Part shown: in pieces, positions 1 through 39,543 of the stretch | Layout: every line of letters begins with the position of its first letter | How positions within the stretch are numbered: the stretch's first letter is position 1 | Source of the DNA: Nostoc sp. NOS(2021) | GTDB lineage: Bacteria; Cyanobacteriota; Cyanobacteriia; Cyanobacteriales; Nostocaceae | Length of the DNA: 39,543 nt | Direction: 5' to 3' | Assembly (NCBI RefSeq): GCF_017115025.1 | Contig: NZ_JABXKM010000078.1 | Coordinates: forward strand, 1 to 39,543 | Notes under the pieces: generated by a model | Told to the model about the DNA's origin: nothing | The model's database searches: none | The model's input: the letters and a program-made list of their open reading frames with translations, nothing else | Program-made: the position numbers and the translations under genes

Positions 1-70
1 TTTGTACTCTTTATTTGCCTTTTACGGGTTTGTACGGTGAGGTGCAAGATATGAGTGAAGCCAACACCCC

Positions 71-1537
71 CTAGAAAACAGCAAAACTCCAACTAGGAAT
101 TTTACGCCACCAATCGGCAAACCAACCCTTATAAGCTGCCCAGTGGAGCATAATTAAAGGTACAAAAATCCATGAGATTTGGATATTTAAGTTTTGAGAA
201 CCAAGAGAAGTCAAGAATAAAAAGGATTTCTCTGTTTGTATAGCACTGCTGAGATCGTTACTCCGAAAGAAGATGGCAGAGGCACAAAACCAGTACAATG
301 TTAGGGGGATACCTAGCATCTTTCTGAGTGGTACTAATCCCTTATAGGGAGCGATCCGAGATGACCATTGCTTGTGAACAACTAAGGCGATTCCATTTAA
401 TCCACCCCAAACTACAAAATGCCAAGCAGCTCCATGCCAGAGTCCTGATAGAAGCATCAAAGTGAGAAGATTTTTATACCCAAACAGTTCTGTTCGTTGA
501 GCTTTTGGTCGTTTTCTCATTAAAGGAATATAGACATAATCTCGCAACCAACTGTAGAGGGTAATGTGCCAGCGTTGCCACAAATCAGTGATATTGCTGG
601 AAAAGTAGGGAAAATTAAAGTTCAGAGGTAGTTTATATCCAAGTAAACCGGCAGACGCGATCGCCATATCTGAATAACCAGAAAAATCGCAGTATATTTG
701 TATGACGAAAGAAATAACAGCAATCCAACAACTCAAGAAAGTATAATTTTCTGGATTCGTGAAATACTGTTCTACTAAAGGAGAAAGATTATCCGAAATG
801 CACGCTTTCTTGAAATACCCTATGAAAAAAAGCATTAAACATCCCCGAAAATCAACCTCGCTTAAGTTTTTTGGGGTTAGCAGTTGAGGTAAAAAAGTAG
901 ATGCACGGACAATTGGGCCTGCAACCAGTTGAGGGAAAAAAGTTACAAATAGAGAAAAATCCCAAAAATTTCTAACAGCTTTGAGTTTACCTAGATAGAT
1001 ATCAATTATATAACTCAGAGTTTGAAACGTGTAAAAACTAATGCCTGCTGGAAGAATAATGTTAAGGGTTTTAAGGCTTATAGGTAAACCCAAAAAAGTT
1101 AAGAAGCTGGCAGCAGAATCAGTGAAGAAGTTATAGTACTTAAAAAATCCTAATATTCCTAGATTTGCTACTAAACTAAGTATCAACCATGTTTGGCGCT
1201 GCTGCTGATTCTGTGGCTTATTCAGTAAAGCATCCCAATTCCAAAAACTTGTAGTTTTTCTCTGCTCGACTATATCGCTTGTTGAGATTGCTGGTTCTGA
1301 TACGGAGCCATCGCTTTGCAAATCACTAATCTGTGGTCTAGATAGCATTAAACCGACAAAGTAATCAATGACTGTCGATAGCAAGAGCAAAAAAAGGAAG
1401 CGCCAATCCCAAGCACTATAGAAGATATAACTACAGATTAGCAGCCAGAATTTACAATGATTGTGTTTCTGCAAAGCCCAATATATGCAGAAAACAAAAA
1501 GGAAGAAAAATAGAAACCGAAATTCTGTGAATACCAT
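71..1537 (-). CDS. MBOAT family O-acyltransferase (AlgI/DltB type)
   Basis: This 488-residue, strongly hydrophobic protein has the layout of the membrane-bound O-acyltransferase family, which moves acyl groups onto sugars or other hydroxyls at the membrane. The two family histidines are visible: H324 in QRWHITLYSWLRDYVYIPL and H368 in SGLWHGAAWHFVVWGGLNG. CDFSGYSDMAIA near residue 285 is also typical. A hydrophilic insertion at about residues 68-115 between the first membrane segments is longer than usual. It is the last gene of the minus-strand block, 45 bp after an SGNH-like gene. AlgI-type proteins commonly work with an SGNH-fold partner, so the pair probably acylates one glycan. The acyl donor and acceptor cannot be read from the sequence. 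The family call is firm. Confidence 0.9.
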   Translation of the reverse strand: MVFTEFRFLFFFLFVFCIYWALQKHNHCKFWLLICSYIFYSAWDWRFLFLLLLSTVIDYFVGLMLSRPQISDLQSDGSVSEPAISTSDIVEQRKTTSFWNWDALLNKPQNQQQRQTWLILSLVANLGILGFFKYYNFFTDSAASFLTFLGLPISLKTLNIILPAGISFYTFQTLSYIIDIYLGKLKAVRNFWDFSLFVTFFPQLVAGPIVRASTFLPQLLTPKNLSEVDFRGCLMLFFIGYFKKACISDNLSPLVEQYFTNPENYTFLSCWIAVISFVIQIYCDFSGYSDMAIASAGLLGYKLPLNFNFPYFSSNITDLWQRWHITLYSWLRDYVYIPLMRKRPKAQRTELFGYKNLLTLMLLSGLWHGAAWHFVVWGGLNGIALVVHKQWSSRIAPYKGLVPLRKMLGIPLTLYWFCASAIFFRSNDLSSAIQTEKSFLFLTSLGSQNLNIQISWIFVPLIMLHWAAYKGWFADWWRKIPSWSFAVF

Positions 1538-1582
1538 ATTTATTTACATTGAAATAGTGACTAGGTTATAGAAACTGGGTAT

Positions 1583-2722
1583 TCAAACCCTACCATTCAT
1601 AAGTTTTTGTCCAGGATTATTTAAATATTGAGTAAATTTTGATGCCAGTAAAAGTGTGAATTCTTGAGCGCCTTCGTGATTTAGATGTGCGCTATCAATT
1701 CTGTAATCTAGTTCATATAATTTAGTAAAATTATTGGGATTATTAAAAGCAAATAGGGTTTCGATATATCCTGATTTATATGCTTTGTAAAGAGCCGATG
1801 GATTGGAATCAGTCTCTAGAATTGGAGGAATAAAAAATATAGCTTCAATTTTATTTTTGTTAATTTGCTGCTGTTGTTCAATCCGGGAAGCAATATTTTC
1901 CATCATTTTCACTCCATATATTGTGGATGGATTATTAAATGCGCTTTCTGAGTTTAAATTGGCTAATTTTGTTTGTTCATTTTTTAGATTTTTCTGATAA
2001 GTATCCAAACCATTTGTTCGGAATATAGTCTTCCATTTTCCAGCTTTCTTTTGCCAATCTATTGCGTAATATCCAGATTCTTGTATGAGTCTATCCTCAG
2101 ATACTTTTGCTAATGGATCTGAATTTGATAAATCTAAATTTAATATTCTTTCCTGCCACAAAGTAGAAAGCTGACCAATCCCTAACCATCGGTAGATAAA
2201 ACTTTGAAAGTTAGCGTAAATATATGGAACTTTTACTTTCCAACTATCGATTGATGATTCCATAATTAATTGGAAATTTTCTATAGTTTTACGAGGAGTA
2301 TGCCAGTATATCTCCTGAGTGGAAGTAGAACCAATGTTTGTAAATAAGTCAACTGAACAGTCTAGAAATATCCACTTTAAGTTTGCTGGTTCTAAAGCCA
2401 GAATTTTTTGTAAATAGAAATCCAGTTCTGATACGTTTGCACCTGATATACCGAAGTTAAAAGATTTTACACTCTTACCCTCTGTTGTCATGTATTCATC
2501 AAACAATTTCGGAATCACCCCAAAATAAGTAGTACTTGGCCCCAGAAAAATAGCGTCATAATCATCTTTGTGTTGAGTCAAATATTGCCATTTAACACTG
2601 ATTTCACCAAGAGTTTGGATAGTATTAGAATAGGGTAAAATTACATTCAAGAATCCAGAAGAAAAAATTATAGTAATTATAAAAATTAAACTATAACCAA
2701 ACATAACTAGTGGTCTTAACAT
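1583..2722 (-). CDS. SGNH-hydrolase-like protein, probable partner of the MBOAT acyltransferase
   Basis: This 379-residue protein has one N-terminal membrane anchor or signal segment (about residues 6-30) and a large soluble part. Three features suggest the SGNH/GDSL fold used by AlgX, AlgJ and PatB-like acetyl-transfer partners: FLGPSTTYFGV with a candidate nucleophile S63, GISGANVSELD near residue 93, and DSAHLNHEGAQEF near the C terminus with candidate D343 and H346. It sits 9 bp downstream of the GtrA gene and 45 bp upstream of the MBOAT gene. The inference is that it moves or removes an acyl group on the exported side of the membrane. Overall similarity to named members looks low, so the fold assignment rests on the spaced motifs. 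Hypothetical protein is the fallback. Confidence 0.7.
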   Translation of the reverse strand: MLRPLVMFGYSLIFIITIIFSSGFLNVILPYSNTIQTLGEISVKWQYLTQHKDDYDAIFLGPSTTYFGVIPKLFDEYMTTEGKSVKSFNFGISGANVSELDFYLQKILALEPANLKWIFLDCSVDLFTNIGSTSTQEIYWHTPRKTIENFQLIMESSIDSWKVKVPYIYANFQSFIYRWLGIGQLSTLWQERILNLDLSNSDPLAKVSEDRLIQESGYYAIDWQKKAGKWKTIFRTNGLDTYQKNLKNEQTKLANLNSESAFNNPSTIYGVKMMENIASRIEQQQQINKNKIEAIFFIPPILETDSNPSALYKAYKSGYIETLFAFNNPNNFTKLYELDYRIDSAHLNHEGAQEFTLLLASKFTQYLNNPGQKLMNGRV

Positions 2723-2731
2723 GATTTTTTC

Positions 2732-3226
2732 TTAAATATCTACAACTACATCTACTTCTGTCTTTGTTAATTGCCAGTTCATCTTCAGGTTGAGCCAGAA
2801 ATTCCAAAGTGTCACACAAGCGATCGCCACCAATTTAGCTATGTATTCATTGACTTGAAATTCATAAAATAGCCAATTTACAATTAAGCTATTGAAAATA
2901 AGTCCAACCAAACAAATGAAATTAAACTTGACGAAACGTTGGAACTTTTGACTGGTTTTTTGCTGGAAAGACACATCACCAAACGTCCATATATCATTCC
3001 ATAAAAAATTATTAATAATTGCCATTTCTGTTGAAAGCATTGCACTCAAAGTTAACGCTAAACATAATGAGTTATGAAATAAATAGAATGACCCCAAGTC
3101 TACAATTACCCCACTCAAACCAACTACAGCAAACCGAATAAACCGACTTACAAGCGCCGAATCAATACACAAGCGGACTTTATCTCTCAGAAAATTAATA
3201 TTAAAATAGTCAATATATTGCTTCAT
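2732..3226 (-). CDS. GtrA family membrane protein
   Basis: This 164-residue protein has four predicted membrane segments and the GtrA opening signature RFAVVGLSGVIVDLGSFYLF at about residues 31-50. Internal NNFLWNDIWTFG and C-terminal NFWLNLKMNWQL also match the family. GtrA/DPMS-region proteins are thought to help move or organise polyprenyl-phosphate-linked sugars across the membrane for glycosyl transfer. The gene lies about 60 bp downstream of a GT39-type glycosyltransferase, its expected companion. About 30 hydrophilic residues precede the first membrane segment. Function beyond the family level is inferred from the neighbour. Confidence 0.85.
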   Translation of the reverse strand: MKQYIDYFNINFLRDKVRLCIDSALVSRFIRFAVVGLSGVIVDLGSFYLFHNSLCLALTLSAMLSTEMAIINNFLWNDIWTFGDVSFQQKTSQKFQRFVKFNFICLVGLIFNSLIVNWLFYEFQVNEYIAKLVAIACVTLWNFWLNLKMNWQLTKTEVDVVVDI

Positions 3227-3287
3227 TCAGCTTCTACTCTCTTAATGTTTTTATCGAGGCTGCTACAATCAGTAATATTCACGTTTT

Positions 3288-4922
3288 CTAATTTTTGTCG
3301 AGTTGCCAAAATCCTTCAAGTGGGTAGACTAATTTCAGTGAATTAGTCTTATCCTTCTGAAGTTGATGAGCTAAACTGTTTTCCAGGTCGTCAACAAAAA
3401 AGATAGAGTTGTAATATTGGAGCATCATTGGTAACTGGTCATTTTGTATTAGAAGTAAGCAAATTTTTGGCTCTAAATTATGGCTTAAGGTGAGGATAAC
3501 TCCCAAATTATAATCATTTTTGCTACTTAACAATAAAATATTATTATTAGATTGATTAATACGTTGACTCATTGCTAGCAAATTCTTGGCACCTATTTGT
3601 GGCCACCAAGTTTCAGCCTGAAAAAACCTGACATCAGAAACTAGCCCAGAGATGAGTAATCCCACCGCCATAATTTGCCAAACGTTTTTCTGCCAGTTCT
3701 TTTCCAAGAAAAGATGGAAAGCTAAAATATAGACTACAGCAATTTGGATACTGAGGTATAAGGGTAACTGATAGCGAAAATGAATGGAACGAATTCCTCC
3801 AAAAATTAGGTCGTATAAAAGCAATGTTAATCCGGGAAATCCTCCTAATAAAGCAATAAATAAACTAGTGTTCGTTGATAGGCGATCGCTCAAGAAAATG
3901 ATAATATAAATAATTAAAAATAAACTGAATATTATCGTAGGAATACTATAAAATAAAGGGCTTTCCGAAGGTAAATTATTGACCCAAGCATCATCAGAAG
4001 CCAAATTAAAATCAAAAAAGATTCTGCTAATTCGACTGAGCCAAATCCCAATTAAGTCGAAAGGACTATCTGTTTTAAATGTTATCCATGACAAGAGATT
4101 TGTAGCTGTGTGAATCTTGGTAATGATTACTATCAGCCAGGGTAAAAACATTAAACAAGCGGCGATGGAACTCAGTAGATAATTACGCAGAGTTTTGTTA
4201 AAGCGAAACTGTTGGCTAATAAGCACATAAATGCCATGAGCGATCGCTACCATTACTGTCAATAAATTGGTGTACAATCCCAAGGCTAGGGTGAGAGCAT
4301 ACACAGCCCAGGTAAAAAAACTTTCTCGGCGAATGGCTCGCAATAAAGCAGCACCTGAGACTAGAATCATCACCATCCACAGACCGTATTCTCGTGCATC
4401 TTGGGCAAAGAAAACCTGCAAGGGAGAAACCCCCATTACAGCCATTGCCACCCACCCCACTAGTGCTGATTCAAATAACTCTAAACACAGCCAATATACA
4501 CTAGGAAATATCAACAGACTGATCACTGCTGATAAACTCCTGACTCCCGCAGGGAAATCTCCAAAGACTTGCGCCCACAATCTCACCATCAGATAATACA
4601 AAGGTGGATGTTGCGGATCTGAAGTTATTAAGTAGCGAACTGTGTCAGCCACAGATAGTTCTGGGTTAATGTGTTGATATTTGTCTAAAGTGCTGACAGG
4701 AATTACGCCTTCATTATTGCTCCCATTGCTAAAAACTTCTTGTTTAATCTCGGCTAACGTATGACCAGATATTGCCAGCGATGTAGCAGATTCATCGTAC
4801 CAATACACTTTCTGTCCCAAATGGGTAAAGCGAAAGAAAATACCTAACCCAATCAGGCTAATTACCAGAATTTTTAACCAAGTTGGAGGATTTGACTTTG
4901 CTAGCAATTGTAGTTTGTCCAT
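3288..4922 (-). CDS. GT39/ArnT-type polyprenyl-phosphate-sugar glycosyltransferase
   Basis: This is a 544-residue polytopic membrane protein. After the first membrane helix it has YWYDESATSL, with the D43-E44 pair expected in the first outer loop of GT-C/GT39 enzymes, then DPQHPPLYYLMVRLW at about residue 102 and SPLQVFFAQDAREYGLW at about residue 165. The last two are hallmarks of ArnT/PMT-like transferases. Roughly a dozen hydrophobic segments follow, with a soluble C-terminal domain. Such enzymes transfer a sugar from a polyprenyl phosphate on the periplasmic side. With GtrA, the SGNH-like protein and the MBOAT protein downstream it forms a compact glycosylation/acylation set. The acceptor is unknown; the location behind a peptide cluster makes a secreted peptide a candidate. 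Confidence 0.85.
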   Translation of the reverse strand: MDKLQLLAKSNPPTWLKILVISLIGLGIFFRFTHLGQKVYWYDESATSLAISGHTLAEIKQEVFSNGSNNEGVIPVSTLDKYQHINPELSVADTVRYLITSDPQHPPLYYLMVRLWAQVFGDFPAGVRSLSAVISLLIFPSVYWLCLELFESALVGWVAMAVMGVSPLQVFFAQDAREYGLWMVMILVSGAALLRAIRRESFFTWAVYALTLALGLYTNLLTVMVAIAHGIYVLISQQFRFNKTLRNYLLSSIAACLMFLPWLIVIITKIHTATNLLSWITFKTDSPFDLIGIWLSRISRIFFDFNLASDDAWVNNLPSESPLFYSIPTIIFSLFLIIYIIIFLSDRLSTNTSLFIALLGGFPGLTLLLYDLIFGGIRSIHFRYQLPLYLSIQIAVVYILAFHLFLEKNWQKNVWQIMAVGLLISGLVSDVRFFQAETWWPQIGAKNLLAMSQRINQSNNNILLLSSKNDYNLGVILTLSHNLEPKICLLLIQNDQLPMMLQYYNSIFFVDDLENSLAHQLQKDKTNSLKLVYPLEGFWQLDKN

Positions 4923-4942
4923 TTATTGCACCTAATTAGTAG

Positions 4943-5878
4943 CTATCCTTTTGGCTGCTTGAAATATTCATGGGCAAGAATTGGCGGATACTTAGGAACT
5001 TCATCTATATCTAAGCAACTCTTAATGCAATTAATTGGAGCATCGTAATTGGGGGCTGTAAAAAAGGCGCATGAGTATCTTTGTTTAGCACTGTGAGATT
5101 GAGTTGGAACTAAAACTCGATGTCGTGTGGCGCAAAACTTATCGTTCGTCCATCGCTGCATTAAATCTGCAACCAATACTATAATTGCATCAGGAATGAA
5201 GGGCGCTACAACCCATTCTCCAGCATTTGTATATACTTCTAACCCTTCTGAATCTTGAAATAAAAATGTGAGAGTACCTATGTCAGTATGTTCTGCAAGA
5301 TAAACTTTTCCTAGTTCTGGAGGCTGATATATAGATGGGTAGTGATGCAAAACTATGCCGTGGTTTTGCTCTGAATATAAATTTGTAAAGTAGTCTTCTG
5401 GCAATTTCAGAGAAATAGCTAAAGCTTGGAATACTCTCAGAGCGCTTTCGTGACAAATGCTGAAAAATTCCATCATCAATTCATGAAACTGAGTCGGCTT
5501 TTGAGGCCATTTATTAGGTTCAAAAAAAGGCTCTTCAATAACACCAACTTTATCTAAAGTAATTTCTTTACCAAAATGAAATCCTTCAGTCATTAGCTCA
5601 TTCGCGTTGTGTTGATCTTCACTCTTTTTAAAATTATGATATCCGCGAAGATTACGGTCTGGAAAGAAAGATGTTTGTTCTTTTTCATTCTCTGGTAGTG
5701 CAAAAAAGCACTCGGCTTGTGAAAAGACTTGAGCGATTAGAGTCTGAGAAATACCATAATTTTTGAGATAGAAACATCCGACCTCATGAATAGCAAGATA
5801 AATTTGGGCAGCGACAGCTTCTTTTGCAGTTGAGTCACTTACAAGGAAAGGATGAAAATCAATGATCGGAATCTGCAT
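4943..5878 (-). CDS. 2-oxoglutarate/Fe(II) oxygenase of the isopenicillin N synthase family
   Basis: This 311-residue protein opens with IPIIDFHPF, the usual DIOX_N start. The iron site is complete: H197 and D199 in LAEHTDIGTLT and H253 in ATRHRVLVP. R267 in QRYSCAFF supplies the RxS motif that binds 2-oxoglutarate in this family. It is therefore expected to be a soluble, catalytically competent oxygenase that hydroxylates, desaturates or cyclises a small substrate. It lies in the same orientation as the NRPS cluster, 61 bp after the substrate-binding protein gene, so a tailoring role on an amino acid or peptide is plausible. Plant-like gibberellin or ethylene-forming enzymes share the fold, and the substrate cannot be told here. 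Confidence 0.88.
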   Translation of the reverse strand: MQIPIIDFHPFLVSDSTAKEAVAAQIYLAIHEVGCFYLKNYGISQTLIAQVFSQAECFFALPENEKEQTSFFPDRNLRGYHNFKKSEDQHNANELMTEGFHFGKEITLDKVGVIEEPFFEPNKWPQKPTQFHELMMEFFSICHESALRVFQALAISLKLPEDYFTNLYSEQNHGIVLHHYPSIYQPPELGKVYLAEHTDIGTLTFLFQDSEGLEVYTNAGEWVVAPFIPDAIIVLVADLMQRWTNDKFCATRHRVLVPTQSHSAKQRYSCAFFTAPNYDAPINCIKSCLDIDEVPKYPPILAHEYFKQPKG

Positions 5879-5939
5879 TTGAAAAACTAATGGTAGATAG
5901 AACAGTGTTAATAAATCGTAAGTGTAGCCAGTTCAAAAG

Positions 5940-7739
5940 TTACTCTTTAGTCAGCTTCAGGTCGTAAGAGTTCCAAAATGTTCCTATTAGGGCAGAGTGT
6001 TCAATACCTTGGATACGATTTCGTACTGCCACCATTGATAAAGGGTTAACTAGATAAATAAATGGCAGATACTCCTGAGTAATTTGTTGAGTTTTTACAT
6101 AGATAGCTTTACGCTTTGCTTCATCTACCTCAGAGGCCGCCTGAATGTATAAATCACCAATTTTCCGTTCCCAATCTGCAACCTGTCGCCCTATTATCGG
6201 CGTTTGTCCTGCTTGGAATTCTTGATTAAAAAAGTGCCAACCAGCTTCAGGTAGCCAAACATTAGCCCAATCATTCGGTTCCAGGCCGACAGCAACATCA
6301 AGCAATTGGCACTCCCAATCGAAAGTTTGAGTCAGTTTGTTGATGAAAACGCTAGCAGCTACGGGATTGAAATCAACAACTATACCAAGGTTACTCAAAT
6401 TTTGTTTTATGTGTACTCCCATCCCCTGCAATACATTATTGTTAGTATTCGTCATTAGGCTAAAGCGGACAATATTTCCTTGATCGTCTAATAACTGACC
6501 TTGATTGTTGTATTTAAAGCCTGCTTTTAGAAGTAATTCTTTCGCTTTCTGAGGATTGTATTCATAAACCTTTAAACCTGCTTCTACAGGTAAATAATAC
6601 TTGCTCTGTACAGCAATCGGCGAATTTTGCAGTTTACCCAATCCCTTATAAATATTGTTGAGTATTTGTTGGCGGTCAATTCCATAGGCAACTGCTTGTC
6701 TAAATTCCATTGTATTGAACCAACGAGACTTTATGGGATCAACCAGTGGTTGACCATTCCTACTGCCTTTATTGAGATTAAAAGTAATAGCAGTTGACCC
6801 GACAAAAAGACCGCCATTATAGATAGTAAACTTTCCTTTGTGTTCTTCATGTTTTAATAATGAAAAATAATCAGTATTAACATTGATGTAATCCAATCCT
6901 CCAGAACGGAATTGGATTAAAGAAGTATCTTCATTAGGAATAATTTGCCCAATCACACGCCCGATATAAGGTTGCGAATTACCTTGAGCATCTTGACGCC
7001 AGTAATAAGGATTTTTGCGGAAAATTATTCGCTGGCTCGGAGTATAAGATTCTATTGTATAAGGGCCGTTGACAATAATATTTTTTGGTGGGGTATCAGT
7101 TCCCCAAGTAGACATAAATTTAGGTCTGCCTTCCTGGTCTTTTATTTTGACGCTTTCCCGGAAAATATGGGCTGGTAAAATTTCTAGTTTTGTAGCCCGA
7201 ATAAATGGAGCAAATGGTTCAGGTAATGTAAATTCAACTCGCAAATCATCAAGTTTTCGCACAGTCGGGAAGGTACGATTTTTACCAATTAAGAAGAAAT
7301 CTTTAGCATAAGTAGGAATGTCTGGATTACGGTAAATTTCATTGTAGGTAAAAACGACATCTTCAGCCGTTAGTGGCTTTCCATCTGACCATTTTAGCCC
7401 TTTTCTCAGGGTGTAAATTACTTGTTTATTATCTTTAGAAGTTTGCCAAGATTTGGCTAGATTAGGTTCAATTTCTCCACGAGCATTTTCTTTAACTAGC
7501 CCCTCATAAATATAGTTTAAAATATAAGCTGATTCTATTATCAAAGCTGGATTAAAAGTCGTGGGTTCAGTTGGGAAAGTGACAACAATTTGAGATATTG
7601 GTGTTACTTGAATTTTTAGGTTAATTTGGTTGTAGATAATTATGGCGATCGCAGTTATCAAAGCCAGTAAAATTACTAGCCAAGGATGACGAATTAAAGT
7701 ATAATTTTTATTGTTTTTTAATAACTTATAATACGACAT
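5940..7739 (-). CDS. Membrane-anchored ABC-type peptide substrate-binding protein (SBP_bac_5)
   Basis: The mature part matches extracellular solute-binding protein family 5 (DppA/OppA/NikA): PTTFNPALIIESAYILNYIY near the start, then LAKSWQTSKDNKQVIYTLRK and LKWSDGKPLTAEDVVFTYN. These proteins deliver oligopeptides or related solutes to an ABC permease. I place the start at 7739, giving 599 residues, because GGAG lies about 10 bases upstream. A longer frame opening at 7796 would overlap the preceding aldo/keto reductase and has no ribosome site. An N-terminal hydrophobic stretch (about residues 19-36 of this form) lacks a lipobox, so it looks like an uncleaved anchor. No permease or ATPase gene is visible in the window. 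Its place among biosynthetic genes hints at handling of the peptide product or a precursor. Confidence 0.88.
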   Translation of the reverse strand: MSYYKLLKNNKNYTLIRHPWLVILLALITAIAIIIYNQINLKIQVTPISQIVVTFPTEPTTFNPALIIESAYILNYIYEGLVKENARGEIEPNLAKSWQTSKDNKQVIYTLRKGLKWSDGKPLTAEDVVFTYNEIYRNPDIPTYAKDFFLIGKNRTFPTVRKLDDLRVEFTLPEPFAPFIRATKLEILPAHIFRESVKIKDQEGRPKFMSTWGTDTPPKNIIVNGPYTIESYTPSQRIIFRKNPYYWRQDAQGNSQPYIGRVIGQIIPNEDTSLIQFRSGGLDYINVNTDYFSLLKHEEHKGKFTIYNGGLFVGSTAITFNLNKGSRNGQPLVDPIKSRWFNTMEFRQAVAYGIDRQQILNNIYKGLGKLQNSPIAVQSKYYLPVEAGLKVYEYNPQKAKELLLKAGFKYNNQGQLLDDQGNIVRFSLMTNTNNNVLQGMGVHIKQNLSNLGIVVDFNPVAASVFINKLTQTFDWECQLLDVAVGLEPNDWANVWLPEAGWHFFNQEFQAGQTPIIGRQVADWERKIGDLYIQAASEVDEAKRKAIYVKTQQITQEYLPFIYLVNPLSMVAVRNRIQGIEHSALIGTFWNSYDLKLTKE

Positions 7740-7758
7740 CTTGAAACCACTCCGCAAT

Positions 7759-8958
7759 TTATTCTTGACTAGGTTGAGATAACAACCTATGAGCATCTTC
7801 TAATAAAGCTGGTATTTTGTCAGCATGAGGACTATGACGCAGACAATAGTTGAGATCAAATTGTCTAACTCGCTCTGCTGTGAGACCAGGGAACCAAGGA
7901 TCAGCATTATTTAAGTGGTTGTAACGCCTTTTGGCATATTCAAACATATCACAAGCGATCGCTAAATTTCGCAACCATAAAATAACTGGAATATTAATCT
8001 CACCAGGGGTTTCTTTATAGGTGGGTAAACCAATGTACCAGTTACAATACCAGTCTTTTCCGAGTGTGGCGATCGCTGCTTTTTCCAAACGGTTTAAAAT
8101 TGGCGGTAAAATTTCATCCGCTTGATCTAAAAGTTCTATAACCTTCAAGTGTTCGTCAAAATCTGATGGTCTAGATGCGCCCAAGCTGAGAGTATGTACT
8201 TGAGGATGGCTCAAACAAAACAGATCGTTAAATACCATCGGGCTGAGAGGATGGCATAAGTCTAATAACTTTTGTGGAGGCTTATAGAGCATACCACCTT
8301 TATCTGATGGGCTAATGATAAACACCCCCATGTCGTAACGCGTGGCTGCTTCAATGGCGGCCCAATTGAATTGATTAATGTAGTACCAGTGGAGATTTAC
8401 ATAGTCAAATTGATTGGTTTCAATGGTTTTGATAATTAAGTCCGTTGGAGCGTGGGTAGAAAAGCCAATAAACTTTACCTTACCCTTAGCTTGTAACTGT
8501 CGCGCTACATCAAGACAGCCATCAGGGCGGATGCTATCTTCGAGATGTTGATAATTATTAATGCCATGCAGTGTTAATAAGTCAATGTAATCTAGCTTTA
8601 ATAAAGCCAAAGATTTCTCACACAAACGGCGAAAGTCTTCAGAGTCAGATGTAGGAGTAACCTTAGTCTGCACAATAATTTTTTCTCTAGGCAACTTAGG
8701 TAAAATCGCTCCTAATTGCATCTCAGAAGTCCCATACATTCGGGCAGTTTCGATGTGATTGATGCCAACTTCTAAAGAACGGTGAATGGTGGCTTCTAGA
8801 TTCTGTTGATTTTCATCGGGAATTTTTTCTTGAGTAAGCTCCTCATACTCAGTATAGGGGTAGCGCATTCCGCCGCAGGAAAAGATTGGCATTGGTAATT
8901 CTGTCCGCCCAAATCTCCGATATTGCATCATAAATGTGTTTTGATTGGAGCGATCCAT
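7759..8958 (-). CDS. Aldo/keto reductase family protein (COG1453-like) with a D-to-E change
   Basis: This 399-residue protein starts RRFGRTELPMPIFSCGGMRY, typical of predicted aldo/keto reductases that carry an extra C-terminal domain. The catalytic tetrad can be placed as E70 (IETARMYG, where Asp is usual), Y75, K99 (VQTKV) and H131 (LTLHG). The NADPH-dependent fold is convincing; reductase activity is less sure given Glu for Asp. The ATG at 8958 overlaps the stop codon of an upstream acyltransferase remnant (TAATG), which supports this start, although a second ATG at 8928 is possible. It lies 19 bp before the start chosen for the peptide-binding protein, consistent with one transcript. The substrate is unknown. 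Confidence 0.85.
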   Translation of the reverse strand: MDRSNQNTFMMQYRRFGRTELPMPIFSCGGMRYPYTEYEELTQEKIPDENQQNLEATIHRSLEVGINHIETARMYGTSEMQLGAILPKLPREKIIVQTKVTPTSDSEDFRRLCEKSLALLKLDYIDLLTLHGINNYQHLEDSIRPDGCLDVARQLQAKGKVKFIGFSTHAPTDLIIKTIETNQFDYVNLHWYYINQFNWAAIEAATRYDMGVFIISPSDKGGMLYKPPQKLLDLCHPLSPMVFNDLFCLSHPQVHTLSLGASRPSDFDEHLKVIELLDQADEILPPILNRLEKAAIATLGKDWYCNWYIGLPTYKETPGEINIPVILWLRNLAIACDMFEYAKRRYNHLNNADPWFPGLTAERVRQFDLNYCLRHSPHADKIPALLEDAHRLLSQPSQE

Positions 8959-9044
8959 TAAGAAAATTGGCGTTTCAAACGATTAATAGGCTGCTCAAAA
9001 AACTTCCAGGAAATTGCTGCAATTGCAACTGAAACGGCTATTCA
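8958..9044 (-). pseudogene. 3' remnant of an acyltransferase-3 (OafA/YrhL) gene
   Basis: In the minus-strand frame ending TAA at 8958-8960, 28 codons read IAVSVAIAAISWKFFEQPIN and then RLKRQFS. A last hydrophobic helix followed by SWxFxEQPxxRLKR is the standard C terminus of membrane acyltransferase-3 proteins. The codon just before the fragment is TGA, and the rest of the gene (about 350 residues) is absent. The stop overlaps the ATG of the aldo/keto reductase, so the two genes were once coupled. I infer an internal deletion that removed most of an acyltransferase gene between the desaturase and the reductase. The identification rests on one short motif. Confidence 0.6.
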
Positions 9045-9101
9045 AAGGCTTGTTTTGACTTTGCTTTCATGTCTTGTCAACCCCTCAACATACAACCATA
9101 T

Positions 9102-10118
9102 CTACTGACTTTTTGCCAAAATCAAGCCCCGCATTACTTTTAGATGGAACATAAAGTATGATTTTTCAAGATATTGAATGCGATGTTTAATCAACTCATG
9201 AATCTTGGGGTAGTTATACTCTGGCATACTTGGGTAAAGATGATGCTCTACATGGTAATTATTATTCCAGTAATAAAACCTAATGATCGGGTTAGAAATC
9301 ATTGTTCGTGTATCATTCCATAGGTTGTGATTTAAGTCAGACTCACAGCCATAGTGATCTGTAATACTGAAAATAAAACCGAATGGAGAAGCAAAAGATA
9401 TTAATGGTATCCAGTAACCAAAAAACAAAATCCAAGGAAAAATTACGGTCAATCCTGCCATTAATACAATCCAACCCAATAGCAGCCAATTATTTTGTAA
9501 GACAAATTGGCGTTGTTCCGGTGTTTTAAAATAGCTCAAATAAAAGCTATTTGGTAAGGATGATTTCTCTTGTGTATGTGTTTTCAAAGAGTCTAAATAT
9601 AAATCTTTGGTCACTAACCACCAATTCTTGCATACGGCAAGAGGATAAAAATATGTCAAGACCAGAAGATAGGTATTAATATTAGGAAAGGTTTGCCAAG
9701 CTGATGTATCTCCTACGATTTTACCTTTGATTTGTGCTTCTCGATGATGCCCCAGATGAATATATTTATGAAACGAAAAGTTCATCAACAATACTAATGA
9801 TAAGAAAGTTCCCACGAATCGATTAGTATGTTTTGACTTATATAAACTACTGTGAGAGCAATAATGTATTGCCGCAAAAAAACAGACGAATAAAAATCCT
9901 TGAACAAACCAGACTAATAACCACACTGCCCAGTTATTCAACCAGAACCCAATAGCTGAGAGTATTAAATATGTACTAATGACAACGAATGTTTGAACAA
10001 TCGGTCTAAATGTAGGAATCTCATGCAATAAACGCAGTTCTTCGTTAGATATTTGAGTAATTTCACTAATACTAGGTCTGGGATTTTCAATTATTTGATT
10101 AGTTTTTGTAAGTTCCAT
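9102..10118 (-). CDS. Membrane fatty-acid desaturase/hydroxylase family protein
   Basis: This is a di-iron membrane protein of about 338 residues with the three histidine boxes of the fatty-acid desaturase superfamily, numbered from the longer GTG frame: HYCSH (H88, H92), HLGHH (H124, H127, H128) and HVEHH (H292, H295, H296). Four to six membrane helices surround them. The frame can open at a GTG at 10127, but that GTG lies inside the Shine-Dalgarno GAGGTG, which is 7 bases before an ATG at 10118, so I choose the ATG. The gene lies 53 bp downstream of the large NRPS. Members oxidise fatty acids, carotenoids or amino-acid-derived metabolites; rhizobitoxine desaturase is a small-molecule example. 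Here it may introduce a double bond or hydroxyl into a peptide building block. Confidence 0.87.
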   Translation of the reverse strand: MELTKTNQIIENPRPSISEITQISNEELRLLHEIPTFRPIVQTFVVISTYLILSAIGFWLNNWAVWLLVWFVQGFLFVCFFAAIHYCSHSSLYKSKHTNRFVGTFLSLVLLMNFSFHKYIHLGHHREAQIKGKIVGDTSAWQTFPNINTYLLVLTYFYPLAVCKNWWLVTKDLYLDSLKTHTQEKSSLPNSFYLSYFKTPEQRQFVLQNNWLLLGWIVLMAGLTVIFPWILFFGYWIPLISFASPFGFIFSITDHYGCESDLNHNLWNDTRTMISNPIIRFYYWNNNYHVEHHLYPSMPEYNYPKIHELIKHRIQYLEKSYFMFHLKVMRGLILAKSQ

Positions 10119-10171
10119 GTTGTTCACCTCTACTTTGACAAATAAAAATTGAAAAATTAAATATCAATTTA

Positions 10172-13100
10172 TTAACTGTTTAATTGATATTGGATAGCTT
10201 CTGCTAACTGAACTACAGTAGGTTTCTCAAACAGGTAGATCAACGGCAGTTCTACTTGGAAAGCTGACTGTAGTTTGCATATAACTTCAAGAGTTTGAGA
10301 AGAATGTCCTCCAAGTTCAAAAAAGTTATCTTGAGTGCTAATCTGCTCTAGCCCTAAAATTTCTTTCCAGATAGCTAACACAACTTCTTCGATAGGATTT
10401 TGAGGTGCAACAAAATCTCTCGATATTGGGAATGCAGCATTTTTAATTGACAAACTTGGAGGTTCAGATATTAAGATAAGTTCAGCAATATGTCGGTTAG
10501 GATTGATTGTTATTCTTTCCAGCAAAGTCAAAAAATTATCGACCATCTTGGTAATAGTGGCAGCTGCAAATAAATCGGTTCTGTATACAAGCAGACCTTC
10601 AATACCTGTTGATGCTTCTTCGAGCGTTAACTCTAAATCAAACTCTGCGGTATCCTTTGTATCTCTGGCAATAAACTGCTCCTTCAAAATTAGATTTGAA
10701 AATTCTAAATTATCCTCTGGAGTATTTTGAAAGACAAACATTACTTGATTTAGTAATGTGTAACTAGGGTCTCTCACTGGCTGGAGTTCTTCTATTAGCT
10801 TTATCAGGGGCATTTCTTGATGGGCGTAGACACCCAAAGCTACCTCACGCACTCGGCCAAGTACTTCCCGAAAGCTGGGGTTTCCTCCTAAGTTGGTACA
10901 AAATGGAAGTAAATTGACAAAGAAACCAATCAGTCTCTCAGTTTCCACTCTGGTGCGATTGGCAAGAGCGCTGCTAACAATGATGTCTTCCTGTCTTGTA
11001 TAAGAGAAGAGTAATGTCTGGAATGCTGCCAACAAGGTCATAAACAGGGTTACGCCTTCCTGTTGACTCAGCACCTTGAGCGCATCAGTTAACTTCTTGG
11101 AGAGAATTACCGATTGACCTGCACTTTTAAAGGTTCGCGCTGGTGGACGTGGGCGATCGCATGGTAGCTTTAATATAGGTGGACTAATGCCTAAATGCTT
11201 TTGCCAAAACTGAAGCTGAGACTCTAAAACTTGCCCTTGTAACCACTGCCTCTGCCATTGAGCAAAGTCGGTATATTTGATCGGTAACTCAGTTAGTGGT
11301 GACGGCTTACCCTGACAGAAGGCTTCGTAAAGTTCTGCCAGTTCTTGGGTTAAAACACTAAAAGACCAACCGTCAGCAACAATATGGTGTGTGACGGCAA
11401 TGAACAGATACTCTTGTTCATCCAAGCGCCAAAGCTTGCTTCGCAATAACGGGCCTTTTGCCAAATCGAAAGGCTGCTTAATTTCCTTTTCAGCCAGTTG
11501 TGTAACTTGAGTTTCGCGTTCAGTTTCGGGGATGTGCTGGAGATCAATTACTGAAAAGTCAAAGACAGGCTCGTTAACAACAGCATAAACTACTTGTCCA
11601 TTTTTAACCTGAAAAGTTGATCGCAATGTCTCGTGTCGTCGAACAATTTCTCTTAAACTCTCCTCCAATGCTTTCTCATTGAGCGCACCTGTGACGCGAT
11701 AGACTAAGGGCAGGTTATAGATGGAATTGCCTGGATAGAATTGGTCAAAAAACCACAACTCTAGCTGTGTTAAAGAAATTGGTATTGGCTCGTCTGGCGA
11801 TCGCAACCGTTTTAGAGATAACTCCTGCATATCTGGCGCTTTAGCTGTGGCGATTTTTTGGGCTAAAGGTGCGATCGCTGGAGACTCAAACAAACTCAAC
11901 AGGGCTAATTCTATCCCAAATGCTTTGCGCGTTAAAGCAATAACCTGAGTTGCTAGTAAAGAATGTCCCCCCAAATCAAAGAAATTATCATAAATGCCAA
12001 CTTGTTCTAACCCTAAAACATCTCTCCAGATCCCAGCCAAAATTTCTTCGATGGGAGTACGCGGCTCAACAAAAGTTTGACCTAATTGCGGTCGGCTGGT
12101 TGTCGGTTCTGGTAGAGCGCGACGGTTGACTTTACCATTAGGTGTAAGCGGGAAAGATTCCATTTCTACAAAAGCCGATGGAATCATATAATCTGGCAGT
12201 TGCTCGGTCAAAAAAGTCCGCAGTTGTTCGACTGTTATTGTCTCTTGCGGAATTGGGACAAAGTAAGCGACTAAATATTTTTCCCTAGCACTTTCTCCAT
12301 GCACTTTCGCTACTGCTTGGTTAATTTGAGGATGTTTGCTCAGAACGGCTTCAACTTCTCCAAGTTCAACGCGAAAGCCCCGGATTTTTACCAAATCATC
12401 TATCCGTCCCAAAAACTCGATATTCCCATCTGGTAGATATTGAGCTAAGTCCCCAGTCTTGTACAAACAACTTGATTTTAGATTTTGGATTTTGGATTTT
12501 GGATTATCAGAACTTTCAGCAGCTTGGGAATTTTCACTTGTGTCCCTCAATCTAAAATCTAAAATCGGCAATCCAAAATCGGTAAACGGATTGGGGAGAA
12601 ATCTTTGATTGGTTAAATCTGCACGGTTGAGGTAGCCATGAGCCAAACCAGCACCACTAACGTAGAGTTCTCCAGGAACGCCAATCGGCACGGGTTGAAG
12701 ATTGCGATCTAACAGATAAACTTGCACATTGACAGCAGGTTTACCAATCGGTGGATAAATCGGCCATTCATCTGGCTTTTCGCTAAAAGTATAAGCTGTA
12801 ACTAAGTCTGCTTCCGTGGGGCCATAGAAATTGTAGAGTGTACAATTTTCCAGACGCTTAAACAGCTTAATCATCGGCTGAGTAATTTGGAGTTGTTCGC
12901 CACAAGCGATCGCTTCCCTAATATTCTGAAATAAATGTTCTTGCTCTCCGTATATTTCCGCTAATTGCTGCCAAAGGCTAACTGGCAGAAAAACTTTACC
13001 AATTGGATTTAAGCTAAGTAAGTGGATTAATTTATCTAAATCTTTGCGATCGCCTTCAGGAATTATATACAGTGTGCCTCCGAAGCCCCACGCCACGGAT

Positions 13101-15115
13101 ATTTCGTGATAGCTGACATCAAAACTTAGGGAGGCAAACTGAAGCACACCAACACCTGTGGCCATTTTTGCCTGATGGTGTTCTATTAAATTGGTGAGCG
13201 ATCGATGGGGAACAATCGTACCTTTAGGATTTCCGGTAGACCCAGAGGTATATATGATGTAGGCTAAATTATCAGCTGCTACTTCAACTTGCAGATTGCT
13301 CTGAGATTCTTCGCTGATTTCGTTCCCATCTTCATCTAACATAATGAGATGGTGAGCAAAGTTGCCATCCAGCAATGACTTGCAACGTGTTTGAGTTAAG
13401 ACGACTGGTGCTTGAGAATCGTTGAGCATGAAGGCTAAACGCTCTGGCGGATAGGTAGGATCGAGGGGAACGCAAACTCCCCCAGCCTTCAGAGTTCCTA
13501 AAATAGCGATCGCAGCTGCTAGCGATCGCTCCACACAAATACCCACTGGGACATCTGGTTTCACACCGAAGCGTTGCAAGTAGTGGGCGATTTTATTCGC
13601 TTGCTGGTTTAACTCCTGATATGTCAATTGTTGGTTTTCATATACCACCGCCAAGGCTTGGGGTGTTTTTTTGACTTGCTCCTCAAATAATTGATGGATG
13701 CAACGATTGATGGGATGCGCTGCTGAGGTAGCATTCCACTCCACTAAAAGCAAATCTTGCTCTGCTGGAGTTAGTAGCGGTAACTCGCCTGGGGTGCGAT
13801 GAGGATTGACGATAATTCCCTCCAACAAGGTGAGGAAATGACCAGCCATGCGATCAATAATGTCTGCATCAAAGCGTTGGCGATCGTAGTAAATTTTCAC
13901 AGTCATTTCCTCGCCAGGAATTGCCACCACTGTGAGAGGATAATTCGTTTGTCCCTTGTCTTGCAGCTCCCCTATTCTCAAGTTTCCAGGAAGTTGCTGC
14001 AACGTTGCATTTACCGGATAGTTTTCAAATACAACAATGCTTTCAAACAAAAGTTGATTTCGAGGAATTTCACTCACGCCCTGAATATCCACCAGTGGGG
14101 TGTATGAATACTGCTCCCGCTCTATGTACTCTTGTTGCAACAACCGCAGCCAGGTTAACAAATCGGTTGTCTCAGGGATTTTCAGCCGTGCGGGTAAAGT
14201 ATTAATGAACAACCCCACCATCGACTCCACACCAGATAAAGTAGCAGGGCGACCAGATACAGTAGTTCCAAAAACCACGTCAGATTCACCACTGTAGCGA
14301 CTGAGTAGCAACGCCCAAGCAGCTTGTACTAAAGTGGCAAGTGTCAGATGATGTTGTTGAGCAAAAGATTTTAAGGTAGTTGTCGTCTCGGCTGACAGAT
14401 GTTGCGATCGAACGTCAATATTTTGCTGTTGGTGAGAACTTTGCCCGATTGCTCGCTCAACTATCAAAGGCGTAGGTGCAGTGAAACCCTCAAGATTTTT
14501 TTGCCAGAACGCCTTCGCCCCAGCCAAGTCTTGCTGCTGCAACCAATTAATGTAATCCCGGTAAGGGCGACTTGGAGCTAAATATAACTGTTGACCGTTC
14601 TTTATAGACTCGTAGAAAGCAAACAGTTCTTTGAAGATAATCGGCCAGCTCCAGCCATCAAGCAGCAAGTGATGAAAGCTCCAGACAAACTCATAAATTT
14701 CATCGGCTACCCGAATTAAAACAAAGCGCATGAGTGGAGCTTTGTCAAGTTCAAAACCTTGTTTTCTATCTGAATCTAAAAAAGAATTGACACGTATTTC
14801 TTGCTCCTGCTGAGGAAACATCCGCCAGTCTAAATTAGACCAAGGCAAATTCACTTGTTTACGCACCACCTGAACTGATTGTTTGCGGTTCTTCCAAACA
14901 AAAAGAGTCCGCAAAGCCGAGTGTCGCTCTACTAAGAGTTGCCAAGCCCTTTCAAATACATCTGGATCTAAATTGCCATGAATAGTTAATTGAAACTGCT
15001 CAAAATATATTCTCGATTCCGGCTCATAGAGAGTATGAAAGAGCATCCCCTCCTGCATAGGCGAAAGGAGATAGATAGATTCAATATCTTTACTTTGTTT
15101 TTGTACAACTACCAT
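10172..15115 (-). CDS. aerG: Non-ribosomal peptide synthetase C-A-T-C-T, AerG-like
   Basis: This 1647-residue NRPS reads C (SPMQEGMLFHTLYEP; HHLLLDGW at 148-154), A (IIYTSGSTGNPKGT; YNFYGPTEADLV; LYKTGDLAQYL; NGKVNRRALPEP), T (NFFDLGGHSLLATQVI), C (HHIVADGWS) and T (NFFELGGHSSQTLEVI). There is no thioesterase or reductase domain. The terminal C-T pair without an A domain suits joining an amine such as an agmatine-type group, as I recall for aeruginosin AerG proteins. By alignment to GrsA I read the A-domain pocket as D-V-H-F-I-C-F-L-V-K, whose first positions resemble cyanobacterial proline codes (D-V-Q-F/Y-I). That fits a bicyclic proline analogue such as Choi. About 38 residues between motifs A6 and A7 come from a heptamer-bearing repeat. 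Pocket assignment is inference; the domain order is directly readable. Confidence 0.9.
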   Translation of the reverse strand: MVVVQKQSKDIESIYLLSPMQEGMLFHTLYEPESRIYFEQFQLTIHGNLDPDVFERAWQLLVERHSALRTLFVWKNRKQSVQVVRKQVNLPWSNLDWRMFPQQEQEIRVNSFLDSDRKQGFELDKAPLMRFVLIRVADEIYEFVWSFHHLLLDGWSWPIIFKELFAFYESIKNGQQLYLAPSRPYRDYINWLQQQDLAGAKAFWQKNLEGFTAPTPLIVERAIGQSSHQQQNIDVRSQHLSAETTTTLKSFAQQHHLTLATLVQAAWALLLSRYSGESDVVFGTTVSGRPATLSGVESMVGLFINTLPARLKIPETTDLLTWLRLLQQEYIEREQYSYTPLVDIQGVSEIPRNQLLFESIVVFENYPVNATLQQLPGNLRIGELQDKGQTNYPLTVVAIPGEEMTVKIYYDRQRFDADIIDRMAGHFLTLLEGIIVNPHRTPGELPLLTPAEQDLLLVEWNATSAAHPINRCIHQLFEEQVKKTPQALAVVYENQQLTYQELNQQANKIAHYLQRFGVKPDVPVGICVERSLAAAIAILGTLKAGGVCVPLDPTYPPERLAFMLNDSQAPVVLTQTRCKSLLDGNFAHHLIMLDEDGNEISEESQSNLQVEVAADNLAYIIYTSGSTGNPKGTIVPHRSLTNLIEHHQAKMATGVGVLQFASLSFDVSYHEISVAWGFGGTLYIIPEGDRKDLDKLIHLLSLNPIGKVFLPVSLWQQLAEIYGEQEHLFQNIREAIACGEQLQITQPMIKLFKRLENCTLYNFYGPTEADLVTAYTFSEKPDEWPIYPPIGKPAVNVQVYLLDRNLQPVPIGVPGELYVSGAGLAHGYLNRADLTNQRFLPNPFTDFGLPILDFRLRDTSENSQAAESSDNPKSKIQNLKSSCLYKTGDLAQYLPDGNIEFLGRIDDLVKIRGFRVELGEVEAVLSKHPQINQAVAKVHGESAREKYLVAYFVPIPQETITVEQLRTFLTEQLPDYMIPSAFVEMESFPLTPNGKVNRRALPEPTTSRPQLGQTFVEPRTPIEEILAGIWRDVLGLEQVGIYDNFFDLGGHSLLATQVIALTRKAFGIELALLSLFESPAIAPLAQKIATAKAPDMQELSLKRLRSPDEPIPISLTQLELWFFDQFYPGNSIYNLPLVYRVTGALNEKALEESLREIVRRHETLRSTFQVKNGQVVYAVVNEPVFDFSVIDLQHIPETERETQVTQLAEKEIKQPFDLAKGPLLRSKLWRLDEQEYLFIAVTHHIVADGWSFSVLTQELAELYEAFCQGKPSPLTELPIKYTDFAQWQRQWLQGQVLESQLQFWQKHLGISPPILKLPCDRPRPPARTFKSAGQSVILSKKLTDALKVLSQQEGVTLFMTLLAAFQTLLFSYTRQEDIIVSSALANRTRVETERLIGFFVNLLPFCTNLGGNPSFREVLGRVREVALGVYAHQEMPLIKLIEELQPVRDPSYTLLNQVMFVFQNTPEDNLEFSNLILKEQFIARDTKDTAEFDLELTLEEASTGIEGLLVYRTDLFAAATITKMVDNFLTLLERITINPNRHIAELILISEPPSLSIKNAAFPISRDFVAPQNPIEEVVLAIWKEILGLEQISTQDNFFELGGHSSQTLEVICKLQSAFQVELPLIYLFEKPTVVQLAEAIQYQLNS
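12471..12588. repeat. Heptamer-bearing dispersed repeat inserted in frame in the aerG A domain
   Basis: Four tandem heptamers GATTTT(A/G) occupy 12474-12501. About 40 bases further on come TCTAAAATCTAAAATC and AATCCAAAATC, roughly complementary to the heptamer run, so the block can fold back on itself. It encodes about 38 low-complexity residues between the A6 motif (RADLTNQRFLPNPF) and A7 (LYKTGDLAQY), where ordinary A domains have only a few. Such short tandem repeats are well known in Nostoc genomes. The reading frame stays open, so the protein probably tolerates it as a surface loop. The exact ends are estimated. Confidence 0.7.
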
Positions 15116-15200
15116 TGTTTTTTATATGATATTAATTATGTGAGTTATTTCTATATAGCCATCCTAAGAGGTTATTTGAAAAGTGGTATGTTGTAATTAT

Positions 15201-15330
15201 TACCCCCCTTAATCCCCCCTTATAAAGGGGGGAAACTGGAAATCTAGTTCCCTCACGCCACATGCTTCAAGTCGGCGAAGCCGCCCAACGCAGTGGCTCC
15301 CCTTTATAAGGGGAGGGTTAGGGTGGGGTA
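15201..15330. repeat. MITE-like element with imperfect ~32-bp terminal inverted repeats (spacer 15116-15495)
   Basis: The left end (TACCCCCCTTAATCC...) and the right end (...GGGTTAGGGTGGGGTA) are imperfect inverted copies of each other over about 32 bases, each running into the palindrome CCTTATAAAGG or its complement. They flank a core of about 70 bp containing GGCGAAGCCGCC. G-rich repeats of this type are common between Nostoc genes. The element fills most of the 380-bp spacer between the SDR gene and the NRPS gene. The rest of the spacer is AT-rich, with a small repeat of GGCGTACTT near 15408-15430. An open frame across it is not a gene. No coding sequence, promoter or terminator was clear. 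Confidence 0.6.
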
Positions 15331-15495
15331 AAAAAATATTTGACACATCAATTATGACTTTTAAAACATCCTCTAAATAACTCATAAAATCTTCTCTTTC
15401 TTTGCTTGGCGTACTTGGCGTACTTGGCGGTTCGTTAAAAAAAGTAATTGTCACAAATCAAATAAAACCCATAAATTTAAAACTTACCAAATCCC

Positions 15496-16290
15496 TTAGA
15501 AGGCAGATGTTGACAATCCGCCATCGACTGGAATAGTAACACCCGTAATATAGCTAGCACATTCTGACGCTAGAAAAGCAACCAAATTAGCAACCTCATT
15601 AGAAAAACCGCGACGACCAAGAGGAATCATATTATTCGTTCCTTCTATGATTGAATCAACTGTCCGGCCTTCCTGTTGGGCAAATACTTCTAAATATTCT
15701 CTATGCCTTGGAGTATCAATAAGTCCAGGATTGACACAGGTAACTAAAACATTCCACTTAGCAACTTGCGTGGCAACAGCTTTAGTAAAGTTGATTAATG
15801 CAGCATTCCCCACACCCGATCTAACAAGACGACTAGAAGGTTCTTTTCCTGATGTCCCAACAATATTTATAATCCGACCCCATTGCTGATTTTTCATCGT
15901 AGGTAGCACCAGATTCGTCATCCGAATATAGCCCATTAACTTGCCTTCAAAGACAGTTGACCAATCTTCATCAGATAGATTTTCTACTGCTTGATTAGAA
16001 AAATTAGCCCCCTGTGAATTATTTACTAATATATCAATTTTCCCAAATTGTGTGAGAGCTTCTTGGACTAATTTTTGAGAATCACTTGCCTTTTGAACAT
16101 CAGCACAAATAGGGATAACTTTGGCTTGGGAGCTAACCAAACCTTGATAAGCTTGTTCTAATCGCTCAGAATTTCTACCACAAATTATTAACTGACAACC
16201 TTCTGCTGCCAACTTTTGGGCAACGCTATAACCAATACCAGCAGTTGATCCTGTGACTAAAGCTACTTTCTGTGTTAATCCTAAATCCAT
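15496..16290 (-). CDS. aerF: SDR-family protein of the Choi pathway, AerF-like
   Basis: This 264-residue Rossmann-fold short-chain dehydrogenase/reductase has TGSTAGIG at 13-20 for the nucleotide, a divergent NNSQG near residue 90, and GGLSTSAF at the end. In aeruginosin and bacilysin pathways, an SDR acts after the BacA/BacB-type enzymes to reduce the cyclohexenone intermediate. The gene follows the cupin gene by 13 bp and starts behind AAGGAA, so it belongs to the same operon. The usual YxxxK is not present: the aligned positions are S158 and N162 in RSGVGNAALINFTK. A serine is present in GTSG (S147). It may use another proton-transfer arrangement or belong to a non-classical subgroup. The aerF name rests on position and family. 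Confidence 0.8.
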   Translation of the reverse strand: MDLGLTQKVALVTGSTAGIGYSVAQKLAAEGCQLIICGRNSERLEQAYQGLVSSQAKVIPICADVQKASDSQKLVQEALTQFGKIDILVNNSQGANFSNQAVENLSDEDWSTVFEGKLMGYIRMTNLVLPTMKNQQWGRIINIVGTSGKEPSSRLVRSGVGNAALINFTKAVATQVAKWNVLVTCVNPGLIDTPRHREYLEVFAQQEGRTVDSIIEGTNNMIPLGRRGFSNEVANLVAFLASECASYITGVTIPVDGGLSTSAF

Positions 16291-16303
16291 GATGAATATT
16301 CCT

Positions 16304-17002
16304 TTACGAAGTAGTTAGCGATCGCGCCACATCTATTTTAGAAAAAGTATCTTTCAGTGAAAAACGAGAGCCAGACGGAATCAAAATTTCAATCAAAGAT
16401 ACTGCTTCCTCAGAGTAATTGTACCCTCCATAGAGAGCATCAGCAGGAGCATAGTAAACACTACCATATTCTAACTGCTGCTGTTCTTCTTCCACTGCGA
16501 TCGTCAATTTACCATTCAGGATTAGTCCCATTGTTTCACTAGCAGATTGGCGAATTGGTATTATCCCTTTTGGAGGAATTTGGGTGATAATAATCTCAAA
16601 CCAAGAACCAACAACAGACTGACAATCGAAACCTGTAACTTCATCTTGAGTCGGTGAAAGTTTCAGAATAGCCTCCTCACCTTCTTCAGAATTGGTGATG
16701 CGTTTTACATCAAAGGCTAATGCTGTTTCTGAGAAAGGGTTTATGGAACCATGAAGAACATTATAACCAGCCACATAAACTTGCTGAAGGGGTTCAAGAA
16801 CTTCTTTAGTGCCGTTGATGTTAATTTCCAAACGTCCTGAAATTTGCATTCCAATTTGACTTTCGGGATGTCGATGCAATTCAAAAGTAGCTCCTGGTGG
16901 AATAGAGACTAATTGAACAACTGTATCTTGACATTGAAATGCTATTAACTCTACATTTGAATTAATGTTTATGGTTTTTGGCTGGGGAAAAAATTTAGAC
17001 AT
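16304..17002 (-). CDS. aerE: Bicupin, AerE/BacB-like isomerase of the Choi pathway
   Basis: This 232-residue protein is two fused cupin barrels. The first barrel has H43, H45, Q49 and H84 (LHRHPESQ ... VLHG). As I recall, BacB binds metal with H50, H52, Q56 and H91, which has identical spacing. BacB/AerE proteins isomerise the dihydro-hydroxyphenylpyruvate made by BacA/AerD. In the second barrel the equivalent positions are not histidines (PIRQSASET ... ALYGGY), so only one metal site seems likely. The gene lies between the aerD-like and aerF-like genes with short gaps (14 and 13 bp). The enzyme family is clear from motif spacing and context. Confidence 0.86.
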   Translation of the reverse strand: MSKFFPQPKTININSNVELIAFQCQDTVVQLVSIPPGATFELHRHPESQIGMQISGRLEININGTKEVLEPLQQVYVAGYNVLHGSINPFSETALAFDVKRITNSEEGEEAILKLSPTQDEVTGFDCQSVVGSWFEIIITQIPPKGIIPIRQSASETMGLILNGKLTIAVEEEQQQLEYGSVYYAPADALYGGYNYSEEAVSLIEILIPSGSRFSLKDTFSKIDVARSLTTS

Positions 17003-17016
17003 GATTTTTTGCTAAT

Positions 17017-17607
17017 TTAATTTTTTTGAAAAATCGACCAACTCATACGGATGTTTCCATAGATGGAAATAAACTCTAAATCGTAAGCTTGGACAGCATT
17101 CTCATTAGTAATAGCGAAATCGGCTAAACCCTGCATTACCTGAATCGCTGAATCGCTGGTAGAAGGGGACAAATCCACTTGTATTTGTGTTTGATCTTGA
17201 TAATCTGGCAAAAGTTTCGTTAACAAAGGTAGAGGAGCCGGATGGGTAACAATTCTAGAACCGTTAAAAACTACCTCTGTATTTTTTTTCTTAGCCAATC
17301 CATAAACGGGAGTAGGAAATATAAAAATGAAACTTAGATCAAAACTTGGCTCCATGTAAAACTCATTAATTCGGTCGTAAGCATGAGGAACTAAAGCCAA
17401 ATCTACCTTATCTTGCAGCAAGGCTTCTTTAACATCTATAAAAGTATCAAACAACTGAGTGGATGCGGTAAATTGCTCTGAGAGCAGTTGGTTAGTTATG
17501 TACTGGGAAGCATAGTCACTACTAGTAGCACTAGGCCCCAAAGTGCCTATGACTAAATTTTTTGAAGTAGGGATACGAGGTTGAAATTCAATCTGAAATT
17601 CCAGCAT
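17017..17607 (-). CDS. aerD: Prephenate decarboxylase, AerD/BacA-like
   Basis: This 196-residue protein is close in length and pattern to BacA (about 200 residues), a prephenate-dehydratase-like protein that decarboxylates prephenate without aromatising it. Visible family blocks are IGTLGPSATSSDYASQYI at about 21-38, VPHAYDRINEFYMEPS at about 88-103, PVYGLAKK, VTHPAPLPLL, STSDSAIQVMQGLADFAITN and RMSWSIFQK at the end. The reaction starts the route to the octahydroindole amino acid Choi in aeruginosins and to anticapsin in bacilysin. It heads a tight three-gene set with the cupin and the SDR. A 138-bp spacer separates it from the broken NRPS upstream. The chance that it is an ordinary prephenate dehydratase is small given length and neighbours. 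Confidence 0.88.
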   Translation of the reverse strand: MLEFQIEFQPRIPTSKNLVIGTLGPSATSSDYASQYITNQLLSEQFTASTQLFDTFIDVKEALLQDKVDLALVPHAYDRINEFYMEPSFDLSFIFIFPTPVYGLAKKKNTEVVFNGSRIVTHPAPLPLLTKLLPDYQDQTQIQVDLSPSTSDSAIQVMQGLADFAITNENAVQAYDLEFISIYGNIRMSWSIFQKN

Positions 17608-17716
17608 GGTTTTTCCTGAGTAATCATCATGATATTTTTTGGTGGCGAGTCATTGGCAGCTTGGTTATAAATAACCTCCTGGAACTTAGTTTATTTGCAG
17701 AAAACCTTGTTAAAAC

Positions 17717-17731
17717 AGAAACCGGGTTTCT
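17717..17731. repeat. Small dispersed palindrome in the aerB-aerD spacer
   Basis: AGAAACCGGGTTTCT is an inverted repeat with a single unpaired central base. Palindromes of this form occur in many copies between genes in filamentous cyanobacteria. It lies just 3' of the aerB-like stop. No run of T follows, so I do not call it a terminator. Confidence 0.5.
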
Positions 17732-17745
17732 CGGTGTAGACGACT

Positions 17746-19008
17746 TTATTTAATTTCTGCTAGCAGTTCGTCCAAAGCTTCTTGGCTAAATTCAACTTCC
17801 GGGAAATCTGAAGGAGTATAGCCACCTGCCTCTGGGGATAAGCAGTGGGCAATAATAGTTTCTAAGGCTTCTATATACTCATTAGCCAGATTTTCTACAG
17901 TGGCCCAGCAATGGAAATGCTCACTATATTGCCACTCTACTTTCAGCCTCCCTTCAACAACTAATCCATTTACACTTAACAAATGGCGGCGCTGTCCTTT
18001 GGGGCTGTGAATGGAACCGCTAGACTCTTGGGCATATTTCCATCCAAGGGTTGCTAACTGCGTTTGATCAAATTGACCCAAGTAGTTAAAGCTCACCTCA
18101 GCTTGGGGGAACGCTTGTAATTTATTGTGAGCGATCGCATCTAAACTCAGATAGCGCCAGATGCCATAATCAATACCCCGGTTGGGAATACGTCGCAGTT
18201 GCTCTTTTACCGACTTGATAACCTCTCCGAGATCATCTTGATCCTCAAGTTTTAATAGAAGGGGGAATATACTAGTAAACCAGCCTACCGTTCGGGACAA
18301 GTCCACATCATCAAACAAGTCCTCTCGTCCATGACCTTCTAAGTCAATCAGTAGAAAGTAAGAACCTGTCCAACGAGTGAAAGTCTGCACCAATGCCGTC
18401 AGCAGCACATCGTTAATTTGGGTGTTGTAGGCAAAGGGAACATCCTGCAACAGGGTGCGAGTCTGTTCCACACTCAGGTATACAGATACAATCCGACTAG
18501 AAGCTACAGTGTTATCTTGAGCAACAGCAGCATAATCCAACGGTAAAGGAGCAATTGGGAACCGCATTGAGTCCAGCCAGTAATCTAGCTGTGAATGAAG
18601 TTCTTGACTGCGGGCATAATCCTGCAATCGAATTGCCCAATCCTTAAAGGAAGTTGTTTTTGCAGGTAGTTGGATACTTTTGCCAATTTCTAATTGTTTG
18701 TATGCCCCAGATAAGTCTTCTAGCAAAATCCGCCACGAGATCCCATCTACAGCCAAGTGATGGATGACGATGAGTAAACGTCCGGGAGAATTGCCTAAGT
18801 GAAACAGAATGACCCGCATCAGCGGCCCATCTGCTAAGTTCAGCGTCCTTTGTGCTTCGTCCGCCCTTGCTGCGATCGCTTTTAACTGTTCTGCTGGGGG
18901 CAGATATGACAAATCTGCAATGCCCAACGAGACTCCATCGCCCACATCATAGCATGAACGCCAACCGCTCTTGGGGATATGCCGGGTCAAGCGGTACATA
19001 AGCCCCAC
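17746..19008 (-). pseudogene. aerB: 3' fragment of an AerB-like NRPS: truncated epimerization domain
   Basis: From about 18955 downward the frame encodes most of an NRPS epimerization domain: VIHHLAVDGISWRILLEDL, VGWFTSIFPLLL, RGIDYGIWRYL and SFNYLGQFDQ, ending EALDELLAEIK. The first part of the domain is missing. The roughly 18 codons from the GTG at 19008 are A-domain DNA read in the wrong frame (MGLMYRLTRHIPKSGWRS), so this start is not genuine. Aeruginosin AerB proteins end in an E domain that makes a D-amino acid residue. Between the A-domain stub and this piece, the rest of A, the whole carrier domain and the N-terminal part of E are gone (estimated 600 or more residues). Even if translated it would have no carrier to act on. 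Confidence 0.85.
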
Positions 19009-20860
19009 CAGCCTTGAGAATGCCCAGCAATCCTACCACCATTAAGGGCGATGCCTTCTCCTGTCGGAGACGCTGCGCGAACGGCAACGTCTTCGACGAA
19101 CGCTCAATGCAAATTCCCACCAATACCTCTGCACCCACACCTAAAGTTTGCAGATATTGCGCCAACTGATTTGCGCGATCGTTCAACTGTTGGTATGTCA
19201 GGGACTCGTCCTCATAGACCACAGCTACTGCATTTGGTGTTTTTTCAACCTGCTCCTCAAATAACTGATGGATGCATTTGCTGTCAGGATAGGGCGTATA
19301 AGTATCATTCCATTCCACTAGCAACTGATGTCGCTCCTGCTGGTTCAGCAGTGGTAATTCACCAATAAGTTGATTCGGATTAGCAATCATCGCTGCTAAC
19401 AAAGTCTGGAAATGACTTGTCATCCTCGCAATAGTATCTGCCTCAAATAGGTCGCTGTTATATTCCCACGAACCTATCAGTCCCTCTTTTGTCTCCCAAA
19501 CTGCCAAGGTCAAATCAAACTGAGATGTTCCACGTTCTACAAATTGAGGAGTTAGGGTAAGATTAGGCAATTCTAATGTATCCAACAAGAAATTCTCTAA
19601 GACAAACACCACTTGGAATAGGGGATTGTAGCTGAGAGAACGTTCTGGCTGCAACGCTTCTACCACTTGTTCAAAGGGAACATCCTGGTGAGTGTAAGCG
19701 GACGTTGCAACTTGTCGCACTTGAGAGAGAAACTCACTGAAACTAGGATTTCCCTTGATCTGGTGACGCAGTACCAATGTATTGACAAAAAAGCCAATCA
19801 ATGATTCTATCTCTCTGCGGTTGCGGTTGGCAATGGGGCTACCAATGCAGATATCATCTTGACCAGTGTAACGAAACATTAAAACGACGAAAGCCGCCAG
19901 TAGTGTATGAAATAGGGTAGCTCCTGACTGTTGGCTGAAGGTTTTGATTTGCTTGCTCAAATTCTGGTCAATTTGAAATTCCTGGGTAGCACCACAGAAA
20001 GTCTGAACGGGGGGGCGTGGTTTGTCTGTGGGTAGTTCTAATAAGGGTGTAGCACCAGTTAACTGTTGCTTCCAGTAATTTAGTTGCTGTTTTTGAACTT
20101 CCTCGGTCAACCACTGTCGCTGCCAAACTGCAAAATCAGCATACTGGATGGGCAACTCAGGGAGGAGCAAAGGGGAAGCAAGAGTAAAAGCTCGGTAGAG
20201 GATGGACAACTCTTGGATGAATATCCCCATTGACCAGCCATCTGTGATGATATGGTGCATAATTAACACCAGCACGTAGGACTCTGACCCCAGCCGCAGT
20301 AAAGTGACCCGCAACAAAGGGCCATTACTCAAATCAAAAGGTTGGCGAGCTTCTTTTGTGACAATCTGTTGTACCTCTGATTCTTTTAAACCTTGCAAGT
20401 CCAGAATTGGTATAGCGGTTGTCAAGCTGGGGGAAATTACCTGCAAGGGTTTTCCATCTACTGCGGGAAATGTTGTCCGCAGAATTTCGTGACGGCGGAT
20501 GATTTCGTTAATACTCTGCCCAAGAGCTTCTACGTTGAGTACACCTTCAACGCGCAACTGTAAACCCTCGTTATAAAATGGGCTTTGGCTCTCTAATTGA
20601 TAAAGAAACCACATCCTCTGCTGGGCAAAGGATAAAGGCAACTCTCCAGAGCGCTGTATAGATAGTATTGGCTCAGATGAGTCTGTCGCATTCTTAGCTT
20701 CTTCTAGAAAAGCCAGGATTTCTGATTTGCGCCCTAGCAGTTTGTTTTTCAGGTCTGGGTTCATCACTCCCTTGGGAGCGCGATAGTTTAACTGGTCGCC
20801 TTCCAGCCAAATTTTTATGCCTAAACTATTTAAATAAGATACAAATTCTATTATTGTCAT
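18947..20860 (-). pseudogene. aerB: 5' fragment of an AerB-like NRPS: docking-C-partial A
   Basis: These 637 codons encode a TubC-type N-terminal docking region (MTIIEFVSYLNSLGIKIWLE), a complete condensation domain (SFAQQRMWFLYQLE; HHIITDGWS; IGFFVNTLVLRH) and only the first ~110 residues of an adenylation domain (QLLVEWNDTYTPYP to YPQERLAFML). The frame then hits TGA at the junction with the epimerization fragment. The stub lacks A3-A10, so it cannot activate an amino acid. A 48-bp repeat sits in frame inside the stub. The start codon directly follows the end of the aerA-like frame (20861), as expected for adjacent assembly-line genes. Docking and C domains look intact, so the damage seems recent. 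Confidence 0.87.
19049..19096. repeat. 48-bp small dispersed repeat inserted in the aerB A-domain stub
   Basis: A 48-bp block containing TCGGAGACGCTGCGCGAACG splits the motif VGICIERS-PLMVVGLLGILKAGG, adding exactly 16 codons (SKTLPFAQRLRQEKAS). The same triplet (TCG on the coding strand) flanks both sides, which would fit a short target duplication. Sequences with GGAGACGCTGCGCGAACG are characteristic of small mobile repeats in Nostoc genomes. The frame is kept, so this insertion alone need not have killed the gene. Confidence 0.7.
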
Positions 20861-22924
20861 TTATAATACCCCTCCCTCATATTCTTTTTCTGCGTCATCA
20901 ATAGCTACATTCCACTTGATGACGACAGTTAACAGCGCCTCAAGGCTTTCTCCCAAACCGGCGACTGTCGGGGATGCAAAAAAACGATTTGGCGACAATT
21001 CAACAGAAAAAGTCTCACGCAACCGAGAAATGACTTGGAAGGCTAACAAAGAATTTCCTCCCAGTTCAAAGAAGTTGTCGTGAATGCCGATCTGAGATAT
21101 TCCTAAAACTTCTTGCCAGTTTTGAGCTATTTGGCGTTCCGTTTCGTTTCGGGGAGCGATCGCTCCTCTACGAGTCATACCCCTAGCCAGTAAGTCTCGA
21201 TTAATTTCGCCCCTGGCGGTGAGGGGCATTTCTGATAGTTGCACGAAATCACAGTTAACAGTGGTTGTAAAGCGATCGCGCACCGTCAAATCTGATAACT
21301 CTGGTACAGAAGAACCGTTACTCGTCGTGAAATAGGCAGTTAATTTCTGTAACCCTGGAAACTCCGAGGTAAAACGCCGAATTTTGGAATTGCTGCCATC
21401 TAAACCGACTATCAGCTGTGCTTGGTCATGATATAAACCAGCCAAGAAGGAATATAACCCTTGTTGAAGGCTCATCTCATAATAGCCTTGAGCGTGGGTG
21501 ATTTCTTGCCTCTGATAACCCTTGTTGATCCCTGTGTCACGCCAAATTGTCCAAGCAAAGCAATAGCTATGCAACCCACCCAGAGAACGTTGGTATTGAT
21601 TAAAGCTTTCCAAAAAATTGTTAGCAGCAGCATAAGCAGAAATTGTGGCTCCACCAAAGAAACTCGCCAAAGACGAAAAGCTAATGAAAACCCCCTGCCC
21701 TTGCTTCTTAAGCACCTGATGCAGCACCCAAGCACCTAACACTTTGGGACGTAAAATTGCGGCTAAACTCTGCGGTGTTTCATCCACTAATATTTGTTCG
21801 TGATAAGTTCCCGCCAGATGAATCACCCCATCCAGCTGACTTCCCCAATTAGCCTTGACTTTTTCCACCACTTGTTGAGTTGCTTGAAAGTCGCAGATAT
21901 CCACTGCCTCATAAACCACCGATCCAAGCTGCTTTAATTCCTGGTAAAGCTTTACTTTTTCTAATATTTCCGTAGAGACGTTGGATGTAATATCTTCACT
22001 TGGTAAACGAGTTCGCCCTAATAATAATAATTTGGCATTAAAAAACTTAATCAGATATTTAGCAATTTCAACCGCAACACCCCCAAGTCCACCACTTATT
22101 AGATACATCCCCCCTGCTTTAAAGGGAAGTTCTTGCTTTGGTTTGTCTTGCAGATTGACTTTTTCCAAACCTGCAACAAAACGCTGTCCGTTTCGATAAG
22201 CTACCTCTTGCTCTTTTGATAAAAGCTGGAGTTCTTGTAGAATATGGTTCCCATCCACCTGTACCGAATTTGGTGCCAAATCGATGTGACGACAATTTAA
22301 CCAGGGAATTTCCTGGGGAATAGTTTTAATTACACCTAAAACTGGAGATTTTTCATAAGCTATCTTGTCTGTTGGTTGCGTAGACTGGGTGTAGCTAGAA
22401 ACAAATAATAACTGAATTAAATCTTGGAAAACCTGAGTTTTTGCTAAGGCTTGGACAAGAAACAACAAACTGTAGATTCCCTGGTATTGGGCTTTTTCAA
22501 GAGCTTCTGTGCTTTTGATTTCTCCGCTATACTCCTGATAATTCCACAGATGGAGAATCTGACCAATGGTCAGGTTATCTGCTTTTATGGTCTCAAGCAA
22601 TAGCTGATAATGGTCTGCATTTGCAGGAGCTAAACAGAAATGATTGGGACTTTTTTTAGCAAAATCAGATCCGGGTGAAACACACAGATATGGCAGGTTT
22701 TGCTGTTCCAGTTGTTGGCAAATAAATGTCCCCAATCCTAACTCGTCGAGGAATACTATGGTAAGACAACCTTCAGGTAAAGTCTTCAAAACCTTGGCTT
22801 GCTTACGTCGCCAGACTTTTTGGTAGAACCAATCAGGAATAGTGTTGTTATTGCCTAGTAAGATATCGAATTGCTTGAGAATTGGGTTGAACTCACCTGC
22901 ATGGAAGCGATCGCTAAGTTGCGA
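20861..22924 (-). pseudogene. aerA: AerA-like loading module, downstream part: ketoreductase and carrier
   Basis: This is the in-frame continuation of the AMP-ligase frame after a TGA at 22925-22927. It holds a PKS-type ketoreductase (MYLISGGLGGVAVEIAKYL; FISFSSLASFFGG; AYAAANNFLE, with catalytic S, Y and N present) and a carrier domain (DNFFELGGNSLLAFQVI). In aeruginosin AerA the KR reduces a tethered arylpyruvate to an aryllactate, which caps the peptide. No ATG, GTG or good ribosome site follows the stop; the first candidate start is a TTG at 22789 (VLKTLPEG region). Independent translation is therefore unlikely without read-through. The last codons lie next to the ATG of the aerB-like gene. 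Confidence 0.85.
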
Positions 22925-24412
22925 TCACTGGATTTTACCAATGACGGTTTTGGGGATATCTTCTTTAGCTATTAAAATTAAATAATCAGGATTCAACCCT
23001 ACTTTATTCACCACTGTCTGCCGAATTTTCTTCAGTAGCTCTAATAGTTTTTTGTCTTCCGTAATCGGCGAATTGAAGAAGATAGCTAGTTTCTCTGTTG
23101 TACCATCAGCATTGCAGACTGCACAAGCGGCAGTGTAGGACACTTCTATTTCTGCAATTTCTTCAACTACTGCTTCAATTTCATGGCTGTAATAGTTGGC
23201 TCCATTAATAATAATAGTTTCTTTGGCGCGACCAGTAACCACCAATTGTCTGTTGGCAATGAATCCTAAATCTCCAGTATCAAACCAGCCATCTTTTAAA
23301 AAGGATTGATCGTTGGCATCGAGGTTGTTGTAATATCCTGGAGAAACTGCATCACCTTTGACTTGCAAACGACCTATGGTGTCTTCTCTTAATACAGAGT
23401 TTTGATCATCTACTACGCGAATGGTAATTCCAGGAATGACTGAGCCTAAGTCGGTAAAAGTATTATGATTCGGATAGTCTATTTCTACTCGTTTAATAGT
23501 ACCTTGCAATATAGATTTGTCTATCCTATGGAACAACAGAGGTGCTTCTTTGATGGGCTGATAATATGTAATCCCCGAACCCATCTCTGCCATTCCAAAA
23601 GCTGGTCTGATTGCTGTTGCTTTGAGTCCATAGGCAACCAAATTTTCTCGAAAATCCTCCACAGCTTTACTGGATACTGCTTCACCAGCTGTAAGCAGGA
23701 ATTTCACGCAGGATAAGTTCCAGTTTTGTTCTGGTTCTTGTTTGAGGGAGTCATTAACTATGGCATAGGCAAAGTTGGGTGCCCAGCTATGAGTAATCCG
23801 GTATTTGTGGATCAAATCCAACCAGTTGAGGATGCGACCCAAGATATATTCTTTTTGTGCATAAATCAGGGTGCAACCTAATTCGACACCACGGATATGC
23901 CAGTCGGAAATGCTGCCAATGTGATCGAACGGCAGCCAATTCAAAATCAAATCTTCTCGCTTGTGTTGATTGAGTTGGTTAGCTCCTCTGGCGCGAGCAA
24001 TGAGATTTTGATGAGTCAATTGAACGCATTTTGGTATTCCTGTACTGCCAGAAGTCAGGTTGAAAAAAGCCACATCATTTGGTTGACTATGATGATATTG
24101 TTTGCTGGCGGTATTGTTTTTTAATGCTTCAATCGTGCCTACCTTTAGGCGTTCTGCTGGTAGCCATTGCGATAGTAATTCTACTTCTTGTTTGAGAGCT
24201 TCCGTAGTTAAGATGACTGGACTATCTAAGAACTGCCAAATATGACAAAGCTTATCCACCACCTTGTTTGATTCTCTATAAGTCGGTGGCACTTCCATGA
24301 TTACGGGTACAAAGCCTCCTAATAGGCACCCCCAAAAGGTTGGAATGATGTCACAGCTAAGTTCCATCTGCAATATGACTTTGTTTTTTGGCTTGAGTCC
24401 CAAGTTTCTCAA
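22925..24412 (-). pseudogene. aerA: AerA-like loading module, upstream part: AMP ligase without its start
   Basis: This is an AMP-binding ligase of the type that loads arylpyruvates in aeruginosin AerA and related starter modules. Motifs are FFNLTSGSTGIPKCVQLTH (A3), NWLPFDHIGS, GWFDTGDLG (A7), VVTGRAKETIIINGANYYSH (A8) and PKTVIGKIQ (A10, with its lysine). A TGA follows the glutamine where family members have arginine; CGA to TGA would be one base change. The 24412 start is an internal TTG. The same frame clearly continues upstream through GWTELRQSYAELLEVAERIL to about 24478 and then into the tandem repeat, with no ATG or GTG before a TAA. The first few dozen residues of the domain are missing. 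The gene is broken at both ends of this piece. Confidence 0.87.
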
Positions 24413-24478
24413 ACCAGCAAGAATTCGCTCTGCAACTTCAAGTAACTCAGCATAGGATTGACGTAGTTCTGTCCATCC

Positions 24479-24579
24479 ACTTAAGCGGACAGTTAGGACA
24501 GTTAAGACATTTAAACGGACAGTTAGGACAGTTAAGACACTTAAGCGGACAGTTAGGACAGTTAAGACACTTAAGCGGG
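24479..24579. repeat. Three 30-bp tandem repeats plus a partial copy at the broken 5' end of aerA
   Basis: Units lie at 24479-24508, 24509-24538 and 24539-24568, with an 11-base partial copy to 24579. Each contains CGGACAGTTAGGACAGTTAA; the middle unit differs at two positions. On the minus strand the array is open and in frame with the AMP ligase, encoding RLSVLTVLTV repeated. The motif is not part of any AMP-ligase domain. It replaces the expected N-terminal coding sequence and lies next to an IS remnant. Confidence 0.9.
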
Positions 24580-24754
24580 TAATTAAAATATTTAAAATAG
24601 TTAATAAATAACTGGAGTATTAGTTGGTGAATTGTTTAGTGTAACTCTGTGTGTGCATTATTCGCTGCCAAATTGCAACCTGCAACGTCACTTCATTTAC
24701 AATCATTAGACTTGTCGGGAAATAAGAGAGAATAGACAGCAGTGGTCGGGAAGG

Positions 24755-25142
24755 ATGATGCTGAATATTGAGTGCGGTGTAGATCGACTATTGCGAGCAT
24801 TAACTGGGTTGAACCGTAAAGCGTTTGATGCCCTATTGCCCATCTTTACCACGTACCTCGGTACTCAACAGACTAAGCTTCGTCAACGTGTCCTGGGCGG
24901 AGGACGCAAAGCCCGCTTGCGAAAAGCCCAAGACAAATTATTTTTCATCCTATTTTACTTCAAATATTACCCAACCTTTGATATGCATTGCTCCCAAGCA
25001 CATGAGTGGATACATCGATTGCAGCCAGTCTTAGAAGCGGACTTGGGGCAGAAAATGGCGCTGCAAGAACGCCATCTTGAAAGCATTGAAGCATTTTTGT
25101 CACGGTTTCCAGAAGTCCAACGGGTGATGATTGATGGAAGTT
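24755..25142 (+). pseudogene. Truncated IS5-type transposase (HTH_Tnp_4 part only)
   Basis: About 128 codons match the N-terminal part of small IS5-group transposases: LLRALTGLNRKAFDALLPIF, RQRVLGGGRKARL, KLFFILFYFKYYPTFDMHC and RFPEVQRVMIDGS. The IDG block carries the first catalytic aspartate. Intact relatives continue with ERPIQRP and a DDE domain, whereas here the frame runs SSTLSLAR then stop. The catalytic half is therefore missing. It lies in the roughly 860-bp gap between the aerA frame and the adenosine-deaminase-like gene. I found no clear terminal inverted repeats, so element ends are not defined. Insertion and later erosion could explain loss of the aerA start. Confidence 0.75.
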
Positions 25143-25341
25143 CTACACTTTCATTGGCTAGATAAGCTTTTTCTACCTACAAAAAATTTTTGGACAACCC
25201 ATACATCTCATTCGACTGTCTCTGTAAGGCACAGCGATGAGCAATTACAGCTTTCTCTACGACATCAGAAAAAATCAGTGATTGCAACATTAATTAACAT
25301 TAAATCACCTTATTTTATGAGCATACATCTCTAGGTGATCG

Positions 25342-26391
25342 TTAATTAGTATCTCTCATGGCCAAAATTTTAGGTGGTTCAGGTTTGAGCAAACCGTTCA
25401 ACAGGGATGCGGGAGGTTGACTGTAAGGCCAAGCAAAAGCATGACGGAAAGCTGCATCCTGACAAGCTTGTAGTTGTTCAAAACTAATAATGTTGTAAGT
25501 CAAGAGATTCTCATACTCAAATGGCAAACGCACATTGTGCAATCCAGCATTATCAGTACAAATAGCGATATCGACCCCAGCATCAAAACAACGATCAAAA
25601 ACTAATTGGAGTTGACGTATATCCTGCAAAGTACCAGTTTTCAGGTAAGTTGTTGGACAAACCTCCAAACATTGTCCGCGTTTAGCCACATCATTAAGTA
25701 ACTCTGGATATAGTAGGGGAATTTGAATGCCATGACCAATCCGCATCAAATAGGGTAACAGTTCTGGGTAACAACCGGCGGTGGTTTCATATAGATGTCC
25801 CGTGGTGTTAACGCCCAGCGATCGCGCATAATCATATAAGCTAATCCATTCTTCTAAGCGATCGGCATAATAGCTATCACCTCCCGCTACATCTACTGCA
25901 CAGACATACTGTTGATTTTGCGCCGCCAAATCAACAATCGCCTTGTTCACCTCATAGGGTAGGCGCGTGTGCATACAGAGAATTTGGCTAGTAACAATCG
26001 GATATTCTGGCTGGTGGCTGGCAAGTCCTACTACTTGCACAATTTCTGCCATCTTGTCAATTCTTTGGGATTGATTCAGATGCTCAGGTGTCCGCAAATA
26101 GGGAGTGTAGCGCAGTTCTAGATAGGCCAAATTTTCAAAAATGTAAGCACCCCGCACCAAGCGATAGATAAAGTAAGGCAAAGTCTCCACGGTTTGCACA
26201 CTTTCTACCAAGGTGTGTAATTCTAGATACTCATCTAGGGTGTTGCGTGGGCGAGTATAAAAATCTTCAAATTCTGAATAGTCAGCAAAGCGGGAAATCA
26301 ACTCCGAAGAATGTCGCTCGAAATATCGCCATAAAACTCGCGGTACGACCGAGCCGCCCAGATGCCTATGTAATTCAGCATATAAAGCCAT
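25342..26391 (-). CDS. Adenosine-deaminase-like metal-dependent hydrolase
   Basis: This protein of about 349 residues belongs to the adenosine/AMP deaminase fold. Starting at ATG 26391 it opens MALYAELHRHLGGS, with the HxH metal motif at the usual place. A longer frame from 26436 adds 15 residues; neither start has a good ribosome site, and I prefer 26391 because the metal motif then lies near the N terminus. Other motifs are present but changed: GHLYE where HAGE is usual (H and E kept), RIGHG, EVCPT for CPxSN, and ICTDNAGL where TDDP is usual. The metal-binding Asp stays but the following catalytic Asp is Asn. It may deaminate a different substrate or be altered in activity. It lies upstream of the broken aer block in the same orientation; no functional link is evident. 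Confidence 0.8.
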   Translation of the reverse strand: MALYAELHRHLGGSVVPRVLWRYFERHSSELISRFADYSEFEDFYTRPRNTLDEYLELHTLVESVQTVETLPYFIYRLVRGAYIFENLAYLELRYTPYLRTPEHLNQSQRIDKMAEIVQVVGLASHQPEYPIVTSQILCMHTRLPYEVNKAIVDLAAQNQQYVCAVDVAGGDSYYADRLEEWISLYDYARSLGVNTTGHLYETTAGCYPELLPYLMRIGHGIQIPLLYPELLNDVAKRGQCLEVCPTTYLKTGTLQDIRQLQLVFDRCFDAGVDIAICTDNAGLHNVRLPFEYENLLTYNIISFEQLQACQDAAFRHAFAWPYSQPPASLLNGLLKPEPPKILAMRDTN

Positions 26392-26610
26392 AGTGGTATT
26401 TTTAGGTAAAAATTTCACTAATTGTAACAAAAACATCGGAATAAAAAATCTGTACTCGAAAAAATTTAGCTCCAGAGAAATTGGAGTAGAGGTTTCCCAC
26501 CATCTGGATTTTTCAACAGAGGCTCTGACCTAGATGCTGCGTGAAGGTCGATATTTTATCCTTATTTTCTGAAAATCCAGCATTTAATAGTGTTTTGAGC
26601 ATAAATAAAC

Positions 26611-26638
26611 TTGACATTATCAAGATTAAATTGATAAT
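26611..26638 (+). promoter_or_regulatory. Sigma-70-like promoter overlapped by an 8-8 palindrome (spacer 26392-26754)
   Basis: TTGACA at 26611-26616 and GATAAT at 26633-26638 form a -35/-10 pair with a 16-bp spacer. ATTATCAA (26616-26623) and TTGATAAT (26631-26638) are perfect inverted repeats covering the spacer and the -10, an arrangement expected of a repressor operator. Transcription would run towards the small gene at 26755, leaving about 110 bases of leader. Nothing else stands out in this spacer apart from AT-rich sequence. Confidence 0.55.
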
Positions 26639-26754
26639 ATTAATACTCTTAATTTTTGTGTTACACTGAATGAACATTGCTATTGTTGAGCAAGTGAAAT
26701 ATAGCAATATATTTTTCCTTTAACTAAGCAAACTCCAGGCAAGGTTGGTATTAA

Positions 26755-26964
26755 TTGAAAATTCAAGCGTTGGATGTCAAGGCTGGCGATCGCATTATTG
26801 CTTACTGCAACAACAAAATGCAAACCTGCAAGGTAAAACGCATTTTAGATCCCGGTCAAGCTAATATCACACTATCAGTATTCACCTCTGAGAATTATCG
26901 CGGTTGCTCAGTTTCATCTGTAGTCCGCTTCCGGTCGAACGCCTTGGTTGATTTGGTAAGTTAA
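26755..26964 (+). CDS. Small conserved-looking hypothetical protein
   Basis: This is a 69-residue soluble protein with a TTG start and a weak AAGG a dozen bases upstream. Its opening, IQALDVKAGDRIIAYCNN, then QTCKVKRI, looks like a short beta-rich, SH3-like fold. No catalytic motif is visible. A good promoter with a palindrome lies 117-144 bp upstream on the same strand, which supports expression. Codon use and composition look like neighbouring genes. I cannot assign a function. Confidence 0.6.
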   Translation: MKIQALDVKAGDRIIAYCNNKMQTCKVKRILDPGQANITLSVFTSENYRGCSVSSVVRFRSNALVDLVS

Positions 26965-27041
26965 AAATCAAGTAAATATTCAATCTCAAAAATCTCTCTC
27001 GCTCTTGTCCAGCCTCAAAGTGGATCTAATTTTTTTGAAGT

Positions 27042-27070
27042 GCGATGCCTGCGGTGGGCTACGCCTACGC
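27042..27070. repeat. Small dispersed GC-rich repeat
   Basis: A 29-bp block beginning GCGATGCCTGCGGTGGGC and ending TACGCCTACGC matches a small dispersed repeat type frequent in Nostoc genomes. It lies in the 415-bp spacer 26965-27379, which has no convincing gene. An open frame across it on the minus strand reads through repeats. Confidence 0.55.
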
Positions 27071-27206
27071 GGATACAAATCCGTTAATTGTGGCTGGATG
27101 ATTTTTCCCAAAAGCGCCCTCACACTACACCAGTGCAGGCGACAGTAATTTATAAAATTCTGAGAGTAAAAATTGGGAGTGCGATCGTGCAAAGCGTCCA
27201 ACATAG

Positions 27207-27350
27207 GCGATGTCTAACGACAAGCCCTCCGGGTGACGCTCGATAGCGTTCACAAAGCGTCTGACTCGCTAACGCGGCGCTAATAGCAGTCGCTCATGGG
27301 GGAAACCCCCTGTTCCCGTGCTGCTTCACCGCTTTGCGTCTACGCATTAC
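27207..27350. repeat. Composite dispersed-repeat block with a GGGGG-AAA-CCCCC hairpin
   Basis: This 144-bp GC-rich stretch joins several short repeat types: AAGCCCTCCGGGTGACGCTC, AGCGTCTGACTCGCTAACGC, and a perfect 5-bp stem with AAA loop at 27298-27310, followed by GCTTTGCGTCTACGC. Its composition is unlike the AT-rich flanks. Such nested repeats accumulate in Nostoc spacers. It lies just 3' of the small gene ending at 27380. The hairpin lacks a T tract, so terminator function is unlikely. Confidence 0.6.
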
Positions 27351-27379
27351 TAAGATCAACCTCCAATTGATAACTTTTG

Positions 27380-27691
27380 TTAGTTCTTTTTCACATCACG
27401 AGCCATGTTGAGGTAGTAGTCGTCAATTTTGGCATTAGGACGACGGCGGTTAGTGGTGGGAATTTTAGCAGTGTTATCCTGATTCGTTTCAATTGGCTGT
27501 TTCGCTGAAGCTTGCTTTATGGCTTGCGCCTCATTAGATTCCAAGAAATAACCAGAGCTAGTAAATCCGAAAAGCTTGGCAAAAAAACCAAATAAATTTC
27601 CGATAAGATTAGAAACAGTTTGGAATAAAACACCAAACAAGCCTTCCAAACGAAGGAACAAGTTCCGAATAATTTGAGGTAGACGAAGCAT
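27380..27691 (-). CDS. Hypothetical protein with amphipathic N-terminal half
   Basis: This 103-residue protein begins MLRLPQIIRNLFLRLEGLFG and has a long hydrophobic, phenylalanine-rich stretch (about residues 1-48) followed by a polar tail ending KIDDYYLNMARDVKKN. The N-terminal half could lie on or in a membrane. The tail has several Thr/Asn/Arg residues and no known motif. It stands alone between a repeat block and a divergent spacer. I do not recognise the family with certainty; composition and the absence of repeats suggest a real gene. Confidence 0.6.
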   Translation of the reverse strand: MLRLPQIIRNLFLRLEGLFGVLFQTVSNLIGNLFGFFAKLFGFTSSGYFLESNEAQAIKQASAKQPIETNQDNTAKIPTTNRRRPNAKIDDYYLNMARDVKKN

Positions 27692-27839
27692 GACAGCACC
27701 TTCAATGATTCCCTATTATCATTGTGACTCAATTGGGATCGGGGGATTGGTGTTATGGCAAAAATCTACCAGTGGGTAGGCGTCTCGTCCACCTTTAGCT
27801 ACAGGCGGGTAAGATGTCCACCGCACAAGATTGAATAAT

Positions 27840-28745
27840 TTATTTGTTGGAAATCCCTATGGTTTGTGCATTTTCCTGAACCAGCAAAACTGACTTCACG
27901 GGACGCTTGATAGAATTTCCCTCCAAATTAACTTTCCCGTAAAAGGTTCTGCCATTGTAATAAAGCGAAGACGAACTCCCTCCATCTAGGTTCATTGCTT
28001 TATCGGCACCAAGGGTTTTCATAAAATCAGCTAATGCTGGCAACGACACCCCAGAGTTAGCGGGAGATGAGGATTTTTGAGCCACCATAACTAAAACAAC
28101 GCTGCCATCACGGGTGATACCCACGGCAGTTCTGGCGTTGGGTTGGTTGCTGCCAAGTGCATCTCGTTTATTGGCATTATCCACAAAGCCTTCTTTTACT
28201 GAGGTGAGTTCTGGTAATAGGCTTGGGCCTGCACCTATAGCATCGACTAACTGACAACCTGCTGGTGGTGACTGATTGTGTAGGGCAATGGAATAGCTGA
28301 TAGTTTGCCCACATAAATAGCGGCGGAATTCTGTGCGATTGAAAATTTGACTCAGGTAAGGTTTTAAGTTGGGATTGTTCACCAGTCGCTCGTTTTCCTT
28401 GGGGTCAGCTACCACCTTCCCTTGTAGGACAATATATGATGTAGATTTTTGGTTAGCTGGGTCAAAAAAGCCTGCGTTCAAAATAGCTACGGCTCGATGC
28501 TTCTGGGCAAATTCCTCTACAGTGGCTACCTTCTGTGATATTGCAGGAGTTACCAAAAATCTGCTATTAGCTGGAATTAACAGGATGTGAGCTATGCTTT
28601 GGGGCAAAATGCGCTCGAAGTAGCGGATAGTTTTTGGTGGTGAAGATGTAACAGTCGGTATTGACGGTGTTGAGGAACGCAAATTAAACCATAACGCCAT
28701 TGCCAAACTAATTAATATCAAACTCAGTAGTTTAATTTTTCTCAC
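27840..28745 (-). CDS. Phosphodiester glycosidase family protein (NAGPA/DUF2233)
   Basis: This 301-residue protein has an N-terminal membrane anchor or signal (about residues 4-24). The NAGPA-like domain shows VAILNAGFFDP near residue 87, GPSLLPEL near 192, RTAVGITRDGSVVLVMV near 207 and KAMNLDGGSSSSLYYNG near 251. The GGSSS block is the signature end of the domain. The family includes the enzyme that uncovers mannose-6-phosphate and bacterial exopolysaccharide- or cell-wall-associated proteins; here it is likely periplasmic or extracellular. No operon partner is seen. The assignment to the family is strong; the natural substrate is unknown. Confidence 0.88.
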   Translation of the reverse strand: MRKIKLLSLILISLAMALWFNLRSSTPSIPTVTSSPPKTIRYFERILPQSIAHILLIPANSRFLVTPAISQKVATVEEFAQKHRAVAILNAGFFDPANQKSTSYIVLQGKVVADPKENERLVNNPNLKPYLSQIFNRTEFRRYLCGQTISYSIALHNQSPPAGCQLVDAIGAGPSLLPELTSVKEGFVDNANKRDALGSNQPNARTAVGITRDGSVVLVMVAQKSSSPANSGVSLPALADFMKTLGADKAMNLDGGSSSSLYYNGRTFYGKVNLEGNSIKRPVKSVLLVQENAQTIGISNK

Positions 28746-28916
28746 TTTTAAACTTACGCGATCGCGGCGAACAGTTGCACATTATACTGCAAAACTTGAT
28801 TGAATTTTGGAACGTCTACACACGCCCAACCGAGGGAAATAGTTTAGGGCATAGTGTACAAAAACACAAGCAGAAGTTAACGATTTTAGCAAGTATACAT
28901 GGTAAAATCTAAGAAA

Positions 28917-29087
28917 GTTGCAAAACACCTTACTCTTCATAGGGATTGAAATGCTTCAAACTTACTAAATCCCCTCACCAGGACTGAAACTAAGACCATG
29001 TTAGAAATTTACTCTTCATAGGGATTGAAACGCTTCAAACTTACTAAATCCCCTCACCGGGACTGAAACTAAGACCATGTTAGAAAT
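28917..29087. repeat. Degenerate CRISPR-like repeats within a tandem 79-bp duplication (spacer 28746-29076)
   Basis: Two 79-bp units (28930-29008 and 29009-29087) are nearly identical. Each contains a 37-bp block (28954-28990 and 29033-29069) ending GGGACTGAAAC or AGGACTGAAAC. A 36-bp block at 28917-28952 starts GTTGCAAAACACC and ends AGGGATTGAAAT. Both resemble cyanobacterial CRISPR repeats, whose 3' ends are typically (G)ATTGAAAC or (G)ACTGAAAC. The sequence between repeats is identical in both units and only about 20-40 bases long, and no cas gene is in the window, so this is at best a remnant. The rest of the spacer (28746-28916) shows nothing clear. Confidence 0.4.
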
Positions 29088-29373
29088 TACAAACCTAAAA
29101 AATATCTCCAAAAAATTCGCTCTAGCCATAAATTGTGCTTCTTTCAAAGAAAATGAGGCAATGAGAGCTATTGCATATAGCATGGATTTACTACTACCTG
29201 GTTTGTATATATGGCTACTTGGCTTTAGTTTTCGCATTGGTGGGAGCATACCAGATGATATTCCCTATAAATATCCCGGTAAAATTCACAGTTACACTGG
29301 AATTGCTTTAGTATTACCAGGATATAGAATTTTTACGACTTACCAGGGTAGCTATGACCCTAAACAGACATAA
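29077..29373 (+). CDS. Small hypothetical protein beginning inside the repeat unit
   Basis: A 98-residue frame begins MLEITNLKNIS; its ATG lies inside the second 79-bp repeat unit. The same ATG in the first unit gives only seven codons. A hydrophobic helix (about residues 33-50, MDLLLPGLYIWLLGFSF) is followed by GGSIPDDIPYKYPGKIHSY. No family is recognised and there is no clear ribosome site. It overlaps the next frame by 20 bases. It could be a genuine small gene or the tail of a decayed one. Confidence 0.35.
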   Translation: MLEITNLKNISKKFALAINCASFKENEAMRAIAYSMDLLLPGLYIWLLGFSFRIGGSIPDDIPYKYPGKIHSYTGIALVLPGYRIFTTYQGSYDPKQT

Positions 29374-29584
29374 AATACAGGGACTAACAGCTTTTAATTG
29401 TACAGTTCTCGACTCAAATACTTTTGAAACCTTAATGACTGAGGCAGGGTATTCAATCGCAAGTAGCGCACCTGCACAGTCTAATAGAATAAAAGTATGG
29501 TGGATTCATACCGAATACCCAAGAGTCGAGTCCGTATATAGTCCAGACAAAAGAATAGTGATAACGGCGTATCATGTTAACTGA
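29354..29584 (+). CDS. Small hypothetical protein overlapping the preceding frame
   Basis: This 76-residue soluble frame reads MTLNRHKIQGLTAFNCTVLD at its start and VYSPDKRIVITAYHVN at its end. It starts 20 bases before the stop of the upstream frame and is shifted by one base, so the two could be translationally coupled or two halves of a frameshifted gene. Mixed-charge composition with Trp and Tyr looks protein-like rather than random. No family is recognised. A MITE-like element begins 20 bp after the stop. Confidence 0.4.
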   Translation: MTLNRHKIQGLTAFNCTVLDSNTFETLMTEAGYSIASSAPAQSNRIKVWWIHTEYPRVESVYSPDKRIVITAYHVN

Positions 29585-29604
29585 TATTTTTTATTTCTAT
29601 TAAC

Positions 29605-29772
29605 TAGGACTAGCCCTTTCAAGGTGGGTAAAATTTTTGGATAATAATTCCTCTTTTCTCTGTGTTCTCTGCGCCTCTGTGGTTCAATAAATAACTTTTA
29701 AACCGCAGAGGCACGGAGAACGCAGAGAGGAAAGCAGAGATTTTATCAGTGACCTTGAAAGGGCTAGTCCTA
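29605..29772. mobile_element. MITE-like element with perfect terminal inverted repeats and 5-bp target duplication
   Basis: The ends are perfect 21-bp inverted repeats; the inner 20 bases at the left are AGGACTAGCCCTTTCAAGGT (29606-29625), complementary to 29752-29771. TTAAC flanks both sides directly (29600-29604 and 29773-29777), as expected of a target duplication. The 126-bp centre is itself palindromic, with CTCTGTGTTCTCTGCGCCTC pairing with the CCGCAGAGGCACGGAGAACG arm. No coding capacity is present. The centre carries the CGCAGAGG-type motif seen again at 35,361. It would need a transposase from elsewhere to move. Confidence 0.85.
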
Positions 29773-29780
29773 TTAACCTA

Positions 29781-29817
29781 AAAAACCTGCCAAGTCGCTA
29801 GAGTTTGGCAGGTTTTT
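29781..29817. terminator. Bidirectional hairpin terminator
   Basis: AAAAACCTGCCAA and TTGGCAGGTTTTT pair across an 11-base loop (GTCGCTAGAGT), with A and T tracts outside. It lies downstream of the small plus-strand frames and the MITE-like element, and 76 bp before the next plus-strand gene. It would stop transcription from the left and could act on either strand. Confidence 0.75.
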
Positions 29818-29893
29818 AATATTCAAAAAGTTACTTTTTTTCAAAAATCATCCATAACTATTCAACCTTTTCAATACTTACTTTCCCAAACTC

Positions 29894-30214
29894 ATGGAGT
29901 TTTTAACTGCTATCGAAGTTGAGGTCTATTTTGTTATTCACCATTCCCGTCGTTTGCGGAACATTGTAGTGAAGCGCCTTGAATTACCAGGTTTTAGTTT
30001 TAGGGTGACTCCAGATTCCACAATTGGCGGTTGTCCAATCGAAGCACTCGATATCCCACCAAGGGCAAGTCATCCAGATGGTTCACTTCGCTATGACTTG
30101 TTGAACTTTCGGCTGAGGACTAAGTTAGACTGTTCTCATTTCCAACGTGGGCAGAAAGTTTTGGTTGATAATATTTTTGTCGTTTGTGATATTTTCACCA
30201 CCAAAATAAATTAG
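29894..30214 (+). CDS. Hypothetical protein, about 106 residues
   Basis: This soluble protein begins MEFLTAIEVEVYFVIHHSRR and reads KRLELPGFSFRVTP in the middle, ending [14 protein letters not shown]. Its stop overlaps by four bases the stop of the convergent histidine kinase gene, which is common for real neighbouring genes. No motif or family is recognised. It follows a strong hairpin terminator, so it probably has its own promoter in the AT-rich 76 bp upstream. Confidence 0.55.
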   Translation: MEFLTAIEVEVYFVIHHSRRLRNIVVKRLELPGFSFRVTPDSTIGGCPIEALDIPPRASHPDGSLRYDLLNFRLRTKLDCSHFQRGQKVLVDNIFVVCDIFTTKIN

Positions 30215-32046
30215 CCATCTCCTATAACTGATTCCAGTTCTGGAGATAGTGAATATGTGTCTCTTGTTGAGGCAGGCAAGTACACTGTAAATTGAGTACC
30301 TCTGCCTACTTGACTGTAAACATTGACAAAACCACCGTGATTCTTAATAATACCCAACGCCGTAGAAAGTCCTAAACCTGTACCTTTGCCTACCTCTTTG
30401 GTGGTAAAAAATGGTTCAAAAATCCGTTGCTGAACTGAGGAAGACATCCCCATACCAGTATCCGTCACCACGATCGCAATATAAGAACCCACTTTCGCAT
30501 CTATATTTATCTGGGCAGAATGTTCACCAATTACCAGATTTTCCGCTACAATTCTTAAAATACCGCCATTGGGCATAGCATCGCGGGCGTTGACTACTAA
30601 GTTTATCAACACCTGATGTAGTTGAGTTGTGTCTCCACGGACGTACCACAGATTTTTGGGGATATCTATCTGGCAGATAATGGATTTGGGGAATGTTTGA
30701 GCGATAAGTTCCTCAATTTCTGCCATCAATGGCTGAATTTGGACAATTGTCCGTTTACCTTCAATACCTCGTGCAAAGGATAACACTTGCTTGAGCAAAT
30801 TAGCGCCGCGTTTAACATTATTTTCTAAAGTTTGCAGTATTTGCTGACTCTGCTGGTCGGGCAATTTCTTCTGCAACAATTGAACTGACATTAAAATAGG
30901 GGATAGTATATTGTTGAGGTCATGGGCGATACCGCCAGCTAGAGTACCGATACTCTCCAAACGTTGCGATCGCAGAAGTTGAGCTTCCAGTTGTTTTTGC
31001 TGGGTTATATCTCGCATCAGTGCCAAATGCATGAACGTCCCATCAGATTCGTTACGCAGTGGTACGCCATGAGTTTCCATGTAGCGGCGGGTGCCTTTAA
31101 ATCCCACAATTTCAAACTCCAAAGTCCCCTTGTTACCTTGGCAGATACTTTTATGCAAGTTGGCAAAGGCTGTTCTGTACTCTGGTATAATTACGGCATC
31201 AATTGGTTTACCAATCAATACATCAGCACTTTCCACTTCCATCATTGCCAGCCCTTCTGCATTAATTTCTAAAAGGGTGCCATCCCTGGCAATTAACTTG
31301 ATGCATTCTGGTTCTGCATCTATCATGGCTCGTAAACGATTTTCGCTTTGGCTTAGTCCCAGTTCCGTTTGCTGAAGTTGCCTGATATAACGCCACAACA
31401 AATCATACAGCAGCGCCACCACCACCAAATCCACAACAGCAGCGATAAAAAATGTCACTATCGCCTTTTGGGAACTTGCTTGTGACTGCTGCATTCCCTG
31501 GTGTAATAAATTTTGCTCTACTTTTAAAGAGTCGTGAATCAGCTGTTGAATCTCTTTGCCAATTTGCTTGTCTTTATCAGATAAGATTTGCTGCCGAACC
31601 GCTTCTAATCCCTGGTTTTGTCTGAGGTAAATTTCTTGTTGCAGAATGTTGAGCCTGTTGGTAATTTTCGGCTCCAGCAAAGAAATCCACTGCTGCTTTT
31701 GATCGTTATTAGCAGTTAACTTGCTGAGAATCTGAATATTGCTATTAGTTTGTTGATAAGCTGCAATATAGGTTTGTAAATCATCTGCATCTGCTGTAAT
31801 TAAATAATTACGTTGTGCCGTTTCAGTATCTTTGAGTGTAAATTGGATACTTTCAAGTTGAGTAATAACTTTATAGGAGTATGTCACCCATTGCTGGTTG
31901 TGAATTAGCTGAACAGTGTTGCTATATGAGACTACAGCATTAGTAAATACAACTGCCAATGCTAGGATGAATATTGTTTTCAGCTTTTGAAATCGATACC
32001 ATTTTTTGATCATGCGATCGCCGTTTCTGCCGCAGATTACCTCCAT
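30211..32046 (-). CDS. CHASE3-PAS hybrid-input sensor histidine kinase
   Basis: This 611-residue protein is built as membrane helix (about 21-42), periplasmic CHASE3-type helical sensor (about 45-190, with [15 protein letters not shown]), second helix (about 195-218), PAS domain (about 235-348), HisKA with H375 in GGIAHDLNN, and HATPase with [23 protein letters not shown] and [18 protein letters not shown]. It should autophosphorylate on H375 and pass the phosphate to an unlinked response regulator; none is adjacent. The start could be ATG 32046 or ATG 32013 (MIKKWYRF), and neither has a well-placed ribosome site. The 263-bp spacer upstream is AT-rich without clear signals. Confidence 0.92.
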
Positions 32047-32309
32047 CAGTTAAGATTAAAGATAAAAAACAAATACTGAGAATATTTTAATAATTTTGAT
32101 AACACGGGTAACAAAATACAATCTGTTAGAGTTGTAAATATCTGGATTATTTGGGATAATAATTTATACATATATTCACAAATAAATCCGCTAATTTTTA
32201 ATATAAATTCATTTTTAGCAGTCGTATAGCCAATAGAGTTTGGAAATCAACGATACAGCCTGTGAGACAGAGTGTTGATCAATATTAATGCTGCTAAAAA
32301 TGTCTTTAA

Positions 32310-33128
32310 TCAAAGGACTTCTATCTCAGCAAGAAAAGACTCAACATAACGCTCGGTTCCAAACCACCAGCCTGCACTTATGCGAGAGGGAATGGTCAAG
32401 CCTTCAAAGGTGCGTTCAGCTTGGAACACACCACCAAAGGGAATATAAGTCCAACTTTTATCTTCTGTGCGATCGCCCCAACGTGGCAGCCAAACCTGTA
32501 AAACCTTGCCGTTGGCATCAATTACTAAAGTAAGGGTGACGGGTTCACCATCAATGTGGAAACTGGCTTGAATCGTGTTGTCGTCGATAGCTTTCCATGT
32601 GACATTCGGCTGAAGCAATAGAGCCGATGGGAGCCAAAAAAATTCCCCTCCCAGTCGCCCAATGCTTGAACGAGTGATATCCAGATTGTGAGCATTCACA
32701 AAGGGAACCAATCCCCACAGACCAAATTGCACTCTCCCCAAACCGTTGACATAATAATCTCCTCCCTGAAGTTGGAAAAGTCCACGGCCGATGACTGCCT
32801 TCCAAACAAACCCTTTTGAGGTCAGGATTTCTTGCGCTTGCATCGGTAGCCAAGGTTTATCTGGACTAATCCGAAGCTGCCCCTGCATTTTCAGTTTGAT
32901 AGAGGTAGCAAGGGGCGTTCCTAGAGCAATAGCGTGTAAAAAGTAACGCTGTACGGGTGCTGGTAATCCCGCAATCATGTCTACATGAAAGTGCTGATGA
33001 GTCGGTGCAGATTCTAGTATTTGCCACAACTGGCTGACCTGTTGATTAGTTCTGACTTGCATAATCACCAGAACAAAGAAGCTCACCGCGAGTAAGATGA
33101 CTATATCCACAATAATTTTGGCAAACAT
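32310..33128 (-). CDS. Membrane-anchored protein, DUF6544-like
   Basis: From ATG 33128 this is a 272-residue protein: one N-terminal membrane helix (IIVDIVILLAVSFFVLVIM), then a mostly beta soluble domain with LPAPVQRYFLHAI, LKMQGQLRI, FVWKAVIGRG, GEFFWLPSALL and PSRISAGWWFGTERYVESFLAEI. The LP-x-PVxRY...HA opening and the late GW..GT.R block remind me of the DUF6544 family, which has no known function. A TTG at 33206 would extend it by 26 residues, but the ATG puts the helix at the very start. It is divergent from purA, with about 130 bp between the chosen starts. Confidence 0.7.
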   Translation of the reverse strand: MFAKIIVDIVILLAVSFFVLVIMQVRTNQQVSQLWQILESAPTHQHFHVDMIAGLPAPVQRYFLHAIALGTPLATSIKLKMQGQLRISPDKPWLPMQAQEILTSKGFVWKAVIGRGLFQLQGGDYYVNGLGRVQFGLWGLVPFVNAHNLDITRSSIGRLGGEFFWLPSALLLQPNVTWKAIDDNTIQASFHIDGEPVTLTLVIDANGKVLQVWLPRWGDRTEDKSWTYIPFGGVFQAERTFEGLTIPSRISAGWWFGTERYVESFLAEIEVL

Positions 33129-33250
33129 ACATATTATTAATAGCTGTACTACCCTACTAAATTGAAAACAGCGAGATTGTTCTACAATCAGCTTGACATG
33201 ATTCAAGCAATATGTTAATAATAATAGTTTGTGGAAACTTTACTTCTTAA

Positions 33251-34603
<1,353 letters not shown>

Positions 34604-34606
34604 ATT

Positions 34607-34660
34607 TAGTCATTAGTCATTAGTCATTAGCAAATGACAAAGGACAAAGGACAAATGACA
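34607..34660. repeat. Short tandem repeats in the purA-rplY spacer
   Basis: TTAGTCA heptamers repeat three times at 34607-34630, followed by ATGACAAAGGACAAAGGACA-type repeats to about 34660. These are the short tandemly repeated sequences common in Nostoc spacers. They fill most of the 91-bp gap between purA and rplY, so no clear promoter for rplY can be seen. Confidence 0.7.
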
Positions 34661-34694
34661 ACTGACAATTGATAATTAACAACTAACAAATTTT

Positions 34695-35294
34695 ATGGCT
34701 ATTACAGTCGAATCTCAAAAACGTCCAGAAGGCAGCAAGCCAAGAGCTTTGCGCCGTGCTGGACTGATACCTGCCAATTTGTATGGTCATAAGGGTACAG
34801 AATCCATTTCTTTGACCATTGATGCTAAAACTGTTGAGCGTTTACTCAAAAGAGCTTCCGTCAACAACACCTTGATTGAGTTGAATGTTGCTGATGCACC
34901 TTGGCGCGGTAAAACCTTGCTGCGGGAACTTCAGATCCATCCAGCCAAAGGTACCCCTTACCACCTCAGCTTTTTCGCGGTTGCAGGCCACGGCGACACC
35001 ACTGTAGAAGTTCGGTTCCGTTTTGTGGGAACTGCTATTGGTGTTAAACAAGATGGTGGTGTGTTAGACACCGTAATCACTGAATTGCAAGTGAGTTGTG
35101 CGCCAGAAAATATCCCAGATGTAATTGAAATCGATGTCACTAACCTGCAAATGGGAGACAGCTTGAATATTGGTGATATAGTTTTTCCTGAAGGTGTTAC
35201 ACCTCTAGCTGAACCAGAGCGACTTGTTGTCAGCGTTTTGCCACCGCAAATCAGCGCTGAAGATATTGAGACAGAAACTGAAGCAGCTTCTTAA
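34695..35294 (+). CDS. rplY: 50S ribosomal protein L25 (Ctc/TL5 form)
   Basis: This 199-residue protein has an N-terminal L25 domain ([30 protein letters not shown]) that binds 5S rRNA, and the C-terminal beta domain of the long Ctc/TL5 form ([60 protein letters not shown]). The tail is short and acidic. The start ATG is preceded by AT-rich sequence and repeats. A clear hairpin terminator follows 32 bases after the stop. The product acts in the large ribosomal subunit. Confidence 0.95.
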
Positions 35295-35326
35295 GCTAGG
35301 TAAACTGTGTAATAATTTTTGATGAT

Positions 35327-35352
35327 ACCAGGGGGAAACTCCTGGTTTTTTT
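35327..35352 (+). terminator. Rho-independent terminator after rplY
   Basis: ACCAGGGG and CTCCTGGT form an 8-bp stem (one G-T pair) over a GAAA tetraloop, followed directly by a T tract. It lies 32 bp after the rplY stop and 41 bp before the next gene. Confidence 0.88.
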
Positions 35353-35360
35353 GTATTTGA

Positions 35361-35391
35361 ACCGCAGAGGCGCAGAGAGCGCAGAGGACAG
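35361..35391. repeat. CCGCAGAGGCGCAGAG dispersed repeat fragment
   Basis: ACCGCAGAGGCGCAGAGAGC and following purine-rich bases repeat the motif found in the centre of the MITE-like element at 29,605-29,772. The fragment ends at the ATG of the downstream gene, so it now supplies the purine-rich bases (GAGG, AGAG) just ahead of that start. Confidence 0.55.
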
Positions 35392-35393
35392 AG

Positions 35394-36923
35394 ATGACAG
35401 AAGTGACTCTTCCAGCTTTAATTCAGCAAATGTTGCAGCCTGGATTTTATCCCCATGCGGTAACAGAACCCATTCAACTAATTCAAACCCACATTTCTTA
35501 TGTGCTGTTAACTGGGGATTACGTTTATAAGCTAAAAAAACCTGTGAATTTTGGCTTTTTGGACTTTTCTACCTTAGATAAGCGGCAGCATTTTTGTCAG
35601 GAAGAGTTGCGGTTAAATCAGCGCGGTGCCGGTGAACTGTATTTAGAAGTTTTGCCCATAACTTTGGTAGGGGAGCAATATCAGTTAGGGGGAACGGTCG
35701 AGGCTGTAGAATACGTGCTGAAGATGCGCCAGTTTCCTCAAGAGTCGCTATTAAGTACACTTTTTGAACAGGGTAACTTAAATGAGACACATCTAGAAGA
35801 GTTGGGACGGGTGGTGGCTCAATACCATGCCGATGCACAGACGAATGATTATATTCGCAGTTTTGGTGAAGTACCAAAAGTTCGGGCTGCCTTTGATGAA
35901 AATTATCAGCAAACTGAAAAGTATATTGGTGGCCCGCAGACGCAGGCGCAATTTACAGAAACAAAACAATATACAGATAACTATTTTGCAGAACGTCCAG
36001 AATTATTTGCTAGCAGAATTCACAACAACTATATTCGTGAATGTCACGGGGATTTACACCTGAGAAATATTGCCCTGTGGCACGATAAAATCTTGCTGTT
36101 CGATTGCATTGAGTTTAATGAGCCGTTTCGTTTTGTCGATGTGATGTACGATGTGGCGTTTACGGTGATGGATTTGGAAGCGCGGCAACGCAAAGACTTG
36201 GGTAATGCGTTTTTGAATGCCTATATAGAACAAACTGGAGACTGGGAAGGCTTACAGGTGCTGCCCTTATATTTAAGTCGTCAGGCTTATGTCCGGGCAA
36301 AGGTAACTTCATTTTTGCTAGACGATCCGAGTGTACCCGCGACGGTAAAGGAAGAAGCGACAAAAACCGCCGCCGATTATTACAAACAGGCTTGGGACTA
36401 CACTAAACCAAAGCTGGGACAACTAATTTTGATGTCGGGGTTGTCGGGTTCTGGTAAAAGTACCACAGCAAGGTATTTAGCCCGTCAACAGGGAGCGATT
36501 CACCTGCGTTCGGATGCGGTGCGGAAGCATTTAGGGGGAATTCCCCTGTGGGAAAAGGGTGGCGATGATTTGTATACACCTGAGATGACCGAGAAAACTT
36601 ACACACGGCTGTTGGAATTGGGAATTATCCTGGCTAAACAAGGTTTTTCGGTGATTTTGGATGCCAAGTATGATAGACAGCAGTTACGGCAAGAAGCGAT
36701 CGCACAAGCTACAAAGCACCAACTTCCTATTCAGATTATCCAATGCACAGCACCGCTTGAAGTTCTAAAAGAGCGTTTGAACAATCGCACTGGTGATATC
36801 GCTGATGCCACCGCCGATTTATTAGCCTCACAAATCAAACAAGCTGAACCTTTCACTGAAGAAGAACAAGCCTACGTAAAGATTTTGGATACAACTCAAC
36901 CACAACAGGCACAATTAAAATAA
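35394..36923 (+). CDS. Fused aminoglycoside-phosphotransferase-like and P-loop kinase protein
   Basis: This 509-residue protein has an N-terminal APH-like kinase domain, with YVYKLKKPVNFGFLDFS near residue 44, the catalytic-loop block CHGDLHLRN (H218) and FDCIEFN (D237). It is followed by a zeta-toxin/gluconate-kinase-like AAA domain with the P-loop GLSGSGKST at about 349-357 and LRSDAVRKHL. This two-kinase fusion is widespread in bacteria and its substrates are not settled. Both nucleotide sites look complete. It stands alone between a terminator and a small membrane-protein gene. The APH part does not imply antibiotic resistance. Confidence 0.9.
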   Translation: MTEVTLPALIQQMLQPGFYPHAVTEPIQLIQTHISYVLLTGDYVYKLKKPVNFGFLDFSTLDKRQHFCQEELRLNQRGAGELYLEVLPITLVGEQYQLGGTVEAVEYVLKMRQFPQESLLSTLFEQGNLNETHLEELGRVVAQYHADAQTNDYIRSFGEVPKVRAAFDENYQQTEKYIGGPQTQAQFTETKQYTDNYFAERPELFASRIHNNYIRECHGDLHLRNIALWHDKILLFDCIEFNEPFRFVDVMYDVAFTVMDLEARQRKDLGNAFLNAYIEQTGDWEGLQVLPLYLSRQAYVRAKVTSFLLDDPSVPATVKEEATKTAADYYKQAWDYTKPKLGQLILMSGLSGSGKSTTARYLARQQGAIHLRSDAVRKHLGGIPLWEKGGDDLYTPEMTEKTYTRLLELGIILAKQGFSVILDAKYDRQQLRQEAIAQATKHQLPIQIIQCTAPLEVLKERLNNRTGDIADATADLLASQIKQAEPFTEEEQAYVKILDTTQPQQAQLK

Positions 36924-36989
36924 TTCGTAATGACGTTAGCGAGTCCGCAAGCGTCATTAGTAATTAGTTAATAGCTTTTTTTTTACTCT

Positions 36990-37496
36990 ATGGCAGACAA
37001 AAAGAACGACTTTTTCAGTATTTCTCCCAGCTTCTTTTCTCAGCTGTTATTTGGGGCATTTTTAACATTTATATTAATAATGACCGGCTCCGCACCAGCC
37101 CTGAGCATCTTCTTAGGAATCCTGGGGGGTTTCATCTTAAGCTGGATCACAAATCTAACCAATAATAGCGCCCAGCCGCCAACTGTAGCCTCCTCTGATG
37201 GCGTAGATACAGGATTGAAATACTGGTTATTTTTCATGCTGGGCTTTGTATATTTGGGGTATCCAGCACCCATGAGTATCTTGTTAGGTGGAATAGGCGC
37301 TTTAGCTGGAGGCTGGATTACTGCTTGGTGGGGAAGTAAGGAACCAACTAGAACTCAATTGCAAGTTGAAGAGTCAGAAGAGGGCGAAGTTGAACCAACG
37401 AACGAGAGGATCAACAAACGGCAAACAAGAAGAGCCGGCCGCCGTTACCGTCGCACTCCTGGAAATAGTACCAATTTCAGGTTTTGGGAAAAGTAG
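36990..37496 (+). CDS. Small membrane protein of unknown function
   Basis: This 168-residue protein has four hydrophobic segments in two glycine-rich pairs (about 19-58 and 77-113; compare SIFLGILGGFILSWI and SILLGGIGALAGGWI), suggesting internal duplication, and a polar tail that is acidic then very basic (RQTRRAGRRYRRTP). It is likely an inner-membrane protein with a cytosolic nucleic-acid- or phosphate-attracting tail. The start ATG follows a T-rich stretch with no clear ribosome site. No family is recognised. Confidence 0.7.
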   Translation: MADKKNDFFSISPSFFSQLLFGAFLTFILIMTGSAPALSIFLGILGGFILSWITNLTNNSAQPPTVASSDGVDTGLKYWLFFMLGFVYLGYPAPMSILLGGIGALAGGWITAWWGSKEPTRTQLQVEESEEGEVEPTNERINKRQTRRAGRRYRRTPGNSTNFRFWEK

Positions 37497-37499
37497 TAA

Positions 37500-37640
37500 T
37501 TTGGGTATTGGGTATGGGGACTGGAAACTGGGGAGTGGGAAAGAATTATTTTAACGGTATCGCGGAAGTCAGTAGTTCACTCCTAATCTTAATCCCTAAT
37601 TTCTAGTCCTCAATTGTCATTCCCCACTCCCTAATCCCCA
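37500..37640. repeat. Short tandem and inverted repeat spacer
   Basis: TTGGGTATTGGGTATGGGG and the following GGGGAGTGGGA are tandem heptamer-like repeats. CATTCCCCACTCCCTAATCC near 37620 is roughly the inverted copy of them. This is typical Nostoc spacer material between two convergent genes. The fold could weakly terminate transcription from either side, but there is no T tract. Confidence 0.5.
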
Positions 37641-37832
37641 CTAAATTTTAAAGGTTTCCAGCCTATCTCGGTGAACCCAACGTCTAAGGGATTCACCAGT
37701 AGTCTTGTGTATCTGAATTTGGACTTGTTTTTGACTGAATTTGATGATTTGAGCAGGGATCTTATGAGCATAGGTGTGCCTTGCACAAGACTTGTAGTTC
37801 CAGATAACCTGCTGTCCTAGTTCAAATTCCAT
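37641..37832 (-). CDS. Small basic hypothetical protein
   Basis: This 63-residue protein starts MEFELGQQVIWNYKSCARHT and ends RRWVHRDRLETFKI. It has alternating hydrophobic and basic residues and reads like a short beta-barrel (KOW or SH3-like: AQIIKFSQKQVQIQIHKTTG). It may bind nucleic acid or protein. AGGAGATAG lies just upstream of the ATG, a good ribosome site, which supports a real gene despite its size. The function is unknown. Confidence 0.65.
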   Translation of the reverse strand: MEFELGQQVIWNYKSCARHTYAHKIPAQIIKFSQKQVQIQIHKTTGESLRRWVHRDRLETFKI

Positions 37833-37877
37833 TGCTATCTCCTCATGGGACTGTAGCCTAACTTGAAATCACGAAGA

Positions 37878-39335
37878 TTAAAGGATTTCGTCTTTGAATC
37901 GAGCGTGAATCTCATCAATGGAGTGTTCCATTTTGTTCACCATTTTGGGATAACGCAGTCTTTGAATGACAAACCATCCAAACCCAGCAACAAAGTACAG
38001 TAAGACCAAGTAAGGGAAGGTATTGTAAGGTGCTGGTGGCACTGGAAATAGAGTACTACCGGGAATTCCAACAGTACCGAGAACAGGAATCATCATAAAA
38101 ACTACGCCTAAAACTGAAAATAAGATATCCATTAAGCGGAGTTTTTTAATGCGATACAAGTAAATTGGAGCAGCAATTGAAACCAAAATATATACAACTA
38201 AGAAACCATATGTGCAAAGTGTTCCTGTGTAACCCAAAATTTCAAAAGGCTTGATGCCAAACAGGTTCAACGCACTAGGGACTATAAATGTAATCAAGGA
38301 ACACAGGGCAATTGCTGTGTGGGGTGTCAGGTTAGAATTATGGGCTTTACCCAGAGAATTGTGAAACAAACCATCCCGTGCCATCATGAACACTATTCTG
38401 GCTGCGGGATTGATACAAGCAAGAGTACAACCGAAGAAGCTCAATAATGCACCAATACTAACTAACGTTCCTAATAAGCCCACACCTGCTTGATTTGCCA
38501 AAAATGTAAGTGGCTCCTCGGTTTTACCCAAGTCTACGGAGCTACCACTAAAGCCCAGCACTTCCACATAGGCCATGAACATGAAAAATACACCAGACCA
38601 TATCGTGCTTTGGAGCAAAGATTTGGGAATATTTTTCAGTGGTTTTTTAGCTTCATCTCCTAAAGACGTAGCACTTTCAAAACCTGAAAAACCAAACACA
38701 ACTAGGACAATTCCTAGCGAGATGCCACCAGGGGTAGCTCCTTTGAGGCTCAGTTGGGACAGATCAATTGCAAAGCCCTTGTGCGCCCAAACAATCATCC
38801 CCAACAATAAAATTGAAACTACAGAGATGCCTTCAAGTACCAGCATCATCTTTGCTGATAACTGAATGTCTTTATAACCCACATACCAAGCCAGACCCGT
38901 CCCCAGTGCGAACAATGTTAAAGTATGCGTGTGTATGCCAATATGACCCAGCAAAGATTCACCAAAAATTGCAAAGCCAGATAAGGTTGACATTCCGGTA
39001 AATAAATAACCCAGAATCAGACCCCAGGCAGACAAAACACCTGCTGTAGAGCCTAAACCTTTGACAATATAGGAATACAGCGAACCTGGAGAAGCTGAAC
39101 GCCGTGCAAATTGGTTAATGTTGATAGCGACAAACAACAGCCCAATCATCCCTAACAAGAAACTCAGCCAAGTTCCGTTACCTGAACTGGCGAAAATTAA
39201 ACCTAAATTAGCTGCGGGTGTTGTCGTGGGGGCAATCACTGCTACTGATTGGGCAAATACTTCCCCATAGGAAAGACATTCTTTTTTTAAGCCATGAGCG
39301 CTCTGATTGATTTTTAGCTCTATTTCTTGAGTCAT
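37878..39335 (-). CDS. APC-superfamily amino acid permease
   Basis: This 485-residue protein has about twelve membrane helices. Family features are YGEVFAQSVAVIAPTTTPAA before and in helix 1, RRSASPGSLYSYIVKGLG between helices 2 and 3, and FGFSGFESATSLGDEAKKPLKNIPKSLL after helix 6, the standard E-A-K-P-x-x-x-I-P block of APC transporters. It imports an amino acid or related amine using an ion gradient. The substrate cannot be told. It stands alone; the 208 bases upstream to the window edge are AT-rich with no certain promoter. Confidence 0.92.
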   Translation of the reverse strand: MTQEIELKINQSAHGLKKECLSYGEVFAQSVAVIAPTTTPAANLGLIFASSGNGTWLSFLLGMIGLLFVAININQFARRSASPGSLYSYIVKGLGSTAGVLSAWGLILGYLFTGMSTLSGFAIFGESLLGHIGIHTHTLTLFALGTGLAWYVGYKDIQLSAKMMLVLEGISVVSILLLGMIVWAHKGFAIDLSQLSLKGATPGGISLGIVLVVFGFSGFESATSLGDEAKKPLKNIPKSLLQSTIWSGVFFMFMAYVEVLGFSGSSVDLGKTEEPLTFLANQAGVGLLGTLVSIGALLSFFGCTLACINPAARIVFMMARDGLFHNSLGKAHNSNLTPHTAIALCSLITFIVPSALNLFGIKPFEILGYTGTLCTYGFLVVYILVSIAAPIYLYRIKKLRLMDILFSVLGVVFMMIPVLGTVGIPGSTLFPVPPAPYNTFPYLVLLYFVAGFGWFVIQRLRYPKMVNKMEHSIDEIHARFKDEIL

Positions 39336-39543
39336 GTACTATCTCTACTCACTATATATTTGAATCCGGCAGGCACGGGACTAAAGCCTAAAAGTAAGTT
39401 GAATAGGTACTGACTACAAAATGCTGATTTCACTTTATGAAATCTCACTAATAAGAGCAAATATTCTTTATTATTAAATAGATAAATAATTTTTATTAAC
39501 TACTGATTAGCTTATAGCGGTTATCGCTTGAGTGAAGTACAAG

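What the first reader, a model, noticed from the sequence alone, without database searches (positions are those of the whole stretch)
15496..24478. Decaying aeruginosin-type gene cluster: intact Choi pathway behind a broken starter and second module
An AMP ligase-KR-carrier loading module, a C-A-..-E NRPS, and BacA-, BacB- and SDR-like genes followed by a C-A-T-C-T NRPS form the hallmark set of aeruginosin biosynthesis. Here the first two genes carry at least three independent lesions (no start, one nonsense codon, one large deletion), yet aerD-, aerE-, aerF- and aerG-like genes and most tailoring genes are uninterrupted. Either decay is recent, or the Choi branch is kept for another product. 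Gene identification is from motifs and order; timing is inference.
Basis: partly seen in the sequence, partly recalled or inferred. Interest (0 to 1): 0.85.

Follow-up and report, generated by a model that had tools for sequence, protein, structure and literature searches.

The report
Recently broken aeruginosin gene cluster
A Nostoc-type cyanobacterium carries the gene set for an aeruginosin-like protease inhibitor in which the two first assembly-line genes are broken while the rest still reads through, which looks like an ordinary, recent loss of a natural-product pathway.

Summary
Confirmed: window 10172-24478 (minus strand) is an aeruginosin-type cluster with broken aerA and aerB and uninterrupted aerD, aerE, aerF, aerG and tailoring genes. 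Seven close Nostoc relatives carry the core cluster (mostly 80-94% aa identity) with continuous aerA and aerB. Lesions: (1) about 1 kb lost between a leader repeat array and aerA codon ~223; (2) an in-frame stop at 22927-22925, a sense codon in 7 of 7; (3) 1.7-1.8 kb lost from aerB (most of A, all of T, start of E), out of frame. A fourth change is a repeat insertion between aerF and aerG. No close copy of the lost parts was found in the held genome. Codon models show purifying selection on all 16 segments along the window's branch; the aerA pieces show no relaxation, so the decay is recent. The intact genes are no better constrained than the broken ones (pooled omega ratio 1.35 against 1.13), so nothing favours a Choi branch kept for another product. 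The gene set fits aeruginosin 865. Aeruginosin clusters inactivated by deletion are published for Planktothrix: a new member of a known kind. By-product: the leader array occurs at four loci in the genome, three of them upstream of biosynthetic genes.

The parts
24478..24578 (-). 30-bp tandem array built of 9-bp TTAACTGTC-like units; leader array of aerA, now joined directly to the middle of aerA
   Evidence: same-strand array 270-327 bp upstream of the aerA ORF in 6 of 7 close relatives; exact pattern at 4 loci in the own genome
22928..24477 (-). aerA piece 1: AMP-ligase domain without its first ~222 codons
   Evidence: homology to 7 of 7 relatives begins at 24477; 89-92% aa identity
22925..22927 (-). 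in-frame stop inside aerA
   Evidence: sense codon in 7 of 7 relatives
20861..22924 (-). aerA piece 2: beta-ketoacyl-N, KR and carrier domains
   Evidence: 88-91% aa identity to 7 relatives
18947..20860 (-). aerB piece 1: TubC_N docking domain, C domain, first ~91 of 384 positions of the A domain
18945..18951 (-). aerB deletion junction; 1676-1778 nt (net) present in 7 of 7 relatives are missing; frame changes here
17746..18945 (-). aerB piece 2: E domain without its first ~91 profile positions
17017..17607 (-). aerD-like (BacA/prephenate decarboxylase type), intact
   Evidence: 89-94% aa identity to 7 close relatives
16304..17002 (-). aerE-like cupin (BacB type), intact
15496..16290 (-). aerF-like SDR, intact
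15116..15495 (-). aerF-aerG spacer of 380 bp with extra DNA: MITE-like repeat (inverted arms 15203-15238/15291-15326, outer arms 15135-15150/15375-15390)
   Evidence: spacer 93-134 bp in 7 of 7 close relatives
10172..15115 (-). aerG-like C-A-T-C-T NRPS, intact
   Evidence: 88-89% aa identity to 7 close relatives
9102..10127 (-). fatty-acid desaturase-like tailoring gene (found in 4 of 8 relatives)
7759..8958 (-). aldo/keto reductase-like gene
5940..7796 (-). extracellular solute-binding protein family 5
4943..5878 (-). 2OG-Fe(II) oxygenase; candidate for the second hydroxyl on Choi (inferred)
2732..4922 (-). PMT_2-type glycosyltransferase (3288-4922) and GtrA-like membrane protein (2732-3226)
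71..2722 (-). conserved unknown gene (1583-2722) and MBOAT acyltransferase (71-1537); the contig starts at window 1

Best explanation
A recently inactivated aeruginosin cluster of the aeruginosin-865 type in a Nostoc lineage. [quoted passage not shown] a 2OG oxygenase, a glycosyltransferase and an MBOAT would decorate the product (inferred from the families and from PMC10143770). In this genome a ~1-kb deletion from the leader array into aerA, an in-frame stop in aerA and a frameshifting 1.7-kb deletion in aerB (lesions shown) removed starter loading and the second module, so no complete peptide can form (inferred). The remaining frames are open because too little time has passed, not because selection keeps them (supported by the omega tests, not proven).
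For: Core cluster aerA to sbp5 colinear in 7 close relatives, all with continuous aerA and aerB. Lesions mapped. No close copy of either lost part found elsewhere in the held genome: best 38% protein identity for the aerA N-terminus; for the aerB part best 73% DNA over 664 bases, higher identities only over 131 bases or less (40 of 198 first-look candidates scored). omega on the window branch: aerA ligase 0.205 [0.116-0.362], aerA KR 0.198 [0.112-0.349], aerB C-A 0.427 [0.217-0.844], aerB E 0.382 [0.173-0.845]; omega = 1 is rejected in all 16 segments tested. If omega were 1 after the break, the upper limits put aerA's broken time at 21% (ligase) and 13% (KR) of the branch. Pooled omega ratio to background: broken 1.13 [0.83-1.56], intact 1.35 [1.12-1.63].
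Against: No reads, transcript or mass spectrum was available, so the stop rests on one assembly. The window is one whole contig of 39543 bases, so genes beyond it are unseen. The assignment to aeruginosin 865 rests on family names, not on comparison with its own cluster sequence. Two of 16 segments show nominal relaxation (aerB C-A, 2dlnL 5.14; aerG, 2dlnL 6.53); neither stands after Bonferroni for 16 tests. For the aerB pieces the limits allow up to 77-80% of the branch without constraint, so the recency rests on aerA.
Confidence: 0.88

Rival explanations
1. The Choi branch (aerD-aerF, perhaps aerG) is kept by selection to make free Choi or to feed another synthetase.
For: aerD, aerE, aerF, aerG are uninterrupted; the aerB-aerD spacer is 138 bp against 142 bp in 7 relatives and 84-90% identical, and could hold an own promoter.
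Against: aerD-F are not more constrained on the window branch than in relatives (pooled ratio 1.23 [0.77-1.97]) nor detectably more than the broken genes (1.13 [0.83-1.56]); tailoring genes useless for free Choi are equally intact; an insertion separates aerF and aerG.
Confidence: 0.05
2. The lesions are assembly or sequencing errors and the cluster is intact.
For: Draft of 346 contigs; no reads seen.
Against: The two junctions join unlike sequences with at most a few shared bases visible in the alignments, which repeat collapse would not be expected to produce; no close copy of the lost parts was found elsewhere in the assembly; no internal stop in 16.7 kb of neighbouring cluster genes.
Confidence: 0.05
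3. The pieces work as split proteins, helped in trans by the intact AerA-like starter on contig C313 of the same genome.
For: C313 holds a 1418-aa AL-KR-T protein, 49% identical to a relative's AerA.
Against: aerB has no usable A domain and no carrier, so nothing can be loaded or passed on at position 2; the C313 starter heads its own NRPS/PKS genes.
Confidence: 0.02

Closest known systems
Aeruginosin 865 (Nostoc sp. Lukesova 30/93; described in PMC10143770, passages read)
   Same: Predicted features fit: Hpla starter (AL-KR-T AerA), D-Leu (AerB with E), dihydroxylated Choi carrying ManA and HA (2OG oxygenase, glycosyltransferase, MBOAT), agmatine end (AerG C-A-T-C-T). Expansion of ManA and HA to mannuronic and hexanoic acid is recalled.
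   Different: Here aerA and aerB are broken. The cluster of the 865 producer itself was not compared.
   Same: Same order from aerA to the solute-binding protein gene (desaturase patchy), same leader array in 6 of 7.
   Different: Continuous aerA (ORF 1426-1529 aa) and aerB (1582-1651 aa); short aerF-aerG spacer. Downstream, CHAB 5836 lacks the 2OG to MBOAT genes in the stretch fetched, CCCryo lacks PMT_2 and GtrA, UCD121 is cut by its contig end.
Inactive aer clusters of Planktothrix (PMC10744761, passages read)
   Same: The paper says that strains inactive in aeruginosin synthesis typically showed a large deletion of aer genes or an IS element; 7 of the 91 strains in its Cluster II had large gene cluster deletions.
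   Different: Other genus; breakpoints were not compared.
Suomilide cluster of Nostoc sp. KVJ20 (bsl) and similar unnamed clusters G022, G030
   Same: KVJ20 AerD, AerE, AerF and partial AerG at 62-78% identity; solute-binding protein, 2OG oxygenase and MBOAT at 48-76% in G022 and G030, whose product is not known.
   Different: KVJ20's first gene has sulfotransferase and FkbM-methyltransferase domains instead of AL-KR; Abn core instead of Choi (PMC10157211, parts read).

Membership tests
Aeruginosin-family gene cluster | AerB, AerG, AerD, AerE, AerF present (common to all per PMC8609519, passages read) | tested here: met
   All five recognised by domains and by homology to 7 close relatives; AerE and AerF nearest to solved chains 5zbe and 6jh7. 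That these chains are the Microcystis AerE and AerF is recalled. aerB is present only as two pieces.
Aeruginosin-family gene cluster | Loading module AerA with A/AL, KR, carrier | tested here: met
   Domains present as two pieces split by a stop, N-terminus missing.
Aeruginosin-family gene cluster | Complete assembly line able to make the tetrapeptide | tested here: not met
   aerA truncated and interrupted, aerB without most of A, all of T, start of E. It is therefore filed as a decayed member, not as a working one.
Aeruginosin 865 subtype | Tailoring set for dihydroxy-Choi, uronic sugar, fatty acid and agmatine | tested here: inconclusive
   2OG oxygenase, PMT_2 + GtrA, MBOAT, C-A-T-C-T AerG found; assignment to steps is inference.
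Aeruginosin 865 subtype | Product seen by mass spectrometry | not testable with these tools
   No extract data.
Recently inactivated biosynthetic cluster (pseudogenes) | Derived lesions absent from relatives, with codons still showing past purifying selection | tested here: met
   Lesions in 0 of 7 close relatives; omega below 1 in all 16 segments.

The most novel reading that the evidence does not exclude
The loss of aerA and aerB left a shorter pathway that still makes Choi, or a Choi-agmatine fragment finished by the tailoring genes, and selection now keeps this remnant for a new role.
Probability: 0.04. Interest if true: 0.65.

Novelty: new member of a known kind. Interest (0 to 1): 0.22.

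Why it matters
It is a well-resolved case of natural-product pathway loss caught early: three lesions in the first two genes, the rest still open, with intact relatives for comparison. It warns against predicting a product from core genes (aerD-G) alone. Planktothrix has the same phenomenon in print, so the case itself is not surprising. The leader array, found at four loci of which three precede biosynthetic genes, would matter more if it proves regulatory.

Tried and rejected
Programmed readthrough of the stop: rejected, the codon is a sense codon in 7 of 7 relatives and two further lesions exist. Relocation of the missing parts: no close copy found. Plasmid-borne close copy: none; of 3 plasmid records matched, the best covers 4% of the query. 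A decayed microviridin neighbour: the MvdD-like gene on C168 first looked interrupted but its stop lies about ten residues before the end of the relative's protein, so I dropped the idea. Permease as control gene for omega: orthologue in 1 of 8 relatives only, not used. Fatty-acid desaturase as a constant part: present in 4 of 8 relatives. Promoter and terminator scan: 27 sites against 20.6 expected (sd 4.3) and 9 against 9.1, uninformative. Rfam: no match in the window at gathering thresholds. Array in plasmid records: no match. Papers on the repeat unit: a full-text search for TTAACTGTC found 88 papers, and the 10 listed look unrelated by title; PMC4679880 (abstract and passages) describes TAACTGA heptamer repeats in cyanobacteria and other bacteria, a different unit. 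Small dispersed repeats in Nostoc: one paper listed, not read.

Rows dropped before counts: distant genome G046 from aerA ligase, aerA KR and aerE (identity under 70%); UCD121 from pmt (coverage 0.29); D. muscorum and G016 from sbp5, because a stop at codon 6 of the aligned stretch, upstream of their likely start, upset the codon alignment. G020, G022, G030 and G039 were not used in the codon models.

The odds did not change.
Full report
What is there. On the minus strand the window holds, 5' to 3', an AMP ligase piece (24477-22928), a stop (22927-22925), a KR-carrier piece in the same frame (22924-20861), a TubC_N-C-A(part) piece (20860-18947), an E-domain piece in another frame (to 17746), then AerD-, AerE-, AerF- and AerG-like genes and eight further genes down to the start of the contig. 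AerE and AerF are far closer to solved chains 5zbe and 6jh7 than to bacilysin BacB or YwfH. That those two chains are the Microcystis AerE and AerF is recalled; PMC8609519 (passages read) cites a paper on the AerE-type cupin.

Relatives. AerE is found in 13 of 53 genomes of the genus, the window's own included. Seven of the other twelve carry the cluster from aerA to the solute-binding protein gene in the same order, gene by gene mostly 80-94% identical in aa. Further downstream they vary: CHAB 5836 lacks the 2OG to MBOAT genes in the stretch fetched, CCCryo lacks PMT_2 and GtrA, UCD121 runs into its contig end, and the desaturase is found in 4 of 8. The named collection gave 17 loci with AerD, by which the genus is Nostoc in the broad sense and five of the seven relatives get names. 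Of these 17, seven have continuous aerA and aerB frames (in Iningainema tapete as one 2944-aa ORF), one is cut by its contig end in aerA, and in nine the aerB-like ORF runs off the locus, so that their starter is not seen. One of the nine, KVJ20, shows a different first gene in a wider stretch (L024).

Lesion 1. In relatives aerA begins 222 codons upstream of the point where the window's homology starts, as judged in five of the seven; CHAB 5836 and CCCryo have longer ORFs. In the window that point abuts a 30-bp tandem array. The same kind of array lies on the same strand 270-327 bp upstream of the aerA ORF in 6 of 7 close relatives, so the simplest event is a deletion of 952-998 nt (5 of 6 relatives measured; 1241 in the sixth) from the leader array into aerA. 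A caveat: the window's array is about as similar to arrays elsewhere in its own genome (75-84%) as to the relatives' (71-83%), so a rearrangement that brought another array is not excluded. DNA beyond the array does not match the relatives: the next gene upstream, an adenosine deaminase, is not beside aer in any of 8 relatives (on another contig in five, at least 0.3 Mb away in three), and a small ORF with a weak transposase-type match (23.7 bits, below the cut-off 27) lies between.

Lesion 2. The stop at 22927-22925 is a sense codon in 7 of 7 relatives.

Lesion 3. aerB lacks 1676-1778 nt (net) compared with each of 7 relatives, always 2 mod 3, so the E piece is out of frame. Lost are most of the A domain, its C-terminal subdomain, the carrier and the start of E. 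The junction shows at most a few shared bases (four relatives aligned there).

Change 4. The aerF-aerG spacer is 380 bp against 93-134 bp in 7 relatives; the more distant G046 has a long spacer too, which I did not examine. The extra DNA contains a hairpin-rich repeat with inverted arms (RNA fold z = -4.75) and many partial copies in the genome (66 matches listed, itself included; 40 of 222 candidates scored). Whether it affects expression of aerG is unknown.

Are the missing parts elsewhere? No close copy was found. The best match to the lost aerA N-terminus is 38% identical, in an AerA-like paralogue on contig C313. For the lost aerB part the best match is 73% over 664 bases; higher identities occur only over 131 bases or less, among them short dispersed repeats. 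The assembly is 95.7% complete, so a copy in a gap is not fully excluded.

Selection. I fitted codon models with a separate omega on the window branch (own implementation, per-gene FastTree topology, 4 to 8 relatives). All 16 segments give omega with an upper limit below 1. aerA pieces: 0.205 and 0.198 against background 0.194 and 0.252. aerB pieces: 0.427 and 0.382 against 0.205 and 0.326. aerD 0.110/0.157, aerE 0.307/0.185, aerF 0.106/0.084, aerG 0.308/0.205. Twelve of 16 segments are higher than background; two are nominally significant (aerB C-A 2dlnL 5.14, aerG 6.53). Control with other lineages as foreground: of 14 tests on the aerB pieces one is nominally significant (UCD121 on aerB C-A, 2dlnL 4.43, towards lower omega), and D. 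muscorum has an aerB C-A omega (0.51) above the window's without significance, so the window's aerB value is not outstanding. A control gene outside the cluster shows 0.105 against 0.086 (one gene only). Pooled ratios, from log ratios weighted by approximate standard errors: broken 1.13 [0.83-1.56], aerA alone 0.91 [0.61-1.36], aerB alone 1.63 [0.97-2.74], aerD-G 1.40 [1.06-1.85], tailoring 1.31 [1.02-1.68]. Reading: the break is recent (upper limits for aerA 13-21% of the branch if omega is 1 after the break), and the intact genes are, if anything, slightly relaxed as well. There is no sign that the Choi genes are held more tightly. A weakness: gene trees differ, and aerB's branch is shorter than its neighbours' (0.14-0.18 against 0.21-0.56), which suggests recombination in aerB.

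Product. The gene set fits aeruginosin 865 (Hpla, D-Leu, Choi with ManA and HA on its two hydroxyls, agmatine; PMC10143770, passages read). This is inference from families. [quoted passage not shown] No prenyltransferase or Rieske-type oxygenase, which Aeap formation needs (PMC13122637, passages read), was seen among the cluster ORFs scanned; other ORFs of the window were not all scanned.

Novelty. PMC10744761 (passages read) reports that Planktothrix strains inactive in aeruginosin synthesis typically carry a large deletion of aer genes or an IS element, with large cluster deletions in 7 of 91 strains of one group. I found no paper describing this particular locus (listings; the organism's name is unknown, so this is a weak negative), but the kind is known. 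Hence a new member of a known kind and a low score.

By-product. The exact pair of array units occurs at 10 positions in only four loci of the 7.6-Mb genome, with none for the reversed-pattern control: upstream of aerA here, of the AerA-like paralogue on C313 (645 bp, with a 134-aa ORF without Pfam match between), of a terpene cyclase on C181 (387 bp; 754 aa, NF041168; geosmin-type by recall) and of a laminin-G domain protein on C202 (434 bp, cut by the locus end), whose link to biosynthesis is unknown. In relatives it also precedes the first gene of the KVJ20 cluster (678 bp) and aerA in Dendronalium (143 bp); in G046 one array precedes a 130-aa ORF without Pfam match, against the pattern. 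Only about 4% of strand positions in 12 loci lie within 800 bp upstream of an ORF of at least 900 aa on the same strand, but the loci were chosen for such genes, so this is no fair test. Whether the array is a regulatory leader element is untested; TAACTGA heptamer arrays in other bacteria were proposed as translational regulators (PMC4679880, abstract and passages).

Noticed in passing
window 24478-24578; own genome C181:43347-43455, C202:302-423, C313:46573-46709: Tandem array of 9-bp TTAACTGTC-like units at four loci in the genome, on the same strand a few hundred bp upstream of a gene: aerA, an AerA-like starter, a terpene cyclase, and a laminin-G protein of unknown role; also upstream of aerA in 6 of 7 close relatives. 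Candidate shared leader or regulatory element. One array in G046 precedes a 130-aa ORF without Pfam match.
   Followed up: partly
window 19059-19082: A 24-base dispersed repeat (8 matches to its degenerate pattern in the genome) sits in frame inside the aerB A domain, nested within a shorter in-frame insert shared with two of the four relatives aligned there.
   Followed up: partly
L067 2359-6615 (own genome C313:47359-51615): Intact AerA-like starter (AL-KR-T, 1418 aa, 49% to a relative's AerA) followed by large NRPS and PKS genes, one of them with a thioesterase.
   Followed up: partly
window 24612-25342: Transposase-like small ORF (24755-25165, weak match) and lost linkage: the adenosine deaminase upstream is not beside aer in any of 8 relatives; MvdD-like genes that flank aerA in 3 of 7 relatives lie at the start of contig C168 here.
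   Followed up: partly
window 15116-15495: Hairpin-rich MITE-like insertion between aerF and aerG, many partial copies in the genome.
   Followed up: partly
window 28930-29088: Two 79-bp copies containing GGGATTGAAAC and GGACTGAAAC segments, resembling a relic of cyanobacterial CRISPR repeats (resemblance recalled).
   Followed up: no
L057 191-9025: In Iningainema tapete aerA and aerB form one 2944-aa ORF.
   Followed up: no
window 9102-10127; L050 17182-17760: The desaturase gene is patchy: present in 4 of 8 relatives; in three others (L050, L052, L065) a 192-193-aa ORF sits at that place.
   Followed up: no
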